This document shows, one piece after another, positions 1 to 64,000 of a stretch of DNA of 64,000 nucleotides; position 1 is the first letter of the stretch; each line of letters begins with the position of its first letter. The notes beneath the pieces were generated by a model. That model had not been told where the DNA came from. It was given only the letters and a program-made list of their open reading frames with translations, and did not search any database. The stretch is taken from NCBI RefSeq assembly GCF_034387475.1, contig NZ_JAXCIL010000001.1, positions 930,001-994,000 of the forward strand, read 5' to 3'. Position numbers and translations under genes: made by a program. The DNA comes from Pseudomonas sp. Teo4 (lineage in GTDB: Bacteria; Pseudomonadota; Gammaproteobacteria; Pseudomonadales; Pseudomonadaceae).

Positions 1-1
1 C

Positions 2-118
2 CTGTATGGCCGCCCGCTCGAATCCCTCGACAACCGTTACGGCGTCAAGGAAGACGGCAGCGTGGTGAACTACAACAAATCACAGATGGCGCCTTCCATC
101 CAAGCCTACGGCCTTTGA
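2..118 (+). CDS. C-terminal end of an unidentified protein (partial)
   Basis: The reading frame is open from the window edge to a TGA at 116-118. It encodes about 38 residues ending in a polar segment followed by MAPSIQAYGL. The next gene starts 24 bp downstream on the same strand, so the two may be co-transcribed. I do not recognise the family from so short a tail, and no function is assigned. The frame is supported by codon usage like the neighbouring genes and by the close, ordinary spacing to the next start codon. Confidence 0.6.
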   Translation: MYGRPLESLDNRYGVKEDGSVVNYNKSQMAPSIQAYGL

Positions 119-142
119 CCCAACGACCACGGACTGTGTCCC

Positions 143-2845
143 ATGAGCGCGAGCATTACCCCCGCACACCTGCATGACTGGCTGTTCGACGGCCAAGAGA
201 TCGCCCTGTTCGACGTGCGCGAACACGGCCAGTACGGCGAGGCCCACCTGTTCCACGCCGTTAACCTGCCGTACAGCCGCCTTGAAATCGATGCACCGCG
301 CCTGGCGCCGAATCCGGCGGTACGCATGGTGGTCTATGACCTTGAGGGCGGCGAACTGGGCCGGCGCGCGGCGCGGCGTCTCGAAGCCCTGGGCTACCGG
401 TCAGTGTATTGGCTTGAAGGCGGCAGCCTGGCGTGGCAGGCGGCGGGGCATGAGCTGTTTGCCGGTGTGCATTTGCCTTCCAAAGCCTTTGGTGAATTGG
501 TCGAACATGCCTGCCATACCCCGCGCATAAGTGCCGGGCAGTTGGCCGAGTGGCAGCGCGAAGGTAAACCCTTGGTGTTACTCGATGGCCGGCCTCTGGA
601 GGAGTTCGCCAAGATGAGCATCCCCGGGGCGACATGCTGCCCAAACGGCGAACTGGGCTACCGCCTCGAGGACCTGGTCAGCGACCCGCACACGCCCGTG
701 GTGGTCAACTGCGCCGGCCGAACGCGCAGCATCATTGGTGCCCAGACCCTGATCAACCTGGGCATCGACAACCCGGTCTACGCCTTGGAAAACGGCACCC
801 AGGGCTGGTACCTGGTGGACTTGCCGCTGGACCATGGCAGCCAGCGGCATTACCCGGCCCATGGCGGCCAGGCCTTGGCGCAGCAGCGTGAACGCGCCCG
901 GCAGCTGGCTCGACAGGCCGGCGTGCAATGGGCATCGGCGGCCAGCGTTCGATCCTGGGCCGAGGCGGGGGAGCGCAGCCTGTTCCTCTGCGACGTACGC
1001 ACCCCTGAAGAATTCGCCCGCGGCAGTTTGTCGGGGGCGCAACATGCCCCTGGGGGGCAGCTGGTGCAGGGGACCGACCTGTACATCGGCGTGCGCAAGG
1101 GGCGTGTGGTGCTGTTCGATGATGACGGCGTACGTGCGCCGATCGCGGCTAGCTGGCTGCGCCAGATGGGACATGAAGCCTATGTGCTCGAAGGTGGCTT
1201 GAGCAGTGGTCTGGCGCTGCCATCGCCGGTTGCGCCTGCGGTGTCGCTGGTCGAGGCGGGGGCCGAAGAGCTCGACGGTGCCTTGTTGATCGACCTGCGC
1301 CCAAGCACTGCCTACCGCAAGCGCCACTTGCAAGGTGCACGCTGGTCCATCCGCCCACGGCTGGCCGACCACGTGCAGGGCGAAACGCGCAAGCTGGTGT
1401 TCATCGCCGACGAGCCGAAGGTTGCACAGCTGGCACTCGGCGAACTGCCGGCCAGCCAACAGTCCAGCGCGCGGCTGTTTCCCAAGGCATTGCTTGACGA
1501 CTGGCCACAGGTTGAAAACGATCTGTCGTTGGCCGATGCCGATTGCATCGATTTTCTGTTCTTCGTGCACGATCGCCACGCCGGCAACAAGGACGCGGCG
1601 CGCCAGTACCTGGCCTGGGAAACCGGCCTTATTGCCCAGATGAGCCCGGCGCAGATTGCCAGCTTCACCCCGCTGACCGCCGCTGAACCGCTGGCCACGC
1701 GGTTGGTGCATGCCGGCCGCGGCGAGCCGGGGCAGGGCGCCCATGGCGTCAACGTGCCGGTCAGCCGACTGAGTACGGTGCTGTTCGACAATGTTGCTGC
1801 GATGCGCGACGCCCGTAGCCGACGCGATCAGGAGCGGGTGCTGAGCTACGGTGCCCGTGGCAACCCCACGGCCCATGCCCTGGAGGACCTGGTCAGCGAG
1901 CTGGAAGGTGGCTACCGCACCAAGCTCTTTGCGACCGGCCTTCAGGCCATCAGCCAGACTTTCCTGGCCTACCTGCGCCCAGGTGACCATCTGCTGGTCA
2001 GCGATGGCGTATACGGCCCGGTTCGGCGGCTGGCCCGCGAACTGCTCGAACCCTTTGGCGTTCAGGTGCAGTATTTCGCCGCCGACGGCCGGGGCCTGGA
2101 AAGCGCCTTGCAGCCCAACACCCGGATGGTCTACAGCGAGAGCCCCAGCTCGTTGCTGTATGAACTGAGCGACCTGCCGGCCATGGCGGCGCTGTGCAAG
2201 CCGCGGGGCATCCTGTTGGCAATCGACAACACCTGGGCTTCGGGTTACCTGCACCAGCCCCTGGCACTGGGGGCGGACATTTCGATCATGGCGCTGACCA
2301 AATACCTGGGCGGCCACAGCGACGTGATGATGGGCAGCGTCTGCACCACGGAGCGGGCCTTTGCCGCGCTGTCGCGCATGAGCGACACCTGCGGCTGCAC
2401 CGTCAGCCCCGACGATGCCTGGCTGGTGTTGCGCGGTGCCCGCAGCCTGGCCAGCCGCATGGCCGTGCATGAGCGCCAGGGGCTGGAAATCGCCCGCTGG
2501 CTGCAGGGCCGGGAAGAAGTGGCGCAGGTGTTTCACCCCGCCTTGCCGGAGCACTCCGGGCATTACTTGTGGCAGCGCGACTTCAAGGGCGGCAACGGAT
2601 TGCTCAGCTTTACCTTCGCGCAGCCGGATGCGGCCCGTGCCGAGGCCTTCGTCAATGGATTGCGCTTGTTCGGTATTGGCGCATCTTGGGGTGGCTACGA
2701 AAGCCTGGTGACCTTGGCCGATGTCAGCGAGCGCAACGCCGCGCCGGTATTGCCGGGGGCGTTGGTGCGCCTGCATGTGGGGCTTGAGGACGTACGCTCG
2801 TTGCAGCGCGACCTGGACCAGGCCTTGTGGGGGAGTGCGATGTAA
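143..2845 (+). CDS. Rhodanese-repeat / cystathionine beta(gamma)-lyase fusion protein
   Basis: This is a 900-residue two-part protein. Residues 1-460 hold about four rhodanese-like modules. Only the second has the catalytic CxxxxR loop (Cys190 in NCAGRTR). The other three have Asp or other residues at that place and are probably structural. Residues 515-900 form a PLP-dependent Cys/Met-metabolism lyase: Asp695 (AIDNTWAS) should hold the pyridine nitrogen and Lys720 (ALTKYLGGHSD) should form the Schiff base. Family members cleave cystathionine or cysteine, releasing thiol or sulfide. The fusion suggests sulfur freed by the lyase passes to the rhodanese cysteine as persulfide, which is inference. 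Stand-alone MetC-type lyases are about 390 residues, so the N-terminal half is additional. Whether it prefers cystathionine, cysteine or another thioether cannot be told from sequence. Confidence 0.85.
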   Translation: MSASITPAHLHDWLFDGQEIALFDVREHGQYGEAHLFHAVNLPYSRLEIDAPRLAPNPAVRMVVYDLEGGELGRRAARRLEALGYRSVYWLEGGSLAWQAAGHELFAGVHLPSKAFGELVEHACHTPRISAGQLAEWQREGKPLVLLDGRPLEEFAKMSIPGATCCPNGELGYRLEDLVSDPHTPVVVNCAGRTRSIIGAQTLINLGIDNPVYALENGTQGWYLVDLPLDHGSQRHYPAHGGQALAQQRERARQLARQAGVQWASAASVRSWAEAGERSLFLCDVRTPEEFARGSLSGAQHAPGGQLVQGTDLYIGVRKGRVVLFDDDGVRAPIAASWLRQMGHEAYVLEGGLSSGLALPSPVAPAVSLVEAGAEELDGALLIDLRPSTAYRKRHLQGARWSIRPRLADHVQGETRKLVFIADEPKVAQLALGELPASQQSSARLFPKALLDDWPQVENDLSLADADCIDFLFFVHDRHAGNKDAARQYLAWETGLIAQMSPAQIASFTPLTAAEPLATRLVHAGRGEPGQGAHGVNVPVSRLSTVLFDNVAAMRDARSRRDQERVLSYGARGNPTAHALEDLVSELEGGYRTKLFATGLQAISQTFLAYLRPGDHLLVSDGVYGPVRRLARELLEPFGVQVQYFAADGRGLESALQPNTRMVYSESPSSLLYELSDLPAMAALCKPRGILLAIDNTWASGYLHQPLALGADISIMALTKYLGGHSDVMMGSVCTTERAFAALSRMSDTCGCTVSPDDAWLVLRGARSLASRMAVHERQGLEIARWLQGREEVAQVFHPALPEHSGHYLWQRDFKGGNGLLSFTFAQPDAARAEAFVNGLRLFGIGASWGGYESLVTLADVSERNAAPVLPGALVRLHVGLEDVRSLQRDLDQALWGSAM

Positions 2846-3293
2846 TCCCGGCAAGGCATCGCCCCTCATCAAGCGTCGTGCGAGTGTCTTTCTAGGTACG
2901 AAAAACATTGATAGCATCCGGCCATCTCGCGCCTTGGCGATCGTTGTGGCCGGCCCGCTCCTTGAAGTCGCTGGCGACAATGGTGCTCGATGATGTCAGC
3001 GGAGCCTGGCTTCCCTGGGGGCGCAGCACGGCTCGGCTGGGTACGGCCGCTGTAAGCCAGGTGCACTTTGCGCGTGGGGTTCAGGTGCAGTTTTTTGCGT
3101 GGCACGTTTCGGATTGATATCAATCCGGCATGATCCTGATCGCTGGTTACACTGTTGAAACCGCCAAACAGGGAATAGCCGGGATGGGCGACGTGTCGAT
3201 GGGTCATGCAGCATGGCTGGCAGGCCGCCGGGTGGCGTGCTTCGTGGGCCCGGTTCGGGCAGCCGAACCTGCTGCGGCGAGGGAGACACAACC
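2846..3293. other. Intergenic region upstream of the HD-GYP gene
   Basis: These 448 bp hold no gene I can support. The notable element is a perfect 18-bp palindrome at 3110-3127, listed separately. A likely SD (GGGAGA, 3281-3286) precedes the ATG at 3294. Short open frames here have no plausible ribosome binding site. Confidence 0.5.
3110..3127. promoter_or_regulatory. Perfect 18-bp palindrome, candidate operator
   Basis: CGGATTGAT is followed directly by its exact reverse complement ATCAATCCG. It lies 167 bp before the ATG of the HD-GYP gene. A dimeric repressor or activator could bind it. No regulator gene is adjacent, so the partner is unknown. Confidence 0.4.
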
Positions 3294-6164
3294 ATGACCA
3301 ATCCTGGACGTGGTGTTTCCCTACAGTTGCTGGTGGCGCTGGCGATCATGCTGGGCATGCTGGTGCTGGGCGTCGGCCTGGCCTGGCAGGGCTATCGCGC
3401 CATTCAGCAGACCTTGGTAGCTGCTGCCGGCGATACGGCCGAGCAATTTGGCCGAACCATTGACGAGCGTGCCCGACGCCTGGTCGACCCGGTGCAAAGC
3501 AGCATTCGCCTGCTTGCCGTCAACCCGACTGCACACACCTTGGCCCAGCGTCTGGAGCGGTTGGCGCTGCTGGTCGAAAGCCTGAACGCCAACACGATGC
3601 TCAGCGCCGCCTACGTGGGTTACCCCAACGGCGAGTTCATCCTGGTTCGCCCCCTGCGCACGCCCCAGTTGCTCGAGCGTTTCGCCGCACCGCCAGGCAC
3701 GGCGTTTCTTGTACAGAGCGTCAGCCAGGGGGAGGGTGGGGCGATGCTTGGCGAGTGGCGCTTCTACGACCGTGACTTGACCTTGCTCGAGTCGCGGGGC
3801 AAACCGGATTACCATTACGACCCACGTCCACGCCCCTGGTTCGTCGAGGCCTCCAGCCAGCCCCAGACCGTACTGACCCGCCCCTATGTGTTCTTCACCA
3901 CTGGCCAGATTGGCCTGACCATGGCCCAGCGCAGCGCCGATGGCGCGTCGGTGATCGGCATGGATGTAGCCGTCGACGACCTGGCCAGCCAGAGCCGCGA
4001 TCTGCGCATCACCGCCGGCACCCAGATCGCCGTGGTCGACGACCTGGGCAATGTGGTGGCTTACCCGGACCTTGTGCGGGTGATCGTGCGCGAAGGGGAG
4101 GCGGTGCGCCTGTCGCGCCTTGCTGAACTGGGTATCCCCAGCCTTGCGCGGATCTACGCCGGCCAGCCGCGAAGCAGCCGGCCACAGCCGTATGAGGTGC
4201 AGGGACAGACCTGGTATGGCATGCGCGTGCCCTTCACCACCCTCACGGGGCAGGAGTTACAGGTGCTGATCGCTGTGCCGGCCCACGAACTGTTGGCCGG
4301 AGCGCGCACGGTGCTGTTCGAACAACTGCTGTGGACAGTGGCATTGATGGCCGTGCTGCTGCTGTTGGGTGGGCTGCTCGGGCAACGTATTGGCCGCCCG
4401 CTGCGGATGCTAGCCGAGCAGGTGCGGGCGCTGGCCGGTTTCGACTTCAGCCGTGAGGTGGGGGTGTCTTCGCGGGTGTCCGAGGTGCGTGAGCTGAGCC
4501 GTGTGCTGAGCCGCATGTCCGGCACCATCCGCAGCTTCCAGGCGATTACCCTCACGCTTGCCCGCGAAAGCCAGCTGGAGCGCATGCTCGATGGCGTGCT
4601 CACGCATCTGGTGAACGCCGCCGGGGTCAGTGCCGGTGCGGTCTACCTGTTCGATGCAGAGGGTGCGTCGTTGCGCCTGGCCGCCTGCCGTGGCGAGGGC
4701 TACCCGGCCGAGCTGACGATCGACGAGCACGGGCGCAACGATCTGGCCAGCGCCGTGGCCCACGCCCTCGAACTGCAAGGGGAAAGCCTGGCGGTGGTGC
4801 TCAATGACCGCAGCCAGGCGCTGCTCGGCATTCTGGTGCTGCAGCTGCAAAGTGAGCATGCCCGCGAAGAAGTACGCCAGCCGTTCCGGCGCTTCGTCGA
4901 GGAGTTGTCGGGCGCCGCCGCCGTGGCCATCGAGACGCGCCAGTTGATCGAGGCCCAGCAACGTCTGCTCGATGCCATGATCAAGCTGCTGGCCGACGCC
5001 ATCGACGCCAAGAGCCCCTACACCGGTGGCCACTGCGAACGGGTACCGCAACTGGCGCAGATGCTGCTGGACCAGGTCGTGCAGGCCGACAGTGGCCCTT
5101 ATGCCGACTTCAGCATGAGCGAAAACGAACGCTACGAGTTCCGGGTGGCGGCCTGGCTGCACGATTGCGGCAAGATCACCAGCCCGGAATACGTGGTGGA
5201 CAAGGCCACCAAGCTGGAGACCTTGTACAACCGCATTCATGAGGTACGCATGCGCTTCGAGGTGCTCTGGCGCGATGCCGAGCTTGCCTACTGGCGAGGG
5301 CTGGCCGCAGGTAAAGACCCACAGGGGCTGCAACGCACCCTGGAGCAGTGCCACGCGCAGTTGCAGGAGGAATTCGCCTTCGTCGCCAAGGCCAATATCG
5401 GCGGGGAGTTCATGCAGGATGACGATGTCGAGCGTTTGCAGCGCATCGGCCAGCGTCGCTGGCAGCGGCACTTCGATGACCGCCTGGGCATCTCTCGCGA
5501 TGAAGAACAGCGCTTTGCCGGCAGGGCGCCAGTGCACTTGCCGGTCGATGAGCCGCTACTGTCCGACCGCAGCGAGCACCAAGTGCCTTGGGGGCCGCGT
5601 AAACCGCCGGTGGTCAGCGACGACCCGCGCAATGTGTGGGGGTTCGACATGCGTCTGCCGGCCAACGCCAGCAATCATGGCGAGCTGTACAACCTGTCGA
5701 TCCGGCGCGGCACGCTCAACGATGAAGAGCGTTTCAAGATCAACGAACACATCGTGCAGACCATCATCATGCTCAACGCGTTGCCATTCCCGCGTCAGCT
5801 CAGGCGCGTGCCGGCCATTGCCGGCAACCATCACGAACGCATGGACGGCAACGGTTACCCGCGTCGGTTGGGCGAAGACCAGCTGAGCATCGCCGAACGG
5901 GTCATGGCCATCGCCGACATCTTCGAAGCCCTGACCGCCGCCGACCGCCCGTACAAGGCGCCGAAGACGTTGTCAGAATCGGTGAAGATTCTGGTGTTCA
6001 TGGCTCGCGACCGGCATGTCGACGGGCAGCTGCTGCAGCTGTTCTTAAGCAGCGGGGTGTACCGTGAGTACGGCGAACGGTTCCTGCGCCCCGAGCAGCT
6101 CGACGAAGTGGACGTGGCGTACTGGCTGGCACAGATCACGGGGCATTCGCTGCAGGAGGGCTGA
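3294..6164 (+). CDS. Membrane-bound sensor HD-GYP phosphodiesterase
   Basis: This 956-residue protein starts at an ATG preceded by GGGAGA; the frame stays open upstream but without an SD. Two membrane helices at about 8-31 and 342-363 enclose a periplasmic Cache-like sensor. A HAMP domain (364-418) and a GAF-like domain (421-548) follow. The C-terminal HD-GYP domain has the HD pair His623-Asp624 (LHDCGK), NHHE at 845-848 and GYP at 854-856. Such domains hydrolyse cyclic-di-GMP, and conserved HD and GYP motifs suggest an active enzyme. HD and GYP are about 230 residues apart, against roughly 60-70 in well-known members such as RpfG, so a large insert sits inside the catalytic domain. It probably lowers cyclic-di-GMP in response to an external ligand. 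Confidence 0.85.
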   Translation: MTNPGRGVSLQLLVALAIMLGMLVLGVGLAWQGYRAIQQTLVAAAGDTAEQFGRTIDERARRLVDPVQSSIRLLAVNPTAHTLAQRLERLALLVESLNANTMLSAAYVGYPNGEFILVRPLRTPQLLERFAAPPGTAFLVQSVSQGEGGAMLGEWRFYDRDLTLLESRGKPDYHYDPRPRPWFVEASSQPQTVLTRPYVFFTTGQIGLTMAQRSADGASVIGMDVAVDDLASQSRDLRITAGTQIAVVDDLGNVVAYPDLVRVIVREGEAVRLSRLAELGIPSLARIYAGQPRSSRPQPYEVQGQTWYGMRVPFTTLTGQELQVLIAVPAHELLAGARTVLFEQLLWTVALMAVLLLLGGLLGQRIGRPLRMLAEQVRALAGFDFSREVGVSSRVSEVRELSRVLSRMSGTIRSFQAITLTLARESQLERMLDGVLTHLVNAAGVSAGAVYLFDAEGASLRLAACRGEGYPAELTIDEHGRNDLASAVAHALELQGESLAVVLNDRSQALLGILVLQLQSEHAREEVRQPFRRFVEELSGAAAVAIETRQLIEAQQRLLDAMIKLLADAIDAKSPYTGGHCERVPQLAQMLLDQVVQADSGPYADFSMSENERYEFRVAAWLHDCGKITSPEYVVDKATKLETLYNRIHEVRMRFEVLWRDAELAYWRGLAAGKDPQGLQRTLEQCHAQLQEEFAFVAKANIGGEFMQDDDVERLQRIGQRRWQRHFDDRLGISRDEEQRFAGRAPVHLPVDEPLLSDRSEHQVPWGPRKPPVVSDDPRNVWGFDMRLPANASNHGELYNLSIRRGTLNDEERFKINEHIVQTIIMLNALPFPRQLRRVPAIAGNHHERMDGNGYPRRLGEDQLSIAERVMAIADIFEALTAADRPYKAPKTLSESVKILVFMARDRHVDGQLLQLFLSSGVYREYGERFLRPEQLDEVDVAYWLAQITGHSLQEG

Positions 6165-6181
6165 CGGCGCCGGTGGGCCGT

Positions 6182-7087
6182 TCAGACCTGGAGCATGCAG
6201 GCGTTCAGGTCTTCGAGAAATGCCTGCAGGATCGGTGGTGGTGAGACCCCGCGCCGGGTAATGACATCGAACGGAGAAGTCAGGTCCAGCGTGCTGGCGC
6301 CCAGGCGGCGCATGTCACCGGTCTTGACCCACTGCTCGGCGAAATGCACCGGCAGGAAGCCGATGTAGGCGCCGGAAATGATCAGGATCGCCGCCGCCTC
6401 AATGTTCTCCACGGTGGCCGCGGCCTTGCTCACGCCCAATTGCTCCAGGTCGTACTGCTGCATGTAGCCGCGCACGACGATATGGCAGTTGCGAACCTCT
6501 TCCAGCAGGCGCCCGTTCGCCGCCTTGCTGGCATACAGCGGATGGCGGCGGCCACAGTAAAGCCCAAGCCCCTCGTCATAGAGCGGCAGGTAGGACAGCC
6601 CCGGAACGCGCAGGGGAAAGTGGCCGATGGCCAGGTGCAGCCGGCCGTCCAGCACGCGCTCTTCCAGCTCTGCCGGGGCGCCGATGTAGATGTGCAGGTG
6701 GGCATCGTGCCCGCGCGAGACGAAGCGCTGGGTGGTGCGCGGCAGCGGCGAGGCGGCGTCGGTCAGGGTGGAGTCGATGATGCCGAGGTTGAGCTTGCCG
6801 CTGATGTGCTGCTTGAGCACGTCGGCGTCCATGCAGAAGCTTTCCACTGCGCTGAGCAGGCGCAGCGTGGCCTCATGAATGGCCACGCCTTGCTCGGTCA
6901 GGCGAAAGCCGCTGCGCCCGCGTTGGCACAGCTTGACCCCCAGGCGGGTCTCCAGGTGCGTCATCTGTTCGCTGATGGTCGATTGGCCGGCGTTGAGCGC
7001 AGCCTGCGCTGCGGAAAATCCACCACATTTGACGATGGTGGTGAATACCCTGAGCAGCTTCAGGTCGACGTCGTGGAGCTGGATCAA
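6182..7087 (-). CDS. LysR-family transcriptional regulator
   Basis: This is a 301-residue LysR-type regulator. The N-terminal winged helix-turn-helix contains FSAAQAALNAGQSTISEQ, and the remainder is the effector-binding domain. I choose a TTG start at 7087 because GGGAGG (7098-7093 on this strand) lies five bases before it. A GTG at 7111 has no comparable SD. It is divergent from the ureohydrolase cluster beginning at 7337, the classic arrangement for a LysR activator and its target. An inverted repeat in the shared promoter region is a candidate binding site. The inducer is unknown; a guanidino compound or its product would fit the neighbours. Confidence 0.85.
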   Translation of the reverse strand: MIQLHDVDLKLLRVFTTIVKCGGFSAAQAALNAGQSTISEQMTHLETRLGVKLCQRGRSGFRLTEQGVAIHEATLRLLSAVESFCMDADVLKQHISGKLNLGIIDSTLTDAASPLPRTTQRFVSRGHDAHLHIYIGAPAELEERVLDGRLHLAIGHFPLRVPGLSYLPLYDEGLGLYCGRRHPLYASKAANGRLLEEVRNCHIVVRGYMQQYDLEQLGVSKAAATVENIEAAAILIISGAYIGFLPVHFAEQWVKTGDMRRLGASTLDLTSPFDVITRRGVSPPPILQAFLEDLNACMLQV

Positions 7088-7201
7088 CAGTGCCTCCCGG
7101 CCGGCGTTCACATCCGCCTTGGCGATGTGAACATGCCTGCATTGTTTTTTCCCAAGCTAACCATGCGCTTGTGACCACTGCAATGGGCGACTGACGCGCG
7201 C

Positions 7202-7232
7202 ATGCATACTTCGGGTTGGCCGATGTATGCAT
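7202..7232. promoter_or_regulatory. Inverted repeat in the LysR/ureohydrolase divergent promoter region
   Basis: ATGCATAC (7202-7209) and GTATGCAT (7225-7232) are perfect 8-bp arms separated by 15 bp. The dyad lies between the LysR gene and the ureohydrolase gene, where LysR regulators usually bind. It is a candidate operator, not a proven one. Confidence 0.5.
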
Positions 7233-7336
7233 CTGCACTTGCGCATTTTTCCCACTCCCGCCTGGCTCCATAGTGGCTGCAACGGTGGTCGAGTACTCGC
7301 CCCGTCTCCTGACCAGAACAATAAGTGGAGAAACCC

Positions 7337-8308
7337 ATGGCAAAGCACGGTTATGAATCCGGCCGCCTGAACCTGCCCTTCGTGGGCCATTGCACCTTCG
7401 CCAAGTCCCCTGTGTGCACCGACTGGGCGGCGATCAATGCCGATGTCGCGATTCTTGGCGCCCCCAACGACATGGGTACCCAGTGGCGTTCCGGCGCACG
7501 TTTCGGGCCACGCGGCATCCGCGAGGCATCGACCCTGTTCTCCTTCGGCCATGCCGGCGCCTACGACTTCGAAGACGACGCGACCTACCTGACCGATGAC
7601 CAGCTGCGCATGGTCGATGTCGGTGACGCCGACATCGTGCATACCGACATGGCCACCAGCAACGCCAACATCGAATCGGCCGTACGGCAGATTCTCGCGG
7701 CCGGTGCCATGCCAGTCGTGCTGGGCGGTGACCATTCGATCCATGCCCCTGTGATCAAGGCGTTTGAAGGGCGCGGGCCGATCCACATCGTGCATTTCGA
7801 CGCCCACCTCGACTTCGTCGACGAGCGTCATGGCGTGCGCTACGGCCATGGCAGCCCGCTGCGCCGGGCCTCGGAGCTGGACCATATCGTCGGCATGACC
7901 CAGCTGGGTATCCGCAACGTGTCGTCCTCCAACCGTGACGACTACGATGCCGCCCGCGAGGCCGGCTCGCAGATTCTCTCGGTGCGTGACGTGCGTCGCC
8001 TGGGCTGCGAAGGCGTAATGGCGAAAATCCCCGAGGGCCGCGATTACTACATCACCATCGACATCGACGGTTTCGACCCCTCCATCGCGCCGGGCACCGG
8101 CACGCCGAGCCACGGCGGTTTCCAGTACTACGAAGTGCTGGAAATCATCCAGGCGCTGGCCCGCCGCAGCCAGGGCCGGATCGTCGGCATGGACCTGGTG
8201 GAAGTGGCCCCGGCCTACGACCCGGCGGGCGTTACCTCGATCCTTGCCGCGCAATTGCTGATGAACAGCATCGGTTTCATCTTCCACGCGCGCGCCAACG
8301 CTCGCTGA
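7337..8308 (+). CDS. Agmatinase/guanidinobutyrase-family ureohydrolase
   Basis: This 323-residue enzyme belongs to the binuclear manganese ureohydrolases, which release urea from guanidino compounds. Metal-ligand motifs are GGDHS, DAHLD and DIDGFDPS, followed by PGTGTP. The loop HGSPLRR matches the agmatinase/guanidinobutyrase branch rather than arginase. The ATG at 7337 follows GTGGAG, so an in-frame GTG at 7325 is part of the SD and not the start. It heads a cluster with an aldehyde dehydrogenase, a permease and a GMC dehydrogenase. Agmatine, 4-guanidinobutyrate, 3-guanidinopropionate or a related acid are possible substrates; sequence alone does not decide. Confidence 0.85.
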   Translation: MAKHGYESGRLNLPFVGHCTFAKSPVCTDWAAINADVAILGAPNDMGTQWRSGARFGPRGIREASTLFSFGHAGAYDFEDDATYLTDDQLRMVDVGDADIVHTDMATSNANIESAVRQILAAGAMPVVLGGDHSIHAPVIKAFEGRGPIHIVHFDAHLDFVDERHGVRYGHGSPLRRASELDHIVGMTQLGIRNVSSSNRDDYDAAREAGSQILSVRDVRRLGCEGVMAKIPEGRDYYITIDIDGFDPSIAPGTGTPSHGGFQYYEVLEIIQALARRSQGRIVGMDLVEVAPAYDPAGVTSILAAQLLMNSIGFIFHARANAR

Positions 8309-8323
8309 CCCGGAGACCTTACA

Positions 8324-9832
8324 GTGGACAACAAGGTAAAAGCCTACCTGCAGGCCTACGGCATTTCCGAGGCCACCCAGCGTTTTCTCGCCAAGCCCCA
8401 GCGCATGTTCATTGGCGGGGCCTGGCTGGAGGCCAGTGACGGTGTCAGCGCCGAAGTCATCGAGCCTTCCACCGAGGCTGTGCTGACGCGCATCCCGATG
8501 GGCACCCGTGACGACCTCGACCGCGCCGTGCGTGCCGCCCGCGAGCAGTTCGATGGCGGCGCCTGGAGCCAGCTCAAGCCGCTGGAGCGTGAACGCCTGA
8601 TCCACCGCCTGGCCGACCTGATCGAAGCCAACGCCGATGAGCTGGCGCAGATCGAGTCCATCGACATGGGCAAGTCGGTCGCCCAGGCCCGTGCCGTCGA
8701 CATTCAAGGCACGGTCGATACGCTGCGCTACTTCGCCGGTTGGGCCAGCAAGATCCATGGCCGTACCGTCGAGCCTTCGCTGCCGGGCAACTACCTGGCC
8801 TATACCCGCAAGGAGGCGGTGGGCGTGGTGGGGGCCATCGTGCCCTGGAACTTCCCGCTGCAGACCATGGCCTGGAAACTGGGCGCGGCACTGGCGACCG
8901 GCTGCACTGTGGTGGTCAAGCCGGCGGAGCTGACGTCGCTGTCTGCCCTGCGTTTTGCCGAGCTGGTACAGGCGTCGGGCATTCCCGATGGCGTGATCAA
9001 CATCGTGACCGGGCGCGGCAGCGTGGTGGGCGAGGCGATGTCCAGCCACCCGGGCATCGACAAGCTGAGCTTCACCGGCTCAACGCCGGTAGGCTGTTCG
9101 GTGGGCAAGGCGTCGATGGACCAGATGAAGCGCCTGACCCTGGAGCTGGGCGGCAAGTCGCCGGTGATCGTGTTCGCCGATGCCGATATCGACGCCGCAG
9201 CCGAGGCGGTGGCCAATGGGGTGTTCTTCAACTCGGGGCAGGTGTGCGACGCCGGCACCCGGGCCTATGTCGAACGCAGCGTCTACCCGGCGTTCCTCGA
9301 AGCGTTGGCCCGCTACACCGCCACCTTGAAGATTGCCCCCGGCCTGGACCCGGACTGCTTCATCAGCCCCATGGTGTCGCGTCAACAACAGCAACGCGTG
9401 CTGGACTACATCGCCCTGGGCAAGGCTGAAGGGGCGCAGGTGTACTACGGTGGCGAGCCAGTCGAGGGCCCGGGCTTCTTCGTGCAGCCGACGATCTTCG
9501 CCAACTGCAGCAATGACATGCGCATCGTGCGCGAGGAAATCTTCGGCCCGGTGCTGGTGACCACGCCCTTCGACAGCCAGGAGCAGGCACTGGAACTGGC
9601 CAACGACTCGGACTTCGGCCTGGCGGCGGCGATCTACTCCAACGACCTGGGCAAGGTCCACGGGCTGATTCCGCGCCTGCGCGCCGGCACCGTTTACGTC
9701 AACGCCCACAGCACCCTGGACCCGTCCATGCCATTCGGTGGCTACAAGCAGTCTGGCTACGGCAAGGACATGGGCGCAGAACAACTGGAGTTCTTGCTGG
9801 AGACCAAGGCGGTCTGGATCACCTTGCCCTGA
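8324..9832 (+). CDS. NAD(P)-dependent aldehyde dehydrogenase
   Basis: This 502-residue aldehyde dehydrogenase has catalytic Cys308 (NSGQVCDAG), general base Glu274 (LELGGKS) and the nucleotide-binding stretch around PWNFPLQ (174-180). It oxidises an aldehyde to a carboxylic acid in the cytoplasm. The GTG start at 8324 has CGGAGA about eight bases upstream. It lies 15 bp behind the ureohydrolase, almost surely in the same transcript. In context it may make a guanidino acid from the aldehyde produced by the GMC enzyme, or oxidise an aminoaldehyde. It resembles the betaine/gamma-aminobutyraldehyde dehydrogenase group, but substrate is not assignable. Confidence 0.85.
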   Translation: MDNKVKAYLQAYGISEATQRFLAKPQRMFIGGAWLEASDGVSAEVIEPSTEAVLTRIPMGTRDDLDRAVRAAREQFDGGAWSQLKPLERERLIHRLADLIEANADELAQIESIDMGKSVAQARAVDIQGTVDTLRYFAGWASKIHGRTVEPSLPGNYLAYTRKEAVGVVGAIVPWNFPLQTMAWKLGAALATGCTVVVKPAELTSLSALRFAELVQASGIPDGVINIVTGRGSVVGEAMSSHPGIDKLSFTGSTPVGCSVGKASMDQMKRLTLELGGKSPVIVFADADIDAAAEAVANGVFFNSGQVCDAGTRAYVERSVYPAFLEALARYTATLKIAPGLDPDCFISPMVSRQQQQRVLDYIALGKAEGAQVYYGGEPVEGPGFFVQPTIFANCSNDMRIVREEIFGPVLVTTPFDSQEQALELANDSDFGLAAAIYSNDLGKVHGLIPRLRAGTVYVNAHSTLDPSMPFGGYKQSGYGKDMGAEQLEFLLETKAVWITLP

Positions 9833-9930
9833 GGTAACAGGGCCAGCCTGCGCCGCTGACGGTTGGCGAGCGGCGCAGGTTTATCGAATGCATCGAATTT
9901 CAAGAACAAGAACCTGTCGAGGTGATGCCG

Positions 9931-10110
9931 ATGAACAGCCAAGTGGATGTCGAGCGAGCGCAAGACCTGGAAAGGCGCCTGCGCGCCTATGAAGAACTGG
10001 AGGGCAGGGCGCATTGGCCTGGCGCCCTGGGCGTGGGCGACGTTGTCGCGTTGGCCCTGCTGGTGCTGGTGATGGTCGCCGGGGCGTATTGCCTGGGAGG
10101 CCAGCCATGA
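9931..10110 (+). CDS. Small single-pass membrane protein, possible permease partner
   Basis: This 59-residue protein has a charged N-terminal half (VERAQDLERRLRAYEELEGR) and one hydrophobic helix at about 37-55 (GDVVALALLVLVMVAGAY). An SD-like GAGGTG precedes the ATG at 9931; an in-frame GTG at 9922 is an alternative. Its stop codon overlaps the permease start as ATGA at 10107-10110, implying translational coupling. Small membrane proteins encoded directly before a transporter often serve as accessory subunits. That role is inference, and I know no named family for it. Confidence 0.65.
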   Translation: MNSQVDVERAQDLERRLRAYEELEGRAHWPGALGVGDVVALALLVLVMVAGAYCLGGQP

Positions 10111-11576
10111 GCGCCTCCAGAGAGCAGGAGTTTCGCCTGAGCGCGGAACGTGGCGACACCCCGTTGTTGCCCAATGAGCGGGTCTGGGGCTTCTGGGGCT
10201 TCGCCTATGCCAACTCGGCGCTGGCGGTGGCCACCTGGGTGTTTCTGATCGGCGGTGCCACCGCGCTGTTCGTCGGCCCCCTGCAAGGGATCGCGGCGAT
10301 CGTCATCGGCAACATCATCGGCGTGGTGCTGGCCGCCGCGTCCACCTGCCTGCCGTGCGGCAAGTACGGCGTCGAGCAGTTCACCTTCCTGCGCAGCATG
10401 TTCGGCCTCAACGGCAGCCGCTTGGTCTACTTCCTCTCGGTGGTGGTGCTGACCATGGGCTGGCTGGCGGTACTGGGGCTGATGTGCGGGCGCGCGCTGG
10501 ACAACCTGGAAACCCTGGTGCAACACAGCCAGCCGGACGGTGATGGCTGGCTGGTGACCGCCGGTGCCTTGCTGGCCATCGTGCTGGCAGCGTTGGTAGC
10601 CATGCGCGGGCCGGACATGATTCGTCGGCTGAGCGCGGTGATCGCCCCGAGCCTGATCCTGATCATGCTGGCGCTGATGTACTTCATTTCCCGGCGCTAC
10701 AGCCTGGACGAGCTGTTGGCCATGCCGCCACTGCAACCCCCGTTCGAGAACCCGCACGTCAACTTCATGATCGCGGTGGAAATCAACATTGCCGCAGGGT
10801 TCTCCTGGTGGCCCTACATCGGCAACCTGTCGCGCCTGTGCAGCAACCAGCGTACGGCGTTCTGGCCCAACCTGGTGGGGATCTTCGGCGCGGCCTCGCT
10901 GGGCGAGTCGGTCAGCCTGTTCGCCGCCACCACACTGGGCAGCAGCGACCCCACCGCCTGGATGCGTCTGGCCGGTGGCCTGGGGTTCGGCGTGGTGGCC
11001 CTGAGCTTCCTGGCGCTGGCCAACCTCACGGGCATGGTCAACATCCTCTACACCGCTGTCATCGGCCTGCGCCAGCTGGCCGGGGAGCGTCTGCGCAGCA
11101 TGGGCTGGGGGATACTGATCGCGCTGTTCTGCATCATCCCGGTGGTGATCGTGGTGTTCCTCCCGGGCATCTACGACGGCTTCTTCATCTTCCTGGTGTG
11201 GACCTCCGCGCTCAACAGCGCCCTGGCCGGCATCGGCATCGCCGATTACTTCTTCCTGCGCAAGCAGCGCCTGAACCTGCGCCACCTCTATGCCGAGCAA
11301 AGCGGCTCGCCGTTGCGCTTCTGCAAGGGCTTCAACCCCATCGCGCTGGTGGCGCTGGTGGCGGGCTTCGCGATCTACGTGGTGGTGTTCAACCCACAGA
11401 CCCTGGCCCATACCGACTTCTTCACCTTCGCCACGGCTTCGCTGCCGTCCTGCCTGCTGGCCGGGCTGGTGCACTACAGCCTGACCCGACTACTGGCGGC
11501 GCGCCTGGGTTGGGGTGGCTACCCAAAGGGCAATGAACGCAACCTCGCGGCCTCGGGCCTGCGTGTACAGGACTAG
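10107..11576 (+). CDS. NCS1/purine-cytosine-permease-type transporter
   Basis: This 489-residue inner-membrane protein has about twelve hydrophobic helices. The N-terminal pattern ([20 protein letters not shown]) and later [14 protein letters not shown] resemble the nucleobase-cation-symport-1 (CodB-like) family. Members import cytosine, purines, allantoin, hydantoins, thiamine or related compounds with H+ or Na+. GGGAGG precedes the ATG, which overlaps the upstream small gene by 4 bp. Its position between an aldehyde dehydrogenase and a GMC dehydrogenase, behind a ureohydrolase, suggests it imports the substrate of this cluster, probably a cationic or guanidino molecule. Confidence 0.8.
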
Positions 11577-11580
11577 AACC

Positions 11581-13266
11581 ATGAACAAGCGATACGACTA
11601 CATCATCATCGGCGCAGGCTCTGCCGGCTGCGTCCTGGCCAACCGCCTGACCGAAGACGCCGGCACCTCGGTGCTGGTCCTGGAGTTCGGCGGCAGCGAC
11701 CGCAGTGTGATCATCCAGATGCCCAGTGCGTTCTCCTTGCCGATGAACACCAAGAAGTACAACTGGCACTACGAGACCGTGGCTGAGCCGCACCTGGACG
11801 GCCGACGCCTGCACTGCCCTCGGGGCAAGGTGCTGGGTGGCTCGTCGTCGATCAATGGCCTGGTGTACATCCGTGGCCATGCCTGCGACTTCGATGAGTG
11901 GGAAAGCCTGGGCGCGAAAAACTGGAGCTACCGCAATTGCCTGCCGTACTTCAAGCGTGCCGAGAACTACAAGTTCGGTGGCGATGACTACCGGGGTGGC
12001 GCAGGGCCGCTGTCGACCAACAATGGCAACAACATGCAGAACCCGTTGTACGGTGCCTGGGTGCAAGCCGGGGCCGAGGCTGGCTATATCAAGACCGACG
12101 ACTGCAACGGTTACATGCAGGAAGGTTTCGGGGCCATGCACATGACGGTCAAGGATGGCGTGCGCTGGTCCACCGCCAATGCCTACCTGCGCCCGGCCAT
12201 GAGCCGGCCCAACCTGACGGTGGTCACCCACGCCATGACCCGGCGCATCCTGCTCGATGGCAAGCGCGCGGTAGGTGTGGAGTACGACGAGGGCGGCCAG
12301 ACCCACAAGGTCTACTGCAACCGCGAGGTGCTGGTTTCGTCCGGACCGATCGGCTCGCCGCACCTGCTGCAGCGCTCGGGCATCGGCCCCGAGGCGGTGC
12401 TCAAGCAGGCGGGTATCGAAGTGCGTCACCACCTGCCGGGGGTGGGTGAAAACCTTCAGGACCATTCGGAAATCTACATCCAGTACGCCTGCAAGGAACC
12501 GGTGACCCTGAACGGCAAGATGGGCCTGCTGGGCAAGGCGATGATCGGCCTGCGCTGGCTGCTGTTCAAGGATGGCCTGGGCGCCAGCAACCACTTCGAG
12601 GCCGGTGGCTTCATCCGCTCGTCCAAGGGGCTGCGTTGGCCGGACATCCAGTTCCACTTCCTGCCGGCAGCCATGCGCTACGACGGCGATAAACCGTTCA
12701 AGGGCCACGGCTTCATGGTGCTCACCGGGCCGAACAAGCCCAAGAGCCGAGGCCATGTGCGGGCGCTGTCGGCCGACCCGTACCAGCATCCGCAAATCCG
12801 CTTCAACTACCTGGAGAGCGAAGAGGACCGCGAGGGCTTCCGCCGCTGTGTGCGGCTGACCCGCGAAATCATCGCCCAGCCGGCCATGGACCGTTTCCGT
12901 GGCGAGGAGCTGGCGCCTGGGCCGCAGGTACAGACCGACGAGCAGATCGACGCCTTCGTGCGCGCCAACATGGAAAGCACCATGCACCCCTGTGGCTCTT
13001 GCCGCATGGGCGAGGACGACATGGCGGTGGTCGATTCGGCGCTGCGTGTGCGTGGTCTGCAGGGGCTGCGGGTGATCGACTCCTCGGTGTTCCCGAGCGA
13101 GCCCAACGGCAACCTCAACGCGCCGACCATCATGCTGGCCGAGCGCGCCGCCGACCTGGTGCGCGGGCGCGAGCCGCTGGCGCCGCTCGATGTGCCGGTG
13201 GGGCTGGTAGGGGGATGGGAGGAAGATCAGCGCAGCCGCGCGCCGGTGCGCAAGGTAGGCGCCTGA
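11581..13266 (+). CDS. GMC-family FAD alcohol dehydrogenase (choline dehydrogenase-like)
   Basis: This 561-residue flavoprotein has the N-terminal FAD motif GAGSAG (11-16), the GMC signature region [13 protein letters not shown] and a C-terminal catalytic pair of probable His469 (MHPCGSC) and Asn513 (NGNLNAP). The family oxidises primary alcohols to aldehydes and is related to choline dehydrogenase BetA. The ATG at 11581 is five bases after the permease stop, so it is the last gene of the cluster. It lacks betI/betB neighbours, so I do not call it betA. With the aldehyde dehydrogenase it would convert an alcohol to an acid; the ureohydrolase would then remove urea. Confidence 0.85.
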
Positions 13267-13322
13267 TGTAGGGTAAGCCCGCTCTAATAGAACTGCACAT
13301 CACGTGTTGATATAGCAGAGCC

Positions 13323-13480
13323 CTGTGGGAGCGGGTTTACCCGCGAAGCGTGCGACGCGGTGCATGGCACCGGCTTCGCCGGTGTTCGCCGGCAAGCCGG
13401 CTCCCACAGGTACCGCGACGCTCTTGCGATCACCGCGTTACCTGTAGGAGGCGGCTTGCCGGCGATGAGGCCGGTACAGG
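13323..13480. repeat. REP cluster (three copies)
   Basis: Copies lie near 13323-13348 (core GCGGGTTTACCCGCG), 13385-13410 and 13441-13480 (core CCGGCAAGCCGG or its inverse), with flanking TGTGGGAGC or CTGTAGGAG. They lie downstream of the GMC gene. Confidence 0.85.
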
Positions 13481-13507
13481 CAACACTAGTCAGGGAGGGC
13501 ACATGAA

Positions 13508-13525
13508 TGGACCGAATACGCTCCA
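13508..13525. promoter_or_regulatory. GcsR-like site 1 upstream of cycA
   Basis: TGGACCG-AATA-CGCTCCA has the 7-4-7 inverted-repeat form known for P. aeruginosa GcsR sites (TGTAACG-N4-CGTTCCG). Its right half is identical to sites found before gcvH. Confidence 0.7.
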
Positions 13526-13526
13526 A

Positions 13527-13544
13527 TGGAGCGATTTCGCTACA
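13527..13544. promoter_or_regulatory. GcsR-like site 2 upstream of cycA
   Basis: TGGAGCG-ATTT-CGCTACA is centred exactly 19 bp after site 1. The same 19-bp spacing recurs before gcvH. Confidence 0.7.
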
Positions 13545-13608
13545 GGTTAGCCAAGCGCAACGTTCACGACGCTCAGGCCTAAGGAACAGCCTGATTGGCC
13601 CTCATATC

Positions 13609-13626
13609 TGGAGCGACTTCCTTACA
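13609..13626. promoter_or_regulatory. GcsR-like site 3 upstream of cycA (degenerate right half)
   Basis: TGGAGCG-ACTT-CCTTACA has a perfect left half and a weaker right half. It is centred 82 bp after site 2 and about 63 bp before the -24 element. Confidence 0.55.
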
Positions 13627-13677
13627 GCAAAAATAAACATCGTTCGATAAAACACCGGTATTTACGGTGTTTCACCC

Positions 13678-13694
13678 TTGGCATAGTCCTTGCT
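13678..13694 (+). promoter_or_regulatory. Sigma-54 promoter of cycA
   Basis: TTGGCATAGTCCTTGCT matches the -24/-12 consensus TGGCAC-N5-TTGCW. The GG (13680-13681) and GC (13692-13693) are separated by ten bases as required. The ATG of cycA follows about 100 bp downstream. Confidence 0.85.
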
Positions 13695-13795
13695 CTTTCC
13701 CTTGCGTTCGGCCGGGTTCTGGAAGTTGTTTGCCCGGTTCAAGTCGTTGAACTTGTGACGTTATAAAAACAATTAAACCAGCAAGGTAAAAGACA

Positions 13796-15220
13796 ATGAA
13801 TAACTTGCCCCATGGTCACCGTCCGCCTGATGGTGAAGCGCACGAACTCAAACGCAACCTGTCCAACCGCCATATTCAGTTGATCGCCATCGGTGGCGCC
13901 ATCGGAACCGGCCTGTTCATGGGCTCTGGCAAGACCATCAGCCTGGCGGGTCCTTCGATCATCTTCGTCTACATGATCATCGGCTTCATGCTGTTCTTCG
14001 TCATGCGGGCCATGGGCGAATTATTGCTGTCCAACTTGAAGTACAAATCGTTCATCGATTTTTCCGCCGACCTGCTGGGGCCATGGGCCGGCTTCTTTAC
14101 CGGCTGGACTTACTGGTTCTGCTGGATTGTCACCGGTATTGCCGACGTTATTGCCATTTCCGCCTATTCGCAGTTCTGGTTCCCGGACATTCCTCTATGG
14201 ATGCCGGCGTTGGCGTGCGTTGGCCTGTTGCTCACGCTCAACCTGATGACGGTCAAGATGTTCGGTGAAATGGAGTTCTGGTTCGCCATGATCAAGATCG
14301 TCGCCATTTGCGCCCTGGTCTGCACTGGGTTGTACATGGTGGCTGCGGCCTATCAGTCGCCGGCAGGGCAGGTGGCGTCGCTGGCCAACCTGTGGAATGA
14401 CGGCGGGATGTTCCCCCACGGCGCCATGGGGTTCTTCGCCGGCTTCCAGATTGCAGTGTTCGCCTTCGTCGGCATCGAACTGGTGGGCACCACTGCCGCC
14501 GAAACCAAGAACCCTGAACGTAACCTGCCACGGGCGATCAACTCGATTCCGGTGCGCATCATCGTCTTCTACGTGCTCGCGCTGGTCGCCATCATGGCCG
14601 TTACACCCTGGCGCGAGGTCGTGGCCAACAAGAGCCCCTTCGTCGAACTGTTCGTCCTGGCCGGCCTGCCAGCAGCGGCAGGGGTCATCAACTTCGTGGT
14701 GCTCACTTCGGCCATGTCGTCGGCCAACAGCGGCGTGTTTTCGACCAGCCGCATGCTCTACGGTCTGGCGATGGATGGCGATGCACCGGGCAAGTTCGGC
14801 GCGCTGTCCAGCCGTGCCGTGCCGTCCAATGGCCTGATCTTTTCCTGTGTGTGCCTGACGGGTGGGGCGCTGGTCATCTACCTGGTGCCAAACATGCTCG
14901 ATGCCTTCACCCTGATCACCACGGTATCGGCACTGCTGTTCATGTTCGTCTGGTCGATCATCCTGCTGTCGTACCTGGCGTACCGCAAGCAGCGTGATCA
15001 ACTGCATCGTGCGTCGAAGTACAAGATGCCGGGCGGTACGGTCATGTGCTGGGCATGCCTGGCGTTCTTCGCCTTCCTTCTGGGGTTGCTGGCCCTGGAA
15101 GCCGACACCCGCACTGCGCTGTACCTGGTGCCGGTCTGGTTTGCGGTGTTGGGCCTGGCCTACCGTTCGATCCGTCAGAAGAAACAGGAGACCGTGCAGT
15201 TGTCGTTCGACGCCGATTGA
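13796..15220 (+). CDS. cycA: D-serine/D-alanine/glycine permease (CycA type)
   Basis: This 474-residue amino-acid permease of the APC superfamily has about twelve membrane helices and the helix-1 motif GGAIGTGLF (33-41). The sequence, including LSNRHIQLIAIGGAIGTGL and FSADLLGPWAGFFTGWTYW, is that of CycA, which imports glycine, D-alanine and D-serine by proton symport. SD AAGGT precedes the ATG. It sits next to gcsR and upstream of the glycine-cleavage operon. It has its own sigma-54 promoter and three GcsR-like sites, so uptake and cleavage of glycine are probably induced together. Substrate range beyond glycine is inferred from the family. Confidence 0.88.
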   Translation: MNNLPHGHRPPDGEAHELKRNLSNRHIQLIAIGGAIGTGLFMGSGKTISLAGPSIIFVYMIIGFMLFFVMRAMGELLLSNLKYKSFIDFSADLLGPWAGFFTGWTYWFCWIVTGIADVIAISAYSQFWFPDIPLWMPALACVGLLLTLNLMTVKMFGEMEFWFAMIKIVAICALVCTGLYMVAAAYQSPAGQVASLANLWNDGGMFPHGAMGFFAGFQIAVFAFVGIELVGTTAAETKNPERNLPRAINSIPVRIIVFYVLALVAIMAVTPWREVVANKSPFVELFVLAGLPAAAGVINFVVLTSAMSSANSGVFSTSRMLYGLAMDGDAPGKFGALSSRAVPSNGLIFSCVCLTGGALVIYLVPNMLDAFTLITTVSALLFMFVWSIILLSYLAYRKQRDQLHRASKYKMPGGTVMCWACLAFFAFLLGLLALEADTRTALYLVPVWFAVLGLAYRSIRQKKQETVQLSFDAD

Positions 15221-15244
15221 TCGGCACATTCATGTGTTGCCCAA

Positions 15245-15284
15245 GGGGGACGGTGCAGGCGCGCTGTCCCCCTGTCGTCTTTTT
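15245..15284 (+). terminator. Probable imperfect terminator between cycA and gcsR
   Basis: GGGGGAC (15245-15251) pairs with GTCCCCC (15266-15272) across a 14-base loop. A T5 run sits at 15280-15284, seven bases beyond the stem. The displaced T-run suggests partial termination, which could let some cycA transcripts continue into gcsR. Confidence 0.5.
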
Positions 15285-15302
15285 GCCAAGCAGGGAATTT
15301 TG

Positions 15303-16835
15303 ATGAGAATCCACGTCACCTTTGTCGACCGTGTCGGCATCACTCAGGAAATCCTGGCGCTGCTTGGGGCGCGCAACCTCAACCTGGACGCGGTGGAAAT
15401 GATTCCGCCGAACGTCTACATCGATGCTCCGACGCTGTCTCCAGTGGTGCTGGATGAGCTCTACGCAGCGCTGCTGCGGGTGGTGGGTGTGCAGGAGGTG
15501 GCACTGGTCGACTTCCTGCCCGGCCACCGCCGACGCCTGCAGTTGGAGGCCTTGCTGGCGGCGATGAGCGACCCGGTGCTGGCGGTGGACCCCAGCGGCC
15601 ATGTGCTGCTGGCCAATCCGACCCTGGTCAGCCTGGTAGGGCGCGAGCCTGCGGGTGAGCCGTTGTCGCGGTTGTTTGCCGAGCCGGACCTGGCACAGAC
15701 CCTGCTCGACAAAGGCTTTCGCCTGCCCATGTGTGAGGTGAGCTTCCAGGAGCAGTCGTTGCTGCTGGAGGCTACGCCCATCAGCGGTGGCGCCGATGGC
15801 CTGGTGGGCGGCTTGCTGACCTTGTACCCGCCCAGCCGCATCGGCGAGCGCCTGGCCTCGCTGCTGCATGACAATGCCGAAGGGCTAGGGGCATTGCTGG
15901 GCGAGTCGGCGGTTCTCAAGGCGTTCAAGGCACGCCTGCACAAGGTGGCGAGCCTGGAGGCGCCGCTGCTGATCCAGGGCGAGACTGGCACCGGCAAGGA
16001 GCTGGTGGCCCGCGCCTGCCATGGGCTCAGTGCCCGGCGCGATGCTTCGTTCCTGGCGCTGAACTGCGCGGCGTTACCCGAGAGCCTGGCCGAGAGCGAG
16101 CTGTTCGGCTACGCCGCTGGCGCCTTTACCGGCGCCCAGCGCGGCGGCAAGCCGGGGCTGCTGGAATTGGCCGATGGCGGTACGGTGTTTCTCGATGAAG
16201 TGGGCGAGATGTCGCCTTACCTGCAGGCCAAGCTGCTGCGCTTTCTCAATGACGGCAGTTTCCGCCGGGTCGGCGGCGGCAGCGAGGTGCGGGTGAATGT
16301 GCGGGTGGTCTGCGCCACCCACCGCAACCTGGAAAACATGGTGATCGACGGCAGCTTCCGCGAAGACCTTTACTACCGCCTCAACGTGTTGAACCTGAAG
16401 GTGCCACCGCTGCGCGAGCGCGGCAAGGACATTCTGCTGCTGGCCGAGCACTTCCTGCGCCAGGCCTGTGCCCAGATACAGCGCTCGCCGTGCCGGCTGG
16501 CGCTGGCCACCCATCCGCTGCTGCTGGGCAATCGCTGGTCGGGCAACGTGCGCCAGTTGCAGAACGTGATCTTCCGCGCCGCAGCCATCAGTGAAGGGGA
16601 GGTGATCGACTGCGACGACCTGGAGTTGGCCGGCACGGCGTTGAACAGCCAGCAACCCGACGGGCTGGAAATCGTCAGCCTCGAAGCGGCCGTGCAGGCG
16701 TTCGAAAAATCCCTGCTGGAAAAACTGTACGAGAGCTACCCCTCGACCCGGCAGCTGGCCGTGCGTCTGCAGACGTCCCACACGGCTATCGGCCAGCGTC
16801 TGCGCAAGTACGGCATCGCCAGTCGAGTCTCGTAG
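15303..16835 (+). CDS. gcsR: TyrR-like sigma-54 enhancer-binding activator of glycine cleavage
   Basis: This 510-residue regulator starts at an ATG behind CAGGGAA. An ACT-like domain (1-72) and a PAS-like domain (about 75-190) are followed by an AAA+ sigma-54-interaction domain. That domain has Walker A GETGTGKE (226-233), the sigma-54 loop GAFTGA (273-278) and Walker B VFLDEVGE (295-302). A TyrR-type helix-turn-helix closes the protein ([23 protein letters not shown]). The domain order and position before gcvH-gcvP-glyA-gcvT match P. aeruginosa GcsR, which activates that operon in response to glycine. The intact GAFTGA loop and Walker motifs mean it should activate rather than only repress. 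It lies 82 bp after cycA on the same strand. Confidence 0.9.
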
Positions 16836-16841
16836 CCGGCC

Positions 16842-16859
16842 TGGTTCGAATACGCTCCA
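16842..16859. promoter_or_regulatory. GcsR-like site 1 upstream of gcvH
   Basis: TGGTTCG-AATA-CGCTCCA has the 7-4-7 layout. Its right half is identical to cycA site 1. It begins seven bases after the gcsR stop codon. Confidence 0.7.
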
Positions 16860-16860
16860 C

Positions 16861-16878
16861 TGGAGTGATTGTGCTCCA
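16861..16878. promoter_or_regulatory. GcsR-like site 2 upstream of gcvH
   Basis: TGGAGTG-ATTG-TGCTCCA is an inverted repeat centred 19 bp after site 1, the same spacing as at cycA. Confidence 0.7.
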
Positions 16879-16941
16879 CCTGGCCGTGGGCCGCGTGCCC
16901 AGTGGCTGGCCCCGTCGGCAGTGTTGGCCAGGTTCGAGCAG

Positions 16942-16959
16942 TGGAGCGAATACGCTCCG
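16942..16959. promoter_or_regulatory. GcsR-like site 3 upstream of gcvH
   Basis: TGGAGCG-AATA-CGCTCCG is the best match to the motif. It is centred 81 bp after site 2 and about 77 bp before the -24 GG of the sigma-54 promoter. Confidence 0.75.
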
Positions 16960-17024
16960 CTACAACGACCTCCAATTAGCTGCCTTTTATTCGTAACCTA
17001 TTGATAAATATAAATAAAAACATA

Positions 17025-17041
17025 TTGGCATTGCTCTTGCT
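17025..17041 (+). promoter_or_regulatory. Sigma-54 promoter of the gcvH operon
   Basis: TTGGCATTGCTCTTGCT fits the -24/-12 consensus, with GG (17027-17028) and GC (17039-17040) ten bases apart. The AT-rich stretch 16985-17024 between site 3 and the promoter could bend, for example with IHF; that part is inference. Confidence 0.88.
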
Positions 17042-17096
17042 CTTGTCTATGTCAGCCCCGCTCAGGGGCCCATCCGAAAACAAGAGAGGAAATTCC

Positions 17097-17474
17097 ATGA
17101 GCACTCTGCGTTTTACTCCCGAACACGAATGGCTGCGTCTGGAAGCGAGTGGCGAGCTGACCGTTGGTATCACCAGCTATGCCCAGGAAGCCCTGGGTGA
17201 TGTGGTGTTCGTGCAGCTGCCGGAGCCGGGCGAGTACGGGGAGGGCAATGAGGTCGCAGTGCTCGAATCGGTCAAGGCCGCCAGCAACATCACCATGCCT
17301 TTGAACGGCACCGTGGTGGCCGTCAATCAGGCCCTGGCCGACGACCCTGAACTGGTCAACGCTTCGCCCATGCAGGACGGCTGGTTCTTCCGAATTCAGG
17401 TGAGCAACCCCGCCGATCTCGACACGCTGATGGACCAGGACGGCTACGACCGCTTCCTGGCCGACAACGCCTGA
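17097..17474 (+). CDS. gcvH: Glycine cleavage system H protein
   Basis: This 125-residue protein carries the lipoyl domain that shuttles the aminomethyl group between P, T and L proteins. The lipoylated residue is Lys60 in [18 protein letters not shown] precedes the ATG at 17097; a longer open frame upstream overlaps the promoter and is rejected. It is the first gene of gcvH-gcvP-glyA-gcvT-lipA, driven by the sigma-54 promoter at 17025. Length is normal for GcvH. Confidence 0.95.
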
Positions 17475-17488
17475 GCCCGGGTGCTGCC

Positions 17489-20359
17489 ATGAACAACGCA
17501 TCCATCCCGCTGGGCACCGCCAACGAATTCATCGCCCGTCACATCGGCCCACGCGAAAGCGATGTCGAGGCAATGCTGGCGCTGACCGGGCATGACTCGC
17601 TCGACGCGCTGATCGAAAGCGTCATTCCCGCCAGCATCAAGGGCACCAGTGTGCTCGAACTGACGGCGGGGCAGGGCGAAGCAGAGGCCCTGGCCGCCCT
17701 CAAGGCGATTGCGGCGAACAACCAGCTGTATCGCAACCACATCGGCCAGGGTTATTACCCATGCCATACCCCGACGCCGATCCTGCGCAACCTGCTGGAG
17801 AACCCGGCCTGGTACACCGCGTACACGCCCTACCAGCCGGAGATCTCCCAGGGTCGTCTTGAAGCGTTGCTGAATTTCCAGACCCTGGTCAGCGACCTGA
17901 CCGGCATGGAAATCGCCAACGCCTCGTTGCTCGATGAAGCCACCGCGGCCGCCGAGGCCATGACTTTCTGCAAGCGCCTGGCGAAGAACAAGGCGCCGGC
18001 GTTTTTCGCCTCCCGCCATTGCCACCCGCAGACCCTGGATGTGCTGCGCACCCGTGCCCAACCGCTGGGTATTGAAGTTGTCGTAGGGGATGACGCGGCA
18101 CTGGCCGAGCAGAGCCTCGACGGCTACTTCGGTCTGCTGCTGCAGTACCCAGCCAGCACCGGTGAAATCGCCGACCACCGCGCCCTGGTGCAGCGCGCTC
18201 ATGCAGCTGGCGCTCTGGTGTCGGTGTGCGCCGACTTGCTGGCCCTGACCTTGCTGACCCCACCGGGAGAATTCGGTGCCGACGTGGTGCTGGGCAGTGC
18301 CCAACGCTTCGGCGTACCGCTGGGCTTTGGTGGCCCGCATGCGGCGTACTTCGCCACCCGCGATGCGTTCAAGCGCGACATGCCCGGGCGCCTGGTCGGT
18401 GTGTCCATCGACCGCTTCGGCAAGCCGGCCCTGCGCCTGGCCATGCAGACCCGCGAGCAACATATCCGCCGCGAGAAAGCCACCAGCAACATCTGCACCG
18501 CGCAAGTGCTGCTGGCCAACATCGCCAGCATGTACGCCGTCTACCACGGCCCTGAGGGCCTGACACGCATCGCCCGGCGGGTGCACCGTCTCACCGCCAT
18601 ACTGGTGCAGGGGCTGCGCCAGCTTGGGCATCAGGTGGAGCAGGCGCACTTCTTCGACACCGTCAGCGTGGTGACCGCAGGGCCGGTGACCGCTGTGCTC
18701 GCCGCCGCCGACACCGCGCGGTTGAACCTGCGCCTGATCGACGATGTGCGGGTTGGCCTGTCGCTGGATGAAACCTGCGAGCAGGACAGCGTCGAGGCGC
18801 TGTGGCGGGTGTTTGCTGCGTCTGGCCAGACGCTACCGGACTTCGCTGCCCTGGCGGCCGATGGTGTGGATTGCCTGCCATCGGCGCTGCTGCGCGATAC
18901 GCCCTTCCTGCAGCATCCAGTGTTCAACCGCTACCACTCGGAAACCGAACTGATGCGCTACCTGCGTCGCCTGGGCGACAAGGACCTGGCCCTGGACCGC
19001 AGCATGATCGCGTTGGGGTCGTGCACCATGAAGCTCAACGCCGCCAGCGAGATGATCCCGATCACCTGGCCGGAGTTCGGCGCCTTGCACCCGTTCGCCC
19101 CGGCCGGGCAGTCGCTGGGGTACCGCCAGCTGACCGATGAACTGGAGGCGATGCTGTGCGCTGCCACCGGCTATGACGCCATGTCGCTGCAGCCCAACGC
19201 CGGTTCCCAAGGCGAATACGCCGGCCTGCTGGCCATACGCGCCTACCACGCCAGCCGTGGCGAGGCGGGGCGCGATGTGTGCCTGATCCCGTCGTCGGCC
19301 CATGGCACCAACCCGGCGACGGCGCAGATGGCCGGCCTGCGGGTGGTGGTGGTCAACTGCGACGAGCGCGGCAATGTCGATGTGGCCGACCTGCAGCGCA
19401 AGGCCGAGCAGCACAAGGACCAGTTGGCCGCGTTGATGATCACCTATCCCTCGACCCATGGCGTGTTCGAGGACGGCATCACCCGCATCTGTGACATCGT
19501 TCATGAGTGCGGCGGCCAGGTGTACCTGGATGGCGCCAACATGAACGCCATGGTCGGCCTGTGCGCGCCGGGCAAGTTCGGCGGCGACGTGTCGCACCTG
19601 AACCTGCACAAGACCTTCTGCATTCCCCACGGCGGCGGAGGCCCCGGCGTCGGCCCGATCGGGGTCAAGGCGCACCTGGCGCCGTTCCTGCCCGGTCACG
19701 GTCATCTGGAGAACCCGCAGGGCGCGGTGAGTGCGGCGCCGTATGGCAGTGCCAGTATCTTGCCGATCACCTGGATGTACATCCGCATGATGGGCGGGGA
19801 AGGGCTCAAGCGTGCCTCGCAGCTGGCGATTCTGAGTGCCAACTACATTGCCCGGCGCCTGGAGGAGCACTACCCGGTGCTGTACACCGGTGAGAACGGC
19901 CTGGTGGCCCACGAGTGCATTCTTGACCTGCGCCCGCTCAAGGACAGTAGCGGCATCAGTGTCGAGGACGTGGCCAAGCGGCTGATCGACTTCGGTTTCC
20001 ATGCTCCGACCATGTCGTTCCCGGTGGCCGGGACGTTGATGGTCGAGCCGACCGAAAGCGAGTCCAAGGAGGAACTGGACCGCTTCTGCGACGCGATGAT
20101 CTGCATCCGCGAGGAAATCCGCGCGGTGGAGAACGGCACGCTGGACAAGCTCGACAACCCGCTGAAGAACGCACCGCATACCGCCAGCGAGCTGGTGGGC
20201 GAATGGCCGCATCGTTATGACCGGGAATTGGCGGTGTATCCGCTGGCTGATCTGCGCGAGCACAAGTACTGGCCGCCGGTGGGGCGTGTGGACAACGTCT
20301 ATGGCGACCGCAACCTGGCTTGTGCTTGTCCGCCGATGTCGACCTATCAGGACGCCTGA
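17489..20359 (+). CDS. gcvP: Glycine dehydrogenase (decarboxylating), P protein
   Basis: This 956-residue PLP enzyme decarboxylates glycine and loads the remaining aminomethyl group on lipoyl-GcvH. It is the full-length single-chain form with two related halves. The PLP lysine is Lys708 in [17 protein letters not shown], followed by the glycine-rich loop. It starts 14 bp after gcvH in the same operon. All key regions are present and no frame break is visible. Genomes of this group often carry a second gcv set elsewhere, so this is probably the inducible catabolic copy. Confidence 0.95.
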
Positions 20360-20373
20360 CTACCTCGTCTTTA

Positions 20374-20396
20374 CTGGGGCCGCAACGCGGCCCCAG
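20374..20396 (+). promoter_or_regulatory. Intercistronic hairpin between gcvP and glyA
   Basis: CTGGGGCCGC and GCGGCCCCAG form a perfect 10-bp stem with a three-base loop (AAC). No T-run follows, so it is more likely an RNA-stability or processing element than a simple terminator. A second short palindrome (TCGAAGCTTCGA) lies directly after it at 20398-20409. Confidence 0.55.
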
Positions 20397-20428
20397 ATCG
20401 AAGCTTCGAATCACAAGGATTTATTCAA

Positions 20429-21682
20429 ATGTTCATTAAAAGCCTCACCCTGTCCGACTTCGACCCAGCACTGTCCGAGGCCATCCACCGCGAAGTGCAG
20501 CGTCAGGAAGACCACATCGAGCTGATCGCCTCGGAAAACTACACCAGCCCGCAAGTGATGCAGGCTCAGGGCACCGAGCTGACCAACAAGTACGCCGAAG
20601 GTTACCCGGGCAAGCGCTACTACGGTGGTTGCGAGCATGTCGATGTGGTTGAGCAACTGGCCATCGACCGCGCCAAGCAGCTGTTCGGCGCAGCTTACGC
20701 CAACGTCCAGCCGCATTCCGGTTCGCAGGCCAATGCGGCGGTGTACCTGGCGCTGCTGCAGGCCGGCGACACCATTCTGGGCATGAGCCTGGCCCACGGC
20801 GGCCACCTGACCCACGGCGCCAAGGTCAGTGCCTCCGGCAAGTTGTACAACGCCGTGCAATACGGCATCGATGACCATGGCCTGATCGACTACGACGAAG
20901 TCGAGCGCCTGGCCGTTGAGCACCAGCCGAAAATGATCGTCGCCGGATTCTCCGCCTACTCCCAGGTGCTGGACTTCCCGCGTTTCCGGCAGATCGCCGA
21001 CAAGGTCGGTGCCTACCTGTTCGTCGACATGGCCCACGTCGCCGGCCTGGTGGCGGCAGGCCTGTATCCCAACCCGCTGCCTTACGCCGATGTGGTCACC
21101 ACCACCACCCACAAGACCCTGCGCGGGCCGCGTGGCGGTTTGATTCTGGCCAATGCCGACGCGGAGCTTGAGAAAAAACTCAACGCAGCGGTGTTCCCAG
21201 GCGGGCAGGGTGGGCCGCTGATGCATGTGATCGCGGCCAAGGCGGTGTGCTTCAAGGAAGCCCTGGAGCCTGGGTTCAAGGATTACCAGCAGCAGGTCAT
21301 CAACAACGCACAGGCCATGGCACAGGTGTTCAAACAGCGTGGTTTCGACGTGGTCTCGGGCGGTACCGAAAATCACCTGTTCCTGGTCAGCCTGATCCGC
21401 CAGGGCATCACCGGCAAGGACGCCGACGCCGCGCTGGGCCGTGCGCACATCACGGTGAACAAGAACGCCGTGCCCAACGATCCGCAGTCGCCGTTCGTCA
21501 CCTCTGGCCTGCGCATCGGCACCCCGGCGGTGACCACCCGAGGCCTCAAGGAGCCAGAGTGCCGCGCATTGGCGACCTGGATCTGCGACATCCTCGACCA
21601 CCTCGGCGATGCCGACGTCGAGGCCCAGGTGGCTCGGTCGGTGGCCAAGCTGTGCGCGGAACATCCGGTCTATCGCGGCTGA
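20429..21682 (+). CDS. glyA: Serine hydroxymethyltransferase
   Basis: This 417-residue PLP enzyme interconverts glycine plus methylene-tetrahydrofolate and serine. PLP contacts are Asp200 and His203 (FVDMAHVAG) and the Schiff-base Lys229 ([14 protein letters not shown]). SD AAGGA precedes the ATG. Placement between gcvP and gcvT means that the one-carbon unit from one glycine can convert a second glycine to serine for catabolism. It is probably one of several glyA copies in the genome. In P. aeruginosa an L-serine dehydratase gene follows glyA2; here gcvT follows directly. Confidence 0.95.
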
Positions 21683-21702
21683 ACTGATCAAGGGAATCAT
21701 CC

Positions 21703-22827
21703 ATGTCCACAGAACAACTGCTACACACTCCCTTGCATGCCCTGCACCTTGAACTGGGCGCGCGCATGGTGCCCTTTGCCGGTTACGCCATGCCGGTCCA
21801 GTACCCGCTCGGTGTGCTCAAGGAACACCTGCACACGCGCGAGCAGGCCGGCCTGTTCGACGTCTCGCACATGGGGCAGATTCGCCTGCGCGGCGCCGCT
21901 GCCGCCAAGGCGCTGGAAGCGCTGGTGCCGGTCGACATCATCGACTTGCCGGTGGGCATGCAGCGCTATGCGCTGTTCACCAATGAAGACGGCGGCATCC
22001 TCGACGACCTGATGGTCGCCAACCTGGGCGATGACGAGTTGTTTCTGGTCGTGAACGCCGCCTGCAAGGACCAGGACCTGACCCACCTTCGCCAGCATCT
22101 GGAAGGGCAGTGCGAGGTTGAGTCGCTGTTCGACAGCCGCGCCTTGCTCGCTCTGCAGGGGCCGGCGGCGGCCAAGGTCCTCGGGCGTTTGGCGTCCCAG
22201 GTCGGCAGCATGACGTTCATGCAGTTCGCCCAAGTGAAGCTGCTGGGGGTGGACTGCTACGTCAGCCGCTCGGGCTACACCGGTGAGGACGGCTATGAAA
22301 TCTCCGTGCCAGTGGACGCTGCGCAAATGCTCGCCCGTGCGCTGCTGGCCGAGCCCGAAGTCGAGGCCATCGGCCTGGGCGCCCGTGATTCGCTGCGCCT
22401 GGAGGCGGGTCTCTGCCTGTACGGGCATGACATGGAGCCACGTACCACGCCGATCGAAGCCAGCCTGACCTGGGCGATTTCCAAGGCTCGGCGTGCGGAC
22501 GGTGTGCGTGCCGGTGGCTTCCCAGGTGCCGAACGCATCTTTGCCCAACAGCGCGACGGCGTGGCCAGCAAGCGCGTGGGCCTGCTGCCCAAGGAGCGCG
22601 TGCCGGTGCGTGAAGGGGCGTTGATCGTTGATGCCCAGGAACAGGTGATCGGCCGTGTCACCAGCGGTGGTTTCGGCCCGAGCCTGGGCGGGCCGTTGGC
22701 GATGGGCTACGTGCAGAGCGCGTTTGCGGCGCTGGAAACGGAAGTCTTCGCCCAGGTGCGCGGCAAGCTCGTGCCGATGCACGTGGTGCGCACACCGTTC
22801 GTGGCGCAACGTTACTACCGTGGCTGA
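21703..22827 (+). CDS. gcvT: Aminomethyltransferase, T protein
   Basis: This 374-residue folate-dependent enzyme moves the methylene group from aminomethyl-GcvH to tetrahydrofolate, releasing ammonia. Typical T-protein segments are GLFDVSHMGQ near the N-terminus and SRSGYTGEDGYEI in the middle. CAAGGGAA precedes the ATG. It lies 20 bp after glyA and 24 bp before lipA. Length and motifs are those of an intact GcvT. Confidence 0.95.
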   Translation: MSTEQLLHTPLHALHLELGARMVPFAGYAMPVQYPLGVLKEHLHTREQAGLFDVSHMGQIRLRGAAAAKALEALVPVDIIDLPVGMQRYALFTNEDGGILDDLMVANLGDDELFLVVNAACKDQDLTHLRQHLEGQCEVESLFDSRALLALQGPAAAKVLGRLASQVGSMTFMQFAQVKLLGVDCYVSRSGYTGEDGYEISVPVDAAQMLARALLAEPEVEAIGLGARDSLRLEAGLCLYGHDMEPRTTPIEASLTWAISKARRADGVRAGGFPGAERIFAQQRDGVASKRVGLLPKERVPVREGALIVDAQEQVIGRVTSGGFGPSLGGPLAMGYVQSAFAALETEVFAQVRGKLVPMHVVRTPFVAQRYYRG

Positions 22828-22851
22828 AGGCCAGACTGTCGGAGCACGAGC

Positions 22852-23826
22852 ATGAATGAAACCCAGACTGTCGCCACGCGCCCGCAGCCCCTGCAGGCCG
22901 GGGTGAAACTGCGCGGTGCCGAGAAGGTGGCGCGCATCCCGGTGAAGATCCTGCCCACCGAGGAAGTACCCCGTAAACCCGACTGGATCCGCGTCGAGAT
23001 TGCCACCTCGCCCGAGGTGGCACGGGTCAAGGCACTGCTGCGCAAGCACAAGCTGCACAGCGTCTGCGAGGAAGCCGCTTGCCCGAACCTGGGCGAGTGT
23101 TTCTCGGGGGGGACGGCGACGTTCATGATCATGGGCGATATCTGCACCCGACGCTGCCCGTTCTGCGATGTCGGCCATGGTAGGCCCAAACCGTTGGACG
23201 TCGATGAGCCGAAGAACCTGGCCATCGCCATTGCCGACCTGGGCCTGAAGTACGTGGTGATCACCTCGGTGGACCGTGACGACCTGCGCGATGGCGGCGC
23301 CCAGCACTTCGTCGATTGCCTGCGCGAGATCCGCAAGCTGTCGCCGGGCATTCAGCTGGAAACCCTGGTGCCGGACTACCGGGGGCGCATGGACGTGGCC
23401 CTGGCCATCACCGAACAGGAGCCGCCGGATGTGTTCAACCACAACCTGGAAACCGTGCCGCGCCTGTACCGGGCGGCACGGCCGGGTTCGGACTTTGAAT
23501 GGTCGCTGGACCTGCTTCAGCAGTTCAAGCAACGCATTCCGGGGGTGCCGACCAAGTCCGGGTTGATGCTTGGCCTGGGCGAGACCGACGCGGAGGTGAT
23601 CGAGGTGATGCAGCGCATGCGCGAGCATCAGGTCGACATGCTGACCTTGGGGCAGTACCTGCAACCTTCGCGCAGCCATTTACCGGTGCAGCGCTTCGTG
23701 CACCCGGACACCTTTGCCTGGTTTGCCGAACAAGGTTTGGCGATGGGCTTCAGGAACGTCGCGTCCGGGCCGCTGGTGCGTTCGTCTTACCATGCCGACC
23801 GACAAGCCGGGCAGGTGCAAGGCTAG
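22852..23826 (+). CDS. lipA: Lipoyl synthase in the glycine-cleavage operon
   Basis: This 324-residue radical-SAM enzyme inserts two sulfur atoms into protein-bound octanoyl groups. The auxiliary [4Fe-4S] cluster uses Cys72, Cys77 and Cys83 ([12 protein letters not shown]). The radical-SAM cluster uses Cys98, Cys102 and Cys105 (CTRRCPFC). SD GGAG precedes the ATG. Closing the gcv operon, it should provide lipoyl groups to newly made GcvH. The usual housekeeping lipA of Pseudomonas lies beside lipB, so this is probably a second, inducible copy; that is inference. Confidence 0.92.
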
Positions 23827-23869
23827 TTGCGAGGGCTTTTTTAGCTGGTTGGCAAGCTGTGCCGGGGGT

Positions 23870-23903
23870 ATGCTGAATGTTCACATATCGGGACATTCAG
23901 CAT
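23870..23903 (+). promoter_or_regulatory. Inverted repeat overlapping the lipoprotein start codon
   Basis: ATGCTGAATGT (23870-23880) and ACATTCAGCAT (23893-23903) are perfect 11-bp arms with a 12-base loop. The right arm contains the first two bases of the ATG at 23902. In RNA it would hide the start codon; in DNA it could be an operator. Confidence 0.5.
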
Positions 23904-24324
23904 GCGCAGGTTGATGCTGTTACTCGCCGCCACCCTTGTCGCGGGCTGCCAGGCGCCGCTGCCGGTGGCGGACCCGCAAAAGGCCTGGGTCGACTTCTCC
24001 ACGCCGTTCCCCAACGACAGGTTGCTGCTGGCTGAGCGGCTGGACAAGCAGCGGCTGCGCGACGGGCGCTTTTTCGAGGTTACCCCTGGCAGCCATGAGC
24101 TGATCGTCCGGTTCGATTATGAGCTGGTCGGCGGCGGTAGCATGAGCATGATGGGCGGGCCTACCACCCGCGTTTGTTACCTGACCATTCACTACGACCA
24201 TTTTGAAGCGGGCCAACGTTACCTGCTTGAAGGGCGCTCGATGGCATTAACGCCCGAGGCCCGGTTGTTTAATGCCAAGCGCGAGATAGTGGCTGAGGTC
24301 AGTGAGTACTATTGCCTGATTTGA
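23902..24324 (+). CDS. Predicted small lipoprotein of unknown function
   Basis: This 140-residue protein has a signal peptide ending in a lipobox (LVAGC, Cys16), so it should be lipidated and exported. The mature part has no domain I can name. Features include a PGSHELIVRFDYEL stretch and two cysteines in the second half. Outer-membrane sorting is likely because Gln, not Asp, follows the lipid cysteine. It stands alone between the glycine operon and a convergent siderophore cassette. A hairpin covers its start codon. Similar uncharacterised lipoproteins exist in pseudomonads, but I do not claim orthology. Confidence 0.75.
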   Translation: MRRLMLLLAATLVAGCQAPLPVADPQKAWVDFSTPFPNDRLLLAERLDKQRLRDGRFFEVTPGSHELIVRFDYELVGGGSMSMMGGPTTRVCYLTIHYDHFEAGQRYLLEGRSMALTPEARLFNAKREIVAEVSEYYCLI

Positions 24325-24404
24325 GGTTATATCAGCCGGCTCATACAGGCACTGCGCTGGTCTCAAGGTTGGTGCGGTCCATGTGGGAGAACTGTCTTGT
24401 GTTG

Positions 24405-24444
24405 CCTGTACCGGCCTCATCGCCGGCAAGCCGGCTCCTACAGG
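24405..24444. repeat. REP element
   Basis: A single copy with core CGCCGGCAAGCCGGC, flanked by CCTGTA and CTACAGG. It sits between the convergent lipoprotein and esterase genes, where it may also end transcription. Confidence 0.8.
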
Positions 24445-24472
24445 CGCCGAGCAAGCCTTGGGATTTTGACCA

Positions 24473-25315
24473 TCAATAACGCCGCGTACTGATCAACTCA
24501 TCCAGCACCCGTGCCGATACGCGGAACGGCAGCGACATGTGGTCCTCTCCTGGTTCGACCTGGAAATCACTTCGCAGCCCATACTGCGACAAGGCCTCCA
24601 GACGCCGCTGCAACGACCGCGCGTCCTGAATTTCCTGCGGCATTTCGCGGTCGCCGATGATCAGCGTGAGGCTGCGGTGGGTCAGGTCGATTTCGCTAGC
24701 ATGGGCGCGTTGGGTGAACTCACGCTCATGGGGCATCAGGTAACGGTCGCGCCACCACAGGCTGGGGCTCAGCGCAACTACATGCTGGAACAGCTGCGGC
24801 CGGGTGAACAGGGCATACACCCCGAACATGCCGCCGAAGGAATGCCCCACCAGGCTGCGTTGGTCCTGGTCGACCTTGAACCGTGCATTGACCTTGGGCA
24901 TCAGGCGCTTCTCGATGAAGTCCAGGAACAGGTCCTGCCCCCCTTGCGGCGGGGTGTTGCGCTCAGGCGGTTGTGGCGGCGACAGGTCGAAGGCGCGACG
25001 TTCGAAGTCCAGGGGCGTGTCGCTGGGGTAGCCGATGGCCACGATGATCGAGCCGCGCAAGCGGTCCTGGGCGCGCTTGGCGGCGTGGAAGGCCGGAAAG
25101 TAGGCATTGCCGTCGAGCAGGTAGATCACCGGGTAGCCGCCGGTCCAGGGCACGTCGCCCTCCGGCAGGCTGACCATGATGCGGTACTCGCGGTCTTCGG
25201 CGCTTTTCAACGTCCATTGTTCGGTACCGTCCAGTGTCACCGGCGCGGCGTAGGTTGTGCCCAGGCCGGCCAGCATCAAGGCCGTCAGCCACATCATCAA
25301 TGTGCGGATCATCAT
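24473..25315 (-). CDS. Periplasmic siderophore esterase-like alpha/beta hydrolase
   Basis: This 280-residue hydrolase has an N-terminal signal sequence (hydrophobic 5-23) and the nucleophile motif GHSFGG. The fold and the segment VIYLLDGNAYF match the esterase-D/IroE family, which hydrolyses catecholate or related siderophores, often in the periplasm. SD AAGGGGG precedes the ATG. It begins seven bases after the stop of the TonB receptor gene, so the two are one transcript. It could release iron from an imported siderophore; the siderophore is unknown. Confidence 0.8.
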   Translation of the reverse strand: MMIRTLMMWLTALMLAGLGTTYAAPVTLDGTEQWTLKSAEDREYRIMVSLPEGDVPWTGGYPVIYLLDGNAYFPAFHAAKRAQDRLRGSIIVAIGYPSDTPLDFERRAFDLSPPQPPERNTPPQGGQDLFLDFIEKRLMPKVNARFKVDQDQRSLVGHSFGGMFGVYALFTRPQLFQHVVALSPSLWWRDRYLMPHEREFTQRAHASEIDLTHRSLTLIIGDREMPQEIQDARSLQRRLEALSQYGLRSDFQVEPGEDHMSLPFRVSARVLDELISTRRY

Positions 25316-25322
25316 CGCCCCC

Positions 25323-27665
25323 TTACCAGCGGTAGCTCAGGCTGGTGACCAGGCTGCGCGCTTCACCCCGGTAGCAGTAGCCTTGCTGACAGTTGATGTA
25401 GCGCTTGTCGAACAGGTTGCGTGCGTTGAACCCCAGGCGCACGCCTTCGAGGCTGCCGCCGAAGTCGTAGTGCACGCCGGCGTCGACCAGGGTGTAGCCC
25501 TCGTTTTTCACGGTGTTCTCGGCATCGCCATAGTTGGTCCCGGTGTAGCGCGCACCACCCGACACGCCCAGGCCGTAGGGCAGGCGGTAGTCGAGCCACA
25601 GCGAGGCGAGGTGGCGTGGGGTGTCCATCGGCTGCTTGCCTTCGTTGCCGTCGTTGCTCTTGGTGACCTCGGGGTCGTTGAAGGTGTAGCTGGCGGTCAG
25701 TTTCAGGCGGTCGGTCACGTCCGATACCGCTTCGAGTTCCAGACCTTTGGTGACCTGTTCGCCGGTGGCGATGCTGCGGGTCGGGTCCGACAGGTCACGG
25801 GTCAGCACGTTTTGCTGAGTGAGGTGGTACAGCGAGGCGGTCAGCATGGTCTTGCTGCCTGGGGGCTGGTACTTGATGCCCACTTCGTATTGCTTGCCCT
25901 CGGTGGCCTTGTACGGGCTGTTGTCCGGTTGCCGTGTGCTTTGTGGCAGGAACGAGGTGGCGTAGCTGGCATAGGGCGCCAGGCCATTGTCGAACAGGTA
26001 CAGCACACCCAGCGAGCCGGTGGTGGCCGAGTCGCTTTCCACGCCGTCGATGGTATTGCGCCGCACATGCACGAAGTCGCGACGCAGCCCGGCCGACAGA
26101 CGCCAGCGGTCCAGCTCGATCTGGTCCTGTAGGTACAGACCGCTGCGGTGCTCCAGGCCGTTTTCGTCTGCCAGCGGATCGGTCGGGCGGTCCACGTGCT
26201 GGTGGTAGTCGGGGTTGTAGCGGTCGATGGATGGCGCCGGGCCCCAGGCGTACAGCAGCGAGGTGTCGATTAGCGCGTAGTCCCAGCCGGTGACCAGGGT
26301 GTGCTTGAGTTCACCGGTGTTGAAGTGGCTGACCAGGCGAGTGTCGGTGGACAACGATGACAGGTCTTCGTAGACGCCAACCGCGTAGCGGTCGAGGATT
26401 GTGCCGCGCTCGGCGTACGGCTGCAGGTACTGGTTGGTGGTGTCGATCTGGCCGTAGCGCAGGTTCTGCTGGAAGGTGAAGGTGTCGTTGAAGATGTGTT
26501 CGAACTCGTAGCCTAGGGTCCATTGGCGCTGTTCGAGCTTGTCGAAGTACTCATCGCCCTGCCAGAAGTTGGTCAGGTGGTCGCCCTCCTGGTACAGCAT
26601 CGGCGAGGCGGCGGTTTCGCGCTCCTGGTACTGCGCCAGCAGGGTCAGTCGCGTGTCCGGGTCGATCTGCCAGGACAGCGACGGGGCGATCAGGCGCACG
26701 TCGTTGTTCAGTTGCTCGATGTAGTTTTCCGCATCGCGGTACACGCCGACTACGCGGTACAGCACGTCGCCGCTGTCGTCCAGGCGCCCGCCGATATCGA
26801 ACTGGCCTTGCTGGTGGTTGTAGTTGCCGGCCTGGATCTGCACCTCGTTCTTGGCGTCCAGGCTTGGCCGCTTGCTGACCCGGTTGACCATGCCGCCTGG
26901 GCTGATCTGCCCGTACAGCACCGAAGACGGGCCCTTGAGCACCTCGATGCGCTCAAGGTTGTAGGCCTCGGTCTGGTACAGCGACAGCCAGCCACTGCCA
27001 GGTTGGCGCAGGCCATCGAGAAAATCGGCGTTGATGGTGGTGTCGAAGCCACGCACGGTGATCATGTCGAAGCGCGGGTCCAGGCCGGAGCTGCCGACCC
27101 GCACACCGGCGGTGTAGGCCACGGCGTCCTCGACCCGGTCGACCTTGCGGTCGGCCATCTGTTCGGCGGTGACCACGCTGATGCTCTGCGCGGTTTCCAG
27201 GATCGGGCGGTCGGTCTTGGTGGCGCTGCTGGCGTTGCTGGCGAAGTAGCCATCCACCGGGGCGAAAGCGCTCTGCAGGCCGGTAGAGTCGATGCTGGTC
27301 GGCTCCAGTTGCACGCCCGACTCGGTCGCAGCCGGCAGCACCACATAGCCGGAGGCGGTCTTGTGCACGGTCAGGCCACTGCCGCTGAGCAGGCGGGTCA
27401 GGCCGTCTTCAACCGACCCGCCGCCGACAACGCCTGGGCTGCTCAGGCCACGCACGGCTTCCGGGGAAAACGACAAAGTGATGCCGGCCTGCTCGGCATA
27501 GCTGCTCAGTGCCTGCCCCAAAGGCCCGGCGGGAATGCTGGGGGCGGTCTGTGCCTGGGCCAGGGCGCTGCCGGCGAACAGGCTCAGGGCCAGGCACACG
27601 GCGCGTGGCAGGGTTCGGAAGGGGAAGGGCGCAAGGGCCTTGAGCGGGCGGCGGACGAGCAACAT
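25323..27665 (-). CDS. TonB-dependent siderophore receptor with signalling domain
   Basis: This 780-residue outer-membrane receptor has a signal peptide of about 36 residues and an STN signalling domain at about 42-112. A plug domain and a 22-strand barrel follow, ending in the aromatic residue Trp (SLSYRW). Motifs such as RPILETAQSISVVTAEQM and VRGFDTTINADFLDGLR are typical of FpvA/ferrichrome-type siderophore receptors. The STN domain means ligand binding is passed to a FecR-type anti-sigma factor. FecR and an ECF sigma gene lie just upstream, giving a complete cell-surface signalling cassette. Confidence 0.9.
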   Translation of the reverse strand: MLLVRRPLKALAPFPFRTLPRAVCLALSLFAGSALAQAQTAPSIPAGPLGQALSSYAEQAGITLSFSPEAVRGLSSPGVVGGGSVEDGLTRLLSGSGLTVHKTASGYVVLPAATESGVQLEPTSIDSTGLQSAFAPVDGYFASNASSATKTDRPILETAQSISVVTAEQMADRKVDRVEDAVAYTAGVRVGSSGLDPRFDMITVRGFDTTINADFLDGLRQPGSGWLSLYQTEAYNLERIEVLKGPSSVLYGQISPGGMVNRVSKRPSLDAKNEVQIQAGNYNHQQGQFDIGGRLDDSGDVLYRVVGVYRDAENYIEQLNNDVRLIAPSLSWQIDPDTRLTLLAQYQERETAASPMLYQEGDHLTNFWQGDEYFDKLEQRQWTLGYEFEHIFNDTFTFQQNLRYGQIDTTNQYLQPYAERGTILDRYAVGVYEDLSSLSTDTRLVSHFNTGELKHTLVTGWDYALIDTSLLYAWGPAPSIDRYNPDYHQHVDRPTDPLADENGLEHRSGLYLQDQIELDRWRLSAGLRRDFVHVRRNTIDGVESDSATTGSLGVLYLFDNGLAPYASYATSFLPQSTRQPDNSPYKATEGKQYEVGIKYQPPGSKTMLTASLYHLTQQNVLTRDLSDPTRSIATGEQVTKGLELEAVSDVTDRLKLTASYTFNDPEVTKSNDGNEGKQPMDTPRHLASLWLDYRLPYGLGVSGGARYTGTNYGDAENTVKNEGYTLVDAGVHYDFGGSLEGVRLGFNARNLFDKRYINCQQGYCYRGEARSLVTSLSYRW

Positions 27666-27731
27666 GGAAAGGGTCCATTCAGGGAGTGTTCATCCCTAAC
27701 CGGATGAGTTGGAAAAGTCCGACAACTTTTT

Positions 27732-28655
27732 TCAGGCGTGTACGACACGCACCCACCAGCGGGTGCGTTCGACCACCCGCACCGGCAGCAAGTGAGTGAT
27801 GTTGCGTAGCATCAGGGCCGGTTCATCGAGCTGGAACACCCCCGAAAGGCGCAGGTCCGCGACGCTGGTGTCACACCCCAGCCAGCCGCTGCGGTAGCGG
27901 GCGGCTTCGGCGAGGAAGTCGCCAAGACGGATGTCGTTGACCACCAGCAGGCCGCGGCTCCAGGCGAACGGGTCGAGCGCGCCCGCGGCCAACGGGTGCA
28001 TGCCGCGTGTGTCGATGGCCAGGCCATTGCCTGCCAGCACGGTGCGTTGCTCGGTTGGCGAGGTGACCCGCACTTCGCCGCGTTCGACATGCAGCTCGCT
28101 GTAACCGTCGTACTCGCGCAGCACCGCCCGCGCTTGCTTGCCCTGGCACAGCGCGAAGCGGCAGCGGGCACGCCAGACGCTGCCGTCGATAAGCACTTCG
28201 CCTGCACGCAGCAACAGTTCGCCGTCCTGCACATCGATGGCGCTGTGGGTGTTGAGTAGTACGTGCGTGTCGCCCAACTGGAACGGGCGGCGCTCGCCCG
28301 TGGCGGTGGCAACGTCGCTGTGCCAGCCGGGCGGTGCCTTGCTCGCCAGCAAACCACTGCCTCCCACCGCCAGCCCGACGCCCAGCAGCTTGAGCATGCG
28401 CCTGCGGCTGACATCCACCTCGGCGCGCCGCAGCAGTGCGCTGGTATGTGTGGCGTCCGGTAATTGGCTGGGTTGAAAGTGCCCGCTGACCTGGGCCATG
28501 CGTTGCCAGGCCAGTTCATGGCGAGCATCCCTTTGCCGCCACGCCTGCAACTGCGCGTGCAGCGCTGGGTTGTGCGGGTGTTCGCGCAGGCGCATCTGCC
28601 ATTCAATGGCCATGCACACAATGGCCTCTGGCAAGCGCTCGGCGTTGATGTTCAC
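27732..28655 (-). CDS. FecR-family anti-sigma factor
   Basis: This 307-residue protein has a cytoplasmic N-terminal domain and one membrane segment near 104-118 (LLGVGLAVGGSGLLA). The periplasmic FecR domain (GERRPFQLGDTHVLLNTHSAI) follows. I choose a GTG start at 28655 because it overlaps the sigma-factor stop as GTGA with GAGGA upstream. A longer frame has no SD and runs into the sigma gene. It should hold the ECF sigma factor until the TonB receptor signals. Confidence 0.88.
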   Translation of the reverse strand: MNINAERLPEAIVCMAIEWQMRLREHPHNPALHAQLQAWRQRDARHELAWQRMAQVSGHFQPSQLPDATHTSALLRRAEVDVSRRRMLKLLGVGLAVGGSGLLASKAPPGWHSDVATATGERRPFQLGDTHVLLNTHSAIDVQDGELLLRAGEVLIDGSVWRARCRFALCQGKQARAVLREYDGYSELHVERGEVRVTSPTEQRTVLAGNGLAIDTRGMHPLAAGALDPFAWSRGLLVVNDIRLGDFLAEAARYRSGWLGCDTSVADLRLSGVFQLDEPALMLRNITHLLPVRVVERTRWWVRVVHA

Positions 28656-29170
28656 GCCGGGTCCTCGAAACACACCCGGTAGCAGTGCAGCAAGGCGCTG
28701 GCCACGTGGCGTTCGGCCGTGCGGCTGGAGATGCTCAATTGTTCGGCCACCTGGGCGTGGGTCAGGCCGCCGAGCTGGTACAACAGAAACGCATCGCGCA
28801 CCACAGGCTTCAAACCGTCGAGCAGTCGGGCGATACGCTCCAGGCACTGCAAGGCTTCATGACGCACCTCGGGCGAGGGGTAGCTGGCTTCGGGCAGTTG
28901 AGCCAATGCTTCGAGGTAGGCACGTTCCAGCGCATCTCGGCGCCAGTGGTCGATCACCAGGCCGCGGGCAATGCGCGCCAGCAGGGCTTTGGGCGCCCGG
29001 TTGCTGATCGGCTGGTTGCGTACCAGCAAACGCACGAAGGTGTCCTGAGCCAGGTCCGCCGCCTGCTGCGAGCACCCCAGCGAGCGGCGCAGCCAGCCAT
29101 GCAGCCAGCCGCGATGGGTGCCGTAGAGCACATCGAGAGGGATGATCGATTCCGTTTCATGCAACGACAT
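28652..29170 (-). CDS. FecI-like ECF sigma factor
   Basis: This 172-residue sigma-70 family protein has region 2 (QQAADLAQDTFVRLL) and region 4 (LGGLTHAQVAEQLSISSRTAERHV). It matches iron-starvation sigma factors of the FecI/PvdS type. Its stop overlaps the FecR start by four bases. A Fur-like box lies upstream at 29216-29234, so transcription is probably repressed when iron is plentiful. It should direct transcription of the adjacent TonB receptor gene. Confidence 0.9.
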   Translation of the reverse strand: MSLHETESIIPLDVLYGTHRGWLHGWLRRSLGCSQQAADLAQDTFVRLLVRNQPISNRAPKALLARIARGLVIDHWRRDALERAYLEALAQLPEASYPSPEVRHEALQCLERIARLLDGLKPVVRDAFLLYQLGGLTHAQVAEQLSISSRTAERHVASALLHCYRVCFEDPA

Positions 29171-29215
29171 GCAATGCCCCGGCTAGGCTGAGTGAGGACG
29201 AAAGCGCGCAACATA

Positions 29216-29234
29216 AACGCGAATCGTTCCCAAT
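29216..29234. promoter_or_regulatory. Candidate Fur box upstream of the ECF sigma gene
   Basis: AACGCGAATCGTTCCCAAT matches 14 of 19 positions of a common Fur-box form (AATGAGAATCATTCTCATT), with the core GAATCGTTC. It sits about 46-64 bp upstream of the sigma-factor start. Confidence 0.6.
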
Positions 29235-29287
29235 TCAACTTTTTTCAGTCAGTTGACGAAGGGCATGTACAGGGGAGGCAAAGCAGT

Positions 29288-29310
29288 GTGGGAGCCAGGG
29301 CAGCTCCCAC
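29288..29310. terminator. Inverted repeat downstream of the 55-residue gene
   Basis: GTGGGAGC and GCTCCCAC form an 8-bp stem with a 7-base loop. It resembles half of a REP element and lies just past the stop of the minus-strand small gene. No T-run is visible, so terminator function is uncertain. Confidence 0.4.
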
Positions 29311-29323
29311 CATGAGGGTTCAA

Positions 29324-29491
29324 TCAGACGCTGACGGCTTTGCCACCGTTGCGGCTTTGTTCCAGTTGCAGGTTCAACAGGGCAACCTGCTGCTTGAGCT
29401 GGTCGCGTTCTTCCTTCAAGCGGGCCAGTTCGTCTCGGCGGACACTGACATAAAGGGTCTGGACGGGAGTAGCAGGCATCAAGGTACCCAT
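29324..29491 (-). CDS. Small coiled-coil protein of unknown function
   Basis: This 55-residue protein has a heptad-like stretch from about 20 to 46 (ELARLKEERDQLKQQVALLN) predicted to form a coiled coil. GCGAGGTG lies at ideal spacing before the ATG at 29491, strong support for a real gene. No domain or export signal is visible. It is divergent from gnd-zwf and sits upstream of the sigma-factor gene on the same strand. Leucine-zipper-like small proteins often dimerise; any function here is unknown. Confidence 0.65.
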   Translation of the reverse strand: MGTLMPATPVQTLYVSVRRDELARLKEERDQLKQQVALLNLQLEQSRNGGKAVSV

Positions 29492-29690
29492 TGCACACCT
29501 CGCAATTGGCTAGTGACGTTTGTAAGCGTAGACGCTCGCGCGGCGCGCATTCTGAATTCTTTCTGCGGTCATGGGAACTTTTTTGTTTATGGTTGTCTCG
29601 CCGTTCGTCGGTGAACCTCGGGGCTGAGCACTGGACTAATCTGAACACCTGAACCGCCTTGTCATCCATTTCTAAGGGGAGCGTCGGCAC

Positions 29691-30674
29691 ATGCAACTGG
29701 GAATCGTCGGGCTGGGCCGCATGGGCGGCAATATCGCAAGACGGCTGATGCGCGCAGGCCATCGCACCGTGGTCAACGACCGTAACCGTGAAGCCATCAC
29801 CACCCTGGAGGGTGAAGGTGCCCAGGGCGCCCATGACCTTGGCGCACTGGTACAGAAACTCAAGGCACCCCGCGCGGTGTGGGTGATGCTGCCCGCAGGC
29901 GAGCCGACCGAGCAGACCATCGCCCAACTGGCCGAACTGCTGGAGCCGGGTGATGCGATTATCGATGGCGGCAACACTTTCTATAAGGATGATGTACGCC
30001 GCGCAGCCGAGCTGGCCAAACGCGGGCTGCATTATCTGGATGTCGGTACCTCGGGCGGTGTGTGGGGCCTGGAACGTGGCTACTGCATGATGATCGGCGG
30101 CGAGACAGATGTGTTCGAGCGCCTCGAACCGCTGTTCAAGGCGCTGGCGCCGGGCCTCGGCGACATCCCTCGCACCCAGGGCAGAACGGGTGAACACCAG
30201 CGTGCCGAGCACGGTTATATCCATGCCGGGCCGCCTGGCGCCGGGCACTACGTGAAGATGGTCCACAACGGCATCGAATATGGCTTGATGCAGGCCTACG
30301 CCGAAGGTTTCGACCTGCTGCGCAGCAAAGGTGGCAACGAGTTGCCTGAGGATCAGCGTTTCGACCTCAACGTGGCCGAGATTGCCGAAGTGTGGCGTCG
30401 TGGCAGCGTGGTCACATCCTGGCTGCTGGACCTCACCGCCGATGCATTGGTGACCGACCCGCAGCTCTCGCAGTTCAGCGGCTCGGTGTCCGACAGTGGC
30501 GAAGGGCGCTGGACCATCGACGCCGCCGTCGAGCAGGCGGTGCCGGTACCGGTGCTCTCCAGTGCCTTGTTCGCCCGTTTCCGTTCGCGTCAGCAGCAGG
30601 GCACCTACGGTGACAAGATTCTCTCGGCCATGCGCCTGGGCTTCGGTGGCCATATCGAGAAGAAAGGCGAATGA
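29691..30674 (+). CDS. gnd: 6-phosphogluconate dehydrogenase, decarboxylating (short GntZ type)
   Basis: This 327-residue enzyme oxidises 6-phosphogluconate to ribulose 5-phosphate and CO2. The N-terminal [14 protein letters not shown] binds NAD(P), and [24 protein letters not shown] is the substrate region with the catalytic lysine. At 327 residues it is the short form rather than the 470-residue E. coli type. AAGGGGAG precedes the ATG. Its stop overlaps the zwf start (ATGA at 30671), giving a coupled pentose-phosphate pair. Confidence 0.93.
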
Positions 30675-32158
30675 CTAAACAGACTATCCCTGCCGCACCA
30701 CCTTGCACCCTGTTCCTGTTTGGCGCCAACGGCGACCTGGTCAAGCGCCTGCTGATGCCAGCGCTGTACAACCTGAGCCGCGATGGGTTGCTGGATCGCA
30801 ACCTGCGTATCGTCGGGGTCGACCATAACCCGGCCAGCGCAGAAGCATTCGCCGAGCGCCTGCGCAGCTTCATGCTGGAACGCGATCCCAAATGCATGGA
30901 CGAAAAACTATGGTCCCGCCTGGCCAAGTGCATCGACTACCAGACCGGGGATTTCCTCGACCCGGCTACCTATGCAGCCTTGGCCAAGCGCATCGATAAA
31001 ACCAGCCACGGCAATGCTATCTTCTACCTGGCCACCTCGCCGCGCTTCTTCCCTGAGGTAGCGCAGCGTCTGGGTGAGGCCGGACTACTCGACGAGTCTG
31101 CAGGCGGCTTTCGTCGGGTGGTGGTGGAAAAGCCGTTCGGCACCGATCTGGCCAGCGCCGAGGCGCTGAACGCCTGTCTGCTGAAGGTGATGAGCGAGCG
31201 GCAGATCTACCGCATCGACCACTACCTGGGCAAGGAGACGGTGCAGAACATTCTGGTAAGCCGTTTCTCCAACGGCCTGTTCGAGTCGTTCTGGAACAAC
31301 CACTACATCGACCACGTGCAGATCACCGCCGCCGAGACCGTTGGCGTGGAGACACGCGGCGCCTTCTACGACAATACCGGCGCCCTGCGTGACATGGTGC
31401 CCAACCACCTGTTCCAGTTGCTGGCGATGGTCGCCATGGAGCCGCCAGCGGCGTTCGGTGCCGATGCCGTGCGCAGTGAAAAGGCCAAGGTGATCGGCGC
31501 CATCCGGCCATGGTCGGCGAAACTGGCGCTGAAAAACTCGGTGCGCGGCCAGTACACCGCTGGCAAGCAGGGGCGCAAACGCCTGCCGGGTTACCGCGAG
31601 GAGGCCAATGTCGCCCAGGACAGCCAGACCGAAACCTACGTGGCGCTGAAGGTGATGATCGACAACTGGCGTTGGGCGGGGGTGCCGTTCTACTTGCGCA
31701 CCGGCAAGCGCATGAGCCTGCGTGACACCGAGATCGCCATCTGTTTCAAGCCAGCGCCCTACGCGCAGTTTCGCGAGTCCGAACTGGAGCGGCCCAAGCC
31801 CAACTACCTGAAGATCCAGATTCAACCCAACGAAGGCATGTGGTTCGACCTGCAGGCCAAGCGACCGGGGCCGGAACTGGTGATGGAAAATGTCGAACTG
31901 GGGTTCGCCTACAAGGACTTCTTCAAGATGACCCCGGCCACCGGCTACGAGACGCTGATCTACGACTGCCTGACCGGTGACCAGACGTTGTTCCAGCGAG
32001 CCGACAACATCGAGAACGGTTGGCGCGCGGTACAGCCGTTTCTCGATGCCTGGGCTACGGAGGGGGAAGTGCACGTGTATTCAGCGGGTGAGAACGGACC
32101 GGAAGCGGGTAATGAACTGCTCGCTCGGGACAAGCGAGAGTGGCACAGGCTGGGTTGA
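30671..32158 (+). CDS. zwf: Glucose-6-phosphate 1-dehydrogenase
   Basis: This 495-residue enzyme makes 6-phosphogluconolactone from glucose 6-phosphate with NAD(P). The nucleotide motif near the N-terminus is GANGDLVKR, and the active-site signature is [13 protein letters not shown]. It is translationally coupled to gnd by a 4-bp overlap. No pgl or edd/eda genes accompany it, so it is probably one of several zwf copies, here paired for the oxidative pentose-phosphate route. Confidence 0.95.
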
Positions 32159-32192
32159 CCGTCAGGCCTGTCGATTTCCCCTTTGATGATTG

Positions 32193-32215
32193 TGTGTGAC
32201 GCATTGCGTCACACA
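32193..32215. promoter_or_regulatory. Perfect inverted repeat, likely HigA operator
   Basis: TGTGTGACGCA and TGCGTCACACA are perfect 11-bp arms around a single T. A second, weaker copy of the arms (TGTGATGCG...GGTCACA, about 32231-32249) follows toward the higB start. Antitoxins of this family bind such repeats to repress their own operon. Confidence 0.7.
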
Positions 32216-32279
32216 TGTTATTTTGCTCTCTGTGATGCGTAGGGTCACACTTTCCCCTTTCTTGCTGAAAGGATGCAGC

Positions 32280-32567
32280 GTGATCCTCATGATCATCAGC
32301 TTTCGTCACAAAGGACTGCGGTAGTTTTATCAAGCAGGCAACGCCTGGGGTATTCAGGTGGCCCATGCCAGGCGCCTGAAAAGGCAACTGCAGTTTCTTG
32401 ATCGTGCCGTATCGCCGGAAGAACTGCGCGTCCCTGGTTGGCAACTGCATCCGCTCAAGGGCGAGCGGGCAGGTTTCTGGTCGATCAGCGTGTCCGGCAA
32501 TTGGCGGGTCATTTTTCGGTTCGTTGGTTCAGATGTCGAATTGGTGGACTACCTCGATGATCACTGA
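32280..32567 (+). pseudogene. higB: HigB-type toxin gene interrupted by an amber codon
   Basis: The frame starting at GTG 32280 (SD AAAGGA) or ATG 32289 reads MIISFRHKGLR, then TAG at 32322-32324. It continues in the same frame as FYQAGNAWGIQ through VSGNWRVIFRF to 32567. Without the stop it would be a normal HigB/RelE-like mRNA-cleaving toxin of about 92-95 residues. The core motif GNWRVIFRF is intact. A GTG at 32358 could start a 69-residue fragment lacking the conserved N-terminal strand and helix, probably inactive. Only one base change separates it from an intact gene, so it is a recent loss, a strain difference or a sequencing error. Confidence 0.75.
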
Positions 32568-32582
32568 ACAGGAGGGCACATC

Positions 32583-32870
32583 ATGTCTTTGCACTACCCG
32601 CCCCACCCAGGGGAAACCCTGAGAGAAGACGTCTTGCCTGAGCTTGGCCTGACGGTAAAAGCGTTCGCGACGCATCTTGGGTTTTCTCGTGAAGCCCTGT
32701 CGCGGGTGCTTCATGGCCGTGCCGCGGTTTCGCCGGACCTGGCCTTGCGGTTGGAAATGGCGGGCATCAGCACGGCCCGGCTATGGTTGGCGATTCAGGC
32801 GGATTACGATATCTGGCAGGCTCGGCATCGACACCAGCCGTTTGTTGCACGGCTGGTTCACGCGGCCTGA
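32583..32870 (+). CDS. higA: HigA-type antitoxin (XRE family)
   Basis: This 95-residue protein has an XRE helix-turn-helix (VKAFATHLGFSREALSRVLH) and the N-terminal HPGETLREDVLPELGL signature of HigA antitoxins. ACAGGAGG precedes the ATG. It lies 15 bp after the toxin frame and is intact. It would neutralise HigB and repress the operon through the inverted repeats at 32193. With the toxin broken, it may survive only as a regulator or as protection against related toxins. Confidence 0.9.
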   Translation: MSLHYPPHPGETLREDVLPELGLTVKAFATHLGFSREALSRVLHGRAAVSPDLALRLEMAGISTARLWLAIQADYDIWQARHRHQPFVARLVHAA

Positions 32871-32999
32871 GGCTATCCGTCATGGCCTTATCGCCCCCGC
32901 AAAGGTGAAGATTTCCTCACCTCAACTCCGCCAATCCAATGACTTTCCCGTTGCCCCGCCATGGTAAAAACGGGCCAAACAACAATTGGATCCGTGTAA

Positions 33000-34178
33000 A
33001 TGCCTTCAGCCACCAGCCCTCGATTCGGCCTGTTTTGCATCGCCAGTTTTCTTCTGTCGATTGCGTACGGCGCTACGTTCCTGCTGTCGTTGCTGGTCAG
33101 CTCGTTCGGTGGTAGCGAGCGCGACGCCGGGCAGGTGTTTGCTGTGGCCATGGTCAGCACCTTGTTGGCCGTGCTGGCGTCCGGGCATATGATGCAGCGC
33201 CTGGGCCTGGCACGCTGCATCGCTCTGGGTGCGGTGTGCCTGGTGATCGCATCGCTGGGTTTTGCCCTGGTGTCCGGGTTAGGGGTCGGCCTGATTTTGT
33301 CCGGCCTCATGCTTGGGGTTGGCTGGGGTGTGTTCTACACGGCGGGTCCGATCATGGTGGCGGCGATGGTCGAGCCGGCCCGGCGCACCCACTGCTTCGC
33401 GTTGCTGTCGGGCAGCATGTTGACGGGTATTGGCAGTGGCCCATTGGCGGGCAAGCTGGCGGGCTTTGCCGGGTTGCCGGTGCAGGCCGCGTTCCTGCTC
33501 GCGGCCATTGCGGCTGCAGTTGGTGGTGTGTACTTCTGGTTGTTGGGCGCTGGGCATCGTGGCACAACCGAGCCTGTGCAGATCAGCATGCGCTCGGCTG
33601 CCAGCGTCATGCGCTCGCGCTCGGCGCTGTCGATACTGATGGTGGGCCTTGGGGGCGCAATCTTCGGCGGCATGGGCAGTTTCCAAACCAGCTACGCCGC
33701 AAGCCTCGGGCTGGACTATTCGTTGTTTTTCGTAGGCTTCATGGGAGCCGCCATTGCCTGCCGCCTGTTGATTGCCGGCTGGGTGGTGAAGCGTAATCCG
33801 TTCACGGCCTCATGCGTGCTGACAACGCTCATGCTGATTGCGGTGTTGGGCTTTGGTCTGTGGGTGCAGGGTGATGTGAGTTACATCCTCACGGCTGCGT
33901 TGCTTGGGGTCGGGTATGGCTTGAACTATTCGGTGATCAACGGCCTGGCGGCCAACGAAGCACCTGCCAAGTTCACGGCCCAGGCGCTGCTGCTGTTCAG
34001 CTTGTCCTATTTCATCGGCGTGTTTGGGTTTCCGTTCGTTGCGGGCAAATTGATCAGCCAGGGTGGCGTGCAGGGCATGCTCGTAAGTGTCGATGTGATC
34101 GCCTTTCTGGTGTGGAGCATCAGTGCCGGGCGCTGGCTGAGCTGGCGCCTGGCAAGAACGCAAGCGGTTTCGCCGTGA
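33000..34178 (+). CDS. Major facilitator superfamily transporter
   Basis: This 392-residue protein has about twelve hydrophobic helices in two halves joined by a basic loop near 200. It has the general MFS layout, with GHMMQRLGLARCI as the conserved loop between helices 2 and 3. It probably exports or imports a small molecule by proton coupling. A tandem TetR regulator gene follows, but that regulator looks RutR-like and more likely serves the pyrimidine genes. Substrate unknown. Confidence 0.8.
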   Translation: MPSATSPRFGLFCIASFLLSIAYGATFLLSLLVSSFGGSERDAGQVFAVAMVSTLLAVLASGHMMQRLGLARCIALGAVCLVIASLGFALVSGLGVGLILSGLMLGVGWGVFYTAGPIMVAAMVEPARRTHCFALLSGSMLTGIGSGPLAGKLAGFAGLPVQAAFLLAAIAAAVGGVYFWLLGAGHRGTTEPVQISMRSAASVMRSRSALSILMVGLGGAIFGGMGSFQTSYAASLGLDYSLFFVGFMGAAIACRLLIAGWVVKRNPFTASCVLTTLMLIAVLGFGLWVQGDVSYILTAALLGVGYGLNYSVINGLAANEAPAKFTAQALLLFSLSYFIGVFGFPFVAGKLISQGGVQGMLVSVDVIAFLVWSISAGRWLSWRLARTQAVSP

Positions 34179-34252
34179 TCAGCGTGCCGTGATTGCCAGT
34201 ACCCCCCGCAAAACTGTTAGCCTTGAAGGGTTTCAGGCGTTTTGGACAGGCC

Positions 34253-34873
34253 ATGGCCAACCATAAGATCGAAATCCGTCGGCGCAATGTAGAGAAGATT
34301 CTGCAGGCGGCCGAGAAAGTGTTTGCCGAAAAGGGCTTCGGCGCTACGTCCATGGGTGATATCGCCGAGCAGGCCGAACTACCGCGCTCGAACCTGCACT
34401 ATTACTTCAGCACCAAGGACGACCTCTACCGCGCCGTGCTGCAGGACCTGCTGGACGTATGGAAGCAGGATGCGCTGTGCTTCGAGAACTTCGACGACCC
34501 CAGGGTCGTGCTCACCAGTTACATCCGGGCCAAGATGGGTCATTCGCGCACCCGCCCGTTGGGTTCGAAGATCTGGGCCGAGGAAATGCTGCACGGAGCG
34601 CCGCTGCTGGGCGTCACCCTGGATGAAATCCTGGTGCCCTGGGCGCAGCTCAAGGAGGCGAAGATCCGCCGTTGGGTGGAGGAGGGGCGCATTCTGCCGG
34701 TGGAGCCTTCGGCGCTGTTGTACATGATCTGGGCGGCGACCCAGCATTATGCCGACTTCGGTTACCAGGTGGCGTTGCTCAATGGCGGTGAGCCGTTGTC
34801 GGATCTGGCGTTCGAAAGTGCGGTGCAGACGGTGACCTGTGTGATTTTGCGGGGCATTGGCCTGGAACCGTGA
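34253..34873 (+). CDS. TetR-family regulator, RutR-like
   Basis: This 206-residue regulator has an N-terminal helix-turn-helix (TSMGDIAEQAELPRSNLHYY) and a C-terminal ligand domain resembling RutR (SKIWAEEMLHGAPLL). RutR senses uracil or thymine and controls pyrimidine degradation. GGACAGG precedes the ATG at 34253; a longer upstream frame lacks an SD. The pyrimidine catabolic genes begin less than 1 kb downstream, so it very likely controls them. The 26-bp palindrome at 39934 is a candidate site. Confidence 0.82.
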   Translation: MANHKIEIRRRNVEKILQAAEKVFAEKGFGATSMGDIAEQAELPRSNLHYYFSTKDDLYRAVLQDLLDVWKQDALCFENFDDPRVVLTSYIRAKMGHSRTRPLGSKIWAEEMLHGAPLLGVTLDEILVPWAQLKEAKIRRWVEEGRILPVEPSALLYMIWAATQHYADFGYQVALLNGGEPLSDLAFESAVQTVTCVILRGIGLEP

Positions 34874-35075
34874 AAAAAAACCGGGCCTTCGCTTGAAAGT
34901 TGTGACGTTCCATTCGCTACTCGCGGCAATTGATAAACTAGCACTTTTACCAGTATCGACAGTTATGGCTGCGTCGTAAGCTTCTGTGCGAGAAACAGAG
35001 TGCAACTGTTGTCTGAGGTATGCGCAGTTGCTTTAGTTTGCGGTACGTGGGTTCATATCTGTGAGGGTTAATTTT

Positions 35076-35498
35076 ATGTCTGCAAAACCGGCTATCGATG
35101 TTGATTGGGTAAAAGATATCCTGGGGAAAGAGAAGCAGGTCCCCCTTCCAGGGACATTGACGGCTTTATTGAAAGTGGGTGGGAGGGTAGAAGAATATCA
35201 AGGCGCCGCCACGTATACGGTGAGGAATGACCTCGTTATAGTGACGGTTGGTAGCGAGGCCGAGTGGTATGCAATTCTGTATAGACAAAGTGGGTTGCCC
35301 CCGGGGACCGATTTGAGCATGAAGGAGCGGAAAGTTGATTGTGCGTACCAAGGGCCAGGGCGCCCGTTTGTTAAAGCGTTTAAGGGGACTTACACTTTAG
35401 TCAGGGAGCCAGGTAAATTTGAACTGGTCTTCGAGGCCAGTGAAAGTAAGGACGCCAGTATCATGAGTATGAAGATTGTGCCAAGACAACGTTCGTGA
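35076..35498 (+). CDS. Orphan protein of unknown function, atypical composition
   Basis: This 140-residue soluble protein starts at an ATG with GAGGG about eight bases upstream. I recognise no domain. It begins with AKPAIDVDWVKDILGKEKQ and ends basic, with no signal or membrane segment. Codon use is AT-richer than the neighbours (TTA, AAA, GTA and AGG codons), and the 200 bp before it are also AT-rich, suggesting acquisition by transfer. It interrupts the space between the TetR gene and preA. A small toxin-immunity or phage-defence role is possible but unsupported. Confidence 0.6.
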   Translation: MSAKPAIDVDWVKDILGKEKQVPLPGTLTALLKVGGRVEEYQGAATYTVRNDLVIVTVGSEAEWYAILYRQSGLPPGTDLSMKERKVDCAYQGPGRPFVKAFKGTYTLVREPGKFELVFEASESKDASIMSMKIVPRQRS

Positions 35499-35565
35499 AG
35501 GGATCTAAGCGAGTCTGGCCTGGAGCCACTAATGTGACGTGCACTTGGCTCCAGGCCCCATCACC

Positions 35566-36840
35566 TCAACTGGCCTCGCGATAGGGGTTACGCGGATCCT
35601 GCGTCCAGTTCATGTAAGGCTTACCGGTATCCTGCGCCTCCATCTCGATGCAGTTCTCCACCGGGCAGGTGATCTGGCACAGGTTGCAGCCCACGCATTC
35701 CTCTTCGATCACGCTGTAGGCATGCGTTCCGTCGTCCTTCAGCGTGCTGGCGATGGCCTGGTGCGAGGTATCCTCGCAAGCGATGTGGCAACGCCCACAA
35801 CCGATGCAGGCGTCCTGATCGATGTGCGCTACCGACTTGTAGTTCATGTCGAGGTACTTCCAGTCCGTGGTATGCCCAACCGCCATACTGCGGAACGCCT
35901 CCAGGTTCTTGTAGCCATGCTGGTCCATCCAGCGCGCCAGGCCGTCCTTCATGTCCTCGACAATGCGGAAGCCATGCAGCATCGCCGCCGTGCACACTTG
36001 CACCGCACCGCTGCCCAGCGCCATGAATTCGGCGGCGTCACGCCAGTTGCCGATGCCGCCAATGCCGCAGATCGGCAAGTCTCGGGTTTCGGGGTCGCGC
36101 GCAATCTCGGCGACCATGTTCAAGGCAATGGGTTTGACCGCCGAACCGCAGTAGCCACCGTGGGTGCTTTGGTCGCCAACGATGGGGTGGGCGACCATGC
36201 GGTCCAGGTCGACGCTGGTGATTGAGTTGATGGTGTTGATCAGCGATACCGCATCGGCACCCCCACGGTGTGCGGCACGCGCCGACTGGCGAATGTCGGT
36301 GATGTTGGGCGTGAGCTTGACGATCACCGGCAGCGAGCTGTGGGTCTTGCACCAGCGGGTGACCATCTCCACATACTCTGGCACCTGGCCGACCGCCGCA
36401 CCCATGCCCCGCTCGGGCATGCCGTGGGGGCAGCCGAAGTTCAGTTCGATGCCGTCGGCGCCGGTGGCCTCCACCAGCGGCAGGATGAACTTCCAGGATT
36501 CCTCCACGCACGGCACCATCAACGACACGATCAGCGCACGGTCGGGCCAATCCTTTTTCACCTGGGTGATTTCACGCAGGTTGATTTCCAGTGAACGGTC
36601 GGTGATCAGCTCGATGTTGTTGATGCCCTGTACGGTGCGGTTGGCGCCGTAGTGGGCGGAGTAGCGCGACGAGACGTTGACCGCCGCTGGGTCTTCTCCC
36701 AGGGTTTTCCACACCACGCCACCCCAGCCCGCCTCGAAGGCGCGGACCACGTTGTAGGCTTTGTCGGTGGGCGGCGCGGACGCCAGCCAGAATGGGTTGG
36801 GGGCCTTGATGCCGGCGAAGACGATGGACAAGTCGGCCAT
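35566..36840 (-). CDS. preA: NAD-dependent dihydropyrimidine dehydrogenase, PreA subunit
   Basis: This 424-residue protein has a dihydroorotate-dehydrogenase-like FMN barrel. The active-site region is VEATGADGIELNFGCPHG. Two C-terminal [4Fe-4S] motifs, CIGCGRCHIAC and CVGCNLCQITC, follow. With PreT it reduces uracil and thymine to dihydro forms with NADH, the first step of the reductive pathway. Its ATG directly follows the preT TAA with no gap. Confidence 0.93.
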   Translation of the reverse strand: MADLSIVFAGIKAPNPFWLASAPPTDKAYNVVRAFEAGWGGVVWKTLGEDPAAVNVSSRYSAHYGANRTVQGINNIELITDRSLEINLREITQVKKDWPDRALIVSLMVPCVEESWKFILPLVEATGADGIELNFGCPHGMPERGMGAAVGQVPEYVEMVTRWCKTHSSLPVIVKLTPNITDIRQSARAAHRGGADAVSLINTINSITSVDLDRMVAHPIVGDQSTHGGYCGSAVKPIALNMVAEIARDPETRDLPICGIGGIGNWRDAAEFMALGSGAVQVCTAAMLHGFRIVEDMKDGLARWMDQHGYKNLEAFRSMAVGHTTDWKYLDMNYKSVAHIDQDACIGCGRCHIACEDTSHQAIASTLKDDGTHAYSVIEEECVGCNLCQITCPVENCIEMEAQDTGKPYMNWTQDPRNPYREAS

Positions 36841-38208
36841 TTACGCAGCCTCCACATTGAGCATGAGTTGGGCATGGATGGCCTCGGCGGCCAGCTTGCC
36901 ATGTTGTACGGCCTGGACGGTGAGGTCCTGACCCAAGGTGGTGCAGTCGCCACCGGCATACACGCCCGGCAGGCTGGTGCGCAGCTGCTCGTCGACGCGG
37001 ATGCGTTCGCCGTCGCGGGACAGTTGCGCGGCCAGCGGGTCGCTGAGGCTGGCTTCGTCGAAGCGCTGGCCGATGGCCTTGAAGATGGCGTCGGCGGGCA
37101 GTTCGAAGGTTTCACCGGTGTCGGCGAGGCGGCCCTCCAGCAACGCAGTACGGGCGAAGCGCATGCCGCGCACTCGGCCACTGTCGTCCAGCAGCACGGC
37201 ATCGGGGCGAGCCCAGGTGTGCAGGCGCACCTGATTGGCCTTGGCGATGTCCTGCTCGTGGTCAGTGGCGCCCATGTCGGCGTGGCCGCGGCGGTACACC
37301 AGGTTGACGTCACGAGCACCCAGGCGGCTCATTTGCACGGCCATGTCGATGGCGGTGTTGCCAGCACCGATCACCAGGCAGCGGTCGGCCAGTGGTAGTT
37401 GGCTGAGGTCATCGGCCTGGCGCAGCTCGCGGATGTATTCGGTGGCGGCCAGCAAACCGGGCGCTTCTTCATCGGGCAAGCCCAGCTGGCGCACGGCATT
37501 CAGGCCCAGGCCGAGGAACACAGCGTCATACTGGTCGCGCAGTTCGCTCAGGGTGAGGTTGCCGCCCAGGCGTTGCCCGTGGCGAATCTCGATGCCGCCG
37601 ATGCCCAGCAGAAACTGCACTTCGCGCTGGGCGTAATCGTCCACCAGCTTATAGCGGGCGATGCCGTATTCGTTGAGGCCACCAGCCTTTTCACTGGCTT
37701 CGAACACCACCACGTCATGGCCGTGCATGGCCAGGCGATGGGCGCAGGACAAGCCGGCGGGGCCGGCGCCGACCACGGCGATGCGCTTGCCGGTGGACGG
37801 CGAGCGCTTGAACGGGTGTTCGCTGAACTGGGCGTTGTCCAGTGCGTAACGCTGCAACTGGCCGATCAGCACCGGAGCGCACTCCTGGGCATTATTGCGC
37901 ACGCATGCCTGCTGGCAGAGGATTTCGGTGGGGCAGACGCGGGCGCAGCTGCCCCCGAGAATATTGGCCGACAGAATGCGCTCGGCGGCGCCTTGCAGGT
38001 TTTCGTCGCTGATGCGGTGGATGAACGACGGAATGTCGATCTCGCTGGGGCACGCGTTGACGCAGGGGGCGTCGTAGCAGTACAGGCAGCGGGCGCTTTC
38101 CACCGCGGCTTGGCGCGGGGTGAGCGGTGGCGCGAGGTCGGTGAACTGCTCGGCCAGTTGGTCGGCGCCGGCACGGGGGCGCGGCAAGTGGTTCAGGGCG
38201 TCGATCAC
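36841..38208 (-). CDS. preT: NAD-dependent dihydropyrimidine dehydrogenase, PreT subunit
   Basis: This 455-residue flavoprotein resembles the small subunit of glutamate synthase. N-terminal Cys motifs for [4Fe-4S] clusters (CLYCYDAPCVNACP and CARVCPTEILCQQAC) are followed by FAD (VVGAGPAGLSCAHRL) and NAD(P)H (VIGAGNTAIDMA) sites. It passes electrons from NADH to PreA. I choose GTG at 38208 because AGAGAGG lies upstream at good spacing. A longer frame to 38280 lacks an SD. Confidence 0.92.
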   Translation of the reverse strand: MIDALNHLPRPRAGADQLAEQFTDLAPPLTPRQAAVESARCLYCYDAPCVNACPSEIDIPSFIHRISDENLQGAAERILSANILGGSCARVCPTEILCQQACVRNNAQECAPVLIGQLQRYALDNAQFSEHPFKRSPSTGKRIAVVGAGPAGLSCAHRLAMHGHDVVVFEASEKAGGLNEYGIARYKLVDDYAQREVQFLLGIGGIEIRHGQRLGGNLTLSELRDQYDAVFLGLGLNAVRQLGLPDEEAPGLLAATEYIRELRQADDLSQLPLADRCLVIGAGNTAIDMAVQMSRLGARDVNLVYRRGHADMGATDHEQDIAKANQVRLHTWARPDAVLLDDSGRVRGMRFARTALLEGRLADTGETFELPADAIFKAIGQRFDEASLSDPLAAQLSRDGERIRVDEQLRTSLPGVYAGGDCTTLGQDLTVQAVQHGKLAAEAIHAQLMLNVEAA

Positions 38209-38318
38209 GGTTGTAGCCTCTCTTTTTATAGGCGGGTAGGCGGCGGTCATTCGCCTGTCCGTTCTGGGGATGGCAGTCAACGGCTGAATCTTTGTTGTTA
38301 TATCGGGGCCGCTTTGCG

Positions 38319-38397
38319 GCCCATCGCAGGCTGGCGCCAGCTCCCACGGGAGCGGTGTAGCTTTATCTGTGGGAGCTGGCGCCAGCCTGCGATGGGC
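38319..38397. repeat. REP pair with 29-bp inverted arms
   Basis: The arms at 38319-38347 and 38369-38397 are perfect inverted copies containing ATCGCAGGCTGGCGCCAGC and CTCCCAC, with a 21-bp spacer. They lie between dihydropyrimidinase and preT. This is a different REP subtype from the GCGGGTTTACCCGC copies. Confidence 0.85.
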
Positions 38398-38418
38398 TGC
38401 ACAGCAGCCCTTATGGTT

Positions 38419-40468
<2,050 letters not shown>

Positions 40469-41959
40469 ATGCAACAGAGCAGATCGGAAGTGATCGAGCA
40501 GGACGGGCTGTTTGAGCTGTCCGCTGGCAACGACGTCCTCGACAGCCCTCGCTACAACCACGACATCGCACCGACCAAGGTGCACCAACGCACTTGGAAC
40601 AAATGGCACATCACCGCGCTGTGGGTAGGCATGTCCATTTGCGTGCCCACTTACACCCTCGGCGGTGTGCTCACCGCCTATTTCGGGCTCAGCGTGGGCG
40701 AAGCCTTGCTGGCCATTCTGCTGGCCAACGTGATCGTGCTGATTCCGCTGACGCTCAATGCCTTCGCCGGCACCAAGTACGGCATTCCCTTTCCGGTGCT
40801 GCTGCGTTCCTCGTTCGGCATCATCGGCTCCAACGTGCCGTGCCTGATTCGCGCGGTGGTGGCGTGTGGCTGGTTCGGTATCCAGACCATGTTCGGCGGG
40901 CTGGCCATTCACCTGTTCCTCGGTTCGATGTTCGATGGCTGGAAAGCTTTGGGCGGAACCGGTGAAGTGATTGGTTTCATGATCTTCTGGGTGCTCAACC
41001 TGTGGGTGGTGCTGCGCGGCGCGGAGTCGATCAAATGGCTGGAAACCCTCTCGGCGCCGTTGTTGGTGGCGGTGGGCTTCGGTTTGCTGTTCTGGGCCTT
41101 GCCGCACATGTCGATGACCGAACTGCTGGCACAGCCGCCCAAGCGCCCGGAGGGGGCGAGCGTGGTCAGCTATTTCTGCGCAGGGCTTACGGCCATGGTG
41201 GGGTTCTGGGCCACGTTGTCGCTGAACATTCCTGACTTCAGCCGCTACGCGAAAAGCCAGAAGGACCAGATTGTCGGGCAGATTTTCGGCCTGCCGCTGA
41301 CCATGTTCCTGTTCGCCTCGCTGGGGGTAGTGATGACCGCCGCCTCGGCCTCGCTGGTGGGCGAAACGGTGTCCGACCCGGTCAGCCTGATCGGCAAGAT
41401 CCAGAGCCCAGGCTGGGTGGCCCTGGCCATGGCGTTGATCGTGATCGCCACGCTGTCGACCAACACGGCGGCGAACATCGTTTCGCCAACCAACGATTTC
41501 CAGAACATTGCCCCGCGCCTGATCGGACGCACCCGTGCGGTATGGCTGACCGGCTTCATCGGCTTGGCGTTGATGGGGCACGAGCTGTTGAAAAAGCTGG
41601 GCTGGATCGTCTCGGACGTGAGCCTGGAGAGCATCTACTCCAACTGGCTGCTGGGGTACTCCAGCCTGCTCGGGCCGATTGCCGGGATCATGGTGGTGGA
41701 CTACTTCCTGATCCGTCGCCAGCAGCTGGACCTGGCGGGGCTGTACCGCGACGACGTGTACCCGGCCTGGAACTGGGCGGGCTTCGCCGCCTTCGCGGTG
41801 CCGGTAGCGCTGACCGTGATGGCCATCGGCAACAGCAGTTTCAGCTGGTTCTATGACTACGGCTGGTTCACCGGTTCGCTGCTGGGCGGGGTGTTGTACT
41901 ACGTGCTCGGTGGTGTGGCGGTGCGCGGGGCGGCGCGGTTGGCCAAGCCATTGCCCTGA
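40469..41959 (+). CDS. NCS1-family pyrimidine/hydantoin permease
   Basis: This 496-residue inner-membrane protein has about twelve helices. It carries the NCS1 hallmarks TWNKWHITALWVGMSI near the N-terminus and SLNIPDFSRYAKSQ in the middle. The family imports nucleobases, hydantoins or allantoin. It opens the plus-strand half of the pyrimidine cluster, so uracil, thymine or dihydropyrimidines are likely cargoes. CTGGAGAG precedes the ATG. It is clearly distinct from the other NCS1-type permease at 10107. Confidence 0.9.
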   Translation: MQQSRSEVIEQDGLFELSAGNDVLDSPRYNHDIAPTKVHQRTWNKWHITALWVGMSICVPTYTLGGVLTAYFGLSVGEALLAILLANVIVLIPLTLNAFAGTKYGIPFPVLLRSSFGIIGSNVPCLIRAVVACGWFGIQTMFGGLAIHLFLGSMFDGWKALGGTGEVIGFMIFWVLNLWVVLRGAESIKWLETLSAPLLVAVGFGLLFWALPHMSMTELLAQPPKRPEGASVVSYFCAGLTAMVGFWATLSLNIPDFSRYAKSQKDQIVGQIFGLPLTMFLFASLGVVMTAASASLVGETVSDPVSLIGKIQSPGWVALAMALIVIATLSTNTAANIVSPTNDFQNIAPRLIGRTRAVWLTGFIGLALMGHELLKKLGWIVSDVSLESIYSNWLLGYSSLLGPIAGIMVVDYFLIRRQQLDLAGLYRDDVYPAWNWAGFAAFAVPVALTVMAIGNSSFSWFYDYGWFTGSLLGGVLYYVLGGVAVRGAARLAKPLP

Positions 41960-41967
41960 GTGTTTGG

Positions 41968-42055
41968 GCCGGCCTCTTCGCGGGTAAACCCGCTCCCACA
42001 GGCCCCGCATGCAACTCAAGACTGTGGGAGCGGGTTTACCCGCGAAGAGGCCGGT
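41968..42055. repeat. REP pair
   Basis: Inverted copies with core GCGGGTTTACCCGCG flanked by CTCCCACAG and GAGGCCGG. They lie between the permease and amidohydrolase genes of one operon. Confidence 0.85.
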
Positions 42056-42117
42056 CCAAGCACAGCGATACTTCCATGATGAATGCAGACAACAAGAACG
42101 CCTGAGGAGACAACCCC

Positions 42118-43392
42118 ATGAGCTTCGTCTTGAAACCGTCCGAACGCCACGTCAACAGCGCACGCCTTTGGCAATCGCTGATGGACCTCGCGCGCCTCGG
42201 TGCCACCGCCAAGGGCGGCGTCTGCCGCCTGGCCCTGACCGACCTCGACCGCCAGGCCCGTGACCTGTTCGTGCAATGGTGCGAAGACGCGGGTTGCAGC
42301 GTGAGCATCGATGCAGTCGGCAACATCTTCGCCCGCAGGCCGGGGCGTAACGCCAAGCTACCCCCGGTGATGACCGGCAGCCATATCGACACCCAGCCTA
42401 CCGGCGGCAAGTTCGATGGGTGCTTCGGGGTGATGGCCGGGCTGGAGGTGATCCGCACCCTCAATGACCTGGGCGTGGAAACCGAGGCGCCTCTGGAAGT
42501 GGTGGTGTGGACCAACGAAGAGGGTTCGCGCTTCGCGCCTTGCATGATGGGGTCCGGGGTGTTCGCCGGCAAATTCACCCTGGAGGAAACCCTGGCCAAG
42601 CGCGATGCCCAGGGGGTGAGTGTCGGTGAGGCGTTGAACGGCATCGGCTACGCCGGTGATCGCGCCGTGCTGGGGCACCCGGTCGGCGCCTACTTTGAAG
42701 CGCACATCGAGCAGGGGCCGATTCTGGAAGACCAGGCCAAGACCATCGGCGTGGTGCTCGGTGCGCTTGGGCAGAAGTGGTTCGACCTGACGCTGCGTGG
42801 CGTCGAGGCTCATGCCGGCCCTACGCCCATGCACCTGCGCAAGGATGCCCTGGTGGGCGCCGCCGCCGTGGTCGAGGCGGTCAACCGTGCCGCGCTTGGG
42901 CACCAGCCGCATGCCTGCGGTACGGTGGGTTGCCTGCAGGCGTACCCAGGGTCGCGCAACGTCATTCCCGGCGAAGTGCGCATGACCCTGGACTTCCGTC
43001 ATCTGGAAGGCGAGCGGCTGGATTCGATGATCGCTGAAGTCCGTGCGGTGATCGAGGCCACCTGCGCCAAGCATGGCTTGAGCCATGAACTGATCCCCAC
43101 CGCAGACTTCCCGGCGCTGTACTTCGACCGCACCTGTGTCGATGCCGTGCGTGCGTCGGCGGGTGCCTTGGGCTTGTCGCACATGGACATCGTCAGTGGT
43201 GCCGGGCATGACGCGATCTTCCTCGCCGAACTGGGGCCGGCGGGGATGATCTTCGTGCCCTGCGAAAACGGCATCAGCCATAACGAAATCGAAAACGCCA
43301 CGCCAGAAGACCTGGCGGCCGGGTGTGCGGTGCTGTTGCGGGCGATGCTGGCGGCGTCGGAGGCGATCGCCAGCGGGAGGTTGGCGGCGTAG
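42118..43392 (+). CDS. N-carbamoyl-beta-alanine amidohydrolase (beta-ureidopropionase, M20 type)
   Basis: This 424-residue Zn-dependent hydrolase of the M20/AllC/HydC group removes the carbamoyl group to give beta-alanine or beta-aminoisobutyrate, CO2 and ammonia. Motifs include GSHIDTQPTGGKFDG, WTNEEGSRFAP and AHIEQGP, with typical His, Asp and Glu metal ligands. It completes the reductive uracil pathway with PreTA and dihydropyrimidinase. A related L-N-carbamoylase role is possible, but context favours pyrimidine breakdown. Confidence 0.9.
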   Translation: MSFVLKPSERHVNSARLWQSLMDLARLGATAKGGVCRLALTDLDRQARDLFVQWCEDAGCSVSIDAVGNIFARRPGRNAKLPPVMTGSHIDTQPTGGKFDGCFGVMAGLEVIRTLNDLGVETEAPLEVVVWTNEEGSRFAPCMMGSGVFAGKFTLEETLAKRDAQGVSVGEALNGIGYAGDRAVLGHPVGAYFEAHIEQGPILEDQAKTIGVVLGALGQKWFDLTLRGVEAHAGPTPMHLRKDALVGAAAVVEAVNRAALGHQPHACGTVGCLQAYPGSRNVIPGEVRMTLDFRHLEGERLDSMIAEVRAVIEATCAKHGLSHELIPTADFPALYFDRTCVDAVRASAGALGLSHMDIVSGAGHDAIFLAELGPAGMIFVPCENGISHNEIENATPEDLAAGCAVLLRAMLAASEAIASGRLAA

Positions 43393-43399
43393 TGACTGT

Positions 43400-43551
43400 G
43401 CTGGCCTCATCGCCGGCAAGCCGGCTCCCACAGGGATCGCGCAGCTTAGTTAGGAACTGAGCAAGACAGTTGCTCCCACAGGCAATGCGGTGATCTCAAG
43501 GTCGTCGCGGTCCATGTGGGAGCCGGCTTGCCGGCGATGAGACCGGTACAA
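43400..43551. repeat. REP pair
   Basis: Copies at about 43400-43435 and 43515-43551 have cores CCGGCAAGCCGG and CCGGCTTGCCGG in opposite orientation. They lie between convergent genes. Confidence 0.8.
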
Positions 43552-43580
43552 TCGGACCTGTAGCCTGCGAACCTGTTGTG

Positions 43581-44537
43581 TCAAACGGCCACCAGGCAGC
43601 CATCGCGCCCGATGTGGTAGCGCTGCAAATCCCGCGCGAGGGTCAGGTTGCCACTGTAGTGCGCCTGCGCTTCCTCACGCACATCGTCGATGCACGGGCT
43701 GCGCTGGGGGTTGGCCTGGTAGCGGGCGCTGAAGTGGGTCAGCACCAGGTTACGCACGCCAGCCATTTCGGCAAAGCGCGCGACCGCTGCCGCAGTGCTG
43801 TGGCCGAACGTTGCCCCGGTACGCTCGATGACCGCTTCGGTGAAGGTGGCTTCGTGCACCAGTACATCCGCGTCCCGGGCCACCTCGGCCAACAGTTCGG
43901 GGTTGTCGTTGTCGCCGCACACGATCAGCTTTCGCGGTGGCCGGGAAGCGCGCAGGTAATCCTGCCCGCGCAGCACTCGCCCGGCGTGTTCTACTGCCAA
44001 GCCCTTGGCCAGATCGCCCCACAGTGGGCCACGGGGAATGCCTTCAGCATCCAGGCGCTGCACATCCAGCCGTGGCTCAGGGTTCAGCTCGGTAAACACG
44101 AAGCCCACGCTCGGCACGCGATGCGACAGTTGCACGGTATTCACCCGAACGGTTTCGCTGCGCCAGTCCACCAGGCTCTCGACTGCCAGAAGACGCAGTT
44201 CGAACGGCAGGTAGGTGTCACTGGCTGCCAGGCTCAGACGTAGCCAGTCATGCAGTGCGCTGGGCAGGATCAAGTCCAGAGGCTCGGTGCGCCCACTCAT
44301 TCCGGCGCTGGCCAGCAAGCCGGGCAGGCCGAAACAGTGGTCACCGTGCACATGGGTGATGAAGATGCCACGCAGGTCGCGGATCGACAGCGGCGTGTGC
44401 AGCAGCTGGTGCTGGGTGCCCTCGCCACAGTCGATCAGGTACCAGTGGCTGCCACTGGCTTCGATGACGGCGGTGGCGCTGACATTGCGGGTTTTGGTGG
44501 GCACGCCAGCACAGGTGCCCAGAAACAGCAGGTCCAA
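43581..44537 (-). CDS. rnz: Ribonuclease Z (tRNA 3'-processing)
   Basis: This 318-residue metallo-beta-lactamase-fold nuclease has the metal motif HVHGDH (His62, His64, Asp66, His67). It trims tRNA 3' trailers, although some bacterial members act as arylsulfatase-like BN proteins. The start is TTG at 44537, with GGAG seven bases upstream; no ATG fits the conserved N-terminus [11 protein letters not shown]. It stands alone between REP elements and a lipocalin gene. Confidence 0.88.
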
Positions 44538-44582
44538 TGGATGGCTCCAGATGTTGCGGGCCTACACCTTAGCCCGACGCGG

Positions 44583-45149
44583 TCAGGGCGTCGATGTGTC
44601 CTGCCGCCAAATCAGCTTGCTGGTGTCATAGCCTTGCTTGCGGGCGATCGCCAGCAGCTGTTCGCGGGTCTGGTCGGTGACCGCGGGCGTGCGTGACAGC
44701 AGCCACAGATACTCGCGGTTCGGGTGCCCCACCAAGGCAACGCGATAATCCTGGTCGTGGTACAGCACCCAGTAGTCACCCTTGGTCAGCCCCGGTGCCA
44801 GGCGGCTGAACCAGTTATCGAAGCTCACCCACAGCTTGTCTGTACTACCGGGTTGCTGCGCCTGGGCAATGCCTTTGGCTTCGTTCCACTGGCCGTCCTT
44901 TTCCTTGCAGCGGTTGGTCACGTCGATTCGGCCGTCTTCGCGCAGGCCGTAGTGCGCTTCGGATTGCACGCAGTTGCGCTGGAAGAACATCGGCAGGCGC
45001 GCCAGTTCGTACCAGGTGCCCTGATAACGTTGCAGGTCGACCTGCTGGGTGCTGGGCGGCGGGCGGTGTTCGTCGCTGGAGCCTGCGCAGCCGGTCAGGG
45101 CCAGCGACAGGGAAAGACAGGAAAACAGCAGGGACGTGCGCAATGCCAT
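44583..45149 (-). CDS. blc: Outer-membrane lipocalin lipoprotein
   Basis: This 188-residue lipoprotein has a signal peptide ending in LALTGC. The lipocalin motif is YQGTWYELARLP (the GxW motif). Bacterial Blc proteins bind lysophospholipids or fatty acids at the outer membrane. I place the start at ATG 45149, preceded by GGAGAC and immediately before the signal sequence. A frame reaching 45281 adds an unlikely N-terminus. Confidence 0.88.
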   Translation of the reverse strand: MALRTSLLFSCLSLSLALTGCAGSSDEHRPPPSTQQVDLQRYQGTWYELARLPMFFQRNCVQSEAHYGLREDGRIDVTNRCKEKDGQWNEAKGIAQAQQPGSTDKLWVSFDNWFSRLAPGLTKGDYWVLYHDQDYRVALVGHPNREYLWLLSRTPAVTDQTREQLLAIARKQGYDTSKLIWRQDTSTP

Positions 45150-45222
45150 GGGTAGTCTCCATTTCACGTAGGCGGGGCTCACCTGTCTTTCGATACTTAC
45201 GCTGGGCAAAAGTTGTGCGGGA

Positions 45223-45849
45223 TCACGCAGGTGTATCGAACGAGCCTGTACGCACGTCCCCGGCACGCACGTAGCGGGCAATCACCACGCCTTTGGGCGA
45301 GACCACCGAATGCTGCAAGCTGAAGGCCGCTGGCGCCGCGTCGTCACCGAACAGGCGCTTGCCGTGGCCCAGCAACAGTGGGTGGATCAACAATTGCAGT
45401 TCGTCCACCAGGTCGGCCGCCAGCAGTTGCTGAACCAGCTCGGCACTGCCCTGAGTCAGCAAGGCAGCGCCGTCCTGTTGCTTGAGCGTGGCGACCGCCG
45501 CACACACATCGCGGCCAAGGGCATGGCTGTTGTGCCAGTCGAGGGTGTCTGGGGCATGGGTGGCGACGTGCTTGGGCACGCTGTTGAACAGGTTGGCAAT
45601 GGAGAAGTCCTGCGAATCGCCTTTGATCTTTGGCCAGTAGCTGGCAAAGATGTCGTAGGTGCGGCGGCCCAGCAGCAATTCGAAGGGCTGGCTGAACAGC
45701 GTCTGCATGGCCTGGCCGAAGACTTCATCGGCGTAGGGCACGATCCAGCCGCCGAAGCTGAAGCCCCCGCTGGTGTCCTCCTGGGGGCCGCCGGGGGCTT
45801 GCATGACGCCGTCGAGGCTGATGAAGGCGGCAACGATGAGCTTGCGCAT
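45223..45849 (-). CDS. RibD C-terminal / dihydrofolate-reductase-family protein
   Basis: This 208-residue protein begins MRKLIVAAFISLDGVMQAPGG and has ELLLGRRTYDIFASYWP, both typical of the RibD-C/DHFR-like reductase family. Such proteins bind NADPH, but most stand-alone members have no known substrate. AGGAGG precedes the ATG. It lacks the deaminase half of RibD, so a riboflavin role is unlikely. Confidence 0.82.
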   Translation of the reverse strand: MRKLIVAAFISLDGVMQAPGGPQEDTSGGFSFGGWIVPYADEVFGQAMQTLFSQPFELLLGRRTYDIFASYWPKIKGDSQDFSIANLFNSVPKHVATHAPDTLDWHNSHALGRDVCAAVATLKQQDGAALLTQGSAELVQQLLAADLVDELQLLIHPLLLGHGKRLFGDDAAPAAFSLQHSVVSPKGVVIARYVRAGDVRTGSFDTPA

Positions 45850-45930
45850 GGGTGTCCTCCTGCTATGGCTTTGTTGATGACCATAGTCGAACGGCGACGC
45901 GCGGTTTCGACAGAGGAGGATGTTGTTTTG

Positions 45931-45979
45931 CCTGTACCGGCCTCATCGCCGGCTTGCCGGCGATGAGGCCCTTACAGGC
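45931..45979. repeat. REP inverted repeat near the nhaB end
   Basis: CCTGTACCGGCCTCATCGCCGG and its near-inverse flank a short loop. It lies four bases past the nhaB stop and may act as its terminator or mRNA stabiliser. Confidence 0.75.
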
Positions 45980-45982
45980 ACA

Positions 45983-47485
45983 TCACAACCAGTAGGTCAC
46001 CGCCCACCATCCAAGCCCACCCATCACCACTGTGTATGGCAACGCCATCCACACCATGCGCCCGTACGACAACCGGATCAGCGGCGCAATCGCCGAGGTC
46101 AGCAGGAACAGGAACGCTGCCTGCCCATTGGGCGTGGCCACGCTGGGCAGGTTGGTGCCGGTGTTGATCGCCACCGCCAGGGTTTCGAAATGCTCGCGGC
46201 TCATGGCACCGTTGATGAAGGCTTGCTTCACCTCGGTGATGTAGATGGTGGCGACGAACACGTTGTCGCTGATCGCCGAGAGCAGGCCGTTGGCCAGGTA
46301 CAGCATGCCCGGCTGCTGCTCGGCTGGCAGCGCCAGCACCCAGGCGATCAGAGGGCTGAACAGCTGTTGGTCATGGATGACCGCCACCACGGCGAAAAAC
46401 ACCACCAGCAGGGCGGTGAACGGCATCGCGTCCTGGAACGCGCGGCCCAGGCGATGCTCGTCGGTGATGCCGGTGAAGGCGGTGATCAGCACGATGACCA
46501 TCAGGCCGATCAGGCCGACCTCGGCAATATGCAGGCCCAGGCTGACGATCAGGATCATTGCGGCCAGGCCCTGCACCAGTAACGCAAGGCGTTGCGCCGG
46601 GGTGCGGGCGGCATCGTCTTCGGCGGCATAGGCGGCCAGCACCTGGCGCACGGGTTCTGGCATCAACACGCCGTAACCGAACAGACGCAGTTTTTCCAGC
46701 AGCACGCAGGTGACCAGGCCCGCGCCCAGCACGGGCAGCGAAACTGGCGCGACGTTGAAGAAGAAGTCGGCGAAGTGCCAACCCATCTCATGGCCGATCA
46801 GTAGGTTCTGCGGCTCGCCCACCAGCGTGCATACGCCGCCCAGGGCCGTGCCGACCGCGCCGTGCATCAGCAGGCTGCGCAGGAAGGCGCGGAACTGGTC
46901 GAGGTCTTCGCGGTGCAGCTGGGCGACGCCATGGTCACTGTCCAGCGCGCTGTCCTCGCGCGGGTTGGCGCCCGAGGCCACGCGGTGATACACCGCATAG
47001 AAGCCCACGGCGGCGCTGATGATCACCGCCGTCACCGTCAGGGCATCGAGGAAGGCCGACAGGAACGCCGACAACACACAGAACAGCAGGGCCAGGATGG
47101 CTTTGGAGCGCACGCCCAGCAGAATTCGCGAGAACAGGAACAGCAGCAACTCTTTCATGAAGTGAATGCCAGCCACCATGAACATCAGCAGCAGGATCAC
47201 CGGGAAGTTGTGCTGCAACTCTTCGTACAGCGCTTGAGGCGTGGTCATTCCCACCAGCAATGCTTCGATCAGCAGCAGGCCGCCGGGCATCAATGGGTAG
47301 CACTTGAGCGCCATGCCCAGGGTGAAGATGAACTCGATCACCAGCAGCCAGCCGGCGGCCACGGGGCCTGCGGTGAACAGCAGCAACGGGTTCAGCACCA
47401 GGAACAGGCAGATGACGGCCTTGTACCAGCGCGGCGACTGGCCCAGGAAGCTCTGGGCCAGCGCACCGGTCAGGGAGCGGGACAT
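45983..47485 (-). CDS. nhaB: Na+/H+ antiporter NhaB
   Basis: This 500-residue inner-membrane antiporter has about twelve hydrophobic segments. Stretches such as [19 protein letters not shown] and [19 protein letters not shown] are typical of NhaB. It exports Na+ in exchange for H+ and supports growth in salt at neutral-to-alkaline pH. It is transcribed alone, divergent from the dienoyl-CoA isomerase gene. Confidence 0.93.
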
Positions 47486-47636
47486 GAAAATGTTTCCTTA
47501 TGATTCAGCGATGGCGCACGGTGCCGCATCGCTTGGCGTTAGGCAAGGCATGCAGTCCCGTTTTTGGCACAAGCGCGGCCATGGGGCTGGGTTAACATCC
47601 TGCGCTGTGAACCTTTTCCCCTGAGGAGTACCGCCC

Positions 47637-48449
47637 GTGACCGAGTACAGCGCGTTCAAGGTCGAACTGACCGATAACATCGCCCATGTGCAGATCAATC
47701 GCCCGGAGAAGATCAATGCGATGAATGCTGCCTTCTGGGAGGAGATCGTCGACATCTTCCAGTGGATCGACGACACCGATGCGGTGCGTGCAGTTGTGAT
47801 CAGCGGCGCGGGCAAACATTTTTCTTCCGGTATCGACCTGATGATGCTGGCCTCGCTGGCCGGGCAGATGGGCAAGGATGTGGGGCGCAACGCCCGTTTG
47901 CTGCGGCGCACCATCCTGCGCCTGCAGGCGTCGTTCAATGCCGTGGACAACTGCCGCAAGCCGGTGCTGGCGGCGATCCAGGGGTACTGCATCGGCGGCG
48001 CCATCGACCTGGTGTCGGCCTGCGACATGCGCTACTGCAGCCAGGATGCGCAGTTCTCGATCAAGGAAATCGACATGGGCATGGCGGCAGACGTCGGCAC
48101 CTTGCAACGTTTGCCACGTATCATCGGTGACGGCATGATGCGCGAGCTGGCCTTCACCGGTCGCACGGTCGAAGCCGACGAGGCGCTGCGCATCGGCCTG
48201 GTCAACCGGGTCTATGATGATCAGGCCGCGCTACTTGATGGTGTCTTTGCCATCGCCCGCGAGATTGCCGCAAAATCGCCGATCGCCGTGGCCGGCACGA
48301 AGGAGATGCTCAGCTACATGCGTGACCATCGTATCGACGATGGCCTGGAATACATCGCCACCTGGAACGCCGCCATGCTGCAGTCCGAAGACCTGCGCGT
48401 GGCCGTGGCGGCGCACATGAGCAAACAGAAACCGACGTTCGCCGACTGA
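47637..48449 (+). CDS. Delta(3,5)-delta(2,4)-dienoyl-CoA isomerase-like crotonase
   Basis: This 270-residue crotonase-fold enzyme has the oxyanion region GKHFSSGIDLMML and GYCIGGAIDLVSACDMRYCS. The segment IKEIDMGMAADVGTLQRLP matches mitochondrial ECH1-type dienoyl-CoA isomerases, including the acidic catalytic residue. It would shift double bonds during oxidation of unsaturated fatty acids. CTGAGGAG precedes the GTG start. NudC follows 33 bp downstream, perhaps in one transcript. Confidence 0.85.
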   Translation: MTEYSAFKVELTDNIAHVQINRPEKINAMNAAFWEEIVDIFQWIDDTDAVRAVVISGAGKHFSSGIDLMMLASLAGQMGKDVGRNARLLRRTILRLQASFNAVDNCRKPVLAAIQGYCIGGAIDLVSACDMRYCSQDAQFSIKEIDMGMAADVGTLQRLPRIIGDGMMRELAFTGRTVEADEALRIGLVNRVYDDQAALLDGVFAIAREIAAKSPIAVAGTKEMLSYMRDHRIDDGLEYIATWNAAMLQSEDLRVAVAAHMSKQKPTFAD

Positions 48450-48482
48450 CAGTCCGGGGGACGCGCTGCAAGGAACCCCCAC

Positions 48483-49313
48483 ATGTCAGCTCGCTGGATT
48501 ACCGCAGTACTCGACCCGCAAATCACCGGGGGGCTGGCCGTCGCCCGCAGCCCGGACGGGTTCCTGGTGGATGCCAACGGCGCGCTGTTCCCCCGTGACT
48601 GGCTCAAGCGTCAGGACCTGGACGTGCTGTGCGAGCATGGCATCGGCCACTTCGACGGCGAGCCGGTTTTCCTGCTGGAGCTGCGCAGTGCCAGCGAGGT
48701 GCCGGGGTGCAACTGGCGCGGGCTGCGTTCGTTCATGCTTGAAGGCGATTTCGACACCTACAAGGTACTTGGCTATGCCGCGCAGATCGGCACCTGGGCG
48801 CGCGAGCACCGCTTCTGCGGCAGTTGCGGTCAGCCGATGACGCAAATCCGCTGGGAGCGGGCGATGTACTGTCAGCCCTGTGACCTGCGCAGCTACCCGC
48901 GTATCTCACCCAGCATGATCGTGCTGGTGACCCGCGGCGACGAGATTTTGCTGGCCCGTTCGCCACGCTTCGTGACCGGTGTCTACAGCACCTTGGCGGG
49001 CTTCGCCGAGCCTGGCGAGTCGGCCGAGGACTGCCTGGTGCGCGAAGTACGTGAGGAGGTGGCGGTGGAGGTCAAGAACATCCAGTACGTCGGCAGCCAG
49101 TGCTGGCCGTTCCCGCACTCGATGATGCTGGGTTTCCACGCCGAGTACGCCGGTGGCGAGATCGTCATGCAACCGGACGAGATCGAGGATGCCAAGTGGT
49201 TCAGCGTGCATGAACTGCCACCGCTGCCGGCCGGGCGTTCCATCGCCCGGTACCTGATCGACCTTTATGTGGCGCGCCGCTTAGGCCTGCCCGAACCAGT
49301 GCTGCCACGCTAG
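48483..49313 (+). CDS. nudC: NAD+ diphosphatase / NAD-capped RNA hydrolase
   Basis: This 276-residue protein has a zinc ribbon (CGSCGQPM ... YCQPC) and a Nudix box ([20 protein letters not shown]). It cleaves NADH or removes NAD caps from RNA. The motif [14 protein letters not shown] after the Nudix box is characteristic of NudC. Its 3' end overlaps the opposite-strand permease gene by 33 bp. Confidence 0.93.
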
Positions 49314-50060
49314 GCGGACGGTCAAGGCCAGCACCACGGTGATGAACACCGGGCGGATGAACTTGCTGCCGCCGCTGATCGCCGTGCGTGCGCCGAAGAA
49401 GGCGCCGACCATCACCGAAAGACCCATGCACAGGCCGACGATGTAGTCCACCTGCCCGGAAATGATGAACACCGTCAGCGCCGCAATGTTGCTGACGAAG
49501 TTCATGCTGCGCGCCACGCCGCTGGCCCGGACCAGGTCGATGGGGTAGAGCAGCAAGGTGCTGACGGTCCAGAACGCACCGGTACCGGGGCCGGCTACAC
49601 CATCGTAGAAGCCCAGGGTGAAGCCCTGTGGGAACTGCCACTTTTTCTTGATCGGCGCATCGGCGTCCAGCGGCGCCTTGGGCGTGCCGCCGAACAGCAG
49701 GTAGATGCCACAGGCGAAGACGATGACCGGAAGCATCTTGTTCAGCCATTCGGCGGGCATGTAGTGGGCGACCACGGCACCGATCAGTGCCCCCACCAGG
49801 GTACCGAGCAGCGCCCGGCGCCATTGGGCGGGGTGGAACAGTTTGCGCCGGTAGTAGGTGATGCTTGCGGTGGCGGCGCCGAAGGTCGAGCTGAGTTTGT
49901 TGGTGCCCAGCACCAGGTGCGGCGGCATGCCGGCGGTGAGCAGGGCAGGCGTGGTCAGCAGGCCACCGCCGCCAGCGATGGCGTCGATGAAACCGGCGAC
50001 GAAGGCGACCAGGGCGAGGATCAGCAGGGTGAGCGGTTCTACGGTGAGTTCGAAAGGCAT
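49281..50060 (-). CDS. TauE/SafE-family permease (TSUP)
   Basis: This 259-residue membrane protein has about eight helices and the TSUP repeats [19 protein letters not shown] and [15 protein letters not shown]. The family moves sulfite, sulfonates or related organic anions. The ATG at 50060 starts the conserved [13 protein letters not shown]; upstream methionines add a non-conserved leader. The gene end overlaps nudC tail-to-tail. Substrate unknown. Confidence 0.85.
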
Positions 50061-50142
50061 TGGTGTCTGGCAGGCAGGGAGGCAGGGGCGCGGCAATTGG
50101 CCGCGCTGGAAGGCGGACATGTTAATCCTGAGAGCCATGGGT

Positions 50143-50254
50143 TGCCAGTACCGGCCTAATCGCTGGCAAGCCAGCTCCCACATGGACCGCGACGACCTTG
50201 AGATCACCGCCGTACCTGTGGGAGCTGGCTTGCCAGCGATTAGGCCTGTACAGG
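50143..50254. repeat. REP pair
   Basis: Inverted copies share GCTGGCAAGCCAGC and AATCGC/GCGATT cores, separated by about 35 bp. They lie between the TSUP gene promoter and the hydrolase stop. Confidence 0.8.
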
Positions 50255-50260
50255 TAACCC

Positions 50261-51091
50261 TCAGCTTTGGATGAACGCCAGCAAATCCGCGTTGATCACA
50301 TCGGCATGGGTGGTCGGCATGCCATGCGGATACCCCTTGTAGGTCTTCAGCGTGCCATTGGGCAGCAATTTGGCCGACAACGGCCCGGAGTTTTCGTAGG
50401 GCACAATCTGGTCGTCATCGCCGTGCATCACCAGCACCGGCTGCGTGATGCCTTTGAGGTCTTCAGTGAAGTCAGTCTGTGAAAACGCCACGATGCCGTC
50501 GTAATGCGCCTTGGCACTGCCGATCATGCCCTGGCGCCACCAGTTACCGATGATGCCCTCGCTGGCCTCGACCCCGGGTCGGTTGTAGCCATAGAACGGC
50601 CCAGTCGGCACATCGCGATAGAACTGCGCGCGATTGCTGGCAACTTGCGCCTGGAAGCCATCGAACACCGACTTGGGCAGGCCGCCGGGGTTGGCGGGCG
50701 TCTGCACCATCAGCGGCGGCACGGCGGCAATCAGTACCGCCTTGGCCACCTTGTCGCCGGGATGTCGGGCCATGTAGCGCACCACTTCGCCGCCCCCCGT
50801 GGAGTGGCCGACATGCACCGCGCCCTGGATGCCCAGGTGCTGGACCACCGCAGCCACGTCATCGGCATAGTGGTCCATGTCATGGCCGTCCCACACCTGG
50901 CTGGAGCGTCCATGACCACGGCGGTCGTGGGCGACGACACGGAAGCCTTTGGACAGGAAGAACAGCATCTGTGCATCCCAGTCGTCGGCACTGAGGGGCC
51001 AGCCGTGGTGGAAGTGGATGACCGGCGCATCGCGCGGCCCCCAGTCCTTGTAGAAGATTTGAACGCCATCTTTCGTGGTGACGTGGCTCAT
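50261..51091 (-). CDS. Alpha/beta hydrolase, non-heme haloperoxidase-like
   Basis: This 276-residue hydrolase has the nucleophile Ser97 in GHSTGGG and the early motif HFHHGWPLSADDWDAQ. These are typical of bacterial perhydrolase/chloroperoxidase F-type esterases. Members hydrolyse esters and can form peracids. AGAGGAG precedes the ATG at 51091; an upstream extension is rejected. It is a single gene and its real substrate is unknown. Confidence 0.88.
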   Translation of the reverse strand: MSHVTTKDGVQIFYKDWGPRDAPVIHFHHGWPLSADDWDAQMLFFLSKGFRVVAHDRRGHGRSSQVWDGHDMDHYADDVAAVVQHLGIQGAVHVGHSTGGGEVVRYMARHPGDKVAKAVLIAAVPPLMVQTPANPGGLPKSVFDGFQAQVASNRAQFYRDVPTGPFYGYNRPGVEASEGIIGNWWRQGMIGSAKAHYDGIVAFSQTDFTEDLKGITQPVLVMHGDDDQIVPYENSGPLSAKLLPNGTLKTYKGYPHGMPTTHADVINADLLAFIQS

Positions 51092-51186
51092 GGTCGTGTC
51101 TCCTCTGTTGGGGGGGTGAGGCAGAGTCGAATGAACCATTGAGAATAGGAGAGATTACGCAGAAGACAGGTGCTTTTGCGCGCCAA

Positions 51187-51211
51187 TCGCCGGCAAGCCG
51201 GCTCCCACAGG
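51187..51211. repeat. Single REP element
   Basis: Core CGCCGGCAAGCCGGCTCCCA in the gap between the hydrolase and the XRE-cupin regulator gene. No partner copy is visible nearby. Confidence 0.7.
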
Positions 51212-51258
51212 GGCAGCGACGACCTCAAGATCACCGCATTAGCTGCAGGGGCCGGTTG

Positions 51259-51816
51259 TCATCGGAATACCCAGAGTACCCGGGTCGTCTGGTCGGTCAG
51301 ATTGGCGTAGCGAAACTGGCTGTTCGGCGGCAGCTGGAAGCTGTCGTTGGGGCCGAGGGTGACGGCCTCGTCGCGGCCCTCCAGCCATAAGGTCAGCTCA
51401 CCCTCGAGGACGAAGCCGCCTTGTTCGGAACTGTCGTTCAGGTGCCCCTCGCCACTGCTGGCGCCTGGCGCCAGGTGGCTGTCGAGCATCGAGAAGCCGC
51501 CGTTGAGTTTGGGCGACACCAGCACGTCGGTGATGCCGCCAGCGTAATACAGCGTGCGTCTTTCGTCCGGGCGGGTGACCCAGTCGAGTGCCTTGGGTTT
51601 GCTGACGTTATAGAAGTAGGTAGTGGGTACCTTCAGCGCTTCGCTGATGGCGGTGAGGTCGGCGACGGAGGGACGGGAAAGCCCGCGTTCCACCTGCGAC
51701 AGGAAGCCCACCGAGCGGTTGACCTTGGCGGCCAGGTCGTCGAGGGTCAGGCCACGGTGCTTGCGCAGGTCGCGCACCAGAATCGCCAGCCCTTCGATTT
51801 CATCTTGCATGTTCAT
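51259..51816 (-). CDS. XRE-cupin transcriptional regulator (PuuR-like)
   Basis: This 185-residue regulator has an N-terminal XRE helix-turn-helix (LTLDDLAAKVNRSVGFLSQVE). A C-terminal cupin follows (about 110-185, containing EGHLNDSSEQGGFVLEGEL). This layout matches PuuR and similar regulators of amine catabolism. Its ATG at 51816 is 15 bp after the oxidase stop, with GCGAGG upstream, so both share a transcript. It probably controls that transcript through the dyad at 53149. Confidence 0.85.
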   Translation of the reverse strand: MNMQDEIEGLAILVRDLRKHRGLTLDDLAAKVNRSVGFLSQVERGLSRPSVADLTAISEALKVPTTYFYNVSKPKALDWVTRPDERRTLYYAGGITDVLVSPKLNGGFSMLDSHLAPGASSGEGHLNDSSEQGGFVLEGELTLWLEGRDEAVTLGPNDSFQLPPNSQFRYANLTDQTTRVLWVFR

Positions 51817-51830
51817 GTGCGTGCCTCGCT

Positions 51831-53120
51831 TCAGAAGTTGTCCCGCAGCCGGTACCACGCCTTGGCGGCTGCCTCCAGTGGCGCGGCCAGCGCGTCGCCA
51901 CCGGGAAAGCGGCCGTTGTCGATTTCCTGGTAAAGCGCGAGCAGTTCGTCGTCACCCAGGATGGCATCGCTGACTGCCCGCGCCGCAGCCAGTGTCGGCA
52001 GTACGCCGTGGCCGGAAAACCCTTGCAGCCAGTAACGCTGTCCATCCCGGCCGACATCCGGGGTGCGCCGCATGCTGCAGTCGATATGGCCGCCCCAGGC
52101 ATAGTCGATGGCCACGCCGGACAGCTGCGGGAAGACCCGCTCCAGATAAGGGCGTGTGGCGCTGGCCACGTCCTTGGGAATACCGCCCAGGTAGGTGCAG
52201 CCGCCGCCGAACAGCAGGCGGTGGTCGGGGGTGAGGCGGAAATAGTCGGGGACGAACTGGTTGTCGATCACGCAGCTGTTGCGTGGGAGCAGCGAGGCGG
52301 CGAGTGCGGGGTCCAGCGGGGCAGTAGCGACCTGATAGGAACCCACCGGCAGCAGTCGGCGCGACAGTGTTCGGTCGAGCCGGTCGATGTAGGCGTTACA
52401 GGCCAGCACCAGCACTTGGCTGCGCACCTCGCCGCGGTCGGTGCGCACGAGGTAGCCATTGCCGGTTTGCTGGTAGTCGACCACCTGGCTCTGTTCGAAG
52501 ATGCACCCGCCAGCGGCCTCGAGGGTGCTGGCCAGGCCCTGGGCCAGTTTGAGCGGGTTGAGGTGGGCTCCTTTGGCGTCATATAGCGCGGCCTGGTAGC
52601 GCGGGCTGCCGATCCACTGGGGCAATTCGTCGCGACCGATCAGGCGCAGGCTGTCGTAGCCCCATTTGACCTCGGCCTCGTGCAGGGCTTCCTCCAGCAT
52701 CCGCACGCGGCGAGGGAGTACCGCCGTCCACAGGCTGCCGGGTCGGTAGTCAATGTCGAAACCATGGCGCAGCGGCAGTTCGCGCATTTCTTCTGCCGCC
52801 CAGCACATGCTGTCCCACAGTCGACGTGTGCGTTCCACGCCAAGGGACTTTTCCAGAGGAGGCATGTCGCATGACCAGCCCAGCAATGCTTGGCCTCCAT
52901 TGCGCCCGGAAGCCGCCCAGGCCACGCGGCTGGCTTCCAGCAGGGTCACGCGCTTGCCGGCCAAGGCCAGGCGCAGGGCAGTGTGCAGGCCGCTGAAACC
53001 GGCGCCGACGATCAGTACATCGGTGTCGTGCAGGCCTTGCAGAGTGGGGCGTAGGGGGATGTCGGCGGGGTAGGTTCGGGCGTAATAGCTGGCAACATGC
53101 TGGGTGGATTGCTTGAACAT
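51831..53120 (-). CDS. FAD-dependent amine oxidase, PuuB-like
   Basis: This 429-residue flavoprotein of the DAO family has an FAD motif VLIVGAGFSGLHTALRL. It resembles gamma-glutamylputrescine oxidase (SGRNGGQALLGWSCDM; GFSGHGVLPTLAAARAVSDA). It would oxidise a secondary amine or gamma-glutamyl polyamine, releasing an aldehyde and H2O2. The downstream XRE-cupin regulator supports an amine-catabolic role. No puuA or puuD lies beside it, so the exact substrate is open. Confidence 0.82.
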   Translation of the reverse strand: MFKQSTQHVASYYARTYPADIPLRPTLQGLHDTDVLIVGAGFSGLHTALRLALAGKRVTLLEASRVAWAASGRNGGQALLGWSCDMPPLEKSLGVERTRRLWDSMCWAAEEMRELPLRHGFDIDYRPGSLWTAVLPRRVRMLEEALHEAEVKWGYDSLRLIGRDELPQWIGSPRYQAALYDAKGAHLNPLKLAQGLASTLEAAGGCIFEQSQVVDYQQTGNGYLVRTDRGEVRSQVLVLACNAYIDRLDRTLSRRLLPVGSYQVATAPLDPALAASLLPRNSCVIDNQFVPDYFRLTPDHRLLFGGGCTYLGGIPKDVASATRPYLERVFPQLSGVAIDYAWGGHIDCSMRRTPDVGRDGQRYWLQGFSGHGVLPTLAAARAVSDAILGDDELLALYQEIDNGRFPGGDALAAPLEAAAKAWYRLRDNF

Positions 53121-53148
53121 GCCTGGGCCTCATGAAATTTGTTATGTT

Positions 53149-53164
53149 TATTTTCATGAAAATA
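53149..53164. promoter_or_regulatory. Perfect palindrome upstream of the PuuB-like gene
   Basis: TATTTTCA meets TGAAAATA without spacer. Further CATGAAAT (53131-53138) and ATTTTCATG copies (53174-53182) flank it, giving three related half-sites within about 50 bp. This is a plausible operator for the XRE-cupin regulator. Confidence 0.6.
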
Positions 53165-53217
53165 TACCATGAGATTTTCATGGCGCCAGGTTTCTTTCAG
53201 GGCATGTAATGTGTGTA

Positions 53218-53315
53218 CTGGCCTCTTCGCGGGTGAACCCGCTCCCACAGTAATTGCGCTGCACGCGAATCTGGCACAGCTACTGTGGGAGCGGGTTTAC
53301 CCGCGAAGAGGCCGG
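53218..53315. repeat. REP pair
   Basis: Inverted copies with cores GCGGGTGAACCCGC and GCGGGTTTACCCGCG, flanked by CTCCCACAG and GAGGCCGG. They separate topB from the PuuB-like gene's promoter. Confidence 0.85.
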
Positions 53316-53336
53316 AAGCAACAAGTCATAAGTTGG

Positions 53337-55283
53337 CTAGGTCGATGCCCTGCGTCCTGTCTGCTTCGTCTTGGTTGCCGCCGTTTTGCCTTTGGCGCCG
53401 CTCCGGCGCTTCTTCTTCCATGGCGCCGCTGCCTTGCCGGCCGCTGGCCCGCTGATGGTCAGCTGCATGCCACTACAACGTTGCACCAGCTTGCCCATCC
53501 AGGCCGATTGCCGGGCAACGAACTCTTCCAGGCTCATTTCGCCGCTTTGCACCATGTCCAGCGCCTGTTCCCAGATGGCGGTGGTGCCGGGGTCGGCAAT
53601 GGCGCGGGGCACCGCGTCGATCAGGCTGAAGGCAGCAGGTGTAGCGGACAGGGCCTTGCCGTTTTTCACCAGATAACCGCGGTCAAGCAGGCCCTGGATG
53701 ATGCTGGCGCGTGTCGCTTCGGTGCCAATGCCGGTGGTTTCCTTGAGCTTTTGTTTCAGCCTCGGGTCGTCCACCAGCTTGGCGACGTTCTTCATGGCCT
53801 TGATCAGGTCGCCTTCGGTGAACGGTTTGGGGGGCTGGGTCCATTGGTCTTTCAGTTGCAGGCCGAGCACATTGCACGTCTGGCCGTCACGCAAGGCGGG
53901 CAGGACCTGGGCCGGTGGCGCCTCGCGGCCTTTGCTCGGGGTCAGCGCTTCGGGCAGGGCGCGGCGCCAGCCGGGTTCGACGATCTGCTTGCCCACTGCA
54001 CGCAGCGCATGCCCGGCGCAGTCGAATTCGGCCTGGGTGCGGTCATACTCGTGGTTGGGCAGGAATTGCGCCAGGTAACGGGCACGAATGAGCGTGTAGA
54101 CGGCCTTGTGCTTGGCCGGCAGGCGTGACGGGTCGCTGGCGGCTGCGGTAGGAATGATGCCGTGGTGGGCGCTGACCTTGGCATCGTTCCAGGCCCGTGA
54201 GCGGCGCTGCGGTTCAAGGTACGGCTGCAAGGGGGCGAGGCTGGCGTCGGCGCGTTGCAGCGCGGCGAGGATCGCCGGCGCTTCGCTGTGCTGGCTCAAG
54301 GGCAGGTAGCCACAGTCGCTGCGTGGGTAGGTGATCAGCTTGTGGGTTTCGTACAGGGCCTGGGCGATGTCGAGGGTTTCCTGGGCGCCCAGACCGAACT
54401 TCTTCGAGCACAGCTCCTGCAGGGTGCCAAGGTCGAAGGGTAAGGGCGCGGCTTCGCGCACGCGCTCGGTCGCCACCTTCAGCACCTGCGCGGTGCTGGC
54501 GTTGCCCATGTCTGCGGCAGCTTGCTGCGCCAGTGCCTGGTTCAGGCAACGGCCCTGGTCGTCGCAGGTGTCTTCGGGGGCGCGCCACTGGGCGTTGAAC
54601 TGCTGCCCGGCGTGTTCGAGCTGTACGTCGATAGCCCAGAAAGGCACCGGCACGAAATCGGCGATGCTGCGATCGCGGTCAACCACCAGGCGCAAGGTCG
54701 GGGTTTGTACCCGGCCCACCGGCAGGACGCCTTGATAGCCGGACTGGCGGCCGAGCAGGGTGAACAGCCGGCTCATGTTCATGCCGATCAGCCAGTCGGC
54801 CCGCGAACGGCCCAATGCCGAGTGATAAAGGCTGAAGGTGTCCTGGCCTGGCAGCAGACGCGCCAGGGCCTTGCGGATCGATGCGTCATCCAGTGCCGAC
54901 AGCCACAGGCGTTGAATCGGGCCGCGGTAACGGCAATGCTCAACCAGCTCGCGGGCGATCATCTCGCCTTCACGGTCGGCGTCGGTGGCGATCACCAGTT
55001 CCCGGGCTTCACCCAGCAGGCGCTTGACTGCCTTGAACTGGCTGGCGGTCTTGGGCTTGACCAGCATTTTCCATTTTTCCGGAATGATTGGCAGGTCGGC
55101 GAGGTTCCAGCGTTTGTAACGTGCGTCGTAGCTGTCGGGTGGTGCGGTTTCCAGCAGGTGGCCGATGCACCAGGTCACACAGACATCGGTGCCTTGCCAG
55201 CAGCCGTCGCCCTTGCGATTGGCGCCGAGAACCTTGGCGATGTCTTTTGCCTGGGAGGGTTTTTCACAGAGGAACAGGCGCAT
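53337..55283 (-). CDS. topB: DNA topoisomerase III
   Basis: This 648-residue type IA topoisomerase decatenates DNA. The TOPRIM domain lies at the N-terminus (MRLFLCEKPSQAKDIAKVLG; IATDADREGE). The catalytic residue is Tyr319 (LITYPRSDCGYLP). The C-terminal tail is short and very basic, with Lys/Arg-rich stretches. The ATG at 55283 starts the conserved N-terminus; a 21-residue extension upstream is rejected. The SD is weak. Confidence 0.93.
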   Translation of the reverse strand: MRLFLCEKPSQAKDIAKVLGANRKGDGCWQGTDVCVTWCIGHLLETAPPDSYDARYKRWNLADLPIIPEKWKMLVKPKTASQFKAVKRLLGEARELVIATDADREGEMIARELVEHCRYRGPIQRLWLSALDDASIRKALARLLPGQDTFSLYHSALGRSRADWLIGMNMSRLFTLLGRQSGYQGVLPVGRVQTPTLRLVVDRDRSIADFVPVPFWAIDVQLEHAGQQFNAQWRAPEDTCDDQGRCLNQALAQQAAADMGNASTAQVLKVATERVREAAPLPFDLGTLQELCSKKFGLGAQETLDIAQALYETHKLITYPRSDCGYLPLSQHSEAPAILAALQRADASLAPLQPYLEPQRRSRAWNDAKVSAHHGIIPTAAASDPSRLPAKHKAVYTLIRARYLAQFLPNHEYDRTQAEFDCAGHALRAVGKQIVEPGWRRALPEALTPSKGREAPPAQVLPALRDGQTCNVLGLQLKDQWTQPPKPFTEGDLIKAMKNVAKLVDDPRLKQKLKETTGIGTEATRASIIQGLLDRGYLVKNGKALSATPAAFSLIDAVPRAIADPGTTAIWEQALDMVQSGEMSLEEFVARQSAWMGKLVQRCSGMQLTISGPAAGKAAAPWKKKRRSGAKGKTAATKTKQTGRRAST

Positions 55284-55396
55284 GGCCGGGAACGCTTCAT
55301 CGGGAAAGATGGGCACTAGGATGCGCAAGCGGGGGCGCAGAGGCAAGTTTTATCTGGATGGATGTACAGGTTTTTTGTCAAGGGATGTATGTGGCA

Positions 55397-55480
55397 GTAC
55401 CGGCCCTATCGCCGGCAAGCCGGCTCCTACAGGTATTGCGTGTCCTGTGGGAGCTGGCTTGCCGGCGACGGGGTCGGTGC
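55397..55480. repeat. REP pair
   Basis: Copies with cores CGCCGGCAAGCCGGC and CTGGCTTGCCGGCG in opposite orientation lie between the topB promoter and the acetyltransferase stop. Confidence 0.8.
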
Positions 55481-55485
55481 GGGTA

Positions 55486-55914
55486 TCAAGCGCGCGAATC
55501 GCGCACCATGTCCACGTGCGGAATACCCGCCTCGAGGAACTCCTCGCTGACTACGCGAAAGCCCAAACGCTCGTAGAACGGCGTGGCATGGACCTGAGCA
55601 CTGAGCATCTGTTGCTTGAGGTCGCGGTTCTGCGCCTCGACGATAACGGCCTTCATCAGGGCATCGCCGACCTTCAGTCCACGCCAGTCCTTGAGCACCG
55701 AAATGCGCCCGATGGTGCCATCGGGCAGCAGGCGGGCGGTGCCGATCGGGTAGTCGCCTTCCAGAGCCAGGAAGTGCAGAGCGTCCTGGTCCTCGGAATC
55801 GAACTCCAACTCTGGCGGAATGTGCTGTTCGGCGACGAACACCGCCTCACGAATGCGGCGGATATCGGCGTTGTCCTTGTGCCAGTCGGCCAGTCGAACG
55901 CTGATCTTATTCAT
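55486..55914 (-). CDS. GNAT-family N-acetyltransferase
   Basis: This 142-residue protein has the acetyl-CoA-binding pattern RISVLKDWRGLKVGDALM (the Q/RxxGxG/A loop in variant form). It ends with FYERLGFRVVSEEFLEAGIPHV. The layout resembles the ElaA/YjcF-like group. The ATG at 55914 overlaps the end of roxA by 8 bp, suggesting translational coupling. The substrate is unknown. Confidence 0.85.
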   Translation of the reverse strand: MNKISVRLADWHKDNADIRRIREAVFVAEQHIPPELEFDSEDQDALHFLALEGDYPIGTARLLPDGTIGRISVLKDWRGLKVGDALMKAVIVEAQNRDLKQQMLSAQVHATPFYERLGFRVVSEEFLEAGIPHVDMVRDSRA

Positions 55915-57073
55915 TGGCAAACCCCAGGCTTCCTTGTTTGACCAGCTGCTGTACAAGCATAAGGCCATCTTCGTCCTGTAGCCACTCGCCAAGGTTGTCG
56001 ATGTGCAACGCGTCGGCGGCGCAGACCAGTTTCAGCAGCTCGCGCAGTTTGGCCGGCAGCGGGCAGCTGCGGCCACTGGCGAACAGCATCAGGTCGTCGC
56101 CCAGTTCGGACCAGGCCATGCGCGCGCTCGGGTTGCGGATCAGGATGGCGCCGTCTTCCAGTGCCTCGATCAGCTCTTCTTCAGACAGCTCTTCGCCAAC
56201 CACCTGTTCCGGGTAACGTGGCTCGGTCATGAATTGGCCGAACCAGGTCAGCAGCAGGTCCTTGTCGCCCATGTGCTTGTCGAGCAGGGCTTTGAGGCGG
56301 TCGAGGGCGTCGTGCTGGATCTGGTGCGGGTCGCTGGCTGGCTGGGCGTCGGCGTCGCTGTAGCGCTCTTCGTCGGGCAGGAACTGGCCGAGGAAGTCGG
56401 TGAAGTGGGTCAGCACTTCAGCGGCGCTCGGGGCGCGGAAGCCGACCGAGTAGGTCAGGCAGTCGTCCACGGCCACGCCGTAGTGGGCCAGGCGCGGCGG
56501 CAGGTACAGCATGTCGCCGGGTTCCAGGGTCCATTCGCCGCTTTGTTCGAATTCGGCGAGGATGCGCAGGTCAGCGTGCGGCAGCAGGGGGCTTTCGCTG
56601 TTGCACATCTGGCCAACTTTCCAGTTGCGCTTGCCGACGCCTTGCAGCAGGAACACGTCGTAGTTGTCGAAGTGCGGGCCGACGCTGCCACCGGGGGTGG
56701 CGAAGCTGATCATCACGTCATCGATACGCCAGCTCGGCAGGAAGCGGAAGTGCTCCAGCAATTCGGCGACTTCCGGGACGAACTGGTCGACGGCCTGCAC
56801 CAGCAGGGTCCAGTCTTTCTCCGGCAGCTCGGCGAAGGTTTCTTCCTCGAACGGGCCGCGGCGCAGTTCCCACGGGTGTGCGCCGTGCTCGAGGACGATG
56901 CGCGACTCGACTTCCTCTTCCAGGGCCAGGCCAGCCAGCTCGTCAGGGTCGATCGGGCTTTCGAAGTCCGGGAATGCCTGGCGCACCAGCAGGGGCTTCT
57001 TCTGCCAGTAGTCGCGCATGAATTCGCGGGCCGAGATGCCGCCGAGCAGCTGCAGTGGAGTATCAGGATTCAT
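55907..57073 (-). CDS. roxA: Ribosomal protein uL16 arginine 3-hydroxylase (YcfD type)
   Basis: This 388-residue JmjC/cupin 2-oxoglutarate oxygenase has the iron-binding HFDNYD motif (His-x-Asp) and a distal His in RLAHYGVAV. The N-terminal DYWQKKPLLVRQAF is typical of YcfD/RoxA, which hydroxylates an arginine of ribosomal protein L16. AGGTTG precedes ATG 57073; an in-frame TTG at 57079 is less likely. The acetyltransferase gene follows with overlap. Confidence 0.9.
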   Translation of the reverse strand: MNPDTPLQLLGGISAREFMRDYWQKKPLLVRQAFPDFESPIDPDELAGLALEEEVESRIVLEHGAHPWELRRGPFEEETFAELPEKDWTLLVQAVDQFVPEVAELLEHFRFLPSWRIDDVMISFATPGGSVGPHFDNYDVFLLQGVGKRNWKVGQMCNSESPLLPHADLRILAEFEQSGEWTLEPGDMLYLPPRLAHYGVAVDDCLTYSVGFRAPSAAEVLTHFTDFLGQFLPDEERYSDADAQPASDPHQIQHDALDRLKALLDKHMGDKDLLLTWFGQFMTEPRYPEQVVGEELSEEELIEALEDGAILIRNPSARMAWSELGDDLMLFASGRSCPLPAKLRELLKLVCAADALHIDNLGEWLQDEDGLMLVQQLVKQGSLGFANE

Positions 57074-57111
57074 GTTCAACCTATTGAAAAAACGTAATTT
57101 TCGTCCGGGAA

Positions 57112-57137
57112 TAAAAACGCCCGGCTAAGCCGGGCGT
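57112..57137 (-). terminator. Rho-independent terminator of purB
   Basis: On the minus strand GCCCGGC-TTA-GCCGGGC (57135-57119) forms a 7-bp GC stem with a three-base loop. It is followed by GTTTTTATT. It ends purB transcripts before roxA, which therefore needs its own promoter. Confidence 0.85.
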
Positions 57138-57154
57138 TGAACGCGACGCTCAGC

Positions 57155-59350
<2,196 letters not shown>

Positions 59351-59354
<4 letters not shown>

Positions 59355-60475
59355 GCGCGCGGGCTCCACGGCTCGGCCGTTTCGATCACGCCACCGCCCA
59401 GGCAGACCTCGCCGTCATAGAACACCACCGACTGGCCCGGCGTGACGGCGCGTTGCGGCTCGTCGAACACGGCGCGGTAGCCGGTTTCGGTAAGCTCCAG
59501 GGTGCATTGCTGGTCGCTCTGGCGGTAGCGCACCTTGGCGGTGAGCTTGCGTGGGCTGCTGAGGTCGATCGGGTTGACCCAGAAAATTTCCGAGGCCAGC
59601 AGGGCGCGGGAGAACAGCCAAGGGTGTTCGTTGCCCTGGCCGACCACCAGCACGTTGCGGGTCAGGTCCTTGTGCAGTACGTACCACGGCTCGTCGCTGG
59701 CGTCTTTCAGGCCACCGATGCCCAGGCCCTGGCGCTGGCCGATGGTGTGGTACATCAGGCCGTGGTGGCGGCCGATCACTTCACCGTCGGTGGTTTCGAT
59801 ATCGCCTGGCTGAGCCGGCAGGTACTGCTTGAGGAAGTCGCTGAAACGGCGCTCACCAATGAAGCAGATGCCGGTGGAATCCTTCTTCTTGGCCGTGGCC
59901 AGGCCATGCTTCTCGGCAATTGCGCGCACTTCGGGCTTTTCCAGTTCGCCGACCGGGAACAGGGTGCGGGCGATTTCCTTGCCGCCCACGGCGTGCAGGA
60001 AGTAGCTCTGGTCCTTGTTCGGGTCCAGCCCCTTGAGCAACTCGGTGAGCTCGCCGGTGTCGCGGCGGCGCACGTAGTGGCCGGTGGCGATCAGATCGGC
60101 GCCCAGGGATAGGGCGTAGTCGAGGAACGCCTTGAACTTGATTTCTCGGTTGCAGAGGATGTCCGGGTTGGGCGTGCGGCCGGCCTTGTACTCTTCGAGG
60201 AAATGCTCGAACACGTTGTCCCAGTATTCGGCGGCGAAGTTGGCGGTGTGCAGCTTGATGCCGATACGGTCGCACACCGCCTGGGCGTCAGCCAGGTCTT
60301 CGCGGGCGGTGCAGTATTCGGTGCCGTCGTCTTCTTCCCAGTTTTTCATGAACAGACCTTCCACCTGATAGCCCTGCTCCATGAGCAGAAGGGCGGAGAC
60401 GGAAGAGTCCACGCCGCCGGACATGCCGACGATGACGCGGGTCTTGGCGGGGTCTTTGAGTGCTGGGCTGGTCAT
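59351..60475 (-). CDS. mnmA: tRNA-specific 2-thiouridylase
   Basis: This 374-residue enzyme thiolates U34 of Lys, Glu and Gln tRNAs. The ATP pyrophosphatase loop is SGGVDSS (19-25). The two catalytic cysteines lie in [11 protein letters not shown] and [12 protein letters not shown]. It receives persulfide sulfur from the Tus relay. It is translationally coupled to hflD and preceded by nudJ. Confidence 0.95.
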
Positions 60476-60533
60476 GGCTACCGATGTGTTTCAGGGGGAA
60501 AAGCGCCGATTCTATCAAACCCGCGCACGTACG

Positions 60534-60974
60534 TCAGTCACGCAGCAGGTCGAGGCTGTGCAATGGGCCAGCCAGGTAGTCGTCGATGCAGCGTGGCACC
60601 AGTTCGCTGCGCCAGCGAGTCGGGTCGGCCAGCAGTTCTTCGCGGGTGAGCCATACGGCGCGGACGATGTCGCTGTCCAGCGCCAGGTCGGCGTGGTGGC
60701 GCACGGGGCGAGCGGCGAAGCAGATGCGCTGGTAGGTCACGCCGTTGCTTGGGGCGGTGTAGAGGTAGATGCCGACCACGCCGGTGAGCTCGACTTCCCA
60801 GGCGGTTTCTTCGAGGGTTTCGCGCAGGGCGGCCTGGGGCAGGGTTTCGTTGGGTTCCAGGTGGCCGGCGGGCTGGTTGAAGACATGCTGGCCGGCTTTG
60901 AATTCTTCGACGAACAGGAATTTGCCTTCGTGTTCGACGATGGTGGCGACGGTGATGTGGGGTTGCCAGGTCAT
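60534..60974 (-). CDS. nudJ: Nudix hydrolase, NudJ type
   Basis: This 146-residue Nudix enzyme has the box GHLEPNETLPQAALRETLEE, matching GX5EX7REUXEE. NudJ of E. coli acts on HMP-pyrophosphate and nucleoside tri/diphosphates. The start is ATG 60974 (MTWQPHITVATIVE). The gene lies just upstream of mnmA on the same strand, the order seen in E. coli and relatives. Confidence 0.9.
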   Translation of the reverse strand: MTWQPHITVATIVEHEGKFLFVEEFKAGQHVFNQPAGHLEPNETLPQAALRETLEETAWEVELTGVVGIYLYTAPSNGVTYQRICFAARPVRHHADLALDSDIVRAVWLTREELLADPTRWRSELVPRCIDDYLAGPLHSLDLLRD

Positions 60975-60990
60975 TTCTTGGGCTCCATGA

Positions 60991-61074
60991 GGCCCCTGTG
61001 GGAGCGGGTTTACCCGCGAATGCGATGTTGGCATTACCGCCGCATTCGCGGGTAAACCCGCTCCCACAGGGGCC
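60991..61074. repeat. REP pair with 33-bp-scale inverted arms
   Basis: GGCCCCTGTGGGAGC...GCGGGTTTACCCGCG is followed by its inverse, about 17 bp apart. It lies between nudJ and the idh terminator. Confidence 0.85.
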
Positions 61075-61091
61075 AATCCACTTATCCAGAA

Positions 61092-61130
61092 AGCACAAAC
61101 CCCGGTGCGTGGCCGGGGTTTGTGCTGTTA
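61092..61130 (-). terminator. Terminator of the monomeric isocitrate dehydrogenase gene
   Basis: AGCACAAACCCCGG (61092-61105) and CCGGGGTTTGTGCT (61113-61126) are perfect 14-bp arms with a 7-base loop. On the minus strand a short TTTCT tail follows. The stem directly follows the idh stop. Confidence 0.75.
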
Positions 61131-61143
61131 CTTCAAGCGAACC

Positions 61144-63807
<2,664 letters not shown>

Positions 63808-64000
63808 ATGGGATACCAGAAAATCAAGGTTCCGACCGACGGCACCAAGATCACCGTCAATGCCGACCATTCGCTCAACGTTCCTGACAACCCCATCATT
63901 CCTTATATCGAAGGCGATGGTATCGGCGTGGATGTCTCGCCGGTGATGATCAAGGTGGTGGACGCCGCCGTGCAAAAAGCCTACGGCGGCAAGCGCAAGA
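63808..64000 (+). CDS. icd: Dimeric NADP-dependent isocitrate dehydrogenase (N-terminal part)
   Basis: The first 64 residues begin [20 protein letters not shown] and continue with [16 protein letters not shown], the conserved start of the roughly 418-residue homodimeric Icd. It is cut by the window edge. It is read divergently from the monomeric idh. The two enzymes catalyse the same TCA reaction and are usually regulated separately. Confidence 0.93.

Follow-up and report, generated by a model that had tools for sequence, protein, structure and literature searches.

The window, by which we mean the whole 64,000-nucleotide stretch of Pseudomonas sp. Teo4 DNA analysed here, contains what is, by its sequence, a second, paralogous glycine-use module made up of cycA, gcsR2 and gcvH-gcvP-glyA-gcvT-lipA. 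We consider it likely that its regulator, GcsR2, drives gcvH and, most probably, cycA, with the two gcvH circuits of the genome insulated from each other and cycA either read by both GcsRs or a weaker target of GcsR2.

Results

Genes and regulatory features of the window

The features on which the analysis rests are collected in Table 1. Genes for the ureohydrolase, aldehyde dehydrogenase and GMC dehydrogenase are linked to most of the paralog loci, and the ureohydrolase pathway is a possible source of glycine; a search of the guanidinoacetate and guanidinoethanol literature turned up only work on a human enzyme. The window gcsR starts 82 bp past cycA on the same strand, and the T run that follows the hairpin in this gap is good in some of the nine aligned loci and poor in others. 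The idea of a co-transcribed cycA-gcsR unit is weakened by the hairpin.

Table 1. Genes, sites and promoters of the glycine-use module and its neighbourhood (positions in the window)
Feature	Position	Strand	Basis or remark
ureohydrolase (arginase/agmatinase family)	7325..8308	+	linked to most paralog loci
aldehyde dehydrogenase	8324..9832	+	profile match
NCS1-type permease	10104..11576	+	PF02133; NCBIfam ncs1 below its cut-off
GMC dehydrogenase (choline-dehydrogenase-like)	11581..13266	+	TIGR01810 over cut-off
cycA array site 1 (TGGACCGAATACGCTCCA)	13508..13525	+	array here in 9/9 subclade loci
cycA array site 2, hybrid arms TGGAGCG / TGTAGCG	13527..13544	+	right arm T3 in 7/9 loci
cycA array site 3, hybrid arms TGGAGCG-ACTT-CCTTACA	13609..13626	+	right arm T3 in 9/9 loci
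cycA sigma-54 promoter TGGCATAGTCCTTGCT	13679..13694	+	aligned, kept in 9/9 loci
Crc-type AAAAACAA in cycA leader	13765..13772	+	leader strongly conserved
cycA, D-serine/D-alanine/glycine-type permease	13796..15220	+	NF008272, 881.1 bits (cut-off 732)
intrinsic-terminator-like hairpin, cycA/gcsR gap	15244..15273	+	folds GC-rich in 9/9 aligned loci
gcsR paralog, TyrR-like sigma-54 activator, Gly497 in recognition helix	15303..16835	+	
gcvH array site 1	16842..16859	+	motif match
gcvH array site 2	16861..16878	+	motif match
gcvH array site 3	16942..16959	+	motif match
IHF-like TAACCTATTGATA, between gcvH array and promoter	16994..17006	+	read by eye
gcvH sigma-54 promoter TGGCATTGCTCTTGCT	17026..17041	+	motif match
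gcvH	17097..17474	+	profile match
gcvP	17489..20359	+	profile match
glyA	20429..21682	+	profile match
gcvT	21703..22827	+	profile match
lipA (lipoyl synthase)	22852..23826	+	profile match

Matched site arrays at cycA and gcvH

The initial annotation had described three 18-bp inverted repeats with a sigma-54 promoter at both cycA and gcvH, and these were found in place, with start-to-start spacings of 19 and 82 bp at cycA and 19 and 81 bp at gcvH, just as it had measured. None of the six sites matches TGGAGCG-N4-CGCTCCA perfectly (1, 1 and 3 mismatches at the cycA sites; 2, 2 and 1 at those of gcvH), and each promoter has one mismatch to TGGCAC-N5-TTGCW and keeps GG-N10-GC at -24/-12. The aligned DNA upstream of cycA has few conserved blocks; these include the sites and the sigma-54 site, and the ACTT spacer of site 3 is identical in all nine loci.

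Site 3 lies 70 bp from the promoter at cycA versus 84 bp at gcvH. The IHF-like element at gcvH fits what we take to be the IHF consensus, YAANNNNTTGATW, the fit being exact in five of the nine aligned loci and partial in the others when read by eye. No such element is visible by eye at the cycA array, and this, together with the different distance from site 3 to the promoter, speaks against the overall model. The element in the cycA leader fits what is presumably the Hfq/Crc motif, AANAANAA.

Taken singly, the motifs are weak evidence and near chance. With three mismatches allowed, the 18-mer occurs 13 times in the window against 7.47 expected, a count reached in 2 of 100 shuffles, and the sigma-54 motif at two mismatches occurs 43 times against 50.56 expected; genome-wide, the 18-mer at two mismatches gives 133 forward matches versus 98 for a reversed control. 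Chance does not remotely account for the array and sigma-54 site in combination. Requiring a pair of sites spaced 19 bp, another 60-95 bp beyond and a sigma-54 site, a scan matches the window at exactly two places, cycA and gcvH, and returns zero arrays from 1.6 Mb of Markov-1 random sequence and, at a looser threshold, zero from 1.92 Mb of random sequence. That the repeats are accidental or REP-like palindromes without a regulatory role, as the near-chance frequency of single matches might suggest, is hardly conceivable given these empty random scans and the conserved blocks in the aligned promoters. Over the window and 67 further loci, together 2.35 Mb of strand with some genomes included twice, the scan gave 66 matches, and within the same genome, where it covered the loci around motif matches (22 TGGA-type, 14 TGTA-type) and the canonical array on C5 was taken separately, it found no array beyond the window's two.

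The layout in related genomes

The arrays recur in related genomes, and those of cycA and gcvH are both present in all nine loci of the one subclade with a cycA at this place. The arrangement of two adjacent sites plus one is not particular to this locus; it turns out to be general to GcsR-type promoters in the sampled Pseudomonadaceae. Downstream of 93 arrays lie 73 gcvH, 3 gcvP and 9 cycA genes, the last all in the cycA subclade; the remaining 8, ahead of none of these, are from Betaproteobacteria, where four loci have such arrays with TGT arms ahead of D-amino acid dehydrogenase (dadA) genes and two, from Undibacterium (L095, L096), have them upstream of alanine racemase genes. An array is present in 84 of the 110 rows of our tree and absent in 26, four of which are the outgroup and some of which are short loci. 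Across all 93, the spacings fall into groups separated by roughly one helical turn, which makes a three-dimer enhancer geometry directly testable.

A paralog beside the canonical GcsR

The window GcsR scores over the cut-offs of PF00158, PF18024 and TIGR04381 (AAA+ sigma-54 domain and TyrR-type HTH), the structure 2jhe of the TyrR N-terminal domain is matched over residues 1-115, and a PAS match appears only below the Pfam cut-off; against the TyrR equivalog model NF008085 it reaches 449.6, under the cut-off of 576. Its gene adjoins the glycine-cleavage operon. Three TyrR-type HTHs in the genome exceed the family cut-off, with recognition helices HTAIAQ in the canonical GcsR, HTAIGQ in the window protein and HTTIAN in the third, and the first two proteins share 72-73% identity.

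The Gly-type proteins, 27 in all, group in a single clade (SH-aLRT 100) in a tree of 110 rows, a set that leaves out seven minus-strand loci that gave no usable translation (L031, L032, L044, L045, L048, L049, L052) and, as duplicates of one genome, L056, L060, L067, L193 and L202. Only at residues 214 and 497 do the Gly-type proteins share a fixed state that none of the other 79 non-outgroup rows has, the fixity at 497 being partly by definition because the group was chosen by the motif HTAIGQ, although the tree groups the same rows. Gln465, in the DNA-binding domain, is nearly as exclusive, occurring in 27/27 Gly-type proteins versus 2/79 of the others, a point against the proposed role of residue 497 alone. 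On these comparisons the window gcsR is a paralog that has a site type of its own, beside the canonical GcsR.

It had been proposed that TGGAGCG is a drifted form of the P. aeruginosa TGTAACG, as would be the case for a single GcsR that is the P. aeruginosa orthologue. Site layout and operon type are indeed alike, and the P. aeruginosa half-site TGTAACG (consensus TGTAACG-N4-CGTTCCG) is not matched by the window gcvH arms. However, a canonical GcsR is also present in this genome, its other gcvH being preceded by a TGTA-type array, and the two proteins fall in separate clades, so we regard drift in a single regulator as very improbable. Neither a GcsR paralog nor GcsR control of cycA was found in the literature on GcsR, glycine cleavage, cycA and glycine transporters, consulted mostly at the level of titles and abstracts.

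Half-site position 3 and residue 497

Across these sequences the half-site letters change together with a single GcsR residue, Gly497 going with G at arm position 3 (G3). In tallies that compare G with T only, since the site scoring treats these two alike at position 3 and penalises A and C, G is found in 160 of 162 arms of Gly-type gcvH arrays, including all six in the window, with one T arm each in L199 and L203. T is found in 199 of 234 arms of the Ala-type C rows (G in the other 35, among them four of six in L231), in 60/60 arms of the T-clade and in 42/42 arms from Betaproteobacteria, whose seven arrays include the two of Undibacterium (score 48, a weaker fit). Arrays scoring below 47 outside the T-clade were left out of the tally, which removed one, L105 (G in 1/6 arms). 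Both changes occur a single time on the tree, so the link is one event and not a repeated correlation. Since Ala-type arrays carry some G arms, TGG arms may be acceptable to the Ala-type GcsR, in which case the insulation would perhaps be incomplete.

Discussion

How the module may work

In the mechanism we propose, GcsR2, a TyrR-like sigma-54 activator, would bind as dimers to the three 18-bp sites, two adjacent and one about 81 bp nearer the promoter, and with glycine the dimers would assemble into an active hexamer able to open the sigma-54 promoter of gcvH and, most likely, that of cycA. Import and cleavage would then rise together, because GcsR2 would open both promoters. Gly497 in place of Ala and G3 in place of T would keep the circuits apart at the two gcvH promoters.

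The regulon of uptake and cleavage put forward in the initial annotation is thus plausible in outline, with arrays at the NF008272 permease and at gcvH kept in relatives; its assumption of a single GcsR for both is not supported, as the genome has two GcsRs and cycA scores between the site types. On a Gly-versus-Ala site score, the window gcvH array gives +22.5 bits, cycA -4.6 and the canonical gcvH -28.5. Sites 2 and 3 at cycA are mostly hybrids of one TGG and one TGT arm, and since they keep a T in one arm, either both GcsRs can probably read cycA or GcsR2 acts on it more weakly.

Which GcsR reads cycA

That cycA may answer to both GcsRs can be taken further: as a joint promoter, its mixed arms would let both bind and form mixed hexamers, so that either circuit or both could switch import on, each gcvH keeping its own GcsR by a change of one residue and one base pair. 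We put this forward only tentatively. Control by GcsR2 alone, the T arms at cycA lowering its affinity and so raising the threshold for import above that for cleavage, is a serious candidate, if one we do not lean towards. It fits the distribution of the array, present in 9/9 loci of the one subclade where gcsR2 comes after cycA and in 0/24 other cycA genes scanned, and site 1 of the window, which favours the Gly-type matrix by 3.5 bits; it does not readily explain why T is kept in the right arms of sites 2 and 3 across the subclade (Table 1), nor why these sites lean to the canonical matrix in the window (-2.1 and -6.0 bits). Those same two sites, nearer the Ala-type matrix, are what speaks for the canonical GcsR running cycA, with GcsR2 confined to the window gcvH. 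We think this unlikely, as site 1 has G3 in both arms in all nine loci and the array is missing from the 24 scanned cycA loci outside the subclade. The second cycA of the genome (L154) and ten other permease loci in it have no array.

The closeness of gcsR to cycA raises the further idea that the cycA array acts mainly on gcsR, by autoregulation through read-through from cycA. With a GC-rich hairpin between the genes in every aligned locus, albeit one with a variable T run, we find this quite unlikely. Our preferred reading is still that GcsR2 drives gcvH and most likely cycA, the latter probably dual-read or weaker.

Comparison with known systems

In P. aeruginosa, GcsR occupies three sites of this kind and switches on gcs2 with glycine (PMC4894688), and P. 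fluorescens GcsR responds to glycine (PMC10482368). As a point against GcsR control of cycA, among the changed genes in P. aeruginosa only those of gcs2 have GcsR and RpoN sites, according to the authors, who name the gcs2 operon as the sole direct target, and the PAO1 genes given there include no glycine permease, the transport genes dctA, narK1 and narK2 not being called direct targets; orthologues of GcsR were defined by >80% identity to the PAO1 protein (PMC4894688). The PAO1 system resembles ours in having a TyrR-like activator beside a gcv operon and three 18-bp sites with a sigma-54 promoter before gcvH (Sarwar 2016, PMC4894688), whereas the window has a paralog, Gly497, TGG-type arms, an extra cycA with its own array and the linked ureohydrolase genes.

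In Azospirillum brasilense, a catabolic amino acid gene likewise has three boxes and a -12/-24 promoter ahead of it and is served by a TyrR-like protein, but the target is dadA (PMC6375630). The classical TyrR box, TGTAAA-N6-TTTACA (quoted in PMC4894688), with aromatic amino acids as effectors, is unlike the window sites; the H. influenzae TyrR homologue (PDB ID: 1g2h) has the same HTH, with Ala at the residue aligned to 497. Azotobacter vinelandii VnfA1 and VnfA3 are paralogous sigma-54 activators and a precedent for paralogs that bind and co-activate the same promoters; they share their targets, whereas here the sites at the two gcvH promoters have diverged and the mixture is confined to cycA (PMC9542535).

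The module would thus be a natural case of duplicated sigma-54 activators diverging, in which a single residue of the recognition helix is paired with a single base in each arm, with both versions in the same genomes and what appears to be a shared target with mixed sites. The linkage to the ureohydrolase pathway suggests that the second glycine-cleavage cluster may serve glycine from that source.

Paired arrays at cycA and gcvH

The genes in question run, all on the plus strand, in the order ureohydrolase, aldehyde dehydrogenase, NCS1-type permease, GMC dehydrogenase, cycA, gcsR, gcvH, gcvP, glyA, gcvT and lipA. The initial annotation placed two adjacent 18-bp inverted repeats, a third nearer the promoter, and a sigma-54 promoter before both cycA and gcvH (a 2+1 array), and all six sites and both promoters were found at those positions, with the proposed spacings (19 and 82 bp at cycA; 19 and 81 bp at gcvH). 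The sites also follow the proposed form TGGAGCG-N4-CGCTCCA, though each with 1 to 3 mismatches. The 18-mer alone is weak evidence (13 matches in the window, a number reached by 2 of 100 shuffles), and the sigma-54 motif alone shows no excess of matches within the window. A strict scan for the whole arrangement gave 2 matches in the window and none in 1.6 Mb of random sequence, and a scan with looser thresholds gave none in 1.92 Mb. As neither scan ever matches random sequence, the arrangement is not due to chance; it is real, and the arrays at cycA and gcvH are very likely functional.

Features of the window and of compared loci
Feature	Location	Strand
LysR-type gene	6182-7111	minus
LysR-type gene and adjoining ureohydrolase/aldehyde dehydrogenase/NCS1-type permease/GMC dehydrogenase set	6182-13266	
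cycA array	13508-13626	
cycA site 3	13609-13626	
cycA sigma-54 promoter	13679-13694	
cycA leader, conserved part	13747-13775	
cycA	13796-15220	plus
gcsR paralog	15303-16835	plus
gcvH array	16842-16959	
gcvH sigma-54 promoter	17026-17041	
Between glyA and gcvT (no serine dehydratase)	21682-21703	
Serine dehydratase between glyA and gcvT, locus L073	16461-17852	
gcvT-like start before lipA, locus L054	11945-12034	
Locus L231 (Ala-type GcsR, arms with G)	7863	

Array layout across the family

Both the 2+1 layout and this type of activator are already known. The layout is general among the GcsR-like rows examined, with at least one array in 84 of 110 (threshold 45) and 93 arrays in total, upstream of gcvH (73), cycA (9) or gcvP (3, with no gcvH match between); 8 arrays from Betaproteobacteria have none of the window's genes downstream. 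The first two sites were sought at 19 bp, the spacing in all 48 arrays of an earlier scan that allowed 18–20. The second spacing is 69–73 bp in 15 arrays and 80–85 in 78 (60–95 allowed), and site 3 lies 59 bp from the sigma-54 site in 2, 69–71 in 9, 79–84 in 78 and 91–92 in 4 (50–110 allowed). These clusters are separated by about one DNA turn, in arrays whose rows are related and which are not 93 independent cases.

In three loci with an Ala-type regulator (Ala at recognition-helix residue 497; L220, L223 and L224) gcvP follows the array immediately, no gcvH match intervenes, and the second spacing is 70–71 bp. Four Betaproteobacteria arrays with sigma-54 sites (L098, L099, L101 and L103) precede D-amino acid dehydrogenase genes (all four match Pfam DAO, and the two tested against NCBIfam D-amino acid dehydrogenase match that as well), and two weaker ones (L095, L096) precede alanine racemase genes. 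A CycA-like permease (45–46%) lies near the GcsR-like regulator in L098 and L101. In Azospirillum, the TyrR-dadA region reportedly carries a -12/-24 promoter together with three TyrR boxes (PMC6375630).

Two GcsRs, residue 497 and arm letters

Among 149 genomes of the genus, 142 have a GcsR match with E < 1e-200, several with two copies, and seven have weaker matches alone (E about 1e-81 to 1e-114). Close relatives of the window GcsR (87–94%) occur in five other genomes, and these five and the window's own also hold a copy at 71–73% to it. In the window's genome that copy neighbours gcvH, gcvP and gcvT on contig C5, and the array there is TGTA-type with 19/81 spacing. Searching 148 genomes across the family gave a list of 17 more loci at 77–92%. 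Three TyrR-type HTHs in the window's genome exceed the family cut-off; Gly stands at the recognition-helix position only in the window's, and Ala in the other two. Two of the genomes (G259 and G206) each hold two Gly-type GcsRs, and the arrays of L199 and L203 have one T arm (half-site) each.

Array letters at arm position 3 track the protein type: G in 160/162 gcvH arms of Gly-type rows, and T in 199/234 arms of Ala-type C rows, 60/60 of the separate T-clade and 42/42 of Betaproteobacteria, the last count leaving out an array under the score cut (L105) with one G arm. The 27 Gly-type rows, each a separate locus and two genomes contributing two each, fall into one clade of a quick-search tree (SH-aLRT 100), sister to the T-clade (support 91). 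Only at residues 214 and 497 do all 27 share a state that none of the 79 other non-outgroup rows has. Of the two, 497 alone is in the DNA-binding domain; Gln465 of that domain comes close to the same specificity (27/27 vs 2/79). Because the helix motif was what defined the group, invariance at 497 is partly built in, but the tree unites exactly the same rows. As the change of residue and letter arose once, this is a co-occurrence and not a repeated correlation.

In E. coli TyrR, His494 and Thr495 contact the TyrR box. Residue 497 lies one helical turn past His493, the counterpart of the contact His, and the residue aligned to it in 1g2h, the HTH structure of H. influenzae TyrR, is Ala. A plausible reason for the paired change is that the methyl of Ala would pack against the position-3 thymine methyl, so that its loss would admit G. 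L231, a deep-branching Pseudomonadaceae locus with an Ala-type GcsR (HTAIAK), has G in 4/6 arms, and 69 bp between site 3 and promoter.

The cycA promoter

Both arrays are present in all nine loci of the Gly-type subclade that has cycA here. A search of the genus gave 30 cycA loci: the array stands before the window's cycA and before five others of the subclade, and none was found at the remaining 24 scanned (77–86% identical), more distant copies lying outside the scan. Conserved blocks in the aligned upstream DNA fall on the array sites, on the sigma-54 site and on the leader adjoining the start; two loci (L074, L075) have 59 bp from site 3 to promoter instead of 69–71, about one turn less. 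In 9/9 loci the DNA separating cycA from gcsR contains a GC-rich hairpin. The leader is strongly conserved in one part (TTGAACTTGTGACGTTATAAAAACAATTA), which contains AANAANAA, a motif that we take to be possibly one of Hfq/Crc catabolite control.

Site 2 has a T right arm in 7/9 loci and a G left arm in 8/9, and site 3 has both in 9/9; the central ACTT of site 3 is identical in all nine. We scored the arrays with matrices from Gly-type and Ala-type gcv arrays, leaving out the window row for its own gcvH. Positive scores favour Gly-type: the window gcvH array has +22.5 bits, the cycA array −4.6 and the canonical (C5) array −28.5. Site by site, the window's cycA array gives +3.5, −2.1 and −6.0; the corresponding means over the nine loci are +2.9, −1.3 and −4.8, and site 2 spans −10.6 to +6.4. 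These scores and the mixed arms make the cycA array intermediate, and sequence alone cannot assign its GcsR. Azotobacter offers a known case of paralogous sigma-54 activators binding and co-activating the same promoters (PMC9542535). In the literature searched, mostly titles and abstract openings, we found no GcsR paralog with different sites, recruited cycA or mixed cycA array.

Linked genes and operon content

One or more genes of the ureohydrolase/aldehyde dehydrogenase/NCS1/GMC set lie near gcsR in 21 of 27 Gly-type loci, by a hand tally in which flank lengths differ between loci and one 40% GMC match is uncounted (none in L058, L077, L078, L199, L203 and L209). Such genes are near gcsR in 10/10 T-clade loci, which links the set to two paralogous GcsR clades; among 41 further Pseudomonadaceae loci that were searched, one (L227) has any of them. 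The GMC and aldehyde dehydrogenases would convert a guanidino-alcohol to a guanidino acid, which the ureohydrolase would split into urea and an amino acid, glycine if the acid is guanidinoacetate. Going by gene families, the set may thus be a glycine source for the second gcs cluster. The closest solved relatives of the window ureohydrolase are named agmatinase, 3-guanidinopropionase and guanidinobutyrase.

The make-up of the gcv operon differs between loci: L073 has a serine dehydratase between glyA and gcvT, where the window lacks one. In L054 and L055 tblastn gave no gcvT match; a gcvT-like start was seen by eye in L054.
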